A stretch of 64,000 nucleotides of DNA from Branchiostoma lanceolatum (Eukaryota; Chordata; Leptocardii; Amphioxiformes; Branchiostomatidae): contig NC_089740.1 in assembly GCF_035083965.1 (NCBI RefSeq), positions 15,719,552 through 15,783,551 of the forward strand. Reading direction: 5' to 3'. Position 1 is the stretch's first letter. Every line of letters begins with the position of its first letter. A model generated the notes under the pieces. The model was not told the origin of the DNA and made no database searches. It was given only the letters and a program-made list of their open reading frames with translations. The position numbers and the translations under genes are program-made. Below, one piece after another: positions 1-64,000 of the stretch.

Positions 1-652
1 CCGGGACTGCGTCACTCTGTGGAGGACCCGCAGGCGAGCTCGCTGGGACATCAAGAACTGCGCCGCCCGCCTCCCGTACATCTGCCAGCTCGGTGAGTAG
101 GGCTTAATCTATAGTGCGTTGATGAAGGTTAGACATCAAGATAATAAGATACGCCAAAAATAGTTACTCAAGCAACTGGATAAGATTTTGAAACAGTCAG
201 ACGTTTCACACAGCATCCGCTGTCTTTCGTCAGTGACTAAGGACAGATCTGGCAACTAGGCTTTATACCAAAACTCTGACTAGATATATATGTTAATGAA
301 GGGAAGACAATTTCAGATGGTTCAATAGAATTGTAAGTTAAGGCAAGGTTGTATGCTAATAAATAAATTAGCTCCTGTTGTTTTAGGAGCTAATGTTATT
401 CGTCGGGGGGGGGGTGTACATGTATATATTCTCAGGCAACTGGATATATTCCCAATTCCATCTACTTGCATGTAACTGTTTTCTAGCGTCATTCAGTTCA
501 GTTACGGCATCTAGTACCTTCAGTGACCTACCAGGGTCATCATTTGCAGGGTAAGGCTATTTTGCTTGGGCATTTCCATAGTTCACTTTTATGTCGTTCA
601 CATTTGCTTACGAGTGTCTCCATCTCTTACAGGCAGCAGCGGCGGTAAGTAG
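1..652 (+). CDS. C-type lectin-domain protein, 3' end (partial)
   Basis: Exon 1-92 enters the window already in frame and reads as the C-terminal part of a C-type lectin-like domain: RDCVTLW, then WDIKNCAARLPYICQL. The two cysteines and the YICQ ending match the last disulfide-forming strand of the fold, which usually binds carbohydrate or protein ligands outside the cell. The exon ends at a GTGAGT donor (93). The next exon follows a CTTACAG acceptor at 633 and restores phase (split Gly codon); reading on gives GSSGGK and a TAG at 650-652, so I take it as the terminal coding exon. A GTAAGT inside it (645-650) could instead make a 12-nt microexon leading to exons I cannot find. The rest of the protein lies upstream of the window, so signal peptide, partner domains and sugar-specificity residues cannot be judged. 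Confidence 0.72.
120..260 (+). repeat. MITE-like dispersed repeat, half copy
   Basis: This stretch shares long near-identical blocks with 45190-45400 (for example GTTACTCAAGCAACTGGATA and CAGTCAGACGTTTCA). At 45190 the element is palindromic and non-coding, so this looks like one half of a short non-autonomous DNA transposon in the intron of the lectin gene. Confidence 0.6.
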
Positions 653-999
653 GACGGTGACGTAGGGTGACGTCACTACATCGCTATGACGTCACAAAAT
701 CTCTCTGACGTCATTGCGTCTCCGTGAAGTCAGAACATCTTATGCATATATTTGGAAGCTTATGATGTAATATGATAGGCACATATCAAATTCATGGAAC
801 ACAGAACAAGTCGCACATGTGCGGCATCACCAATTCAATACCCTGGTTCTCTCGTCAGACCTCTGATTTTGATCTCATTGTCAATAAGCATAACACTTAA
901 TGTAAAACAGGTTAGGACCTAAGTTAAACCACCACAAAATACCCTCAGTCTTTTTATTAGTGTCATTATGGAGTATGGTATATCTATATACATCTATAT
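653..999. other. Non-coding stretch after the lectin gene
   Basis: Several TGACGTCA-like palindromes occur at 656-715. No open frame with coding character, no RNA gene and no clear polyadenylation cluster were recognised. Confidence 0.5.
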
Positions 1000-2273
1000 A
1001 AACTACGCACAAAAAGTTTGGAAACTTTACTTTGATTGATCATATTTCCATTGTTTTTTTTATCAATTTCAATGTATTATATATCGTTGGAAAGCTTGTG
1101 TAATTTCCTTTCCTATGATACCCTACTCATTATAATTGCAATCTAATGGAGCGAGCACCAGGCCTGCTTACGCGAGTGGGTTGTAGAAAAAAAGTGCCCA
1201 AATTTCCATAATAGTGTCAAACACCTATAGCGCAGCGCCAAACCCATTAGTGGTGGTGTCGTCCAAATCGTGAATGGAACAGTGTGTGGTGGAATGTTAT
1301 GTTCACAGCTACAGATAAGAGAAGGTTTATTTCGACTGTTGGATGGGTAAATTAAAGTGTTGGGGCGGCGAGGAGAACCCTATGCTGACTGTTACACAGA
1401 TAGACTGACTGTTTGTTGGGGTCAGTGTTATAGTGTGAGGCAGTACAACGCTAACTGCCAGCGGAAAAAAAAACAGGCCAATCATCCTAAGCAACTTCGA
1501 TGTGTCGATATAGAGACACCTTTCTCCATCCAGTCACATTTCCAAGATCCTTATCTCTGCAATATGATTATGAGACTGGGTGCCATTCTGCAAGATGATA
1601 GTGCACGTCCATACAGAATGAGTCTGTGAGAGTCATTTCAGACCACCTCCAGTACCTATGCAGTAATACAGAGGATAGAATGGCCCTCCTGCAGCCCAGA
1701 TCTCAACAACAATTGAACACAGTCTCAGACTCTGTGATCACTGATCAGCTTGGGCAAGCTGTGCATGCAGTTGTGATCAACAGAAAAACACTGGTCGACC
1801 TGCGACGACTCCTTGTGGAAGAATAGCCAGGGGCCGCGTACCAAAACTGGTGACAAGCATGAGGAGGATGTGCCGGGCTGTGTAGTCAGTATTAAGCCAC
1901 CCTCATCATAACTGAGGCTCCTTTACGCATTTTGTTTTGGATGAAGACTACCCTTGGCTTTCATATTAATGTGTTTTGTTGGTTCAAGTTTCACATCACC
2001 CTCGTACAAAAGCCACGTGCTACCAGCAGAAGACAAAATACTGAATTGAGCGTTTTACATTAGTAGGGTAATTTGGGCACTTTTTTTATGAGACTCGCTC
2101 GCATAAGCAGGTCTGGTGCTCGTTGTATTAATTTACAACAATAATAAGTTAAGTATCATGGGAAAGAAAATCAAAAAAGCTTTTCAATGATATATAAATC
2201 ATTGAAATTGATCAAGAAACAACGTAGATATGATCGACCAAAGTTAAGTTTCCGAACTTTTTGTGCGTAGTTT
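1000..2273 (+). mobile_element. Tc1/mariner-like DNA transposon, decayed
   Basis: Long terminal inverted repeats bound this 1.27-kb element. AACTACGCACAAAAAGTT at the left end reappears in inverted form at 2250-2273, and the similarity continues inward for roughly 200 bp on both sides. TA-rich sequence flanks both ends, as expected for TA target duplication. Inside, the + strand keeps broken transposase: LQDDSARPYRM at about 1590-1620 recalls the QDNARPH block holding the second catalytic Asp of Tc1 transposases, and about 1670-1720 reads as WPSCSPDLN in a shifted frame, recalling the family's WP..SPDLNP block. Stops and frameshifts separate the pieces, so it cannot encode an active enzyme. 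It is probably a relic mobilised, if at all, in trans. Confidence 0.75.
1500..1835 (+). pseudogene. Broken Tc1-like transposase
   Basis: Two overlapping frames carry neighbouring pieces of the catalytic core. The frame ending at 1629 carries QDDSARPYR, and the next frame carries QRIEWPSCSPDLN. In intact family members these blocks lie in one frame about 30-40 residues apart, so at least one frameshift has occurred. The N-terminal DNA-binding half is not recognisable, and the final catalytic acidic residue cannot be placed. Confidence 0.6.
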
Positions 2274-4205
2274 ATATCTATATATCTATATCTATATATA
2301 TAGATATCACAACAATTTCTCACCTGGAATCATTTGGGTTCTGAAAAACAAACACTCTGGATAATTTGTCGCCATGAAAATAGAGATAAGCAATGCTTAC
2401 TTTAGACAACCGTTTTCTAACGTGTACTGTATGTAGCAGCAATTTTCGATGTTTTCACAGCAAAATGTATGTTCTTTATATTACAGGTGTATTATATCAT
2501 GGTGTATTATCTGAGGTAGTATTATCTGCTTGTGTGGTAGACTTGCAACATATTCGTGTCTTCCTAGTTATAAAGTTATTCAAATGTATCAGATTCAGAC
2601 TTGTGCTCGAATACTTAGATAACAACTTCTACCATCAGAGAGTAGATAGAACTTGAGCCTGGTGTGGCGGAGGCGGGGTCCCTCTCCCAGCTCAAATGTA
2701 AACTGGCGAGGGCCGGGCTGCTTCGCATCACACCCCCACACGCTCTTCTATATTAGCGTAACATCACCAACACAGTAAACCCAGTCCACCTTTGCAGACA
2801 CAAAATCGGTTGCTGATGTTCCTCATATTGACTCATTTTTCTATGTTAATTTGTACCGGTGACTTGTTTGAAACTAACACATGCCGAACTGTTAATAATC
2901 CCATTTTCATGGAGCGTTTTGTGTGTAGAAACGGTTTGCAGTTATGTAGTGATGAGAATAGTTATACTATTATCATATCATATTCTTCATGATATTTATA
3001 ATCTGGTGTATTATGTTTGAGTGGTAAACTTACACTTGTAACATACTCTTGTGCTTCTGATGATAAAGGTACCAATACTTTTATATAATAATTAGACTTG
3101 TTTGGTATGAAGTGTTTGGTGTGTAGAAACGATTAATAGATAATTTTGTTGTTGATAACAAAACATTGTTGAACTGTATATATTTATATATATATGGCTT
3201 GGTATAAGAAGTGGATTGCAAAACCTCTAACACCCAAAAAAATAAAAAAAACTGTGAAGGAAAAATGTTGTCTGTTTTTCCTTTTTTTTACACACTGGTC
3301 TCACAGATGTTTAGTTAAGAGAGTTTGTTTGCAGCCACTTGTCCTCGGGCTAATTGCAACATAAAACAATGAGCAGAAAAAAGTACACAGACAGCACAAC
3401 TTAGCAATAGTGACAAGTAGAACAATCGACTTACGGCAGCAGAAGTATTTATCCGAGACCCCCTGGTCAATAGTAGTTCGTCAAACGCAAACACACATAC
3501 ACACACACCCAAAACAATACCTCAATTTTTATGGAGGTAATAAGGAAATACTCCCCATTGAGACATTTACATCCTGCAGTCTGAGGGGTGAAATGACCCC
3601 CATAACTACGGATTAAACACATAAAAGTCCGGGCCGTCCATCCGCTTGAACAATTGCAAGGTAGTTGACTTAGCTCAATTTATTTGGTAACTATTTATAT
3701 CCAGGAGGAACAATGAATTTATTGGGTAATTCAATAGTACAAGCTTGCCCTTGACGTGCTTACACCTTAAATCCTTCAGAGCAGTACTCGGTAGACGATA
3801 CCATGGTCCCTTCTGAATCAAAGATGTACAGTAATTGCCAACACAAAAATTGGAGTTACCAAAATTTTCGACTGATCAGCTCCAGTCTTTGTCAAGGAAT
3901 GAGCAATCCACTGCTTCTGTGACGTCGCGTTATGCAGATAGAACACATGACTCAGTGACCAGTGAATGATATGTTGCAGAATGTCTATGGCGCCCCCCGT
4001 CTCTGTTGAGGGATGGTTGTAAAGCCTATAATAAGGTGGTCCCTTGACCCTGCGAAGTGTAATTTGATATTCTTAAAACAGTCGTGAAAGTGTCGTGCGA
4101 AATTCAGCTGTCCTGTGACTGTCGCATACATAGAGTCTTGTCGACAATCTGTTCTAACTCACGCTGAACCAACCGATAAATAAATACATAAATAATTCTG
4201 TTCTG
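2274..4205. other. Intergenic, no recognised gene
   Basis: AT-rich sequence with a short (TATATC)n tract at 2277-2305 and scattered low-complexity runs. The open frames here are short, lack homology I can see and have no splice context. One inverted copy of the GACGGGGGGCG motif lies near 3990. Confidence 0.5.
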
Positions 4206-4210
4206 AACTC

Positions 4211-4640
4211 AGGGTCGTGTGGTGTAAGGACAGTGACTTTCAGGGCGTTTGGTCCAGAACCCAGCGGTCCCAGGTTCGAATCCACCTGACGCCGCCGGTG
4301 TTGTGCCTTTGGGAAAGGCACTTTACACGACTTTTCTCACTCCACCCAGGTGTAGAAATGGGTTATTGTTCTCTGTACGTGGCATTGTTGAAATAAGTTA
4401 TGAATGTTATGAAAAACTTGAGTGCGGAGCCACATCGTCCTTGTCTGTCAAAAAGTGAAGAAGAAAAAAGAATCCCCCGACGCCATCGATGCTGTGCCCT
4501 TGGGAAAGGCACTTGACACGACTTTCTTTACTCAACCCAGGTGTAAAATAGTACCTGTATGTGACACTATTAAAGCAGGTAATACAAGCTTCAGTGCAGT
4601 GCCAAATAGTCCTTGTTTCCTAGGACAAAACAAGTACTGC
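4211..4640 (+). mobile_element. tRNA-derived SINE, two partial copies
   Basis: A Pol III-like head with a B-box (GGTTCGAATCC near 4273) runs into a body containing GGGAAAGGCACTTTACACGA and a CACCCAGGTGTA motif. A second body-only copy starts near 4480. The same body recurs at 11697, 13885, 39280, 42840 and 51360, and inverted at 28384-29827, which defines one dispersed SINE family. Confidence 0.75.
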
Positions 4641-4999
4641 GTTTGTTTGTCCAAATGTGATAAGAAAAAAAGTGAAGTCATCTCGCCAAAAGTCCTAGGA
4701 CGAAACAAGTAGGGCGAATGTGAATTATGGGACCGGGCCTACGTAGTAAATTCTTCGGGCGTTCTTTTGTTCCTAGTTGCGGAGAATTTGTTTATTCTGG
4801 ACGCGACAAGACAACTTAAGAAGTAGAACCTCAACTTCTTTATAGCTGTTTGCCTTAGATCAACTTCAAACCTTTAGAATAATAAATCAGGAAACCTCCT
4901 GGCCGAGACTATGCACGCAGCAGCCTTGGTCTATGCAATAACCCTTTCTAATGATTAGTGTAAAGTTCGCCTAACCCTGTAGGGTGTAGTTATATAATT

Positions 5000-5540
5000 T
5001 ACGGTCCGTGGTGACGTAGAACCAATTGACGACCCCCGCGCCCGAAATATGGGCTCCTACACGCACTCGTGTTTACACCGTGTAACCGCCGAGGCGATGG
5101 TCGGTGCGACGCTCCCCTGGCCCCGAGGAGTGTGATTTGCAGGCCTCGGTGACGTAGAATCTGCCGTACAACCCCCGGGCCAGAAATGCTAGTGAGCCGA
5201 GATGGCAGCCCTTCTCTACATGTACACGAAGTAGTGTTTACACCGTAGCGCCGCCTCAGTGTTGGTCGGCACGACCCTCTCCTGACCCCGCCGGGGGCAA
5301 TTTACAGACCCCGGTGACGTAGAGCCCGTCGGACGACTCCTCGCGCCAGAATTAATCCGAGAAGGAAGCCCTTCTCTGCACCTACACGTTCTAGTGTTTA
5401 CACCGTAGAGCCGCCGCAGTGTTGGCCGGTACGACGCTCCCCTGACCCCGAGGAGCGTACTTAACAGGCCCCGGTGACGTAGAACCCGTCGAACGACTAT
5501 CCACGCCAGAATTAGCTCCCGTCGGCAAGCCGCTAAATAC
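5000..5540 (+). repeat. Diverged tandem repeat, about 140-165 bp unit
   Basis: About four imperfect copies are marked by CGGTGACGTAGA at roughly 5008, 5150, 5309 and 5473, each preceded by GTGTTTACACCGT. The block is GC-rich and open in several frames on the minus strand, but the frames follow the repeat and show no conserved protein. Confidence 0.65.
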
Positions 5541-7804
5541 CGCCGTGCTGTGGACAGACCGACACGGTTGAGTGCTGAGGGACGCGCCGCCATAACAAGA
5601 CCTGTCCCGACAACAAGGTAGGGCTGCAACATACCACAACCTTTATTATGAGGGTCTTTGCACCCACGACACATTTACGACATTCGTAGGACGATCGCGG
5701 ATGTGCCGTACAAGATTCAGCCGTCTTGTAACGTAAAACAAGCTTGTTTTGAATCCGTACGTGGACGATTGTCGGTTCTGTTATGGTCTCTCTCAAAACC
5801 GTACCTGTCCTATCGACACTGTAGGACTTAAGTTCATCCCAAAAGCTATTTCCGCTAGTCTTCAGAAGGCTTCTTAGGCTGCTTTGACTACAAATGTGTA
5901 TCTCTGACAGACAATTCCAATGTCGTACTTCTGTGTTCATGTTTAATTAGACATAGACATAAAAACAACGCATAAATATGAACTTATCGACTAGGATTAC
6001 ATTGAAGTTTAGAACAGAGGGACTGTGTGTGTGTTCTATATATTTGAGTGCTTGTCTGTGTGTCTATATCTATGTCTCTCCGTATGTTGGTGTGTCCGTG
6101 TCTCTGTCAGTGTTTCTCTGTGTGTGTACTTGTCTGTTTGTCTGTGTGTCCGACTGTGTGTTTCTACGATGCCCAATATGCAGTGTTTTCAAACATACTC
6201 GGTGATTCTATTTTTGCCTGTGGGACTAGCTAGAAGGTTCGCCTGTTTGACTGTCTACAGTTTTCTCAGTGCCATTGTTGGAGTCGTAATTTCGTTACGT
6301 TTCCGTATTGTACCTGTAGATTTAACTAATATCGTCTAGCGCGGGGGGGGGGGGGTGTCAGAGTAACAGACTCGTCCTTCTAGTTGTGTCTCTTTATGAT
6401 GAAGTGGTAACTAATTAGGCAGAAGTAAGTAAATGATTAAGAAGTACAAGAACACACATGATGCAAAACTTAATTTTAATTATTGTTTCACCTAGCTTCA
6501 TTTTGTGGTCTAAAAGATTCTTCAAGGTGATGTCAATTTTGGGTAACTTATATTATTTACTGATTTGTTTGCTTCTCTGTGGCGAGTCTTAGATACCTTG
6601 TTAACGTTACCCACTCCACCCCCACCAAAAGATTCGTTAAGTTCATAATCAGATTTCTCCTATGCTTTACATTGGCCGTGCATCTGATTGAGTTACTGTT
6701 AGGAAACGGCGAACAATTGTTGACCGGCCTTTTCTATGAATGTTTACTCTCTTCCACGAATGAAGCCGTTAATCACGTTACTTGATATGCTCACTGATCC
6801 CCACAGTACAGCCTTCGACTGGGTTAATGCGTGATGGTATCAGTCTTTCTCTGTTCTCCTATTGATACAATAAACATTGCAGACAGACACAGCTATGACG
6901 TGCCCGAATGGCGTTGACGTTACAATCAAAGTTCTTTACACGAACGCACACACACGAACATACACACACACAGCCACACACACACACACTCTCTCTCTCT
7001 CGCACTCACACACACATACATACACACAAAAACACACAGAAACACACATACACAGAAACACACACACACACACAGAAACACAAACATATATACACATGAC
7101 GCACACGTGACACATACGTGACACACACAAACCCATACATACATGCATATACACATACATGATACATATATACATACGGGGGCTATGTGATATGAAATAT
7201 AAGACGTTGTCCAGACTTTAAGTGCCTTCCGCTATCACGCAGGTAAACTCTGACAGGCGGAACATCAAACGAACGCCCGCAGGTGAGAAAAGGTGTACAA
7301 CACCTGTAAACTTCCGATCCGGTCTGCTGAGCGTGGCTGACGTACAGGTGTGACTGCGCACACGTTTTACGCTGTCCTGAACTTACCTGGGCACTTCTTT
7401 CTGACACCTGTCCCCTTGTGTCTACTTACTCTGGGGGTAGGTCAGACCCTGAAATCTACGAAGGCCCAATACGACATTCTTCGCGGCCCTCGAGCACTCC
7501 CCTCCCCCACCACCATAATATCCATGTATGCATAGCAGGAGCGACTCGGAAATCTACGAAGGCCCAAAGGTACAAACTTCGCAGCATCCTAGTAGTTCCC
7601 CCTCATTACCATTTACACATACTCAGGGTTTTTAAAGCAGGATAAATTCTGAAATGTACGAAGGCCCAAAACTACTCAATTTCTTTCTACCGGAAATTGT
7701 TGTGAAAACAATATTACGTATCTCTAAGAAGGTGCTCCCAAGTCTGTTGCCAAAGTTGCTTTGCTTGCATGTTACAATGAAACAGTGCGTTATTCCCGTT
7801 TCAG
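5541..7804. other. Intergenic region upstream of gene A, with microsatellites
   Basis: Contains TG/TCTG-rich sequence (6020-6165), a G-run (6343-6355) and a (CA)n/(CT)n microsatellite at 6940-7180. Three short direct repeats with the core CTACGAAGGCCCAA lie near 7450, 7552 and 7658. A donor-like GCAG/GTGAGA near 7282 could end a 5' untranslated exon of gene A; this is a guess from the acceptor that precedes the gene A start codon. Confidence 0.45.
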
Positions 7805-7866
7805 GAGGACTAAAACAGATAACCCACTATAGACATGCAACTTTATACAACAAGCAAAACGTTATA

Positions 7867-10800
7867 ATGGCCAGCCCGGAGCCTGAACCATGGGGAGGGA
7901 AAATCATCCGCTACAAGAAACTGGCTTCTGTAGAGAGTGAAGAGATTGGGAACGAGTCGAGCAGCTCCGAAGAAGACCTACGGACGAGAATCACAAATTT
8001 GGGGCAAAACGGGACCGGAACAGACAGAGAACGAGGGTACGACGAAACCGGAACTGACGGGAAACGAGACCGCTCCGCGGTGAATGCCGGGAGCGCTGAG
8101 CGCCTGGCCCTGGACGCGGCTAGCGTGGCGGTGGACACCTGGGAACGAGGGAACGTGCCCAAGTCTCCTGACCAGTGGTCGTCTGCGCGCTCCTCATTGG
8201 TCTGGGAAGAGGAGGAAGAGGAAGCAACGGATGAGTCATCGGAGACGGAGAAGCCGGCGGTCACCATGAACGAGCGCCTCCCGGCGGACGTGCGCCTCCC
8301 TGCACCCCCGGTGCACAGGAAAGCCTACAACAGGCCGCTGGAGCCGTTAGAGGGGAGTAGCAGCTCCTGCAGCAGCCTGGTCCCTCCGTACCGCGCCCCT
8401 GTCCGCGTCGAGCAGAACTGCAGGCGGCCCGCTGAGCCAGTCAGAATTGAACTGCCCGAGGAACGAGTGAACACCCGACGGCCCGAAGGACTGACCAATG
8501 GCGAACCTCCCCGGGAACGTGCTGACCCTATGTGGCCTGATGGGCCCTCTGATCACAGGGAACGAGTCAGTATCGAGATGCCGGACGAAGTGGTGATTTC
8601 CAGCGGTCCCAGCGATCGGGTCGTGGCTGCCATTCCCGATGAAGTCTTTATCACCGAGCAGCCCAAGGACCGAGTTGGCACAAGGCCTGGGGAACGAGAC
8701 GGTACTGGCCATGGAGTGCCCTGGACACGAGTCAGTAGTGGTGGACCAAAAGAAAGAGTCGTGGAGGAACCGCTCCGAGGGTTAGTCAGCATGGCAAGGT
8801 CAGCGTCACATTCCAGTACCGGACGTCCCAGGGTACGAGAGGCACACTCCAGTACCGGAAGTCCCAGGGTACGAGAGGCACACTCCAGTGCCGGAAGTCC
8901 AAGGGTACGAGTTACCTCTACACCGATCGGAAGCGGAGATACGGAGCCAATCACAGACTGCAGAGAGGGCGGCAATAACGCACCGCCAAAAGGTACCATG
9001 ATTCAATTATTAACTTCTTGAAAACTCATTTTTATGAATGGCATCATTACGTAAGCATCACCAGACAAGTGTTTACAATGATGAAAAGTTTGTTTTTCTT
9101 CAAAGTAACAAAAAGATGAAGAGAGAGTAACGCTGCACTCAAGTTGTGATTAAAGTTTATATGTTGATTTTAGTTATAACTGGTTTAGATTTGATTACAT
9201 TCGTACAGCAAGAGAATTTGCTACCAAACCTAGTACTGACCCACTCTTCCGATACAGACGGGGGGCGATACGGACTGTTAAGCATGTACGTCACAGTTAC
9301 ACTGACGTCACTTTTCTGGAGGTTGTAGCGGGTCAGTACAAGACCGAGAAGACCTAAATTTCAGCCCAAATCTCTCTCTTTCTTAAAGCTTAATGGATGA
9401 ACCTATTAAAAAATCGTATATGTGGGAAGTGATATCAAGGTCCTACGTTGGTGACCAGTCACCTTTTCTACAGAAGCGCCCTCTAGCGGTTCCAGCCAGG
9501 CGCTGTCGCCGCTGCGGTGGGACACGCACCTGCCGAGCGCCGCGCGGGCTGGCGACCCGCTGGGGTACTGCATCTACGCGCGCAGCATCGCCGAGATCGT
9601 CACGGACAAGAACACCGAGATGCCGCTCACCGTGGGCATATACGGCGGCTGGGGCATGGGCAAGACGTATCTGCTCGGCAAGATGAAAGGTAAGGTATCA
9701 CTTACACGGGTATACGCAGGCGTATACGGCTGGGGCATGGGCAAGACCTATATACTCGGCAAGATGAAAGGTAAGGTATGCCCATAGACATATACGGGGG
9801 TTTATACGTAGGCGTATACGGCAGCTAGGGCATGGGCAAGACGTATCTGCTCGGCAAGATGAAAGGTAAGGTATCACTTACACGGATATACGCATGCGTA
9901 TACGGCTGGGGCATGGGCAAGACCTATATACTCGGCAAGATGAAAGGTAAGGTATGCCCATAGACATATACGGGGGTTTATACGTAGGCGTATACGGCAG
10001 CTAGGGCATGGGCAAGACGTATCTGCTCGGCAAGATGAAGGGTAAGGTATCACTTACACGGGTATACGCAGGTGTATACGGCGGCTGGGGTATAGGCAAG
10101 ACGTATCTGCTCGGCAAGATGAAAGGTTAGATCTCACTTACACGGGTATACGCAGGCGTATACGGCGGCTGAGGCATGGGCAAGACGTATCTGCTCGGCA
10201 AGATGAAAGGTAAGATATCACTTTTACGGGTATACGCAGGCGTATGCGGCTGGGGCATGGGCAAGACGTATCTGCTCGGCAAGATGAATGGTAAGATGGC
10301 CACAGGCCTATATGGGAGTATATACGTAGGCATATACGGTGGTTGGGGCATGGGCAAGGCGTATCTACTCGGCAAGATGAAAGGTAAAATATGCCGATAG
10401 GCATATATCGGGGTATATACGTAGGCATATACGTCAGCGGGGGCATGGGCAAGACCTGTCTGCTCGGCAAGATGAAAGGTAGCATGATCTTACTAGAAGT
10501 ATATTCGTTTAGTTCATGACAAACTCACATTGGCGGCATATACGTAATCTGAGCTCTCAAGTGTCCATTTCACCCGTATGGGACGGCTTGGGCACAGGCA
10601 AGACGTATCTGTTTGCAGGAAGTAAAGCACAATTCTGGTGGATGAAAATACGCGTATAAACCGGACCTCTGGGAAGAACGGCCTGGGCCGACAGGGCATT
10701 TCCAGCCTAAATAAAGGATATTGATTGATTGGTTGATTGATTGACTGATTGACCGATTGACTGATTGATCGATTGATTGACTGATTGATTCATTAATTGA

Positions 10801-13800
10801 TTCACTGATTTATTGATCTATTGATCTATTGATTTATCGATTTGTCGGTTTATTGATTTATTGATTTATTGATATGTTGCTTATTTGCTTGATTGTTTGA
10901 TACAGAAACGGTGGACAAAATCATCGAGGAGAAGAGAGCGGAACACGCTGAGTACGTGAAAGGGGAAGTTGACGGGGTGGAACAGAACAAGACCCGCGGG
11001 CAGAAGACGCGCCGGTTCCCGCCCGTCCTATTCTACGTCCTGCTGGCGCTGGGCCTGACGTGTCTGGGCGCGACCGTCGCCTGCGCTTTCCTCTTCGACC
11101 GGGTGTGGGTCGTGTTCCTTGTCGGCACGGTGGGTCCAGATAAGGCCTGTTGGTTTAGTTGTACACGTACTTATTTACTTATTATTTTAGACTTATGTTT
11201 TGTACTGATTGTATTGTGTTATCCATGGCCCCACTGCAAAGCAGTGTATAGTGCACTGAGTTGGGCCACCCTGGCTAAATAAAACAGAAACAAACAAACA
11301 AACAAACAAACAAACAAATTAACAAGACTAAACTTTTTGTCCAACACTGTAAGAGAAATCGGGACTTACCCCAAATTTTCGGTTGACTCCATCAACCCTG
11401 TTCACGGAATGAACCCGGCTACTGCAACGTGACGTCAGCGACTTACTTAGTATACTTATTTTGGTCGAGCTCCCGCTCGAACCAAACTTGAAAGCTAAGA
11501 TTCTCCACTCGACCCTATGTTCCATCAGGGACTGGATTTCCTTTACTTCAGTAAGGTTGGTGTCGGCTCTTAGCTTGTCGATGAAGGTGCCTTTTGGTCT
11601 TCCACGGCTTCTCTTCCCTTTTGTAGGCTCCCATAACACTAGTCTGGAGGCTATGATTGTTTAGTTGTAGACACTTGTGTTATTTAGTATCTTTGCTTCG
11701 GTGGGTCCCGGGTTCAAAACCACTGATAAACGGCCCTTAGGAAAGGCATTTTACACGTCTTTCCTCAATCTACCCAAGTATGAATGGGTACCTGACTTCG
11801 CTTGAGGTATTGAGGTCAACTGCTGGCACCGAATGGCAGCCACCCAGATCCTTTCAACAGTTCAACAAAGAGCACGAGTGGAGCAAATATGTATCTGTTG
11901 TGTATTATGCCATTGCAAACCCTGCAGCAATTCAGCACTAGATATAGAAAGGCTGCCATTGCACAGGTAATTTCTGACCAATAAAGCATGATCATTTCTG
12001 TAATACAGAAAAAATAACTGAATGTAACGAAATGTTTCATGTGGTGTCGTTCGTGATTGTAAACCCTGCACCAGTTCAGCACTAGTATAGAAAGGCTGCC
12101 ATTGCACAGGTAATTTCTGACCAGTAAAGCATTATCATTCTTATGTGTAACGAAATGTTTCAGGTGGTGGCGTTCATTCTCCTGGTGGCGACGGTGGTGC
12201 ACGGGTTCCGGCGGCGGATCCTGGGCTGCTGCACCGAGAGAGTCGCCCTGCTACAGAAGTCCAACCCCATGCACTGGATGGTCGGCATCTACCTGGAATG
12301 GGTGAAACCGCCGAACATGGCGGAAAAGCCGCAGGACAACAGTCTACAGTATGAGGTAAGGGTCACCCTACTCTTCAACACATCTCTAACTACTCTTCAA
12401 TCTATCTCTACCACTTAAGATAGACCCCCCCTCCCCACTGGCATGGCGGAAAAGCCGCAGGACAACAGCCTACAGTACGAGGTAAGGGTCACTCTACACT
12501 TCAACACATCTCTAACCACTCTTCAATCTATCTCTACCACTTAAGGTAGACCCCCCTCCCCACTGGCATGGCGGAAAAGCCGCAGGACAACAGCCTACAG
12601 TATGAGGTAAGGGTCACTCTGCTCTTCCACATATCCCTAACCACTCTTCAATCTATCCGTAGCGCTTAAGAAAGACCCCCCCTCCCCAAACCACAGGACA
12701 GCAGCCTACAGTACGAGGTAAGGACAAACCCTACACTTCTCCATGGTACAGCGAAAACAGGGGGTGATAGCCGTCCAACTCTTCAACCTATAGCGATCAC
12801 GTACGATAGACCCCCTCCTAAATATAATGGACAAACCACAGCACGGTACAGCTTACAGTATGAGGTAAGGACCGCCCCTACCCTTCACAACGACACCGCG
12901 AAAACAGGGGTTGGTAGCCGTATTGATGCGAGAACCGTCTAACCCTTCGACATGCCTCTGCTTAGATAGACCCCCCTCCCAACATGGCGGAGCTGTAGAC
13001 TATTCCAAGGCACATTAATATTGTTGTAGTTTAAACATTTGCATGCCAGTATATGTTTCGGTTGTTTCAGAAGAAAGTAGATGCAGCCTTACCGATGGAT
13101 ATTTCGAATTCAGTCTTCTTAATTGAAGAAGAATGACCATTTTCCTTTCACCTATGGCCCACTCTTGGAGTCACATGTCCGCAATCGTGGCGTTTTTTTT
13201 CAAACCTAAATTAATTTCCTGTCTCTCCAGGTGATCTGGGTACACTTCAACGCCTGGGAGTTCTCCGGCTGCAAGGTATTGTGGGCCGGCATCGTCACCA
13301 CGCTGTGTGACGCCATCGAGGAAAAGGTCGGCAGCAGGCCGGCAAGGTTCTTCCGGGTCATCCAGGTGAGTTGACGTCACTTCCGCTGTATGTCGAACGT
13401 GTGGGTTAGTTGTATTGTGGTAGGAAAGTGGCTGTTCAGATGAACTTGGTCCAAAATAGTCCAACTAACCTTTATCTAAACAGGACGCTGGGCGATACTA
13501 GCTTCAAATTCTAGTCATGTTGGACCATCTTTCAGAAAGCTCTGATTATAATGACAGTTTGGAAATCAGCCCAGTTGAAAGGGACCAGTCAAGATCGATA
13601 TTAAATAGATAAATACTATTAGACAAAAGTCTACTATGCCTTGTATGCTCCATGTCATCACGATGTTCGTCTTTCATTTTCCCTGAAGTGAGTTGTAACA
13701 CCCCCCCCCCCCCCCCTTACAGGACCAGTTCAATGGAGGTATTCAAGATTGATAAATAGATGCAATTAGATATCATAAATAAAACAGTCTTCTATGCGTT

Positions 13801-16800
13801 GTATCCTCCATGTCATCACGATGTATGTTGTTTGCCTGGCTCTTTCCCAGAAGCAAGCTGTTTGCATTTCTCTCAATGAAGTGGGGTCGTGTAGCGTAAC
13901 GGCAGGATTTCCGACTCAGAACCAAGGTGCCCCGGGTTCGAATCCCCTACTGCCACCGATCTTGCGCCCTTGGGAAAAAGGCACTTTACACGACTTTCCT
14001 CATCGCCCACCCAAGTGTAAAAATCGGGTACATCAGCAATAGCTGCCTGTGTCCCACGTGTATTGCACTGTTGCAGTTCCAATAAAATCTAAATCCAAAA
14101 TCCAGCTGAAGCTTTAACCAAAGGTACCCCCCTCCTCCCCAGGGCCAGTTGAATGGAGGCGGGAAAAAGGCCTTGTTCAGGCGCGCCTGGTTCAAACTGC
14201 TGCTGTCGGCGGTGGGTGTCGTCATCCTGGTGGTGATAGTTCTGATCCTCGTCTTTAGTCCCCGGTGTAGCGTTGTTTATGTGTTGTTCACGTGTTGTTC
14301 ACGTGTTGTTCACGCGTTGTTCACGTGTTTTAGGGCCAGCTGAATGGAGGCGGGAAAAAGGCCTTGTTCAGGCGCGCCTGGTTCAAACTGCTGCTGTCGG
14401 CGGTGGGTGTCGTCATCCTGGTGGTGATAGTTCTGATCCTCGTCTTTAGTCCCCGGTGTAGCGTTGTTTATGTGTTGTTCACGTGTTGTTCACGTGTTGT
14501 TCACGCGTTGTTCACGTGTTTTAGGGCCAGCTGAATGGAGGCGGGAAAAAGGCCCTGTTCAGGCGCGCCTGGTTCAAACTGCTGCTGTCGGCGGTGGGTG
14601 TCGTCATCCTGGTGGTGATAGTTCTGATCCTCGTCTTTAGTCCCCGGTGTAGCGTTGTTTATGTGTTGTTCACGTGTTGTTCACGTGTTGTTCACGTGTT
14701 GTTCACGCGTTGTTCACGTGTTTTAGGGCCAGCTGAATGGAGGCGGGAAAAAGGCCCTGTTCAGGCGCGCCTGGTTCAAACTGCTGCTGTCGGCGGTGGG
14801 TGTCGTCATCCTGGTGGTGATCGTCCTGACCCTCGTGTTCTCCGGGGGCGCGGAGGAACTGGACAAGTTCATGCAGGTACTCAAATGATCATATGTTGTA
14901 TGTTGTAGAAATTGTATATTGTTGTACCATAAATATGTAATGATATATGTTGATAGAGTTATTAGGACTCAAATGACTGTGTATCTCTGCTATATTGTAT
15001 CTGACCCTTACCTCTTCCCTCATGACCTTAATGAAAAGCGGCCTGCGTGCCGATTTGAGATTATCATGAATAAACAAAGGTTTAAAAAAAAATGATGATT
15101 GGATATTGAAGTATTTGCGAGTCCCAAATTTGGCTGATTTTATATCCCCCCTCGTCCCGACTCCAATATCCTGTTTTCTACCAGCTAACGTGGGGGAGTT
15201 ATAGTTTGCGGAAAAGAAATTATTTTTCTATTCTTTGATTCAACACTGTGCAGCCTGGCTATCGAACTGAAAAATGACTTCTTCGGCATTAGATTTTACC
15301 CAAACCAAAGAAATGTCAGTACGGAACTCAGATTGACGTCAATACACGCACAAGTGTGATCTGGCCCGAATGATAAAACCTCAGCCACATTTATAACATG
15401 TCGAATCTGAATCTCAGGGTCCACAGATCAAAGCTATAATCGGCTCCATCACCGGTTTCCTGGGTCTCGGGATCGTCGTGCATCTTAGAAAGGGGGTCGA
15501 CATCGTCAAGAACATGGCCACGTCTCAGAAAGAGAAGCTGGACGCACAGATGAAGAAACCAGACTTCGCCGAGCAGCTAGGATTCATGTCAGAGGTTTGT
15601 TTTTGCTTCTTGTTTGTTTGTTTGTTTGTCTGTTTGTTTAGACATCCGTTAGCACGTGACATCAAAGATGCCGGGAAGTTGGTTTCACCCTCTGACCAGC
15701 TGCTGACGTCATGTGCCTATAAGGTCACGTGAGCAAAGAGTCTTGTCGGTTGAATCTGAAAAATGCTCCGGTAGAAGATTTGAATGAAAACTTATAATCC
15801 CGCTCTTTTGGTCCTTGATGAAAGCTGAAATTTTTCAATAAATGGAGAAAATTGACGAGTTTGCTTTTTGTATGGTGTACAGACGTCAATAATGTGACCA
15901 TTCATACAAAATAGATAAACTTTTATGTGTATTTTTCTCCAGGTGAAGTCTGAGGTTCAGACGGTGACGTCACTCCTGCGGTTCCTAGAACACGTGATGG
16001 GGATCCAGTACCGCGTCATCATCGTGGTGGACGACCTGGACTGTTGCCCTGGCGACCGCGTGGTGGGCGTTCTGGAGGCCATGAACATCCTGCTGTCGGA
16101 CGAGGAGAGCAACATCATCTCCATCGTCGCCATGGACCCGAAGATCATCGTCAACTGTCTGGAGAATCGTCTGACGGACACCATCACCAACAACTCCAGC
16201 GGGTTCGTGACGTGTCAGTTACGTCATATGTTTGTGTATTCTACGTGCTGCTTACCTGTTTTTGTTTATGTTTATGTGTTGTTCACGTAGTGTTCACGCG
16301 TTGCTCACGTGTTGTTCACGTGTTGTTAGGTACGAGTACTTGCGGAGGATTGTGCAGTTCCCGTTGTAGTGTTGTTTATGTGTTGTTCACGTGTTGTTCA
16401 CGTGTTGCTCACGTGTTGCTCACGCGTTGTTCACGTGTTGTTCACGCGTTGTTCACGCGTTGTTCACGTGTTGTTCACGTGTTGTTCACGTGTTGTTCAC
16501 GTGTTGCTCAAGTGTTGTTCACTTGTTGTTCGCGTGTTGTTTACGTTTTGCTCACGCGTTGTTCACGTGCTGTTGGTTACGAGTACCTGCGGAGGATTGT
16601 CCAGTCCCCGGTGTAGTGTTGTTTGTGACAGGTTTCTTATCCACAGAACAGACGGAACAGCCTAAGATCTCGGTTCACACTCCTTTTATTCCACTCATGA
16701 ACAATCCGGCCACTTCTCAGAACTCTCAGATCCCATCTGACCCCGGTCACTGACGCCGGACCTCTCCCCAGTTCTGGGCCCTACCATTATCTCAGGATGG

Positions 16801-19800
16801 GGGGTGACACTTATCATGACACCTCCCCCAGGAAGATAACTATACATCAGATATCTTCTAACATCATGTACTATCCTAATTTAGCATCTAACAAATCTAA
16901 ACTAACACATGTCATGTTGCTGCTACATTCTTTCCCTGTCCCTCATTACACCATACTCCTGTTGTCTGCCACGTTTTCCCGCTTCTCTCATGAGCTCCTG
17001 CTGCCTCTGCAGCCAACGCAGACGACCCCGCCGGAAGACAGGGTCTTCACTCATGAGCTTCTGTATCCTCTCCTCCACGATACTTCTGCTCTTCACGTCT
17101 GCCGTCGGAGGACACTTCACGTCTCGATACCCTTGCTTCTGCCTCGCTGGGATCTGATACCGCGGAACTACCGACTTTGTCTTCCCAGCACGATTTTTGT
17201 CCTCCCCCAACTCATTCTTACTCTCCTGAGTTGCTACCGGACTTGCCCTACTCGTGACGCAGGCCTCCCCGTAGTCGTTGCCTAGCAACACCGGGTAGGG
17301 TGTGTTCATCACCCCTACTTCCACAACCTTCGCATCCCCTCCCACTTCCAACTCGACTCTTGCCGTGGGAATGGTATCCACCGTCCCATTGGCCAACCTG
17401 ACCCTGATTTTGTCTTCTTGGTAGGCATTCCGCGGCACCAACTTCTGGTTGACGTACGTCTTTGAACTCCCGGTGTCCCGGTACACCGTCACCTTCCGGC
17501 CATTTACCGCTCCACTGCTGCTGTACCTACTCTCCTCCCCCAAGATTCCGTCCGCGTCCCAGGGTTTGGCTCTCCCCTGTGCGAACATACTCTGCGCGAG
17601 CATACTCTTCCTAGGGGATTCTCTCTTCAAACTTGGGCAATCTGCTTTCAGATGACCTGTTTCGTAACAGTGGTAACAGGTCCCGCGGAAACCTCCCCCG
17701 AGCTCCCTGGAGCTACCGTTACCGCTCTTCCTGGTGGACACCCCCCCTCCTGAACTTGGTGAGTTGCGTGGGCGGGCACCTTCGGCCAAATTTCTATCGT
17801 GCGCGATCAGGTACTGCTCACTTAATGTCCCGATCTCCTCCAGCGACTTGGGCTTCCTCTCGCGGAGCCACACCGCCAAATCCACAGGGCACGAGTCCAG
17901 GAACTGTTCTTGGATAATCTTATTACATATCCCCTCGTACGTCTTCGGCGTCCCGGCCAGGTCCAGCCACCTGTCCAGGTAACTACCCAACCGGGTAATG
18001 TACTGGTCGGGCGCTTCTCCCTCCTGCGGGAGCTCGGTTCTGAACTTCTTCCGGAACCCGTCTTCAGTTAACTCGTACCTCTTAAGCACATCCTCCTTTA
18101 CCTTCTCATAGTCCTGTGCATCTGTCTCTGACATGCGGTTGAGTACATCCAGGGCCTTCCCTGTTAGTAGAGCGCTAAGCGTGGACGCCCATAGGTGTTC
18201 CTCCCAGTTGTTGGCCCGAGCAAAGCGCTCAAACCTTAGGAGGTACCCATCGATCTCCTCGCCCTCGACATAGCAAGGCAGCCTTGGCGCCTTCGCCTTA
18301 ACTTCACCCGTACCGCCTTTCTTTCCCGCAACCTCCGCTTGTTTTAGCTTAAGAACTTCCATCTCAAGCTCGTGCTTCCTCTGAGCATCGCGCTCTCTCG
18401 CCCGTTCGTCCCTCTCAAGGGCTTGTTGTTTCTCAACAAACTCTAGAATGTCTGGCCCTTCTAGCCCCATCTCCTTCGCTTGTGCTATCAACACATCCAT
18501 GACCACACAGGTCAGAGACTCCCTGCCTGCAGCAATGTACCGTCCCCTAGTTAAGCCCTTACAAAATTCAAAACAGATGTGCAACAAGCAAGTCTGTCCT
18601 CTCTGGGGAAGGGACCCTCTGACTGCAGCAATGTACTACCCCCTACAAATACAGTATAGAGTTCCCCAAATTCAGCCCAGATGTGATATGCTGACAAAAC
18701 AACAGGCTTGTTATCTCTATCTTTCACAACCCCCCACAACAGAAAGTCAACAGGAACAAACAACAGAAGGTCTATCCTGAATAAAAATAAGAAAAACACC
18801 AACTGTTCGATTCAGCTAAAGTTATGTCGGAAGTCCTTTCTCTCTCTTAGTCCTAAAGTGACAAAAGTCGAGTGTTCTACAATTTCACCGACGGGAAATT
18901 CCCCAGTTCCCACTCCAACTTATGTCCTTTTCTTGGCTGCTTCCTCGTCAGCACGGGTCCTCTTGCCTGGGTCCTGGAACAGAATCCTCCTGGAATCTGC
19001 TCTTGGCCCCGAACCCCTGATCGACGCAGCCTTCTTCCCCGCCACGTGTATACGCCTCACTGCAGACACGCACGAACACAGCCAGTGTCCGTTTCTGCAG
19101 GCTATCCCACGGTCCTGGCAGAACACCGCTTCTCCAAACGGCACCCCCGATGGATATGCTAACTTCTCTGCCACGTGTATACGCCTCTCCGCAGACACCC
19201 ACGAACACAGCCACAGTGTCCGTTTCTGCAGGCTATCCCACGGTCCTGGCAGAACACCGCTTCTCCAAACGGCACCCCCGATGGATATGCTAACTTCTCT
19301 GCCACGTGTATACGCCTCTCCGCAGACACCCACGAACACAGCCACAGTGTCCGTTTCTGCAGGCTATCCCACGGTCCTGGCAGAACACCGCTTCTCCAAA
19401 CGGCACCCCCGATGGATATGCTAACTTCTCTGCCACGTGTATACGCCTCTCCGCAGACACCCACGAACACAGCCACAGTGTCCGTTTCTGCAGGCTATCC
19501 CACGGTCCTGGCAGAACACCGCTTCTCCAAACGGCACCCCCGATGGATATGCTAACTTCTCTGCCACGTGTATACGCCTCTCCGCAGACACCCACGAACA
19601 CAGCCACAGTGTCCGTTTCTGCAGGCTATCCCACGGTCCTGGCAGAACACCGCTTCTCCAAACGGCACCCCCGATGGATATGCTAACTTCTCTGCCACGT
19701 GTATACGCCTCTCCGCAGACACCCACGAACACAGCCACAGTGTCCGTTTCTGCAGGCTATCCCACGGTCCTGGCAGAACACCGCTTCTCCAAACGGCAAA

Positions 19801-21757
19801 GTTCTCCTAGTTCTGACAAAGCTCTCCTGGCCTTGACCCACCGATTCTTCAAGGTTTTCCGCTGATCCAAGCCGAACAACGCCAATGTGACAGGTTTCTT
19901 ATCCACAGAACAGACGGAACAGCCTAAGATCTCGGTTCACACTCCTTTTATTCCACTCATGAACAATCCGGCCACTTCTCAGAACTCTCAGATCCCATCT
20001 GACCCCGGTCACTGACGCCGGACCTCTCCCCAGTTCTGGGCCCTACCATTATCTCAGGATGGGGGGTGACACTTATCATGACATTGTTTATGTGTTGTTC
20101 ACGTGTTGTTCACGCGTTGTTCCCGTGTTGTTAGGTACGAGTACCTGCGGAGGATTGTGCAGTTCCCGGTGTGCCTGCCGGAGCCGAGCGTGGCGGACCG
20201 GCGCAAGATGCTCTACACGGTGGTGGACGGAAAGAGCGGCATCTTGGTCCGGAAGTACATCTCCGTTAAGACCGGCAGAATCTCCTTCAAGGCGGGGACC
20301 AAGGCGCGCCAAATGTTCCTGAAGGACGGCCAGGGACAGACCTCAACCAAGGGCAGAGCGTCCCTGTGGACAGCCCTACCGGATGCACCCTATGACCTTG
20401 AAAACCAAGATGGTGGCCCCCAGGACCTTCCGAACCAAGATGGCGGCTCCCAGGAGGGTCCCTCTGCTCCACTCCTGCCGACATCGCAGCAATCTGACGA
20501 AGTTGACGTGGCAGCGAGAACGTTGATAGGAGCACTGGAAACCCAAGTCAGCACTCACGAAGTCCTGAATAACTTAAGGCAAGACATCATGGATGACGTT
20601 TACAAAGACTTTCTAGGTGACGTCATCCAGGCACTTGATGACGACGATGGTGACGCAGACAATGATATCATGCCGTATATCCATGGCAACGCGCTCCACA
20701 TCACAAGCCTGTACCACATATTGCGCATGACCGTGAAGGTTCTCAGGCACAGACAGCTGCTGAAGCGGGTCACGCCTCGCCAGGTGGCGTTTTGGGTCGT
20801 TCTGGTGGAGCAGTGGCCCTACCGGACAAGCTGGGTACTGCAGTACATCGAGGACTCTCAGCAAAAAGACAGAATCAGGCGACGTTGCAATCACGTGACC
20901 GGATCGGATGAGCAGATTTCAACGTCATACATAGACGGGAAGGATGAGATAAACAAGTGAGTATTTTTTACACGTCATGAGAAAAATTGTTCAACATGCT
21001 TTATTTGAAAATAAATGTATACTTGTTGTCATGAAGTCTACTTCGACGACTTACTGAAAACTTTTGTAATTTCTCTCAAATATGAAATCAGACTACAAAT
21101 ATCTGAGGGAGGATTGCTCTTGTTTCACCCAATATCTCTTTTGCTATCGATATCCTTAATGAGTCTTAATCAACTGCATATGACCAAACTTAGGGCAATC
21201 GACATTAACCTTACCGGGACGGGGGGCGATATAGACTTTCAGCTGTCCATAAGTTTTGAAGATCTGTACCCAATATCATCATGAGGTTATTTTTTGCTTA
21301 ACGAGTTTTGCGTGATTTTTTTTCTGCAGGGACACCAAACTAGCTGCCGTGTTCGTCAAGGTGAAACCGGAAATGGGCCGGGTGGACAAGGAGGGTTTCC
21401 GGCGGCTGAATAACCTTGACGGTGACCCCGAGATGTTCGAATTGCTGCTGACGGAGTCAAAGTTCACCGTGCAGGTGCGTGCACATGAGGGCAACTTCCT
21501 CAATTGTGAGGATGTATTTTAACAGTTTGAGTGGGTATTTTACTGGACTGCGGCACGTTGGCGACCTCACTGCGGCCTAAACTGGATTTGTGTTACCCTT
21601 GACTCTATAGTGGGAATTCATGCAAAATGTACAAGCATGACTTATAAAAGATAACAAAACACAAAAAGCGTAAAAAGATTCGAGAGAGAAACAGAGAGAA
21701 GAGAGAGAGAAACTGCGAGAGAATTTGAGAGAGAGATATTGAGAGAGAACGAGAGAG

Positions 21758-21831
<74 letters not shown>

Positions 21832-21957
21832 AATTCCACTAAGAGATGCCTTTAATGTGCGTTTCAGGACATGATGAACCTGCTCCCCTGCACCATCAAC
21901 TTGGACTATTCCATCCAGCGGAGGATCGCCGCAGCCAGAGGACTCACCGTGGAGTAA
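7867..21957 (+). CDS. Gene A: KAP-family P-loop NTPase, NKPD1-like (11 exons, 1178 aa)
   Basis: Exons: 7867-8992, 9474-9689, 10906-11129, 12164-12355, 13231-13365, 14727-14876, 15418-15594, 15943-16202, 20135-20956, 21330-21474, 21868-21957. All junctions are GT-AG and phases match; the total is 3537 nt. The start follows an acceptor-like TTTCAG (7801-7804) and is the first ATG after it. Residues 1-375 are a Ser/Glu/Pro/Arg-rich, probably disordered tail. Walker A is GGWGMGKT (433-440). Hydrophobic segments at about 487-507, 513-533, 649-670 and 687-703 lie between Walker A and Walker B, the KAP hallmark. FNAWEFSG lies in exon 5; Walker B is VIIVVDDLD (DDLD at 770-773); then YLRRIVQFPVCLPEP and WVVLVEQWPYRTSW. 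KAP proteins are membrane-anchored NTPases; with no ankyrin repeats it resembles NKPD1 rather than KIDINS220. Substrate and partner are unknown. Confidence 0.87.
8814..8920 (+). repeat. Coding direct repeats in gene A exon 1
   Basis: Three near-identical 36-bp in-frame units encode HSSTGRPRVREA-like dodecapeptides at the end of the disordered N-terminal tail. They are the only tandem repeat in the window, apart from gene D, that is plainly translated. Confidence 0.75.
9690..10610 (+). repeat. P-loop/donor minisatellite, gene A intron 2
   Basis: Immediately after exon 2, its last about 50 bp (encoding YGGWGMGKTYLLGKMK) and the adjoining splice donor are repeated about ten times with 80-95-bp spacing. 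Most copies keep CATGGGCAAGACGTAT and GATGAAAGGTAAG, so each keeps a Walker A coding segment followed by a usable-looking GT donor. Copies near 9829, 10088 and 10345 carry substitutions, and the last, near 10589, is strongly diverged. Confidence 0.9.
10706..10900 (+). repeat. (GATT)n microsatellite before gene A exon 3
   Basis: Imperfect GATT/GACT tetranucleotide repeats run up to the TGATACAG acceptor of exon 3. They replace the usual polypyrimidine tract with a T-rich but purine-interrupted one. Confidence 0.85.
11290..11660 (-). pseudogene. LINE 3'-end fragment
   Basis: On the minus strand 11639-11330 reads GKRSRGRPKGTFIDKLRADT followed by HRVEWR. This strongly recalls the extreme C-terminus of non-LTR retrotransposon ORF2 proteins (GRP...W.D.L..DT and ..R..WR). 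A (CAAA)n run at 11290-11320 lies next to it. It is a dead fragment in intron 3 of gene A, not an exon. Confidence 0.6.
11697..11810 (+). mobile_element. tRNA-SINE fragment
   Basis: Holds a B-box-like GGGTTCAAAACC and the family body with AGGAAAGGCATTTTACACG and the CACCCAGGTG-like block. Lies in intron 3 of gene A. Confidence 0.6.
11905..12160 (+). repeat. Direct duplication before gene A exon 4
   Basis: About 70 bp, including CTAGTATAGAAAGGCTGCCA and AGGTAATTTCTGACCA, occurs twice (about 11925-11990 and 12058-12130). It is a further tandem duplication in the flank of an exon. Confidence 0.7.
12356..12990 (+). repeat. Exon 4-end/donor minisatellite, gene A intron 4
   Basis: The last about 45 bp of exon 4 (encoding MAEKPQDNSLQYE) with its GTAAGG donor is repeated downstream. 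Two good copies lie at about 12441-12490 and 12566-12610. Two shorter ones lie near 12693-12722 and 12831-12870. Spacing is about 120 bp and includes CTAACCACTCTTCAATCTAT. Every copy keeps the GAG/GTAAGG junction. Confidence 0.88.
13885..14090 (+). mobile_element. tRNA-derived SINE
   Basis: Near-complete copy: GGGGTCGTGTAGCGTAACGG head, B-box GGGTTCGAATCC, the body with AGGCACTTTACACGACTTTC and the CACCCAAGTGTA block, ending in an AATAAAATCTAAATCC tail. It sits in intron 5 of gene A. Confidence 0.8.
14143..14726 (+). repeat. Truncated exon 6 copies with 11-bp spacer repeats, gene A
   Basis: Three incomplete copies of exon 6 begin at 14143, 14334 and 14525, each behind an AG acceptor. They share the first about 120 bp of the exon but end in CTTTAGTCCCCGGTGTAG instead of the true 3' half, and have no donor. 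They are joined by runs of TGTTGTTCACG. Only the fourth copy (14727-14876) is complete, with a GTACTC donor. Confidence 0.9.
15600..15640 (+). repeat. (GTTT)n at gene A exon 7 donor
   Basis: A short GTTT/GTCT microsatellite starts directly after the donor of exon 7. Confidence 0.8.
16270..16623 (+). repeat. 11-bp minisatellite with exon 9 acceptor copies
   Basis: Runs of TGTTGTTCACG alternate with partial copies of the exon 9 acceptor and start (GTTAGGTACGAGTAC near 16326 and GGTTACGAGTACCTGCGG near 16575). The array resumes after the LTR element (20084-20134) and leads into the functional acceptor, so the element inserted within the minisatellite. Confidence 0.85.
16624..16821 (-). repeat. 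LTR (3' LTR of the minus-strand element)
   Basis: 198 bp, TG...CA ends, apparently identical to 19886-20083. Confidence 0.93.
16923..18500 (-). CDS. gag: Retrotransposon Gag with zinc knuckle and aspartic protease (525 aa)
   Basis: The first ATG in the open frame is at 18500 (protein starts MDVLIAQAKEMG). The N-terminal third has an Arg/Glu-rich helical stretch, probably coiled coil. A capsid-like part follows with LDRWLDLAGTPKTY and WLRERKPKSLEEIG, resembling SCAN/capsid C-terminal folds of Ty3-type Gag. One CCHC knuckle, CYHCYETGHLKADC, is intact. Downstream YRDTGSS gives the D-T-G active site of a retropepsin, followed by PVLLGNDYG, the family's flap-distal glycine block. The ORF ends with a stop at 16923 without entering a polymerase. 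It is uninterrupted, which agrees with the identical LTRs. The SCAN relationship is inferred from pattern only. Confidence 0.85.
   Translation of the reverse strand: MDVLIAQAKEMGLEGPDILEFVEKQQALERDERARERDAQRKHELEMEVLKLKQAEVAGKKGGTGEVKAKAPRLPCYVEGEEIDGYLLRFERFARANNWEEHLWASTLSALLTGKALDVLNRMSETDAQDYEKVKEDVLKRYELTEDGFRKKFRTELPQEGEAPDQYITRLGSYLDRWLDLAGTPKTYEGICNKIIQEQFLDSCPVDLAVWLRERKPKSLEEIGTLSEQYLIAHDRNLAEGARPRNSPSSGGGVSTRKSGNGSSRELGGGFRGTCYHCYETGHLKADCPSLKRESPRKSMLAQSMFAQGRAKPWDADGILGEESRYSSSGAVNGRKVTVYRDTGSSKTYVNQKLVPRNAYQEDKIRVRLANGTVDTIPTARVELEVGGDAKVVEVGVMNTPYPVLLGNDYGEACVTSRASPVATQESKNELGEDKNRAGKTKSVVPRYQIPARQKQGYRDVKCPPTADVKSRSIVEERIQKLMSEDPVFRRGRLRWLQRQQELMREAGKRGRQQEYGVMRDRERM
19030..19800 (-). 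repeat. 131-bp tandem array in the LTR element leader
   Basis: About six head-to-tail copies with a 131-bp period between the 5' LTR and gag. Landmarks in each copy are CCACGTGTATACGCCTC, CACGAACACAGCCACAGTGT and CTATCCCACGGTCCTGGC. Copies are nearly identical apart from the outermost. Both strands stay open across the array, but no protein is suggested. Confidence 0.92.
19886..20083 (-). repeat. LTR (5' LTR of the minus-strand element)
   Basis: 198 bp, TG...CA ends, apparently identical to 16624-16821; followed on the outside by the TTGTT duplication. Confidence 0.93.
21640..21835 (+). repeat. (GA)n microsatellite, gene A intron 10
   Basis: Long GA-rich run ending about 30 bp before the last acceptor. 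Confidence 0.9.
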
Positions 21958-23560
21958 TGATAGGAACCGCTAGGGGTCTCTCTCCAGAAAGAGCAGCGTA
22001 ATCTTCATTGATAGTTGGCAGAATGGGGATGAGTTGTAGAAAATTAATCATTCGAGAATTCCTCTTTTTCACAGACAGTTTTTAACTGTAGGTACAGGTA
22101 AATGATGTTTTAGCTTATCGGGACTTTTATCCATGGAGGAAAGATAGTCTCCGCTAGGGGGCTCTCCTAAGAGGAAACAGTAGGCTTTTTTTTCCAGAGA
22201 AGAACAGCCAATGTACTTGATCAGACTTTAAAGCTTACTATAGTACATATTTTAGACACTGAATTTCTTTCAGAAAGTTTTTTTCTGGGTCTACGTTCTG
22301 AAATGTAAGGTTACAATCGACCGCTTACATTACGCAATTAAACAGTTACTCAAGTAACGGTATAAATTCTGAAAACGGTCAGACGTTTCAGGGAGTATCC
22401 TTTTGTCAATGGCACAGTGTCACTGACGTTAAATAGTGAATGCTCCCTGAAACGTCTGGCCGTTTCCAGAGTCTCCCCAGCTCCTTGATTAACTGTTTCA
22501 TTGCGCATTTTGTTACCTGGATGACTAAACTTCTTCTGCAGACCACCAGTTTTGCTTGAACATCTATACTTTTACCAATCCACGTTGTAATATGATATAC
22601 TCAAGTTACATTCAAGCCATTTTATACAAAACATTTATATATAATCACTAGAGAAAGATGTTAGAAGGACATCTGAAACCTCTGATATTTTCATATTGTA
22701 ATCCAGTGGTATACTAGTAGATTGAATTAGAACTTTATTCATTTTATGCTATTTATCTTATTTCATTGCCAAAGGTGGTGGGAGAAAATATCATCTGGAG
22801 TCAATGACACAAACTTACTGTAACCAAGTGTTGGATAGACTATTGTTCGAATTCACAGCCATTCAACGCAAACATAATATACCTCATGCACAACGGGAAT
22901 CTGTTCTTTCTCTTTATGGTGTTTGCGCTCACGTGACTATGACGTAAGCATCGCCCGCCATGCTGAATGGTTAAACGGGGGATGAATTTTGATTTTCCCT
23001 ACAGCCTCGTAATTACGTATGAATTATGCAATATGCAAATTTATAGGTCAAACTTTCCTGGTTTCAACCAATCAGCGTGGCGGCTGTGACGTCACGTGAC
23101 GCACCTCTTACGTTATGATGATTTGACAACATTTGTATGAAATAAACACTGGAATGAAACCGAATCCTGTTCACTTTCACGATTTTTCCTACCTAGCCAG
23201 ACAGTTTGACTAAGAAAGCATTGAAAAGTTTGAGTTTGATATGTTGCTATATCTTTATACTGTATTTCGTCTTTATACGAGTTTAGCTAAGTGGTATAAC
23301 TAAGTTAGACTTTGTTCGTGTGTTAGGAGGGTTCGTACAAGTCAAAATAACGGATGAATGTTAAACCGATTTGTTAACTTTGATGGTTATCGTACAAAAT
23401 ATTACATTTCCCCACCTCTCCAAACCAGTGAAAAAGGTACCTTTCCTTAATTGCCAGTTTCCAGAATAGGTTTAACTCTTCAGTTGTAGTATGAAAACAG
23501 CACAGGTTTTTGACGGATGGCGACGTACGTTCCGGTGCCATGACGTAGCTTCCGGTGTGA
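21958..23560 (+). other. Gene A 3' UTR/flank
   Basis: Two decayed echoes of the last coding codons (CCGCTAGGGG followed by CTCTC) lie at about 21967 and 22151. A palindromic MITE-like repeat of the CAGACGTTTCA family lies at 22340-22510. An AATAAA at 23141-23146 is the best polyadenylation candidate, 1.2 kb after the stop. Nothing else was recognised. Confidence 0.5.
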
Positions 23561-23737
23561 TAACTGCAAAAGTCCTATAAACTTTACATAACCATCAAAA
23601 CTATTCTAAACTGCCGCTCTGAAACACAATGCAGCCGGGCGATCGTGTTGCCGTATCTGTTTCAAGCATTCATCAATCAATCTCGGCGTACGACGTAACA
23701 ATGGCGGCGGTCATATTTCTGTGTGTTTTACCCTTCC
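23525..23737 (+). promoter_or_regulatory. Probable TATA-less promoter upstream of gene B
   Basis: Two ETS-type cores (TTCCGGT at 23530 and CTTCCGGT at 23549), a TGACGTAG CRE-like site and AACAATGGCGGCGG (a YY1-like core, 23697-23710) cluster within 190 bp just before a candidate coding exon. ETS plus YY1 near the start is typical of housekeeping-type metazoan promoters; the assignment is an inference. Confidence 0.45.
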
Positions 23738-23837
23738 ATGGGCGACGGACCGAGTCCGGACTCAAACAGTAGCGCTCCTGACTCGCCTCGGGGAGAAACT
23801 GTCTTTCCACAGATTTTTATAGATACCGACACACAAG
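23738..23837 (+). CDS. Candidate alternative first coding exon of gene B
   Basis: ATG in the context CCATGGGC opens a 33-codon frame (begins MGDGPSPDSNSSAPDSPRGE) ending in a strong AAG/GTAAGT donor in phase 1. Gene B exon 2 (26916) needs a phase-1 partner, so direct splicing would keep the frame and give an isoform without the 195-residue tail encoded at 25408-25993. Splicing to the acceptor just before 25404 would instead run into a stop soon after. An out-of-frame ATG at 23701 overlaps it. The alternative is a 5' exon of another, unseen transcript. Confidence 0.45.
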
Positions 23838-25194
23838 GTAAGTAAAGGTGCTGTCTACGCTTGTATTATTTCATTAAGGGTTATATAGTTAGGGACTTCG
23901 GACGTTTTTAGTGTGTAGATATCGAGACAAAAAACCAATTACGAAGTTTAGCCCCCCCCCCCCACCCCCCGCCCCCCTCAACACTCCCCGGTTCCTATAT
24001 CTCAGTCCCCGGAACGTACCGATTCCATATGTTGGGGACTTTGAGGCTTCTTTTGTTTAGATATAACAACAACATCGTCGGCAACATAATTATGTGTACG
24101 TCCCGTTTGTCGCATCCCGTTCCACGGAGTGTTTTAAATGGGTCTGTTGCTTGCTGTAACTGATGTATATACTCGGGTGTAAGCCTTCGACATGACTGCT
24201 GCTCATACTGGGACGCAGAGATGTTTTAACTTTGAACACCTAACTTTTCTGGTTGTAAAAAGAACTAAAGGTACTTTTTCTAGCCACTTGTGTGACGAAC
24301 AGAACACTTCGCTTACTTCCTGTGTTTTTTTAACGAACTCGCTCAGTGCAAGGCCATAGGGGGGGCACTCATCTAAGCACTGGACTAATTCTAACTGTAG
24401 CAGCATCTCTTCACCCTAGGTCAGAAACATCAATGCTCGAGACAAGCATGGCTTCACTGACCCATTAGGAGAAGCAGGGGTTACGAAGGCTGCTCGGGAA
24501 ATTCCCTACCCCACTTAGGCCGGAATGTTTTGGTCCACTCACACCGGGGCATGCCCCTACTCTTTTTCTCTCCAGGCCCTTCCCGACTTGTCTTCCCATG
24601 TCTGCACGTGTATGTACGCCTTCTTGCTTTTAATTTGCTGCAGTGCCAAATAGATTGTAGTCGTTCTCCTTGGTCTTATCTGGAGGAGCTACAGGTTTGT
24701 ACAGGACAGCTAGCCGCCTACATGTCAAGACACTTAAGAATTTTCAAGAGAAACCATGCCTCGCACTACAATGCTATTAACAGCACACGGCCCTATACAC
24801 ATACATTAACAAAGAATACGATAAAGATATATCACATGTCAATAACACGTTAGTCTTTTGCGGGTCAGGTGTGAACTACTAACATTGAAATACAGTTCAT
24901 TTGAGTAAAACTGGGATTGATAGTATATAACAAACGCCTCTGCTCTAGTGTTTGTATCTGTAGCATCGACAGTGATACATGTATGTTCTGAACACAACAC
25001 CACCGAGCGCCTATCACCCGACGCCGTCTCCATGGCGACGGAAACCCCACCCCTTAAGGGGTCAGTTAAGGGTCAGAACGATATACCGTATACTGTTGCC
25101 CTGGTGACAGTAACAACGCCCTTAAGGTCAGATGAGGTTAAGTCGACCTAGTTTGCAAAGGGGGTTCGAGATGAGATTGTGAAGGGGCTGAGAA

Positions 25195-25290
25195 ACAACA
25201 GCGATTTATTTCCTTAGCTAGGCTGGGAGACCCCGGTTCAAATCTGGGGAAGGGTATCCTGGTTGGAGCTGCATTCGTCTTTCGCACGTG
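25195..25290 (+). mobile_element. tRNA-SINE head
   Basis: GGTTCAAATCTGGGG resembles a B-box after a tRNA-like stem. A short relic just upstream of gene B exon 1. A separate inverted SINE tail piece (CACTCACACCGGGGCATGCCCCTACTC) lies near 24535-24565. Confidence 0.45.
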
Positions 25291-25407
25291 ATCGAGGAGG
25301 TGCCTCGAGCACGTGAAAGGGCACTACAACAGCCTCATTACTCGGATTGGTACCTACTGGCTGTGCTGCAAATTGATATTAGGTATATATTGTTACTTTC
25401 TAGAACC

Positions 25408-28400
25408 ATGCCGAAGAACAGAGTTGGATGGGACCGAGAGCAGGGCTCTCATGACGACATGAGCGACGACGAACAACCCTGGGAACGAGGTACACGGTCG
25501 GCCGATACCATTGACACGGCGGGGGAGCAACAGTCGAATCCCATGGGAGAAGACCAACACAGAAACGTGCTACATCGTGACCAAAACAACAAAACTTCGG
25601 AACGATTTGATGGGGAGGGGGGCGACCAACCTTCCACTCTTCGGGTGGAGGATGAGACAGGTATCACACCTGCGCTACCTGTACCTTACTCGGACAGAAC
25701 AGAACACCTTTCAGGTGACAAGTCTTTACATACGTATACTACTGTCGGGAACACAGCCATAGAAGGAGTACAAGCCATACACGAATCGAACCATGCAAAA
25801 CCTGACGTTTTTAGATCGAGAAAAGTCGAGCCCATTGCTTCTGGAGACCACCTCTCGGGGCAGCCTGGTCGGACTGACAGCGCCACCATGCGGTGCCAGG
25901 TCGCCTATGCAGGAGAGGCGCCTCCACAGGGAGGGATCCCTGGGACTGGGCAGCAGCAGGTCCCAAACGGCTCATACAAGCGGCAAACAAAACGTGAGCT
26001 ATTTCTCTATTCACACCATCTATATACTTCAAGTTCACGGTAGCAAAATTTCACGGTGCAAGAAAAATTGACATTTTCACTGAACTTTAAAGTAACTTCA
26101 CGGTGGCAGCAAGTGACTTGCAGAAAGGATGTGTGAAGGAATCATAAATAGGTTTTTCACTGTGATGATAAGTTCACGGTCCAGCGGTGACAGTGAAAAC
26201 AGTGAACTTAAAGCTACAGTGAAAGAAACAAGAACTACAGGCTTAGTTTCTATTTAATGAATTGTTAAACTTTTTTAAGTTCTCGGATATTCTTGAATGT
26301 AGTTCAATCTGTGATGCATAATATTCTTGATATGCCAATAGGGTCAAACATACCATGAGAGTCACAGTCGTTAGAGATTACATGACTTAAGTCCAAATAA
26401 AGCCGTAAATATTAATCCACCCATCCGTAAATATGTAGTCCTAATAAATCTATACTTAAAACGAAAATGTAACTCTGTCTCTATTACTTCAAAATTAAGG
26501 GAGTGAAACGATATTTTGTGCGTCTGTCGTGTTTCTGACCGATACTTGCAAAGCAGTATGTCATTGTAAAGGGGGTGAAGTCTGCCATCTCTCTTGATAT
26601 ATGTGAGCAGAACATAACTTACTCACCTACTTACTTACTTACTTACTTACTTTCTTACTTACTCACCTACTTACTTACTTACTTACTTACTCACCTACTT
26701 TCTTACTTACTTACTTACTTTCTTACTTACTCACCTACTTAGTTACTTAGTTACTTACCTACTTACTTATTTACTTACGTACTTACTTACGTACTTACTT
26801 ACCTACTTACTTACTTACTTACTTACTTTCTTTCTTTCTTTCTTACTTACTTTCTTACTTGCTTTCTTACTTACTTACTTACTTACTTACTTTCTTAATT
26901 ACTTAATTACTTCAGGCACATCAAAGGGCTCAAAAAAGAAGCGTCCGTCCCGGGCAAAGAACCCTGATCTGCCGGATGTGATTAACAACGGCGGCGGTGC
27001 CCCACCGGAAGTAGAACTGCAAGGTGACCCCCTGGGCTACACGATCTACGCGGCCAGCATCGCGGAGATCCTGACGGACGAGCGGCTGGAAATGCCGCTT
27101 TCTGTGGGCATCTACGGCGGAAGGGGCATCGGGAAGACGTGCCTGCTGGCCAAAATTAAAGGTATTACTGCAAACACACGCACACACACACACACACACA
27201 AACAAACACACACACACACACACATACACACACACGCATACACACATGCAAACACACACAGACATATGCGCACACAGATACAAACACACACAAACACACA
27301 AACACGCAAACTCACACACGCAAACACACACACGCACGAGCACGTAAACACAGACACAGAACTCATTTCAATTCTCAAAATCAAGGTATCACTGTCAGTA
27401 GTCTCTCTTTTTCTGTCTCCCCTTTCATTTTCTCGGTCGTGTATCGTGTGTAGAAAACCCATCAATGGTCTCGTGACTAGTAGCTCTCGCGAGACAGCTG
27501 ACAGTGTGACGTCAGTCTCGTGTTCAGCAACTCACGCGAGAAACATGTACTGGGTTGTGTCAATGTTGTTTACAATATATAGCGAACAGTATTGTTCCGG
27601 ATCGATATCGCCGGGTTATTGATGGTAATCGATGAAACATTGACTTCGTGAAAATTTTCTCGTCAATACAGAGCAGACAAACAACATCATCGGAGCTGAA
27701 TGCTCGGACAGCATCAGAACTAGACATGGCAACAGATGCCATATTGAAAATCTTCAAATCTTTATTTGTTTGATCCAACATTACAGAAGTACATATAATT
27801 CATTCAGATACATGCACTTCTGAATTGCGTTGGTCTTACATATCACATACCTATGTACACACTATAACATAACAACAAACTACGACGCAGACTGCACTTG
27901 ACTGTTGTACAAACGGATGGAAAGAGTTGTGCAGTCTGTTCGTCCTGGTCGAAAACATTGTTCAACATTTTAAAGTCTTTGTTGCTGATGTGTTATCTTA
28001 TTCTTTCTTTTCAATGCAGAGGAAACCAACAGCATCATTGCGGAGAAGAACGCTAGGGAAGCAGCTGAACCGGAAGTTCTGTCGCCCTTCCCTTTCCGCG
28101 TTTTTATAGTCCTGTTCCTGGTCTTCCTCTTCACCCTAGCGGGCACCATCACCACTGCAGTTCTGCACCCAACCGCATGGATCGCTGTTCTTCCGCCCAC
28201 CCTGCTGGCCTACGCGTGCTGTCTGCTGGTGGTGCTCTACGCACGCGGCTCGGATCTCAGGCAATATATATCATTTTATTTACTTCTTTGTTTCGTATTA
28301 CCAGTAAACCACTTTTATGCGTAGCTCACGAGTTTTGTACGTGAGTATAAGTTGCTTAACACCAGACTGTATATAAGGTTCGATCCACTCACACCGGGAA

Positions 28401-31400
28401 GGACCCCTACTCTTGTCGATATTAAAGTGTGGTGGGTTCTTTTACGTGCTCGAGGTGTGGCTCTCCTCAAACACGGGACTTCCGGCTTTACGTCCCACCC
28501 GAGAGGACGTCCCTAGCCGAAGCCAAGTATTCATTTTCACCTTAGTCAGAAAATAGGCATTAAGTGCCTTTTCCAAAGGCATTGGGGCCTGCTTAGGGAA
28601 GCACACTTTAGATTCTTTTTTTTTTTTTATAGATCAGTCTTTTTATTGTTTATAACCAACATAAATTTTACAAAAAGAAAATCATGGCAAACATACAGAA
28701 AATGAAGGCACATGTGTGACAACAAAACTGAAACTTAAAATCCAAGAACAAAAGAGTATGATCATAAAATGCCGAGAGAACCCCAATCATTGTACAGGAA
28801 AATAACGGAAATTAACTAGATAGAACAATATGTAGTTTCCCCCACTTCCCAATGTGTTTCTGAATCTTATTTTTGCGTTGGGCAATAATGAATTCTAATT
28901 TTTGAAAGTAGGAAACAAATGAAATAAAACCAGATAAATCCACATGTATTTTACGATATCTAAATATATAACATTTACCTAATAGAATAATAAGATTTGA
29001 CAGAACAGGGCATCGGTTGCTTAGATCACCAAGGACAGTATTGAAAGCATTCATATGTAACTTTATCTTTGTCAAGTTAAAAAACCAACCCTCCACTTCA
29101 GCCCAGAAATTAGCTACAATTCTACAATTCCAAAATAAATGTATGGTTGTTTCCTCCTCTTCATGACACAGACTACATAGAGGGGAGTCTACCAGGCCCC
29201 AGGTGTATAGTGTTTTATTTACTGTTAAGAATTTAAAAAGCGTCTTAAACTGAAACATCCTTGTATAGGTATCAATTGTGAGCTTATAAGGTAAGCAGTA
29301 AACTTGTCTCCATGGGATAGGAGTGTTAAAAAGTTCCTCCCAAGACAGTTGTATTCTATACGACGGTTCACAAACCTTGTCATCGTTGATAAAAAAAAGG
29401 TACAAATGTTTATTGATGAGTTTTTTTCTAAGCCAAGTTGTGTCTCTACAAATGGGCATGCAAACTTGTAAGATATGAGATGCTTTCTTTAGTAATGCTT
29501 TCCAGTGAGCTGGTATAGCAGAAATTAACTGATTGTATTGTAATTTTGTACACATATCCCCAAATTTTAGAATGAAATTTTCATAAGAAAGAAATCTATT
29601 TTCTAAATCCAATATATCATTAAGAAATCGAACACCCCCAGTATCAAAAGCTGTGGAAAAGAATGGTTTTTGACCAATACATATATTCGAGTTCAAACAG
29701 AGAAGCTGTTGTTTGACTTTAGATTCTTAGCGAACGATACCAACCACAGACCATTTTGCTGGTGATTCGAACCCAGAACCCCTAGATTCGGAGGCTACGG
29801 CCCTAACCACAGCCCACCTCGCCCCCTCAGGCGGAGATCCAACCCGATGCACTGGATCCTCGGGATCTACCTGGATCTGATCGACCCACCATGCATCGCG
29901 CCAGCCAACGTGCCGCAGCCGGAGCGCTACGAGGTAGGGTTTTTATCTCCAAGCAGATGTAAGGATCCTGGTTTGGTTTCTAGATTTCTCGTTCGATGGT
30001 CTGGGTGCACTGAGGAGTTCTTCGGTTGTAGGGCATTGTGGGCTTGAACCTTTGACCAACTCCCGGAGTCACGTGTCCATAATCATGGCGGTTACTTGCA
30101 TTGAGTTTTCACACTAACATCGCCGCTTCTCGTAAACTGTCGTCGGCATTTGAAACGGTCGACGCCATTTGAAACCGTCGTCGCCCTTTGAAACGGTCGA
30201 CGCATACAAACGTATATAAAGCAACAGTTCAATTAGAAATGTTCACCAGTGCGTTATACATGCTTTAAAGGAGTTATCTATAAAGAATAAAGGGTACCAC
30301 CTAATCCTAATCAACAACGGCAAGAACTATCACGGTGAGGATAGAGCGTACCAATACACTTCAAGTGCTAGAGCGTGCTTATGCACATAAGACGGTGACT
30401 GCCGTTTCAAAAGGCGACGACCATTCCAAAAAAGAACGACGGCCATTTCAAACGGCGACGACCATTTCATAGGGCGACAACCGTTTCATAAGGCGACGAC
30501 CATTTCATAAGGCGACGCCCGTTTCTAAAAGCTACGACCGTTTCAAAAGGCGACGACCGTTTCATCAGGCGACGACCGTTTCAAAAGGCGACGACCATTT
30601 CATAAGGCGACGACCGTTTCTAAAAGCGACGACCGTTTCAAAAAGCGACGACCATTTCATAAGGCGTCGACCATTTCATAAGGCGACGACCGTTTCAAAA
30701 AGCGACGACCGTTTCAAAAAGCGACGACCATTTCATAAGGCGTCGACCATTTCATAAGGCGACGACCGTTTCAAAAAGCGACGACCGTTTCATAAGGCGA
30801 CGACCGTTTCAAAAAGCGACGACCGTTTCAAAAAGCGACGACCATTTCATAAGGCGACGACCGTTTCAAAAGGCGACGACCGTTTCAAAAAGCGACGACC
30901 GTTTCAAAAAGCGACGACCGTTTCAAAAAGCGACGACCATTTCATAAGGCGACGACCGTTTCATAAGGCGACGACCATTTCAAAAAGCGACGACCGTTTC
31001 AAAAAGCGACGACCGTTTCAAAAAGCGACGACCATTTCATAAGGCGACGACCGTTTCATAAGGCGACGACCGTTTCAAAAAGCGACGACCGTTTCAAAAA
31101 GCGACGACCGTTTCCAAAAGCGACGACCATTTCATAAGGCGACGAACATTTCATAAGGCGCCGACCGTTTCAAAAAGCGACGACCGTTTTTAAAGGTGAC
31201 GACCATTTACGAGACTGAAATCAGCAGCGACCTTTCCCCCCTCTCCTCCAGGTGATCTGGGTGGACTTTAACGCGTGGGAGTTCTCGGGCTGCAAGGTAT
31301 TGTGGGCCGGGATCGTGACGCGGCTGTGCGACACCGTGGAGGCTGTGATAGGGGCGCGGCCTACGCGGTTCTACAGGTGCATCATGGTAGGTTTCCTTCC

Positions 31401-32443
31401 TTCCGTCTGTGTGTTGGTTTGTTTGTTCTAGTGTGTGTCCGCGAGTTGTGGAGAAAAAGACGACCGAAACTTCGGCAAAGTTGCATGTTTGAAAATGAAA
31501 CAATTTTCTATAACCTCGAAACCCAGCTGGCAATGAGGAGCTAACGAGAACGTTACGTTTGCGCCACGCAGTCCTGATATAGGCTCTTGTTTCCCATTCC
31601 GTGTGTGTAGAGGAAAGTGGACATGGCTTCCTCTTCCCAGGCCTGTGAGTCCGGAGCATCAAGTCAGCAATAATGGCTTTCCTGTTCGTCAAACCGTGTC
31701 ACTCTTGCTCTAATTTCGTCAGTCCTTTACTTTTACCATTCACCGACAGAATAGTAAACAATGGCATACAATAAACGCAACATGTTGAACAGTTCCTTAG
31801 CTCATTATTACCAAGTGGAAAGCAGCAGGACGACCTGGTACCAGGTCACACGAGGCAGGCTCTGCCTTAAGCCCGTCTCTGCTTTCCACTTGGTAATAAG
31901 GAGCTAAGGAACTGTTCAACATGTTGCGTTTATTGTATGCCATTGTTTACCATTATGTCCGTTCAGAGGAAAGTAGAGATGGGCTTGAGGAGGAGTTTAC
32001 CCCGCCGTGCCTGGTTCCAGATCGTCCTGATGCTGACCCTGGTCGCCCTGCTGGTCTCCGCCTTCGAGATACACCTCTCTAGGGGGCTGTGTCAGTATTA
32101 AGTGATATTATAGCCAGTCGTAAGTAAGCATTGTGGTTCTTCTGCAGAGAAAAGTAGAGATGGGCTTGAGGAGGAGTTTACCCCGTCGTGCCTGGTTCCA
32201 GATCGTCCTGGTGCTGACCCTGGTGGTCCTGCTGGTCTCCGCCGTCGGGGTCTACCTCTGCGTCATCGGGATCGAACACCTGCGTGGCGTCACCGCCACC
32301 ACGGCAACCGGCGTCCTGGCGTCGGTAGGGGGCGTGCTTGGACTGGCCGCGGTCGTGGCGGGAGTCATCGAGGCGGTCAACGTGGTCAAGAACGTCATCA
32401 AGTCACAGAAGGTAATACCTAAGTCTGGAAGGTTAAGCTCTTG

Positions 32444-32499
<56 letters not shown>

Positions 32500-35400
32500 G
32501 TTGTATTATTATAATCTTAATATGATTTTTTTTAAACTTCATGGGCTAATAGATTGTAAGTCAACAATTATATGTGCATTACTGGGGTGGGGGCCTGACT
32601 TCTTTTGGCAGGCAGTGGCCAATGAATAGTCTTTTCATTTCTAATGATATATGGATTTTGTGTTTGTAATCGTGACGGTTATAGGTAAAAGCTTTTTGGT
32701 GACGCCTCGAGGGCGGGGTCATACTTGTCATGTTTTCGTGTTTGTTAAAAGGACAAGCTGGACGCCGAGATGCGCAGGCCCAACTTCGCGGAACAGCTGG
32801 GCTTCATGTCATTGGTCAAGTGGGAGGTGCTGGTGGTGACGTCACTGCTGCGCTTCCTGCATTGCGTGACCCGGAAGCAGTACCGCGTCATCATCGTCAT
32901 CGATGACCTTGACTGCTGCGCGGCTGACCGCGTGGTGGGCGTCCTGGAGGCCATGAACATCCTGCTGTCTGACGAAGACGCCAACTTCATCACCGTCTTA
33001 GCGGTGGACCAGAAGACGGTGGTGAACTGTCTTAAGACGGAGCTTCCTCAGACGGTCCCCACGGAGTCGAGTGGGTGCGTTTGATTTATACATATTTACA
33101 GTGAGATGTTGTTTTTGGTTGTAGACTGAGTTATGAGTGCACGTTCGCGTGTATGTGTGCGCGTGAGTACGATAGTTCTAACGCTCCCGCCCTGTGCAGG
33201 TACGAGTACATGAAGCGCATCGTGCGGTTCTCGGTGTGCCTCCCGGAGGCGAACGTGAGCGGCCGGCAGCAGCTTTGGCAGCGCGCGGTGCGGGGGAGGG
33301 GCTCGGCACCGATCCAGGGGAAGGTGTGTATGTCTGTGTGTTTGTTTGTTTGTGTCCAGATATCTGTTGATATATGTCTATCCGTGTTTCTGTGTCCAGA
33401 TATTTGTGGACATATGTCTGTCTGTCTGTGTGTTTGTGTGCAGGTATTTGTGGACATATGTCTGTCTGTGTGTTTGTGTGCAGGTATTTGTGGACATATG
33501 TCTGTCTGTGTATTTTTGTCCAGCTATTTGTGGACATATGTCTGTCTGTGTATTTTTGTCCAGCTATTTGTGGACATATGTCCGTCTGTGTGTTTGTGTG
33601 CAGGTATTTGTGGACATATGTCTGTTTGTGTATTTTTGTCCAGCTATTTGTGGACATATGTCTGTCTGTGTGGTTGTGTCCAGATATTTTTGGACATGTC
33701 TGTCTGTGTGTTTGTGTCCAGATATTTTTGGACATGTCTGTTTGTGTGTTTGTGTGCAGCTATTTGTGGACATATGTCTGTCTGTGTCCAGATATTTGTG
33801 GACATGTCTGTCTGTGTGTTTGTGCCCAGATATTTGTGGACATAATGAAATACAGTCAAATCTGGTCAAGAAGGCCACTCAAGGACCGGTAAAATCTCGT
33901 CTCGAAAGAGTTAAATGAGGCTACCCGGCTGTTTGTAAAAGAAATAAACAAAATGAATAATGTGGTGCAAAATCTTTTTTTAAGGTTGCGAGAAGGGATA
34001 AGAGGTCAGACTTGGAGGTCGCGACTTTCTTAGAAAAGGTGGTCCAGGTTCTTCACCACGACCAAGACGACGACGAAGACAATGACATCATGCCTTACGT
34101 CATGGGCAACGCGCGTCACATCCACAGCCTCTACCACGTACTGCGCATGACCGTCCGCGTCATCAAGAACAGGGGCATGCTGGGGCGGGTGCGGCCGAAG
34201 CAGGTGGCATCCTGGGTAGTGCTGGTGGGACAGTGGCCCTGGCGGATGGGCTGGGTAGTGCAGTTTGTGGAGGACGGCGAGCAAAAGTCGAAAATCCGGA
34301 ATCGCGCTCGGCTTTCCTCCATCACAGACGGAACCCAGCAGTCCGCAGACAGGGGGCAGCAGAATAGAGACGGGCTTTCCAGGTAGGGAATATTTGGTCA
34401 TGCTTCATGTCGAAAATGAGCTCTGGAATTTACTCGATTCTCTCAAGAAATGTATAAAGAAATACCAAGACTAATGATAAAAAATCGCCACAACAAATAC
34501 GTTACTAGTGTAAAATGGATGACTTTTAGACAATGTTTGGATGCCTAAAAACTGTCTCCTTTTCTGGAAGAAGACGAAACTGCACAGCTGGTATGACAAC
34601 AGAGATGACGTACCAGAGACAGCTATAGGACCAAACTTCAAAACTTTAAGACGATGTTTCCATCCCTGATATCAACTCTATATCCTTTTAGCAACAGGCA
34701 GACGGAGCTGCACGAAGTGTTCGGCTGGGTAAGAGATGGCACAGGACGGTTAGTTTTACGCTGTTACCTATCAGTATCAAAACGGTAGCTGAAGATAATG
34801 TTTCTTCGTCTCCTAACGGCTTTCCCTCCCCTCCTGTAGACAGACGAAGCTGCACGAAGTGTTCGGCTGGGTTAGAGAGGAAGTGGCGCGGGACGTTAAT
34901 AGGTTTAGTATTCACCGCTTTAAGTATCAAAGCAGTAGCTTAAGACAGAAATTCTCCGCCCCCTAACGGCTTTCTCCCCTCCTGCAGACAGACGAAGCTG
35001 CACGAAGTGTTCGGCTGGGTGAGAGAGGAGATGGCGCGGATCGGTTAGGTTAAGGGTTTATCGTTATCCTCATGAAAACAGTAGCTCAGTACAATGTTCC
35101 CCCCCCCCCTCCCTGTAGGCAGACGAAGCTGCACGAAGTGTTCGGCTGGGTAAGAGAGGAGATGGCGCGGGAAAACAACCGGGAAGGCTGGAGGAGCTTC
35201 AACTCTCTGGACGGGGACCCGGAACTGTTCGAGCTGCTACTGATGGAGTCAGGTTTCACCGTGCAGGTATCACATTACATCACGGCTAGAGTCCGGTTTC
35301 ACTGTGCTGGTTTCACATTACATTTACTGTAGGTATCAAATTTCCAACACGTCATGCATGGCTGAGTTTGGTATCACTTGTGTAGCGTCTGTTTACCTCT

Positions 35401-35689
35401 TGTGCCTCACTTTGTATGTCTCCGTTGAGCTGCAGTGTACTCCAGTTTATTTGCGTTGTTTGAGCTTGTATTTTTCTGTTCCCTGTTCCCAGGACATGCT
35501 GGCCCCGCTGCCCCGCACCGCACTAACACAGCTGTACTGTTTGTTTCCCAGGACCTGCTGCCCTGCGTTATACTAACGTAGCTGTTCCCTTTCTTACAGG
35601 ACATGCTGAACCTGCTGCCTTGTACCATCAACTTCAACTACTGCATCAAGCAGACCATCGCCGCCGCTAGGGGGCTCTCTTTAGAATAA
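25408..35689 (+). CDS. Gene B: KAP-family P-loop NTPase, NKPD1-like (11 exons, 885 aa)
   Basis: Exons: 25408-25993, 26916-27161, 28020-28260, 29831-29933, 31252-31386, 32148-32411, 32752-33074, 33200-33323, 33985-34382, 35119-35266, 35600-35689; total 2658 nt with consistent phases. The intron after exon 3 is GC-AG (CAG/GCAATA). The first ATG follows an acceptor-like TTTCTAG, so a 5' UTR exon is likely. Residues 1-195 are polar and probably disordered. Walker A is GGRGIGKT (263-270). Two hydrophobic segments in exon 3 (VFIVLFLVFLFTLAG and the one after it) and more in exon 6 precede Walker B, VIIVIDDLD (DDLD at 576-579). FNAWEFSG, YMKRIVRFSVCLPE and WVVLVGQWPWRMGW correspond block for block to gene A. 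The last exon is 90 nt, as in gene A. Membrane-anchored NTPase by family; ligand unknown. Confidence 0.86.
26040..26220 (+). repeat. TTCACGGT-rich dispersed repeat
   Basis: Several TTCACGGT and CACGGTG words in direct and near-inverted order, resembling the CCGCGAA/TTCGCGG elements at 37700 and 54060. Non-coding. Confidence 0.35.
26620..26912 (+). repeat. (TTAC)n microsatellite at gene B exon 2 acceptor
   Basis: About 290 bp of ACTT/TTAC repeats with CACC and TTTC variants run to within a few bases of the TTCAG acceptor (26911-26915), so the branch-point and pyrimidine tract are made of the microsatellite. Confidence 0.93.
27170..27360 (+). repeat. (CA)n microsatellite after gene B exon 2 donor
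   Basis: CA-rich repeat beginning about 10 bp past the donor. Confidence 0.93.
28605..29728 (-). mobile_element. 5'-truncated LINE insertion with 13-bp target duplication
   Basis: ACTTTAGATTCTT occurs at 28605-28617 and 29716-29728, flanking the insert. A T-run at 28616-28630 is the poly(A) tail of a minus-strand insertion. The element keeps only the 3' part of ORF2 plus about 190 bp of 3' UTR. Confidence 0.9.
28812..29696 (-). pseudogene. LINE ORF2 C-terminal fragment with RT-type zinc finger (up to 294 aa)
   Basis: The minus-strand frame is open for 294 codons and runs into the truncation point. TWGLVDSPLCSLC followed by EETTIHLFWNC gives the C-X2-C...H-X4-C zinc-binding module found after the reverse transcriptase domain of many non-LTR elements (zf-RVT type). 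The RT and endonuclease domains are missing because the insert is 5'-truncated. No internal stops, so the insertion is fairly recent. It is not a host gene. Confidence 0.85.
29990..30110 (+). repeat. Decayed copy of gene B exon 5 and its upstream flank
   Basis: GAGTTCTTCGGTTGTAGG followed by GCATTGTGGGC mirrors the exon 5 block encoding WEFSGCKVLWA. The adjacent GGAGTCACGTGTCCATAATC matches the flank of gene A exon 5 (about 13155). It has no open frame and no acceptor. Confidence 0.65.
30400..31200 (+). repeat. 19-bp CpG-rich minisatellite, gene B intron 4
   Basis: About 40 copies of GCGACGACCGTTTCAAAAA with CATTTCATAAG variants fill most of the intron and stop about 50 bp before the exon 5 acceptor. 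Sparser copies start near 30130. Two unit variants alternate irregularly. Confidence 0.92.
31754..31950. repeat. Long hairpin, two 72-bp inverted arms
   Basis: 31754-31825 and 31879-31950 are inverted copies with few mismatches (CAATAAACGCAACATGTTGA against its complement). They are separated by a 53-bp loop holding CTGGTACCAG. This fits a MITE or fold-back element in intron 5 of gene B. Confidence 0.9.
31967..32147 (+). repeat. Partial decoy copy of gene B exon 6
   Basis: An acceptor (GTTCAG) and about 100 bp of exon 6 sequence (encoding RKVEMGLRRSLPRRAWFQIV) precede the real exon at 32148. The copy then diverges and has no donor. Confidence 0.88.
32440..32500 (+). repeat. (CT)n microsatellite after gene B exon 6 donor
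   Basis: CT dinucleotide run 30 bp beyond the exon 6 donor. Confidence 0.95.
33330..33845 (+). repeat. TCTGTGTG minisatellite, gene B intron 8
   Basis: About ten imperfect copies of a 36-62-bp unit with core TATTTGTGGACATATGTCTG, beginning close to the exon 8 donor. Open in several frames on both strands because of composition; not a gene. Confidence 0.92.
34690..35118 (+). repeat. Exon 10 acceptor minisatellite, gene B
   Basis: Three extra copies (near 34690, 34840 and 34987) of the acceptor and first 60-70 bp of exon 10 (ACGAAGCTGCACGAAGTGTT) precede the functional copy at 35119. Each loses similarity before the exon end and has no matching donor. Confidence 0.9.
35490..35599 (+). repeat. 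Exon 11 acceptor copies, gene B
   Basis: Two decoys, CCCAG/GACATGCTG near 35493 and CCCAG/GACCTGCTG near 35552, precede the real acceptor (TTACAG, exon at 35600). Confidence 0.82.
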
Positions 35690-35994
35690 ATGGTTCTACA
35701 TTAGGACAAAAGAAAGTATCTTAAATCTCCATCACATGGGTACTGTAGCGATTCCCCAAGTGTATTCATTTATTCTAATTAAACTGCCTCCAAAACAACC
35801 GTCTGCATACGCCAGGCTTAGCTGCTATGTACAGATGATTCGAATGTCTTAATTTCTATCATGTTTAGCTGTAGATTTGATACAATATTTATGGCCCTTT
35901 AAGGGACTTGGTTCCAACATGTTCCCGATTAAATAAGCGTGTTTGCTTGAGTGTGGCATCACTATGTATTGTTTTTGATGTTGGAATAGATAAG

Positions 35995-36013
35995 AATAAA
36001 AAATAGAAATAAA
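35995..36013 (+). terminator. Polyadenylation signals of gene B
   Basis: AATAAA at 35995-36000 and again at 36008-36013, about 310 bp after the stop codon. Confidence 0.6.
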
Positions 36014-38630
36014 CTGTTCAATTTTGCTCAGTAATCCCCATTTTATGCTATTATCATTATTATCATTTCATTATGTCGGCAAACATTTTTTTTCATTTTC
36101 ATGTTATCTTAATTAGCGAGATGCCATACAACAATATTTCATTTTCAATGTTGTCTGTGAATCAAGTGTTTTAATACATGGCTCATCGTATTTCAGAATT
36201 CTATTGTGAAGCAACTGACAGAATACCAGTAGTATAGTTACGACTTATGGTGTACGAAAAACACGTTTTGAAATGTACTATATTAGTTTTCGAGTACTAG
36301 TACTCGAAAAATGACATCGCCGAGTCTGATCTGCACACACAATGGCTCAGCGAGGTTTGAAATTACTCCAATATTTCACAAGTAACAAGCAATTCTGTTA
36401 GTTCACAACGTACACATAACCGCAAAGTTAACAACTTGCAAACAACTAACTATAAAGTAAGAACGTAAATCAGCAAGTAACCTACCTTCTTATAACCGTG
36501 ACGGGGGGCGATAGAGACTTCCAACAACCTTTGACCCGCTGATGACGTCACACATGAAAAGTCGCTTGTCCAGAACAATTGGTAAGATAGAGGGCTGGGT
36601 GATTCAGTCGAAAATTGCGGTGAATCAATTGCTTAGAAATAGTGGTCGAACATTTTAATTTCTTCATAAAATAACAACTTGTTCAACAAACATCGGGCTG
36701 AGGACGATAGTCTCGTTACCAGGGTAATGAGCCGAGTACTGGAGGCGGGGCTGACTGGTCAAACCGGTCCTGACCATCCCCCACCCCCTCCACATTGGAC
36801 AGGAGAGAAAGTGAGGAGGTGAAAGTGTCCAGGTGTCTCAGGAAAAAGGCTTTGTCACGTCTCCAGGTGTGTCAGCAGGTAAGCAAGACGTTTTCATAAG
36901 TCATCTTGTGAACAGAGATTGCTTTGAGAAGACGAAATTGTGTTAAGAAGCACGTTTTACGGCCGTTACAGGGACGAAAATGACCAGGTGGTGCAGAACA
37001 GGTAACACAACCTCTGGCGACCGCGCTTAGGTGGCCATGTTAAACACATTGTTCACCTTGTCCTCAATAAGTGCATTCTCGTTTTCATTCTTTTATCCAT
37101 ATCTATTTGTATCCAAGATGCGCTGAATCTTCCAACAGTAAAACACCGTTTGAAAATAAAAAAACACGTCTTGATAGCTTCGAGCCCATGTGATAGAGTA
37201 TTGCTTACCGTGTGTGAATAGTTTCATCAGGTCACTGAATACAAAGACTCTTTTTACACAACCGAGTGTTTTCGTATTCCACCGACGTTTCGGTGACTAC
37301 CTGTCACCTTCCTCAGGGCAATACTGACTGAGAATGGTTATTTGTGTATAAACTACGTATGGAGCATTTTTATTCAGAGTTTTGTTTAGTTTTCACAAGA
37401 TAACACTTACTAAGCATCTGGATATATTTCCAAATTATTAAGTTGCTTGTCTACTGTTTTCCTGTGAAATTTATTATCTTGATGTCTAACTTTCATCGAC
37501 GTTTTGTTTAGCTTAGTTTAGTGGGTCATGTTGCTATTAATGTTGATAACCCCATTACGCCTAATAGTCATACAGGTCGGCAGTTGCAATGCCCTGGGCA
37601 GTTTCCACATTCTTTAGGGTATTCCATTCGTTAATGTATTGGTAATTGAACCACGGCATGTGTGTTTTACCGGCTAAAGGCCTACTAAGCATACTAATGT
37701 GAGTGCAGAATGTTCGCGGTGGATTTATGTTCGCGGTTTTAGCGGTGAACTTTCAGCGCGAACTAAAACCACCGCGAAACTTTTTGCCCACCTATGACTG
37801 TAGCGCTACTATTGTTTCAAACGTGAACTTAAAACCACCATGGACGCTCCATTTTCTCCTACCGCAAATTGAAAACATGCCTTTACAATACCAGGCATTT
37901 TTCAGACAGTCTTTTATTCCAGTTGGCCTATCCGATTATTAACGTCCCGTAAAGCGAGGTAATTTTAACCAGCGCCGTAAAAATTCTCCCGCGTGCGCTA
38001 ATTGAGCTGGGCGGGCGAACTACGCTCCCAGTACCGTAGAGATACGGGGAGCTACTGGCGATATGATTCCCAGGCTAATCTATTATAGGTACTTGTGTTT
38101 TCCTCCAAACCATAGACATTAGAAATTAGAAATTTGTGAAAAGGCCTTCCCATGAAGATATGGCATGTATTGGTTCAAAGATACAAGTTAAGAAACCATT
38201 ATATATCTACGCCCATTTGGTCTCACGTGACAGCACCCAGGCCTAGGTAATTTGATACCCGTGCATTCTTCCTGACCTTTCATTCATTTATTTAGAAAAT
38301 TACGTCATTCAAGATCACACCAGAAGTCAGCCCTGAAAATAACTGTCTTTCAGAAATGTGTTCTTGGAAGGTTTGAACTAGAGAAAAATGTTCACTTCTT
38401 TATTGGAACGTTCGTGCGTGTTTTTATCGTTGTTGATACGCCCAAACAATGGCGGCTGTTATTGTTGTTGTAAGCAGTCTCGTCAATGCCTGCAGCTATT
38501 AAAAAGACGCTATATCTGACTCGACGGGTTTTGTCTGTAAGGCAATAACTCACTCGTTTGTGCTCGGTCTCCACTGTTCAACTAAACCAATGGCTCGTTG
38601 CTTCACAATAATCTTTATTTTGAGTACGTT
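36014..38630. other. Intergenic B-C
   Basis: Contains a GACGGGGGGCG motif (36499), a possible 5' UTR exon end for gene C (GTCAGCAG/GTAAGC, donor at 36879), and an MITE-like palindrome with CGCGGTGG/CCACCGCG words at 37700-37860. A piece of the CAACTGGATA family lies at 37400-37500. No coding region was recognised. Confidence 0.45.
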
Positions 38631-38635
38631 TTTTG

Positions 38636-39045
38636 TCCCCAGTGCCCCCCTCCCCAACATGGCGATCTTACGCCATGTTGGGGAGGGGGGCGCTGAGGTT
38701 ACGCGGTGAACCTGCCGTTCGAAAGAGTCAAACTGCTAAAATCGGAAACCAGAAACAGCTGGTGATATGCCTTAAAGGTAGTAAATGGCTAATACTGACT
38801 GTGTGGCTCAAGATTACAATTCTGTCTGACCTTCATGGGTATTCCCAGTGCCCCCCTCCCCAATATGGCGGGCTTCGTTGGTCATAAACATGCTTTTCGA
38901 CAATATGTTAAAGATTTAAACCGGGAACAGTATAATAATGGCTAAGTTAACATAAACTTGTAAGGGTTTAAGTGATTTTGTGGTCCATTCCGTCGTACAG
39001 ACCCATCTGACCTTCCATCTGTGTCCCAGCGCCCCCCTCCCCAAC
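38636..39045 (+). repeat. Start-codon region copies, gene C
   Basis: CAGTGCCCCCCTCCCCAACA with ATGGCG lies at about 38640, and a variant at 38848. Both precede the functional CCCAG/CGCCCCCCTCCCCAACATGG at 39029-39049. Each copy carries an acceptor and a start-like ATGG, so alternative 5' ends are possible. Confidence 0.8.
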
Positions 39046-42000
39046 ATGGCGAGCTTCATGAGCCCGCTGTTCGACAAGGTCAGCCTGCTGAAGAATGACC
39101 CGGACGACCCGGAGGCGGCGCCATGTCTGCCCTGCAGGGACTGCTCCGACCAAGAGGAGGAGGAGGAGGAGGAGGAAGGTATAGAAAGCACTGCTTTTCT
39201 AATGTTTTTGGTTTTTGTTTTAATGGTCGAGAGTTTGGATGGGATCTAATCCCAGGTGTGCCCAGTGACATGTCCGAACTTGCGCCCCGACGTTGTGCCC
39301 TTGGGAAAGGCACTTAACACGACTTTCCTCACTTCACTCAGGTGTAAATGAGTACCTAGCTCATCTAGGGTTAGGGACGTCCCTCGGATAGGACGTTAAA
39401 TGGAGGTCCCGTGTTTGGGGAGAGCAACACCCCGCGCACGTTAAAGAACCCACCACACCTTTCGAAAAAGAGTAGGGGCACGCCCCGGTGTGCGATGGTC
39501 GAAATCTTACAGTCCGGTCTGGGATGACATCTTGAAAAGGCGATAGTTCACCTGTTATGTCAATCCTTCCACAAAATGTGGTAAATCAAAATAAATAAAT
39601 GGGGACGTTAAGTCGGTATTCGAGTACCTTTTACTGGCTATGCCTAGTGAGTTACATGTGTAAGAACTGTGTTGACTCGCTACGCTCACATGTAGTAAAG
39701 TTGATATCGTTGTGTATTCGTGTCATGGTAGTCAGCCAGCCTGGTGTGCAACATGTTGTCCCCTCACATCATAGCAGACATCTAAGCTTCTTACACGCTT
39801 ACGCAATCTCCACTTGTAGAATCTGCTAGATCTAAACTCTACCATATGTTTCCTAGTTCCGGCCTCGTGTGCGACCCCAGCTGGGCAGGTGGAGAGAGAC
39901 CCGCTGGGCCACATGGTGTCCGCGCACACCGTCGCCGACATCTAAGCTTCTTACACGCTTACGCAATCTCCACTTGTAGAATCTGCCAGATCTAAACTCT
40001 ACTATATGACATATGTTTATCCTAGTTCCCGCCTCGTGTGCGACCCCAGCTGGACAGGTGGAGAGAGACCCGCTTGGTCACATGGTGTCCACGCACACCA
40101 TTGGCGACTTCTAAAGCTTCTTACACGCTTACGCCATCTCTACCTCTAGAATCTGCTAGATCGTAAACTTTGTTATATGACATGTTTCCTAGTTCCGGCC
40201 TCGTGTGCGACCCCAGCTGGGCAGGTAGAGAGGGACCCGCTGGGCCACATGGTGTCCGCGCACACCGTCGGCGACTTCTAAAGCTTCTTACACGCTTACG
40301 CAATCTCCACTTGTAGAATCTGCCAGATCTAAACTCTACCATATGTTTATCCTAGTCCCGGCCTCGTGTGCGACCCCAGCTGGGCAGGTGGAGAGGGACC
40401 CGCTGGGCCACATGGTGTCCGCGCACACCATCGCCGACATCTTAGCTTCTTACACGCTTACGCAATCTCTACTTGTAGAATCTGCTAGATCTAAACTCTA
40501 CCATATGTTTATCCTAGTTCCCGCCTCCTGTGCGACCCCAGCTGGGCAGGTAGAGAGGGACCCACTGGGTCACATGGTGTCCGCGCACACCATCGCCGAC
40601 ATCTAAGCTTCTTACACGCTTACGCAATCTCCACTTGTAGAATCTGCCAGATCTAAACTCTACTATATGTTTATCCTAGTTCCCGCCTCGTGTGCGACCC
40701 CAGCTGGGCAGGTAGAGAGAGACCCGCTGGGTCACATGGTGTCCGCGCACACCGTAGCTGACATCTAAGCTTCTTACACGCTTACGCAATCTCCACTTGT
40801 AGAATCTGCCAGATCTAAACTCTACTATATGTTTATCCTAGTTCCCGCCTCCTGTGCGACCCCAGCTGGGCAGGTAGAGAGGGACCCGCTGGGCCACATG
40901 GTGTCCGCGCACATACCGTCGCCGACATCTAAGCTTCTTACACGCTTACGCAATCTCCACTTGTAACTTTGCTATATGACATATGTTTTACCCTAGTTCC
41001 GGCCTCCTGTGCGACCCCAGCTGGGCAGGTGGAGAGAGACCCGCTAGGCCACATGGTGTCCGCGCACACCATCGGCGACTTCTAAAGCTTCTTACACGCT
41101 TACGCAATCTCCACTTGTAACTTTGCTATATGACATATGTTTTACCCTAGTTCCCGCCTCGTGTGCGACCCCAGCTGGGCAGGTTGAGAGAGACCCGCTG
41201 GGCCACATGGTGTCCGCGCACACCATCGCCGACATCTAAGCTTCTTACGCGCTTACGCAATCTCCACTTGTAGAATCTGCTAGATCTCAAACTCTTCTAT
41301 ATGACATATGTTTTATCCTAGTTCCGGCCTCCTGTGCGACCCCAGCTGGGCAGGTGGAAAGGGACCCGCTGGGCCACATGGTGTCCGCGCACACCATCGG
41401 CAACTTCTAAAGCTTCTTACACGCTTACGCAATCTCCACTTGTAGAATCTGCTAGATCTAAACTCTACCATATGTTTGTCCTAGTTCCGGCCTCCTGTGC
41501 GACCCCAGCTGGGCAGGTGGAGAGGGACCCGCTGGGACACATGGTGTCCGCGCACACCGTCGCCGACATCTTAGCTTCTTACGCGCTTACGCAAACTCTA
41601 CTATGTGTTTCATCCTAGTTCCGGCCTCCTGTGCGACCCCAGCTGGGCAGGTAGAGAGAGATCCGCTGGGCCACATGGTGTCCGCGCACACCGTAGCCGA
41701 CATCTAAGCTTCTTACACGCTTACGCAATCTCTACCTCTAGAATCTGCTAGATAGTAAACTTTGCTATATGATATATGTTTTATCTTAGTTCCGGCCTCG
41801 TGTGCGACCCCAGCTTGGCAGGTAGAGAGGGACCCGCTGGGCCACATGGTGTCCGCGCACACCATCGCCGACATCTAAGCTTCTTACGCGCTTACGCAAT
41901 CTCTACCTCTAGAATCTGCTAGATCGTAAACTTTGCTATATGACATATGTTTCCTAGTTCCCGCCTCCTGTGCGACCCCAGCTGGGCAGGTGGAGAGGGA

Positions 42001-45000
42001 CCCGCTGGGCCACATGGTGTCCGCGCACACCGTCGGCGACTTCTAAAGCTTCTTACACGCTGACGGAATCTCTACCTCTAGAATCTGCTAGATCTAAACT
42101 CTTCTATATGACATGTTTCATCCTAGTTCCCGCCTCGTGTGCGACCCCAGCTGGGCAGGTGGAGAGGGACCCGCTGGGCCACATGGTGTCCGCGCACACC
42201 GTCGCCGACATCATCATGGACAGGAACACGGAGATGCCACTCACCGTGGGGGTGTTCGGCGGGTTCGGCTCAGGCAAGTCCGCCTTCCACGCAGCAGTCA
42301 AAAGTACGTCTCTTCTCTACACTTATCTTACATTCTTACATTACTTTATACATAGTACTGAGCAAAACCCGATGTGGGTATCGCCTCCAACTGAGGTGCA
42401 CGCCTAAGCGCGGTAGGTGATGGAGGTGGTGCTCAAAAAAGCCTTCCACGCTGCAGTCAAAAGTACGTGTTGTTTTTACTTGGTTGATGAGTAATCGGTC
42501 TATTGTATGTAATGCAGGCTTTATGCATCCTACTTCTTCATCATCATCATCATCTATCGACCATCGGCCGGGACTATCCTACTTCTTAACCATAACCCAC
42601 GAAGCCGTAGAAGTACGTCTCTTCTCCACACTTGTTTGAAATTCCTCCGAGTCTTATAGTATTGCGGGCTCTCTATAGCCACATTCTTAACCCCAACCCA
42701 TGCAGCCGTCAAATGTACTAGTACGTCTTTTCTTTGCACTTGGTTGAATAATCCTCTACCGTATCTACTACAGGCTTTCTTTAGCATAATTCCTAACTCT
42801 AACCCACGCCACCACCATCCTTGTTTTAGGCATAGAATGGAGCAAAGTGGCGTAACTAACTCAGAACCAAGAGGTCCCGGGTTCGATACCTGCAATGCCT
42901 CGACGTTGTGTCCTTAGGAATGCATTTACACGACTTTCCTAACTTGTTGGTGGAGTTATGCCCACCGCGGCTCTTCGACTAATCCATCAAAAAGCGTGGT
43001 AAAAAAAACAACACAGACTTAGTGTCGCAATTTGCCAACATCCTTACATTTGACACCAAGAGCCGTAATTGTTTTAAAGCGGAACAGACCCGGATCTCAA
43101 CAACATAAAATACAGACTTTCATGCTCTTTTTGCAGAGGAAGTTCTGAAAAGGACCTCGCACGTCCAGCACTACAAGAAGAAGATTGAAGAACAAGGAGT
43201 TTTCAAGAAGAAGAAGAAGAAAAAGGAAGCGAAGAACCTCCTCGAGCGCATAGACTTCTACGTTATCCTGTTGTGTTATACGGGCCTGGTATGTTTGATT
43301 GATTGTTTGATTGATTGATTGATTGATTGCCTGTATGTCTGTCTGTTTGTCTGCTTGTCTGCTTGTCTGCTTGTCTGTTTGTCTGTTTGTCTGTTTGTCT
43401 GTTTGTTTGTTTTGTTCAATAGCGACAAAGGTTAGTCTGCCGGCCAAGCCACTTCATGGGCCAGGGGTGAAAACACGTCTGGATGTGTCACAGACTCGCA
43501 CAAAATCCAAACCATTGCAAACTTTGAATAATAGATACTAGTATAAAATGATATCAATATGTATTAGCCCCTGGCGCTATTCTGTACCGACCCCCACCAC
43601 TCCCAGCCATGGGCATCTGTATCTGTATCTACATAGCCGGTATAACCGCCATTCGGCGTAACACACCAGCTTCGCAGGCACGCGGCGCGGCAGCAGCTGG
43701 TTATATTTTTAGTAAATATGAAGTTTATTGCAAGTTCATGCCCGTGGGCTAATTGCAAATACATGATAAAAACATAGGAAAAACATACATGCGTCAGTAA
43801 GCTGTGTCTGACTTTGCTGTAACAATAGGTTACTGGTACTATATACAATTGTTGGCTATATCTAAATTAGCTGGGTTTGACTTCTTTTTTGGAAGCAGTG
43901 GAAGACGAAAAGTCCCACTTTTTCTAGTATTTGTGGGTTCAAGATTTCAAGAGAAAGGTAGCTTTTTGTTCATCCGTGAATGTGCAAAAGTAGGGATATT
44001 TCGTGATAACTTGTTTAAATAATTCGGTTCTTTCGTCACTGTTAAATATACACTTGGAAATAAAATGTGTTTCGTCTTCCACCGCCTTGGACGTACAGTA
44101 TTTACAAATTCTTTGGCACACTGGTAAACTCTTATATTACACTGAACGACCTGTCACGTCTAACCTTCGCATATCTAACTGCATGCATTGTTTAAAGCTG
44201 TCTAGTGAGGATGCTTCTACGGTTCTTTGTGGCAACGATGTTATTATGAATTGTTAGATTTATGTTATTTTTGTTAATTTAGATGGGGGAAGACCTTGTA
44301 TAAGCCACTATGGCTTTTTTTCTTCCCCCAGCACATTTTTTTTTGTTCTATTATGTAAAATTGATTTTAATATGTGCGAATATACCAAACCAAACCAAAC
44401 CAAATGAGTTTCACTCTACGATCGTTCTAGGAAAATAGGAATTTTTGAACACATCAATGAACATGGTCGCGACAGGGCTCTTCTTTACCTTTCCCAGGTC
44501 GCGGGGACCATCGCAAGCGGGCTGAAATTCCCGTCTGCCTTCTACTACCTCCTGGCCGGCACCATCACAGCCGTCTTCCCCATCGGGATATACTTCCGGG
44601 AGTACCTGGGCCGGGCGGCGAGGCTGGTGGCTACCAGGCTACCCGGGCTGTTCAACAAGTCCAGTCCGATGTACCACATCCTGCGCACTTACCTGGACGT
44701 GCCCGTCCAGCCGCTGGACCAGGACATCGTAAAGGAGGATCCGGAGAGACGAACAGACGTGAGAATTTCCTTTTAGATTCTGTTAGATGGAAAATGGGAG
44801 GGTTTATAAGCAGTAATCTCACTCCTGTGCGCCCATAAGAGTCGGAAATTACTTCCGGACGTTTCTAGTGATTCTTCTTCAGCATTATGAGAGAGAAATC
44901 AAGAAATATACAAAAATAATGCTTTTATTCTTTTTTGCGTTTCGTTTTATTCATTGTCTTTTATACGATGACCATACCTTTCGTTCCCGCAAATTATGAA

Positions 45001-48000
45001 GTATGACCCCAAAGATTTGAAGGCTCATATCTAGTTTTTATGACTTGCTTTTGGTGCACGGGCTACCGGAACTTTTCTTCTCAGGCATAGGACTTGATTT
45101 TTTACCTCCATCTTTAACGCTATATCGAAAAACAGGTAACGACTATAAATGACTACAGACGACCAAAAAAAACATGCTTTCCTTTCTTTACGTTGATGAA
45201 GGTTAGACATCCAGGTAATAAGATACGCCAAAAATAATTACTCAAGCAACTGGATAAGATTTTGAAACAGTCAGACGTTTCAGACAGTATCCACTGTCTT
45301 TCGTAAGTCACTGACGAAAGACAGTGGATACTCTGATCTCTGAAACGTCTGACTGTTTCAAAACCTTACCCAGTCGCTTGTCTAATGAGTAATTATTTTT
45401 GGCCTTTCCTTTGTTCCACCGACGTCTCTGTTCCTGTTGATTCCAGGTCATCTGGGTGGACTTCAACGCCTGGGTGTTTTCCGGTTGCAATGTATTGTGG
45501 GCCGGGATCGTCACCAGGCTGTGTGACGAAGTCGAGGCTCACGTTGGCGCCAAAAACGTTCGTCTGTTCCGCTCCATACAGGTGGGTCATCTTACAGGAC
45601 GTTCCACTACATTACCATACATTAACTTCATGACTGGTCATTATGTCCATTTCTATGTGGGATTTTCCGAGATCATCGCGTTGTCAACTTGTTGCATTTC
45701 TTTTTTTATTTCTCAATCCGTCTCCATCCATAGTCTAGATAGTGTATTGGATTATTCAAGGGGGTAGGCGGGGGTTACAGAGTCCGATCAAAACATTTAG
45801 ATTTTTGTATTTATTTATTTTTTCTTCTCTCTCGCTGTTCTGTTGTCTTTGTTCTATTGTCTAAGATCTCTCTAATTTCCAGGCCAAGGCGGAAGCGGCG
45901 GCCGCCCAGCCCGCCCAGCGGACCCTGCTGCCGAAGTGGTTCCGGCTGCTGGCGATGGTGGTGGTCGGCGCGGGGCTGGTGGCGATGGCCGCGGTGGGGA
46001 TCGACCTGGAGGCGGTGTCGCAGGGCGAGTTCCCCGCCGGCGTGCTGCCGCTGGTCCCGCTGCTGATGGGGGTGCTCGCTAAAGGGAAGAGCGCCGTGAC
46101 CTTTGGCCGGAGCATGGTCAAGTCGCAGTCCGACAACATAACGTCACTCATGGCCAGGCCCGGATTCGCCGAGCAGCTCGGCTTCATGTCAGAGGTGTGT
46201 AAAATGCAGGCCGCCATGTTGGAGATGCGTGACGTCACCGTCTAGCCGCCATGTTGGTAATGGTTGACGTCACCGTGTAGCCACCATGCTGGTGATGCGC
46301 GACGTCACCGTGTAGCCACCATGTTGGTGATGCGTGACGTCACCGTCTAGCCGCCATGTTGGTGATGCATGACGTCACCGTGTAGCCACCATGTTGGTGA
46401 TGCGTGACGTCACCGTGTAGCCACCATGTTGGTTACACGTGACCTGACCGTGAAGCCGCCATGTTGGTGATGCGTGACGTCACCGTGTAGCCGCCATGTT
46501 GGTGATGCGTGACGTCACCGTGTAGCCACTATGTTGGTGATGCGTGACGTCACCGTGTAGCCGCCATGTTGGTGATGCGTGATCTAACCGTGCAGTCGCC
46601 ACGTTGGTTACACGTGACGTCATCGTGTAGCATCCATGTTGGTGATATGTGACGTAAACACGCAGCGCCCATGGTGGTAATTCACCAATTTCACACTTCC
46701 CAGAATCCCTAGTGCTGGGATCCGGAAACGGATATACGTCATGATTCTCTCTTGGCGACAACAGTTTCTCTCATTGTTTCTTTCCTTCTTTATTCATTCA
46801 TTTATCCATGTATTCTTTCATTTATTCATTCATTCATTCATTCTTTCTTTCTTCCATTCACTCACTCACTCACTCACTCACTCACTCATTCATTCATTCA
46901 GATTGTATCCATTGATTGGCAGGTGAAGAAGGAGGTCCAGACCGTCAAGTCGCTGCTGGCGTACCTGGAGAGGACCACCAACATCCGGTACCGCATCGTG
47001 GTGGTGGTGGACGACCTGTCGGACTGCCAGGAGGACCGCGTGGTGGGCGTGCTGCAGGCGCTCAAGGTGCTGCTGTCTGATGAGGACGCCAACATCATCT
47101 CCATCCTCAACATCAATCCTAAACAGGTAACATCATCTCCATCCTCAACATCAATCCTAAACAGGTAACATCATCCTCAACATCAATCCTAGACAGGTAA
47201 CATCATCTCCATCCTCAACATCAATCCTAAACAGGTAACATCATCTCCATCCTCAACATCGATCCTAAACAGGTAACATCATCTCCATCCTCAACATCGA
47301 TCCTAAACAGGTAACATCATCCTCAACATCAATTCTAAACAGGTAACATCATCTCCATCCTCAACATCAATCCTAAACAGGTAACATCATCTCCATCCTC
47401 AACATCAATCCCAAACAGGTAACATCATCTCCATCCTCAACATCAATCCTAAACAGGTAACATCATCCCCATCCTCAACATCAATCCTAAACAGGTAACA
47501 TCATCTCCATCCTCAACATCAATCCCAAACAGGTAACATCATCTCCATCCTCAACATCAATCCTAAACAGGTAACATCATCTCCATCCTCAACATCAATC
47601 CCAAACAGGTAACATCATCCTCAACGTCAATCCTAAACAGGTAACATCATCCTCAACGTCAATCCTAAACAGGTAACATCATCTCCATCCTCAACATCAA
47701 TCCTAAACAGGTAACATCATCCTCAGCATCAATCCTAAACAGGTAACATCATCCTCAGCATCAATCCTAAACAGGTAACATCATACTCAACATCAATCCT
47801 AAACAGGTAACATCATCCTCAACATCAATCCTAAACAGGTAACATCATCCTCAACATCAATCCTAAACAGGTAACATCATCTCCATCCTCAACATCAATC
47901 CTAAACAGGTGAGGCTACCAAATACCTTGGGGCGATTCTTAAGAAGTTTAGGACACTTAAGCAACATGCTTCCTTGTCCCATATAGTGATAGAACTTATC

Positions 48001-51000
48001 AAACTACTGTGCTCTTTAGCATAAGTCTCTAGCGGTTGTTATAAGATAGTAAGTTGGCCTTACGAAAAGTCCAATGTCTTACCCTCTGCGGGTAGTGAAA
48101 TGTATTGAAGCGAGTCTTAAGGTGCCTGAAGCTGTACACAACTTACCAAGACCCTTCTGTCTTACCCTCTACAGGTGGTGAAATGTCTCGAAGCGAGTCT
48201 TAAACCACCTGAAGCTGTACACAACTTACCAAGACCCTTCTGTCTCACCCTCTGCAGGTAGTGAAATGTCTTGAAGCTAGTCTCAAACAGCTAGAAGACC
48301 CGGACACCAGCGGGTACCGGTACCTTAACGAGATCGTGAACTTCGCTGTGTGCCTGCCGGAGCCCGGAGTCGGTGCCATGAAGGAGGTTCTGGTCAAGGC
48401 GACGCCGCAAGACGTCTGGCAGCAGCTGGAGTCTAAGAAAGCGGCGAAGAAAGCTGCAGCAGATTCTGCAGAAGATGCTGCAGGTCCTGAGGAGGCAGCT
48501 GCTGCTGTAGAACCTGCAGGTGAAGGCAGCGATTTTTGTAGGGTCTACTTTATCTGAACATACAAAACAAGAGTCCATGTCAGGGTTTTAGAGTTTTCTT
48601 TGTTCACAACCAGTAAATCCTCACCTGATGGTGTTTCGGCGTGTGCGACGAGAAGCAGTACTCCAGTCAGAGGCTCTGAAGAAGGTGTCTGGCGGACCCC
48701 GAAACGTCAGCTGGTGAGGATTACTGGTTGTGAAAAAATGAAAACTCCAGTATCCTATATTCTACCAACCTGATGAAACTATTTTCGAAAGGGACCATGT
48801 CATAAAGGAAGGTATTTAAAGGGTTGAGGTTTTGGTGATGACGACATTTGTTGTTCGCTGGTGTATGACATTTATTAAAAGATTATCAAAGATGATAATC
48901 AAGATTTAGAAGTAAGCAGCTTTACTTGATCTAATACCAACTTCCGCCTGTTTCTGCAGCCGATGGAGAAGAAGTTAACGTTTTGCCGCTCCTGCTGGAG
49001 GCACTGGAGAACGGTGACGTCATGCCGTACGTCAAGGGCAATCCGCGCTACATCCGGGACCTGTACTTCGTCCTACGCATGACCGCTGGCGTGGTGGAGT
49101 ACAGAATGAAACTGGACAAGTTCGATATCAAGGTCAACATCTCTGTTGTTTGATTTCAAATGACATTATTTGCTCACGTTTAATTCTTAGTTCTCTACAT
49201 ATTTATAGTTTATCTACATATTTCAAATATCTCAGTTTGTGATACTGTCAATATTTAGCCTTCAATCACAACTTCAGTACACTTCAATACCGATATCAAT
49301 ATTAGCTCGCAATGACACAGCATGTGTGAGTCGTATGGGTCAGGACACCAGAGTTAGGGACTGCATTATACGCAGGATTGGGGGAGGTTCATAGCATGGG
49401 TATCTCTAGAGTAAGAGTAGTCGTACTATGGTGTAATGTTTAGTCCAAGTCTTAGTGTGAGGGGGTGGGGCAAAAATTCCCCCTTGTGTGTGTTGTGTTC
49501 AAGACGGGAACAAACTTGTGAACTGGGTGGCCGTATCGTGTTATGGTCAGGGTCAGGGTTAGTGTTAGCGTGCAGGACTAAGATGTGTGTGTTCTGTTCA
49601 GGACTGGAACAAGCTTGTAGCCTGGGTGGTGCTGGTCCAACAGTGGCCGTACAGGGTCAGGGTCAGGGTCAGTGTTAGCGTTAGCGTTAGTGTGCAGGAC
49701 TAAGAGGGCCCCTTGTCTATGTGTTATATTCAGGACTGGAACAAGCTTGTGGCCTGGGTGGTGCTGGTCCAACAGTGGCCGTACAGGGTCAGGGTCAGGG
49801 TCAGTGTTAGCGTTAGCGTTAGTGTGCAGGACTAAGATGGCCCCTTGTCTATGTGTTATATTTAGGACTGGAACAAGCTTGTGGCCTGGGTAGTGCTGGT
49901 TCAACAGTGGCCGTACAGGGTCAGGGTCAGGGTGCAGGGTTAGTGTGCAGGACTAAGATGTGTGTGTTCTGTTCAGGACTGGAACAAGCTTGTGGCCTGG
50001 GTGGTGCTGGTCCAACAGTGGCCGTACCGAGTCAGGGTCAGGGTTAGGGTTAGTGTGCAGGGCTAAGATGTGTGTGTGTTCTGTTCAGGACTGGAACAAG
50101 CTTGTGGCCTGGGTGGTGCTGGTCCAACAGTGGCCGTACAGGGTCAGGGTCAGGGCTAGTGTGCAGGACTAAGATGGCCCCTTGTCTATGTGTTATATTT
50201 AGGACTGGAACAAGCTTGTGGCCTGGGTGGTGCTGGTCCAATAGTGGCCGTACCGGGTCAGGGTCAGGGATAGTGTGCAGGGCTAAGATGGTCCCTTGTC
50301 TATGTGTTATATTCAGGACTGGAACAAGCTGGTAGCCTGGGTGGTGCTGGTCCAACAGTGGCCGGTCAGGGTCAGGGTTAGTGTTAGGGTCAGGGTGCAG
50401 GGTTAGTGTTAGTGTGCAGGGCTAAGATGTGTGTGTTCTGTTCAGGACTGGAACAAGCTGGTGGCCTGGGTAGTGCTGGTCCAGCAGTGGCCGTACAGGG
50501 TGAGGGTTAGTGTGCAGGACTAAGATGTGTGTGTTATATTCAGGACTGGAACAAGCTGGTGGCCTGGGTGGTGCTGGTCCAGCAGTGGCCGTACAGGGTC
50601 TCCTGGATCGTGCTGCACGCGGAGGACCTGGAGCTGAAGGCCGCCGTCAAGAAACGGGAGAAGCTCTGCGGCTGCGTGGAACAGGCACCGTAAGGACAAC
50701 ATCATATATATGGTTACGGGATTGAGACGCAATCAGTCACGTGGCTATGACGCAATACGCCGTTGCCATGTTGGTTGTTTAAAGAGGGTCTCTTATTTTT
50801 TATTTCCAATAAGCTTATGGGAAATGGCAGATAAGAACATTTCCCTACTTAAAACCGCGTTTTCACACTCCAAATGGCCTAAATGCTGTAGGAGCTTCAC
50901 AGTCGAGCTTCTGGTTCTAATTGGCTGGTAACTGGCGATCCGTCACGGAACTGCAGGCCCTAAATGGTAATCGTAATAACCAGTGTTCACAACCGTAAAA

Positions 51001-51757
51001 GAACGACGTCTTGCGATCTGCGATGGAACTACATGACCTGTAAGCGCGCTGCCTGTGACTGTTTACTCAGTAATGTTAGTAGCCGTACAGAAACGACATC
51101 TTGCTATCCGTCACGGAACTGCAAGCCTTTAGTAACAATCATCTTTATTCCACCACAGTGAGGACTACATGGATAAGAAACTGCACGACATCTTCAAGTC
51201 AGCTCGGGAGAAGCAGGCTGAGCTGGAGAAGAAGGGCGGGGAGGCCTGGCAGCGGCTCAACTCCTTAGACGGCGACACCGAGCTGCTGGAGCTGTTCCTT
51301 CAGGAGTTCGACTTTACTGTGGAGGTAAGAACACACTTAAGACACACGTTAGGTCATGACGCACTTAGGATGGCTAGGCAAGAACCCAGAGGTCCTGGGT
51401 TTGAATCCCCTGACATGTCACCAATGTTGTGCCTTTGGGAAAGGAACTTTTACACGACTTTCCTCACTCCACCCCGCTGTAAAACAAAGGTACCTGGCTT
51501 TGGTTGGGAAGGTAAAAGGCAGTGGAAGAAGAGGGTCGGGCTCCGCCTTCCAAAACCGTGACCTAGACACAGTGGACAAAAACCCACTGCCCCTACGGCC
51601 TCAAAAAGGCTATGGGACTTCCTTCATAACCTTTCTATAATCCATTGACTCAATTTCTCGGCTTTTACAGGACATGTTTGACCTCCTTCCCGTCACGACT
51701 AACATGGACACTTCCATCAAGAGGGCGATCAACTCGGCCCTGTCGCAACAGGCGTGA
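39046..51757 (+). CDS. Gene C: KAP-family P-loop NTPase, NKPD1-like (12 exons, 735 aa)
   Basis: Exons: 39046-39178, 42127-42303, 43137-43288, 44498-44758, 45447-45581, 45883-46194, 46923-47126, 48258-48519, 48960-49132, 50544-50689, 51159-51324, 51671-51757; total 2208 nt, phases consistent, all GT-AG. The short N-terminus ends in an Asp/Glu run. Walker A is GGFGSGKS (89-96). Exon 3 has a Lys-rich stretch before membrane segments in exons 3-4 (FYVILLCYTGL, FYYLLAGTITAVFPIGIYF); exon 6 holds another pair. FNAWVFSG in exon 5 matches A and B. Walker B is IVVVVDDLS (420-423), with Ser where A and B have Asp. Exon 8 continues past the YLNEIVNFAVCLPEP block without the intron found in A and B, then an Ala/Glu/Lys linker. 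WVVLVQQWPYRVSW is conserved. Paralogue of A and B, but the most diverged. Confidence 0.86.
39280..39560 (+). mobile_element. tRNA-SINE, body and tail
   Basis: The body (TTGGGAAAGGCACTTAACACG) and the full tail are present, including GTTAAAGAACCCACCACACC and GGGGCACGCCCCGGTGTG. Lies in intron 1 of gene C. Confidence 0.75.
39720..42126 (+). repeat. Exon 2 acceptor minisatellite, gene C (14 extra copies)
   Basis: Fourteen copies with a 135-170-bp period, each with a CTAG acceptor, CTGTGCGACCCCAGCTGGG, CACATGGTGTCCGCGCACAC and a stop soon after (GACATCTAA or GACTTCTAA). The fifteenth copy (42127-42303) runs on into the Walker A motif and a donor. A partial unit starts near 39720. The copies differ from one another by a few substitutions. 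Confidence 0.95.
42304..42800 (+). repeat. Exon 2-end/donor copies, gene C
   Basis: GCCTTCCACGCTGCAGTCAA followed by AAGTACGT at 42441-42470 repeats the end of exon 2 with its donor. Weaker copies ending in GTACGTC lie near 42605 and 42715. Confidence 0.78.
42835..42950 (+). mobile_element. tRNA-SINE fragment
   Basis: B-box-like GGGTTCGATACC and the TTTACACGACTTTCC body; intron 2 of gene C. Confidence 0.6.
43289..43420 (+). repeat. (GATT)n and (TCTG)n microsatellites after gene C exon 3 donor
   Basis: Both repeats start within 10 bp of the donor. Confidence 0.9.
43890..44280 (-). pseudogene. LINE C-terminal fragment
   Basis: Minus-strand CQRICKYCTSKAVEDETHF resembles the Cys/His block (C..C...EDE.HF...C) near the end of non-LTR retrotransposon ORF2. 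Only about 60 codons are readable; intron 3 of gene C. Confidence 0.55.
45190..45400. mobile_element. Palindromic MITE-like element
   Basis: A left arm (AACAGTCAGACGTTTCAGAC, then GTATCCACTGTCTTTCG) is followed after a few bases by its complement. The same element in half or diverged form lies at 120-260 and 22340-22510. No coding capacity; just upstream of gene C exon 5. Confidence 0.8.
46200..46680 (+). repeat. 38-bp minisatellite after gene C exon 6
   Basis: About 12 copies with core CCGCCATGTTGGTGATGCGT and GACGTCACCGTGTAG, starting directly at the exon 6 donor. The unit contains a palindromic TGACGTCA CRE-type core. Confidence 0.93.
46785..46905 (+). repeat. (ATTC)n/(CTCA)n before gene C exon 7
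   Basis: Tetranucleotide run upstream of the exon 7 acceptor (GGCAG, exon at 46923). Confidence 0.9.
47127..47910 (+). repeat. Exon 7-end/donor minisatellite, gene C
   Basis: About 20 copies of two related units, 38 and 31 bp. Each ends in CAATCCTAAACAG/GTAACA, reproducing the last codons of exon 7 and the donor. The first junction (47126/47127) is taken as functional; the others are equally good by sequence. Using a 31- or 38-bp-longer donor would shift the frame. Confidence 0.95.
48050..48257 (+). repeat. Exon 8 acceptor copies, gene C
   Basis: Two copies of the acceptor and first 40 bp of exon 8 (GTGAAATGTCTCGAAGCGAG) lie near 48085 and 48175. The first has CTGCGG instead of CTGCAG and so lacks an AG; the second has CTACAG. 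Confidence 0.85.
48590..48760. mobile_element. Fold-back element
   Basis: Inverted arms CACAACCAGTAAATCCTCAC and its complement (48605-48630 and 48711-48735) enclose about 80 bp. MITE-like, in intron 8 of gene C. Confidence 0.7.
49490..50543 (+). repeat. Exon 10 acceptor minisatellite, gene C
   Basis: Eight clear copies (near 49600, 49734, 49866, 49976, 50088, 50203, 50316, 50446) and one diverged copy (near 49495) of TTCAGGACTGGAACAAGCTT with the next 45 bp. They are separated by GGGTCAGGGTCAG/GTTAGCGTT-like spacers. The functional exon is the last (50544). The spacers contain GTTAGG-like hexamers but are not telomeric arrays. Confidence 0.94.
51355..51560 (+). mobile_element. tRNA-SINE
   Basis: B-box-like GGGTTTGAATCC and the body with GGGAAAGGAACTTTTACACG; intron 11 of gene C. 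Confidence 0.7.
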
Positions 51758-52110
51758 CGTCATCAGGATGGTGACCAGCTCCGGACTGTACAACAGGTGT
51801 GACGTCATCAAGATTGTGACCAGCTCCGGACTGTACAACAGGTGTGACGTCATCAAGATGGTGACCAACTCGGGACTGTACAACAGGTGTGACGTCATCA
51901 GGATGGTGACCAATTCGGGACTGTACAACAGGTGTGACGTCATCAAGATGGTGACCAATTCGGGACTGTACAACAGGTGTGACGTCATCAAGATGGTGAC
52001 AACTCGGGCCTGTCGCAACAGGCGTGACTTCATCAAGATGGCGACCAACACGGGACTGTTGCAACAGGTGTGACGTCGTCAAGATGGTGACCAACTCGGG
52101 ACTGTCGTAA
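51735..52110 (+). repeat. Stop-codon minisatellite at the end of gene C
   Basis: About eight copies of a 45-bp unit (ACAACAGGTGTGACGTCATC, then AAGATGGTGACCA). The unit comes from the last codons, the TGA stop and the first 3' UTR bases. All copies after the first are untranslated if the TGA at 51755-51757 is used. Confidence 0.93.
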
Positions 52111-55100
52111 CTTGTGTGACGTCATACAACCAGCTGACAAAGGCACAACCAAGCATTGATGGGGGGAACCAAACTGTGGTAGAGACAACCTGACAGCCAA
52201 AGCGAAATACTATTTGATGCGTAAAGTGACCCACTGTAACGTTGGTGTGGTGGGTGTCTGTACTGCGAACGGTAATCACTAGGTGGCGCTAATATGCTGT
52301 CCGTCCACTAGTTTCATCAAAACACATTCAGAACAAACGACAAGGTTTAAGTTTGATGGTTCTATTAGGATTTAACCTTTGCTTCGTTCCTTTCCGATGT
52401 GACCGTATTGTTGACTTGTATGACGGTTTAGGCGCAGAGCCTAAACCGTGCTGCTTCAATTGTAGAAGAAGGGTCAGAGGTTGCTAAGTCCTGGGTGCTA
52501 TTGTGGAGGGGTGTGGGATAGTAGAATACCCGAAAACGCTAAAATTGTTTCTACAGGTTAAAAGTCATAGACTATTTAAAGGGAACGATGGTCGTTCACG
52601 AGCATTAATTGCACGTATGACATGACATGGCTAAGCCAATCACATCGCTAGGTTCCCTTGACGTCACCACATCTTGCGAGCAGTTGCGAGACTTCCTAAT
52701 TTTGGTAATGGCGGCCATATCAGAAGCCAACAACAAAGTTTGCGTCTTTTCCATCGCAAACTTCATGATTTATGGAAGGTTTTAGATAGTTAAGAATCAA
52801 ACAGAGGATGTACATATATACATAAGTGCTAGTTATTTTGACAAGTCCAAAAACCGGTTCTCGGAGGGTTTTTTTTTACTCGGACCGAAACGTTTTACAA
52901 GTCCAGAACCGGTTCGGCCGAACCGGTACGCACCACTACGTATGACAGCAAAAAAGTAGAAAACTAATTACAACAAGATAACTTAGAAAGAGCAGCCCGC
53001 CATTTTAAGAAGAAGTGTATCACGTGCCGTGCCGCTGTAATAGATTCCTACTCAGGAAGGTAATAAAACACTTCTCATGCCTGACGAAAATGTTTATTTA
53101 TTCATTAGGATGCAACCTAACGTCACACGTGCAAACACAGAGAGAAATACAGGCGGGTGTAAACATTACAAAAGAGACATTGATTGGCGATAAAACAGTT
53201 ACTCAAGCAACTGGATAGATTTTTGGTGCTTGAGTAGCTGTCTTATTGCTACTTCAGGGGTTAGCGATTTTGCCTCTGGAACTAGAAGCCGCGAGTTCGA
53301 TCCCGGCTGTGTCACTCACCCGACATGCACGCTACCGGAAAGGGCCGCAGTTCTTAGGACGGGACATTAAGCCGTGGTCAAATGTTCGTTGTGCTTGTCG
53401 GCAAGCTAGGGTCATTTCCCCGGTATGATGAACCTGTAAATACTGTACATGGTGTCTGTCTTCTCTCTCACGAGCAGTGGAAGAATAGCTCTTCAGTGAG
53501 CTAAACTGGATCGAGATCACTTTCCTTTCCTTGCGTATCTTGCTAGCTTGATGTCTAGCCTCCATCGGCGAGAGATTGATTGCTTCACTACCGATGTACA
53601 CGCCTGATACACCTGGCTTACCAAACCTAGCTGTGGCTCCTTTCACTCCTCTGATCGCTTCCGGGTACAGTCTGGCACCCGTTGATAGAAAAATGATTCC
53701 CATTTAAACATTTGCCTAAAGTATAGGCGAGTGTTCTGGTTGGCTCCGAGACACATTTCATGGTTCACGTAATAGCATATGCATGGTAAAAGGGTTCGAA
53801 CAGGCATTCGGAACTCCAAACCCTTTGCTTTATTTTATTCACATATATCAGGCAAAAAGCGCAATCGCTTATATAAGGTCTTCTACTCAAAAACATAAAT
53901 ATAAAACAAGAGTAAAACACAATTTCAATTTACACATATAAACACGAAATGGATAAAAGAAAGTGAATGTAAACATGACAAGTTGGTCATCTATCAACCC
54001 CTTACACTGCTTCTGAGAAATATCTGACTCCTGCAATCATGCAGGAAGTTAGGGACAAACGGTCGCCGCGAAAACCGCAAACATAATACCACCGCGAACC
54101 TAAACGGTCGCCGCGAAAACCGCAAACATAAGACCACCGCGAACATAAGACCACCGCGAACATAAAACCACCGCGAACATAAAACCACCGCGAACATAAG
54201 ACTATCAGGACCAAACGTTTCAGTGGGGACGTGGGCCAGATTATATTCTGCTTGCAGCGATTGTTGTAGGTGGGGACGTTGAGTTAGAAAAGATGGATTC
54301 CAGGCTATCAATAATGCATCCACTCCGTACATGTAGTCCACATGTTTGCTTACACTTGTGAACATCAATGGAAACCGTACGTGACAACTGTAGCACGCGA
54401 GTTTCCATGGCACGCCTTTGCAGTTTGTGGAGTGTTTGTGGACGTGAGATGAGTCGGTGGGACGGGGTTGTACTTCTGGTGTGACGTCATGTGTGGGTAG
54501 GGGTGACGTCATGTGTAGAGAGGGTGTGTGACGTCAAGTGTGACGTCAATTATAAGCGCACATCTTGTGTGACGTCATGTGTGGGCAGCATTGGACCAAA
54601 CGATATAGTGCGACAAAAAACTTGAGACTTTATTCAATATTCAATATTCACAACCACTATTAGTAACATAGATCGAAGTTAGACTTGATGTGGTTACATA
54701 AAATATCTCAAATATGCTGAAAATCTAAAAACCATGGTATAAAACACGTCTTGTTGGCTTATTCCTAGGGCAAATCGGTCCCCATATATAAGCACTTCCT
54801 AGTACAAGTATTTCCTGTCCAGTAACTAGAAGAGTCGGGGGATGCCCATTGCATACCGCCCTGCTCTGCCCTGTTCTAGTACAGGAACGTTCACAAGTCA
54901 AAGCTTCTCAGGGGAGGGTTTGCAGTAGTGCATGTCCCCTATCAGAGCCTCGTCTGCAGTACCTGCGCCGACCGCCTGGTGAAGGTTTGGCAAGACGGCC
55001 GTCAAAATGCCAAATCCCCGTTTCCCTGTTTGAGGATCACGACAACAAATATCTCAGTTCTAAATCATATTCTTCCTCCCTTTTCCCTGCAGACTTTAGA

Positions 55101-56400
55101 TAAAGGAAACACAGAAAGTCATCATAAATAAAACAGGTTTTTCAGGCGACATACGCGGTAAATTCTATAGTTTTACGTCCAATTTTCAGTCTCGTTTTCC
55201 GGTTTGCGGATCACGACATCAAGTATCCCAGCTGTAAATCTCAGTTTCCTCATTTCGCCCGGCAGACCTGTTTGCGCGCCTCTCCCGCCGCCGTGTAAAA
55301 CCGCCGCCCGACCTTTCCGTCGCCCCAGCTGAAGTTTTACGGCCCCGTCCCGTGTCCGGACGACGTCACCGCGAGCTGGAATTTCTGTGAATTAATATCG
55401 GGACAAAGAGACGGGCCGGATAAAAACTATTCATTGTTTTGGGGATTATTAACAGCCAAACGAGGTATCGTTTACAGTTGCTAAACATTTGTGTCGTTGT
55501 TGATGCTTTTTAATCTATGATATTGAAAGTCAGTGTGATCTGGAATTTCTGTGAGTCAACAGCAGGACTGGCTGACGGACTAGACAAAAACTATTTACCG
55601 TGTACGGATTTTTGTTAATGTTTAACTTCAGTTCTACACTAGGAAAAGAAATACTCACGAAAATATCGTCCAGTGTTATGGTCCTCATCCAAACTGAGGA
55701 CCGAATTGCTCAAACATATGGCATTAGGAAGTAAGAGGTCAAAGGTGGTTGGAAGTCGATGTCAGCCCCCGTCCCGGCCGGGGACGGTTCCTTTGTAGTG
55801 AGTTTTAAAGGAAAGACTGAAAGAGATAACGTATAGAGAGGATAGGATGAGAATATTTGCCTGTGTGCGTGTTTTTATTCGTCTGTTTGATTTGATTCAT
55901 AATGATGATGATGTTTAATTAATCACAGAACAATACAGACATCGTTTCAGAAAATAAATTGTCAAGAACAAGAAAGAGCCATCCCTTGAAGACCAAGAAA
56001 CCAGGACCCAGGGTCCTCATCCTATAAAAACTATCATCTGTGAGGGAGTTAGTAGCTAAATTGACTCCAACCCTCATCCCAACATCATAAATGGGTTATC
56101 CTCTGTAGTGGATCTCTACCCGCCTGGCTCCAAGAACAATAGAATGGGATCAGAGCAGACGACGGGAAATCATTTGCATATCAACTGACGTCTCAAGTTT
56201 TGAAAAATCCTGTATCTTTCTCACTAGTTTTTGAAGAAAACATTGTCAGACAAAGAAAAATAACCCAGATACATCATACATGTGGATAACTGTTTTCGTT
56301 CTGCCCACCCCTCTTGACTTGCCCGTAGTACAGTCCAAACAAAGCCATCGTGTCGCGATTATTAACTCATAAAGCTGGAGTGTCGGACCTGCTCCGGGCG
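52111..56400. other. Intergenic C-D
   Basis: No convincing gene. Contains a possible AATAAA for gene C (53062-53067), a second type of tRNA-like SINE head (GAGTTCGATCCCGGC near 53296) followed by its body, and a CCACCGCGAACATAA 18-bp repeat (54060-54200). Tandemly related 55010-55270 blocks share GGATCACGACA, and two copies of CTGGAATTTCTGTGA lie at 55377 and 55540. Confidence 0.45.
54055..54200 (+). repeat. 18-bp CCACCGCGAACATAA repeat
   Basis: About eight units with CCGCGAACATAAAACCA cores; related words occur at 37700-37860. Confidence 0.85.
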
Positions 56401-56404
56401 GCAG

Positions 56405-56458
56405 TATAAACATCAGTGGGCGGACGGACACTTCTGCTGACACACGGGCTGGTATAAA
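56405..56458 (+). promoter_or_regulatory. TATA boxes of gene D
   Basis: TATAAA at 56405-56410 and again at 56453-56458 (GGTATAAAGC), 262 bp before the start codon. The second would place the transcription start near 56485. A TGACGTC CRE-like site lies near 56187. Two TATA boxes contrast with the TATA-less region before gene B and suit a cell-type-specific secretory gene. Confidence 0.55.
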
Positions 56459-56719
56459 GCCTCTAGTCCGAAACCAGAGCAAGAGTCAGGGCTAAACGCT
56501 CGTCTAGTGGTTCCGTCGCTAATATTTCTCGCGGGTTTTAGTCTTGCAATATTTTACGTTTTCACATCCACGTCAAATTCTTCGTCTCCTTTTTTTAAAC
56601 CCGAGCAGGAGTCAGGAGTGCCGTCGTTAAAACTTGTATTCGTCTTGCGGTCCTCAAACCTGCCGAAACGTCGACGGCCTCACGCCCGAGTTCACGAACG
56701 ATCGTGCCGAAGCACCGCT

Positions 56720-59700
56720 ATGGGCTGGTCCGCAGTGGTCGTGCTAGTCGCCGTGGCGTTGTGCTGTGAGGTAAGGCCTGATTTCCTGATTTCAGAATGT
56801 CCCTGTTTACAATAGAAGGGAAACTGTTTTATTTTACTTGTTTGGGTCCTCTTCATTCATTTGAAAACTGAATTAGGCCAAATGATTCGGTGTCCTTTAG
56901 TACAAGCTATGGATGGTTGAGTTTGCTGGATGCCATTGCTATTCAAGACTCAAAAGTTCTTTCGATAGCACAGAAATACCTGTATCATTCTCATCAGCTT
57001 CATAGTTTGAAAATGAAAAACTTTACTTCTGAACTAAACGTCAGTGGTTTTATGTTAAATGTTAGTCCCCGTGGTGCAAGCGGTAACGCAACCCCACTGC
57101 TTTGCCATCTGGATCAAATTTCGTGGATCCTAGGAAACCTTTGCACATTAAAGAACCCAACACACCTATCAAGAAGAGAAGGGGTGACCCGGTGTGCTTG
57201 GCCCAAAACGCGAGCGGTGGCGAACTGAATTGCACTACCACTAGCTACTTGAAAAAGCATCGTGCTTCACCTCAATTGAGCCTGACTGCTTTACTTACCT
57301 AGCAGTGGGCAGCTGGCAGGGTCGCAGGGCAGCCTGAGGAATTAAAAAAACACTATTGTAGGATTGAAATTATTAGAAAGTTCCACGGTACGTGTTCTAA
57401 AGAAACATCATACATTTCCTGAGTATTCAACAAAGGAGATGGGTGATTACATTATTGTACCTGTTTAATGTTAGTCCCGGGTTAGTTATTGACAGCTGGT
57501 ATTCTCGCAGGGTATGTATTGTATGGAATGTAATAATTAGAAAGTTCTACAACACGTGCCTTTAAGGACGAAAGCACACAATCATTGGGTGTTCAACAAA
57601 GAAGAGGGGTGTAAAACTGCATTTTTCATTCTATTCAAAAGGGTGCGCCCAGTCCTGTCTCTGACGCCGAGAGTCTCACGAGAACTGGCGAGATCGACTT
57701 GGACGACCCCATTTCAGCTGTAGGGTGGACAGGTGTCGTGGATGAGCAACCGGTGGACCTGGCTCCCCTACAAAATAATGGTGAGAGCCAAGAAGCGCAT
57801 GCGCACTATTGTAAATTGAAAAGAAGTTCTAAAAATGAAAAAAAAAGCTAATGATACCTACAGCTTCTATAAAATAGTTCTGTTCATCACTTGTGATGAA
57901 TATAAAGAGAGTCTACATCATCATCCTAACAGCTATTAACATATCTTTATCAACGTTTTCAGCGAACAAGGGAAAAGTACTGCCGGGCTACCCACCCTTC
58001 CCTGAACAATTCAGTGTTCCAAAGAGGCTGTACAACCCTCTCGACCCAATCCGGAACGGAAAGAGGCAACAAAACCCACTCGACCCCATCCGGAACGGAA
58101 AGAGGCAACAAAACCCCCTCGACCCAATCCGGAACGGAAAGAGGCAACAAAACCCACTCGACCCAATCCGGAACGGAAAGAGGCAACAAAACCCCCTCGA
58201 CCCAATCCGGAACGGAAAGAGGCAAGAAAACCCACTCGACCCAATCCGGAACGGAAAGAGGCAACAAAACCCCCTCGACCCAATCCGGAACGGAAAGAGG
58301 CAACAAAACCCACTCGACCCAATCCGGAACGGAAAGAGGCAACAAAACCCACTCGACCCAATCCGGAACGGAAAGAGGCAACAAAACCCCCTCGACCCAA
58401 TCCGGAACGGAAAGAGGCAAGAAAACCCACTCGACCCAATCCGGAACGGAAAGAGGCAACAAAACCCCCTCGACCCCATCCGGAACGGAAAGAGGCAAGA
58501 AAACCCCCTCGACCCAATCCGGAACGGAAAGAGGCAAGAAAACCCCCTCGACCCAATCCGGAACGGAAAGAGGCAACAAAACCCACTCGACCCAATCCGG
58601 AACGAAAAGAGGCAACAAAACCCACTCGACCCAATCCGGAACGGAAAGAGGCAACAAAACCCCCTCGACCCAATCCGGAACGGAAAGAGGCAAGAAAACC
58701 CACTCGACCCAATCCGGAACGGAAAGAGGCAACAAAACCCCCTCGACCCCATCCGGAACGGAAAGAGGCAAGAAAACCCCCTCGACCCAATCCGGAACGG
58801 AAAGAGGCAACAAAACCCACTCGATCCAATCCGGAACGGAAAGAGGCAGGGCCACCCACTCGACCCAATCCGGAACGGAAAGAGGCAAGAAAACCCCCTC
58901 GACCCAATCCGGAACGGAAAGAGGCAACAAAACCCACTCGATCCAATCCGGAACGGAAAGAGGCAGGGCCACCCACTCGACCCAATCCGGAACGGAAAGA
59001 GGCAACAAAACCCCCTCGACCCAATCCGGAACGGAAAGAGGCAACAAAACCCACTCGACCCAATCCGGAACGGAAAGAGGCAACAAAACCCCCTCGACCC
59101 AATCCGGAACGGAAAGAGGCAAGAAAACCCACTCGACCCAATCCGGAACGGAAAGAGGCAACAAAACCCCCTCGACCCAATCCGGAACGGAAAGAGGCAA
59201 CAAAACCCACTCGACCCAATCCGGAACGGAAAGAGGCAACAAAACCCACTCGACCCAATCCGGAACGGAAAGAGGCAACAAAACCCCCTCGACCCAATCC
59301 GGAACGGAAAGAGGCAAGAAAACCCACTCGACCCAATCCGGAACGGAAAGAGGCAACAAAACCCCCTCGACCCCATCCGGAACGGAAAGAGGCAAGAAAA
59401 CCCCCTCGACCCAATCCGGAACGGAAAGAGGCAACAAAACCCCCTCGACCCAATCCGGAACGGAAAGAGGCAACAAAACCCACTCGACCCAATCCGGAAC
59501 GGAAAGAGGCAACAAAACCCACTCGACCCAATCCGGAACGGAAAGAGGCAACAAAACCCCCTCGACCCAATCCGGAACGGAAAGAGGCAACAAAACCCCC
59601 TCGACCCAATCCGGAACGGAAAGAGGCAAGAAAACCCACTCGACCCAATCCGGAACGGAAAGAGGCAACAAAACCCACTCGACCCCATCCGGAACGGAAA

Positions 59701-60760
59701 GAGGCAAGAAAACCCCCTCGACCCAATCCGGAACGGAAAGAGGCAACAAAACCCACTCGATCCAATCCGGAACGGAAAGAGGCAGGGCCACCCACTCGAC
59801 CCAATCCGGAACGGAAAGAGGCAAGAAAACCCCCTCGACCCAATCCGGAACGGAAAGAGGCAACAAAACCCACTCGACCCAATCCGGAACGGAAAGAGGC
59901 AACAAAACCCCCTCGACCCAATCCGGAACGGAAAGAGGCAACAAAACCCACTCGACCCAATCCGGAACGGAAAGAGGCAACAAAACCCCCTCGACCCAAT
60001 CCGGAACGGAAAGAGGCAAGAAAACCCACTCGACCCAATCCGGAACGGAAAGAGGCAACAAAACCCCCTCGACCCCATCCGGAACGGAAAGAGGCAAGAA
60101 AACCCCCTCGACCCAATCCGGAACGGAAAGAGGCAACAAAACCCACTCGATCCAATCCGGAACGGAAAGAGGCAGGGCCACCCACTCGACCCAATCCGGA
60201 ACGGAAAGAGGCAAGAAAACCCCCTCGACCCAATCCGGAACGGAAAGAGGCAACAAAACCCTCTCGACCCAATCCGGAACGGAAAGAGGCAGGGCCACCC
60301 ACTCGACCCAATCCGGAACGGAAAGAGGCAACAAAACCCTCTCGACCCAATCCGGAACAGAAAGAGGCAACAAAACCCACTCGACCCAATCCGGAACGGA
60401 AAGAGGCAAGAAAACCCACTCGACCCCATCCGGAACGGAAAGAGGCAAGAAAACCCTCTCGACCCAATCCGGAACGGAAAGAGGCAAGAAAACCCACTCG
60501 ACCCCATCCGGAACGGAAAGAGGCAAGAAAACCCACTCAACCCCATCCGGAACGGAAAGAGGCAACAAAACCCACTCGATCCAATCCGGAACGGAAAGAG
60601 GCTTTATAACCCTCTCGACCCAATCCGGAACGGAAAGAGGCAACAAAACCCCCTCGACCCAATCCGGAACGGAAAGAGGCTTTATAACCCTCTCGATCCA
60701 ATCGTGAACGGAAAGAGGCAACAAAACTCCCTCGACCCAATCCGGAATGGCAAAAAGTAG
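56720..60760 (+). CDS. Gene D: multicopy amidated-peptide precursor (3 exons, 995 aa)
   Basis: Exons 56720-56770, 57642-57780 and 57963-60760, all GT-AG with matching phases (0, then 1). Exon 1 encodes a signal peptide (MGWSAVVVLVAVALCCE). Exon 2 encodes an acidic spacer (DAESLTRTGEIDLDDPIS). Exon 3 gives a linker ending in VPKR and then 70 contiguous 13-residue units (residues 86-995). Typical unit: QQNPLDPIRNGKR. By eye, prefixes are QQ in 42, QE in 20, QGH in 5 and LY in 3. G-K-R at unit ends is the classic site for prohormone convertase cleavage, carboxypeptidase trimming and alpha-amidation; N-terminal Gln invites pyroglutamate. Predicted product: pGlu-QNPLDPIRN-amide. Deviants: unit 15 ends NEKR, unit 60 NRKR, unit 65 NPLNPIRN, unit 69 DPIVN, unit 70 NSLDPIRNGKK. 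The first in-frame ATG after a TAG at 56504 is 56720. I recognise no known family. Confidence 0.85.
57080..57215 (+). mobile_element. SINE tail relic in gene D intron 1
   Basis: TTAAAGAACCCAACACACC and a GGTGACCCGGTGTGC-like end match the tail at 39440-39495. The head is degraded. Confidence 0.5.
57896..57962 (+). other. Alternative unspliced start for gene D
   Basis: Intron 2 sequence directly before exon 3 is itself open and in frame. From the ATG at 57896 it reads MNIKRVYIIILTAINISLST, a plausible signal peptide, running straight into the repeat. A transcript starting inside intron 2 would give a precursor without the acidic spacer. The spliced model is preferred because exons 1 and 2 are open, phased and flanked by good splice sites. 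Confidence 0.35.
58028..60757 (+). repeat. 39-bp coding tandem array (70 units)
   Basis: The period is exactly 39 bp without indels across 2.73 kb, with unit n starting at 58028 + 39(n-1). Core words are CCCAATCCGGAACGGAAAG and AGGCAACAAAACCC. The unit is free of stops in most frames on both strands, which explains the long overlapping shadow frames. Confidence 0.97.
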
Positions 60761-60964
60761 AAAAAAGCTCACTCGACGTATTCCGGAAATGCTTAAGGCA
60801 GCAAATATATATTTCAGAAGATTAAAGCAAGAAATGATATGTTCGTTAAGATTTGCTTATAAACATCATTGATGCATGTTAGAGTTTGCGAACGATGATC
60901 TTTTTTAGCAGACTTGCAGACCTACCTTGTAATTCTGTTCCTCATTCCATGGTTCATGCTATGA

Positions 60965-60970
60965 AATAAA
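60965..60970 (+). terminator. Polyadenylation signal of gene D
   Basis: AATAAA 205 bp after the TAG stop. Confidence 0.6.
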
Positions 60971-63300
60971 AAGCAAAGAGAAGAGAAAGTGAGTCTCAAC
61001 CATCATTTGTGCACAAAACTTCAATTTTCTAAGATTGAATCACTTTGTGGTAAATGTTGTAATATAGATATTTTTCTTTTCGCTGTAAATCTTGATGTTG
61101 CGCAAAGCACGGAGACGAATCTCTGCGGTCACTGCCAATAGCAATGGATCTGAAGGTGAACTTGAACAGTAAACGTTCTGCCGGACCTTGACCTTAAACC
61201 TGGGGTACACTGCCCTATGACCTAGTAAGAAGGGCTGATCACAAAGTTAGGGCTGCCCATTAATATTGGAAAGCATGTTAAAATACACTGAAACAAGGGG
61301 TTTATAAAATTACTAACGTAAATCTTAATCTTCATTAAAAAGTCTTGTCGACTGAAAAGTCACTAGGGTCCACTTCATAACCATGCAAAGAAAAGAAAGG
61401 GTTGTTCCGCTTCCAGTAGTAAACAAACCCTACCTTTAACCCCATATTTCTGATATTGTATCCATCCGCATGACCCAACAACTCGCATATGTCCTTACAC
61501 CAGTATAACTGGAGAACTATAACAAATTTTCACCAACATGGGAAAGCTTAGACCCATCCTATTCCTTCTCACCCAAAGAGTCTCAAATTGGACCGAATTT
61601 TGAAGAAAAAGAAGGATTTTCAAGGATTTTAGGTGGTTCTATAATCGTTTCCATTTTGGGCCCTCCACTGCGCAACGCAACTTTGACGTCTGCGCAGAAG
61701 CAACGACCCTGCAGGTTGTTTTCGGCGAATGGCAACAGCGAACGCCCTACAGGGCATTGACCTTAGTGAACAGAAGTAAATCGCAGGAGGTCTTATCCTT
61801 TAATTTGTAGAATGGTAACTTCTTTTCTTCGGATCGACTCGTATTATGAGCCCCCAACCCGCGCATAGATTACTGGATATGAAATTAGGTTTTGTCAGGA
61901 ACAAACTTCACACACTCATTAGGGTGCATTTCTCTACCTTTTTACTAGATGGCGCTATTGCACTGTTCAATAACGTCATCGTGATAACATTGTACAGCAT
62001 TAAAGGCATCCAGAGCATTTGATGAGGTTTGAAGCTTGAATAAAAAAACTCAAATTTCTAGTCATTCCTACACATAGTAAGTTCCAATAACACTATACCA
62101 TTAGTAGGCATTACATATCGACAGTAAAGGAGCAAAGATACGATGTCGTTGTGTGGTGAGAACTGATAGAAAATGTAAGACCTAGTAGACTGATCCTGAC
62201 TGTCCATCACAATTAACGGTTCCACCAATGACAGAATGACTGCATGTCCGTCAAATATTTGCATTTTTATGTTTTAATTTTGCATTTCTACGTTTTGGCG
62301 GAGGTGGTTGTATCGGTCAATTTACACTAGGCACGTGAAACTAAAAGATCACCATGTAGCTTATTTTTGTGCCGCTTTTGAGCACCTTTGATAAGAAATC
62401 CGCACACAAATGTGGTAGACAGTGGCATTAAATGTTAATTTCATAGATATTGCAGCAACTGCAATATCTCCAGTTTTTAAGCCTCAGAAAATTCTCTGGA
62501 TGCCTTTAAGGACTATTTTGGTAAGATACGTCACGAAGACAGGTGGAAATATGGCCTTCTTCACGAGCATAGTTTATGCACAGACGTCTAGAGCTGCAGC
62601 AAATATCGATGTGTGAGCCTCAACTGCCTCAGAAAAAGCAGAGCACACATGCAGTGGAAACTAGATTGCGTGCCGCTTGCTCTAGTGAAAAGACATTTGC
62701 GTGATAATAGGCAACAGCTTTGGTTTATGATGAAGATTTTAAGTCGTGAATGAAGCTATAAGACATCCGTTGAGCAATTAAGTGGATTCTACCGTATATA
62801 CTATATCAAAGTACCATAATATAATAGATCAGATTGTGCTTGAAGGGGAACAGTGAACGCCCTACCGGGCGTTGCCCTTTAATATAGCCGGGCCTTCCTT
62901 ATACCAACTTCAATGACTAAAGACGGGGGGCGACACAAGTTATCTGGAACGCTACTACGGTCACGTGTCTCTGACGTCACGTTCCAGCAGTAGACGGGTC
63001 CTTTCCGTGAACAAGGTTGACGGAGTCAGCCGAACATTTGGGTAAGTCCCAATTCCTTCTTGTGTTGGACGTAAAGTTTAATCCTTAATTCATACTCACC
63101 GACTTAAGTTCAGCCCTGCCGAGCCCCTATCGGGCTGAAACAGAATTGCACCGGATCGGGTGAACCAACCTCGGAGCATGCATGCACAGCAGTTATTACA
63201 ACCAACCGGCTTTGGAAGGTGTGTAATCCGATACCCTCTCGGTCAAGGGTGACAACAACAGCGCTAGCTCCCACACGGTAACCCGGCCTGGGTGACTCAG
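60971..63300. other. Downstream intergenic region
   Basis: No gene recognised. Two short palindromes of the form CGAACGCCCTACAGGGC and GAACGCCCTACCGGGCGTT lie at 61739 and 62853, and a GACGGGGGGCG motif at 62922. Confidence 0.45.
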
Positions 63301-63319
63301 CGGTTTTCTCATATAAACA

Positions 63320-63830
63320 GCGGTGCAGAGCGGAGGCGGGGCGGTATGTACTCTTCCCGCGTCTTTATCATGGGGTTGATAGGGGTGGGGAGGACGTCCC
63401 GGGGGTCGGGATGTTCCCCACCCACGGGAAGTCGGTGGAAAAGTGTGGTGCTCTTGTTTTTGGACCATGTTTTCTGGGACCCAGCCAGAATCAGCAGCAA
63501 GACCTTGTGCCTAGCAATCCAAACTTTGCAACCTCTTTATTCTGGGGTTCTTTATGCGTCTGGGAGGTGGGAGATTTCCCCACCCAGGGGAGGTCGGTAC
63601 GTATTCTCCCGTCTTCCTCATTATGGGGTTCTATGGGGGTGGGGAGACGTCCCGAGGGTGGGGGGTGGTGTTCCCCACCCTGGGCAGGTGGTTCCAAGTT
63701 TCCTTCCCGCTCTTTTGATCCTGGGGTTCTATTTGTATCGGGTGGGGAGACAATTCTCCTGGGGTAGTGGTGGCGTTCCCCACCCACGGGATGTCGGTAC
63801 CTAAGCCCTCCCTCTTCTCTATTCTGGGGT
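63320..63830 (+). repeat. GC-rich tandem repeat, about 110-bp unit
   Basis: About four imperfect units share TTCCCCACCC, GGTCGGTAC and ATTCTGGGGTT-like words. Open on several frames but with no consistent protein. Confidence 0.7.
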
Positions 63831-64000
63831 TAATGTTTTATAGTCAAGCCTACACCGGCGACTATTTGCATTTTAAGGGCATTTTGCTAGCCTCCACCAG
63901 GCCCTCTTACGGGCGTATGAATCGTAGGACTCTGCAGAAAAAGGAATGATTAGCCAGTAGAGTCAGTCCACAGTGAAGATCACATTTCGCCCGTTTAGGG
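63831..64000. other. Window end, nothing recognised
   Basis: No coding, repeat or RNA signal seen. Confidence 0.4.

Follow-up and report, generated by a model that had tools for sequence, protein, structure and literature searches.

A candidate gene for a 70-copy precursor of amidated RN-amide decapeptides

We identify a candidate gene for a secreted, multi-copy peptide precursor, a neuropeptide or peptide hormone that is probably of animal origin, on the + strand of the 64,000-nucleotide stretch of DNA analysed here (the window), and we consider this reading very probable. Three predicted exons (56720-56770, 57642-57780 and 57963-60760) join in frame to give a 995-aa protein in which a leader is followed by an acidic spacer and then by 70 units of 13 aa. 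Judged from the letters, the gene is well formed and belongs to a known kind, with a peptide of no assigned family and an extreme copy number. The leader, the acidic spacer, the lack of cysteine after the leader, the GKR and KR sites, the synonymous excess and the kept core all point to a precursor. Two general features of multi-copy amidated precursors are found here: a secretory leader, as gauged by a home-made score at a predicted gene start, and short repeats bounded by dibasic sites with an amide-donor glycine. A sequence-only reading had placed the start at ATG 56720 and the end of the stop at 60760, and both agree with the exon join and the position of the TAG. Splice sites of the three-exon model were chosen by eye from the sequence. 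The features are as follows.

56405..56458, + strand: two TATA-like boxes (TATA[AT]A, starting at 56405 and 56453; pattern search), a possible core promoter
56460..56719, + strand: putative 5' UTR region, ATG-free; start context ACCGCTATGGG
56720..56770, + strand: predicted exon 1 (leader), 51 bp; MGWSAVVVLVAVALCCE; start ATG 56720; donor gtaagg; phase 0
57642..57780, + strand: predicted exon 2 (acidic spacer), 139 bp; GAPSPVSDAESLTRTGEIDLDDPISAVGWTGVVDEQPVDLAPLQNN; donor gtgaga; phase 1
57896..57964, + strand: rival in-frame ATG, leader-like MNIKRVYIIILTAINISLSTFSA; possible start of an intronless 954-aa precursor, or first exon of a second promoter
57963..60760, + strand: predicted exon 3, with the spacer end (..VLPGYPPFPEQFSVPKR), the 70-unit array and the stop TAG at 60758-60760
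58028..60757, + strand: array, 70 x 39 bp = 70 x 13 aa; consensus QQNPLDPIRNGKR; begins at residue 86
60761..60805, + strand: degenerate 71st unit, untranslated, adjoining the stop (local alignment)
60965..60970, + strand: polyadenylation-signal-like hexamer, of putative function; other AATAAA/ATTAAA at 60821 and 61334

The array runs through all 70 units of 39 bp with zero indels (58028-60757) and holds 18 distinct DNA units. At the protein level, QQNPLDPIRNGKR occurs 39 times, QENPLDPIRNGKR 19 times, QGHPLDPIRNGKR 5 times and LYNPLDPIRNGKR twice, and the 5 singletons (units 15, 60, 65, 69 and 70) have a changed core. The units had been described as 70 exact 13-residue copies; this is right for their length and wrong for their identity, 39/70 being identical as protein. 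Two other claims, that the units almost always end in GKR and that they start with Q, hold with 67/70 units each. A further unit ends in GKK, and the amide-donor glycine is lost in two (NEKR, NRKR). KR precedes every unit, PLDPIRNGKR is intact in 65/70, P-I stands at unit positions 7-8 in 70/70 and R at position 9 in 69/70. Amino-acid differences fall mostly at residues 1-3, with the remainder unchanged in 65/70 units, a distribution that is expected if the amidated C-terminus binds a receptor. In a six-frame motif scan of the window the motif formed no further array; two short, unrelated stretches matched, at 11505 (+) and 39249 (-), and G-dibasic sites cluster in groups of four or more nowhere else.

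A long open reading frame alone is no evidence of coding here, because ORFs of 841-965 aa occur in all six frames at the array and two frames, the proposed + strand frame and one on the - strand, are stop-free across its whole length; we rejected ORF length as proof on these grounds. The pattern of base changes discriminates between frames. Relative to the consensus unit, the proposed frame shows 57 synonymous and 42 non-synonymous codon differences, against 2-12 synonymous and 86-90 non-synonymous in the other five frames. When each distinct codon change is counted once, the synonymous/non-synonymous ratio is 8/13 in the proposed frame versus 2-4/13-17 elsewhere. Within the ten core codons (P-L-D-P-I-R-N-G-K-R), 53 base changes are synonymous versus 7 non-synonymous. 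By cell counts, a position-shuffled control predicts 22.7 synonymous changes instead of 53 (P=0.013), but an array that duplicates does not yield independent cells; with distinct core variants taken once each, 7/14 are synonymous versus 4.8 expected, which is not significant (P=0.16).

The start of the proposed protein provides a second line of evidence. Leaders were ranked by a home-made hydropathy and cleavage-site score, not SignalP, against 2001 ATGs elsewhere in the window, taken from both strands with 56001-61000 excluded. The hydropathy of the exon 1 leader (3.55) is reached by 3/2001 of these ATGs. Of the three frames of exon 2, the only open one is that required for the join, and the exon has a GC content of 0.58, versus 0.41 in intron 1 and 0.32 in intron 2. 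The spacer has a net charge of -5, and the precursor contains two cysteines, both inside the leader. The signal peptide and spacer proposed from the letters alone are supported.

A non-coding minisatellite, open by chance, would explain why a - strand frame is also stop-free over the array and why long ORFs appear in six frames, and many tandem repeats lie in the window. It would not explain a synonymous excess confined to one frame, nor a leader and spacer that join in frame. Moreover, among ten other arrays, hand-picked from the 66 tandem-repeat rows of the window, 2 are open in some frame over at least about 95% of their length, both shorter than 520 bp. We regard such an origin as hardly likely at all. 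The synonymous excess in one frame only and the in-frame leader are the better evidence, and they favour a coding array.

There are two candidate starts of translation. The same precursor could be translated without introns from ATG 57896, as its sole form or from an alternative first exon, with MNIKRVYIIILTAINISLSTFSA as leader. Its reading frame continues into the array and opens with a leader-like stretch, and an equally good upstream in-frame leader is found at 5/1422 acceptor-frame pairs elsewhere in the window. Its leader is, however, weaker (2.7 versus 3.55), a value of 2.7 being reached by 40/2001 ATGs elsewhere, and it lies inside predicted intron 2, where it overlaps an apparent branch point and a pyrimidine tract ending in CAG, both recognised by eye. 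We prefer the three-exon model on several grounds: its leader is stronger and its start context better, the region ahead of its start is free of ATG and preceded by TATA-like boxes, and its exon 2 is open and rich in GC. The absence of ATG from 56460-56719, a region whose limits were chosen by eye, is matched by 0.026 of base shuffles. In our view the three-exon model is the better of the two in-frame models, and we hold the intronless start to be fairly unlikely. The exon structure first put forward from the letters is therefore retained, although it had missed the start at 57896; this rival start and the degenerate 71st unit after the stop are additions to that account. The three-exon model, the intronless model, or both used through two promoters would give the same predicted secreted peptides.

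We propose that the three-exon precursor is processed along the established route of peptide hormones. The predicted leader would direct it to the secretory pathway. Motifs in the units, read with that established biology, suggest that prohormone convertases would cleave after each KR, that a carboxypeptidase would remove K and R, that the peptidyl-glycine amidating enzyme would convert the exposed glycine to an amide and that glutaminyl cyclase would close the N-terminal Q. One precursor of 70 units could then yield up to 68 amidated decapeptides, 65 of them with an intact PLDPIRN-NH2 core. The main products would be pQQNPLDPIRN-NH2 and pQENPLDPIRN-NH2, with predicted [M+H]+ of 1176.612 and 1177.596; values for pQGHPLDPIRN-NH2 and LYNPLDPIRN-NH2 are 1128.591 and 1213.669. 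The two commonest predicted peptides carry a net charge of 0 or -1. The most likely target of the amidated peptides would be a G-protein-coupled receptor. As the peptide is short and easily synthesised, mass-spectrometry and receptor tests are possible at once.

In our estimation it is very unlikely that the secreted product has no signalling role and serves instead in defence, adhesion or structure, as a peptide or a repeat protein. The high copy number and the presence of proline in the repeats would fit something made in bulk. The layout is instead that of an amidated peptide, with glycine and a dibasic site in 68/70 units and a starting Q in 67/70, and the mature peptide is short, cysteine-free and, in its two commonest forms, of net charge 0 or -1. 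Typical antimicrobial peptides are unlike such a molecule.

For the peptide-precursor reading, we compared the array with known peptide systems, drawing on excerpts of the published descriptions for the features of those systems. Cnidarian GPRGamide and Antho-RFamide preprohormones also carry tens of near-identical units with glycine and basic sites, and Antho-RFamide shares the N-terminal Q. They differ in having an unrelated peptide sequence and fewer copies, and in the excerpt of PMC9545775 the residues ahead of the cnidarian units are acidic or of other kinds, in place of the KR that precedes the units here. TRH-type precursors of echinoderms and vertebrates resemble the array in their many copies, N-terminal Q and C-terminal G before dibasic sites. 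In the excerpted accounts, their copies range from 6 in human to 21 in brittle star and their repeats are mostly peptides of 3-4 residues, whereas the array peptide has 10 residues and ends in RN-amide. We accordingly rejected the TRH type, which is defined by multiple pQ-X-X(-X)-amide tri- or tetrapeptides. The NG peptide/neuropeptide S type (SFRNGV-amide in B. floridae, as excerpted) has the letters R-N-G in common with the array. Here, however, the G is the amide donor, a neurophysin domain is absent and cysteines are confined to the leader. This type was also rejected: invertebrate deuterostome precursors carry a C-terminal cysteine-rich neurophysin domain, and the array precursor has two cysteines, both in the leader, and no Pfam match.

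At the C-terminus there is a likeness to neuromedin U, as the excerpts describe C-terminal arginine and amidated asparagine for this PRX-amide family as well. A neuromedin U-type ligand would fill the receptor pocket with these two residues as neuromedin U does. The excerpt of PMC9019041 ascribes to these two residues a substantial part of neuromedin U binding in its human receptors, and 65/70 units here would end in an intact PIRN-amide core. The family motif is nevertheless -PRX-amide, with the vertebrate end FLFRPRN-amide in the excerpted sources, and the end here is DPIRN-amide: P stands one position too early, there is no aromatic residue near the end and no FLF, and the array precursor is many-copy. 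PRN occurs in 0/70 units, and we rejected family membership for want of a C-terminal PRX-amide; a ligand of this type we consider unlikely.

Pedal peptide and orcokinin precursors offer a likeness at the other end of the core. Peptides of this type are non-amidated and about 13-15 residues long. Their precursors, as excerpted, have many copies and PLD at the core start, as here; the excerpt of PMC5860471 gives PLDSV as the start of pedal peptide, against PLDPI for the array core, and counts 17 copies in an Aplysia precursor and 21 pedal peptide-like copies in a sea urchin precursor. The array could on this basis be a shortened, amidated offshoot of the type. Its peptide differs in being amidated and shorter, at only 10 residues, and a five-residue likeness is no test. 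The C-terminal SGFx motif described in the excerpt of PMC5860471 is absent from the unit sequences, on which ground membership was rejected, and we find descent from this type highly improbable. The RN-amide of neuromedin U and the PLD of pedal peptide are weak leads.

Searches for relatives gave little. Pfam returned 0 families at E up to 1, both for the first 163 aa of the precursor and for exon 3 (931 aa), and PDB sequences gave 0 matches at E up to 10. Pattern searches found 5 stretches in viral contigs and 155 in prokaryote contigs, none confirmed by tblastn; the lack of homologues is expected of these collections, which are non-animal. PLDPIRN does not occur in open-licence PMC main texts, and matches there to six shorter forms were, by title, on piRNA or C. 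elegans and were judged chance. The verdict of the sequence-only reading that no known family matches stands for Pfam, PDB sequences and open PMC main texts; it needs qualifying in that RN-amide ends neuromedin U and PLD opens pedal peptide.

A search of open-licence PMC main texts for neuropeptides in 60, 70 or over 50 copies yielded no paper. The highest reported number we found is 50 copies of GPRGamide in the coral Stylophora pistillata, in the excerpt of PMC7523074. The copy number, already noted as unusually high, exceeds this figure, which is not proof of a record. The kind of gene is known, and the peptide and the copy number look new; the peptide may already figure in the 2013 survey by Mirabeau and Joly, which PMC5818035 cites for B. 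floridae, or in a genome annotation. We tentatively suggest, as a possibility that could well fail, that the RN-amide decapeptides form an undescribed animal peptide hormone family whose precursor has the most copies yet reported, that its copy number shifts fast by block duplication so as to tune peptide dose, and that the peptide may be the ligand of a neuromedin U-type receptor.

The surroundings contain, upstream on the + strand, KAP P-loop NTPase gene fragments (five ORFs above the Pfam cut-off and one below, in a scan of 17 upstream or flanking ORFs) and, upstream on the - strand, two retroelement ORFs. We see no functional link between the neighbouring genes and the precursor. Searches for tRNA (ARAGORN) and for Rfam families at gathering score found 0 in the window. 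Tandem repeats are many in this neighbourhood (66 rows listed), and the array as such is therefore unremarkable here.

The internal structure of the array suggests how it may have grown. Its longest exact internal repeat is 450 bp, so the copy number depends on the quality of the assembly, and a short-read assembly could have miscounted units. Units 61-70 carry a mean of 3.0 base changes from the consensus, versus 1.4 in units 2-60, and the degenerate 71st unit (60761-60805) scores 19 in local alignment, where 300 shuffles reached 13 at most. Homogenisation from inside the array would be expected to leave a divergent end and a dead unit past the stop. Units 3-13 are identical to units 26-36 (11 units) and units 16-23 to units 50-57 (8 units), whereas 500 shuffles gave no block longer than 5 units. 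Such a pattern is consistent with an array that grew through unequal crossing-over or the duplication of blocks and decayed at its end, and this expansion would raise the peptide yield of each translated molecule. In the excerpt of PMC5627052 the route of copy increase is described as unclear, with unequal crossing-over as a proposal; the 11-unit and 8-unit duplications resemble a record of growth by that route.

Two further features lie in or next to the predicted gene for the 70-unit peptide precursor:

57896-57964, + strand: in-frame ATG with a leader-like reading, within predicted intron 2
60761-60805, + strand: degenerate 71st repeat unit, adjoining the stop codon on its 3' side

The former could act as an alternative first exon for this precursor.

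Upstream of this gene, Pfam matches and repeats mark out the following:

9455-47165, + strand: row of KAP P-loop NTPase gene pieces (Pfam)
39751-42212: 2.5-kb tandem array, unit ~162 bp
16923-18635, - strand: retroelement-like ORF, 570 aa (Pfam: SCAN, aspartyl protease, zinc-knuckle)
28812-29726, - strand: ORF, 304 aa (Pfam: zf-RVT)
30402-31208: 19-bp repeat CCGTTTCAAAAGGCGACGA, 42 copies

KAP P-loop NTPase ORFs exceed the Pfam cut-off at 9455, 15919, 26618, 32749, and 46713 (all + strand), and an ORF with a weaker family match, under the cut-off (41958-42404, + strand), overlaps the end of the 2.5-kb array, whose units seem to be repeated copies of a KAP NTPase exon start. Numerous tandem repeats are interspersed through the row.

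The 304-aa zf-RVT ORF probably represents a terminal fragment of a reverse transcriptase from a retrotransposon. The 19-bp repeat has a higher-order period of 95 bp, and AAACGGTCG is found again in the consensus units of repeats at 30134-30203 and 54057-54148.
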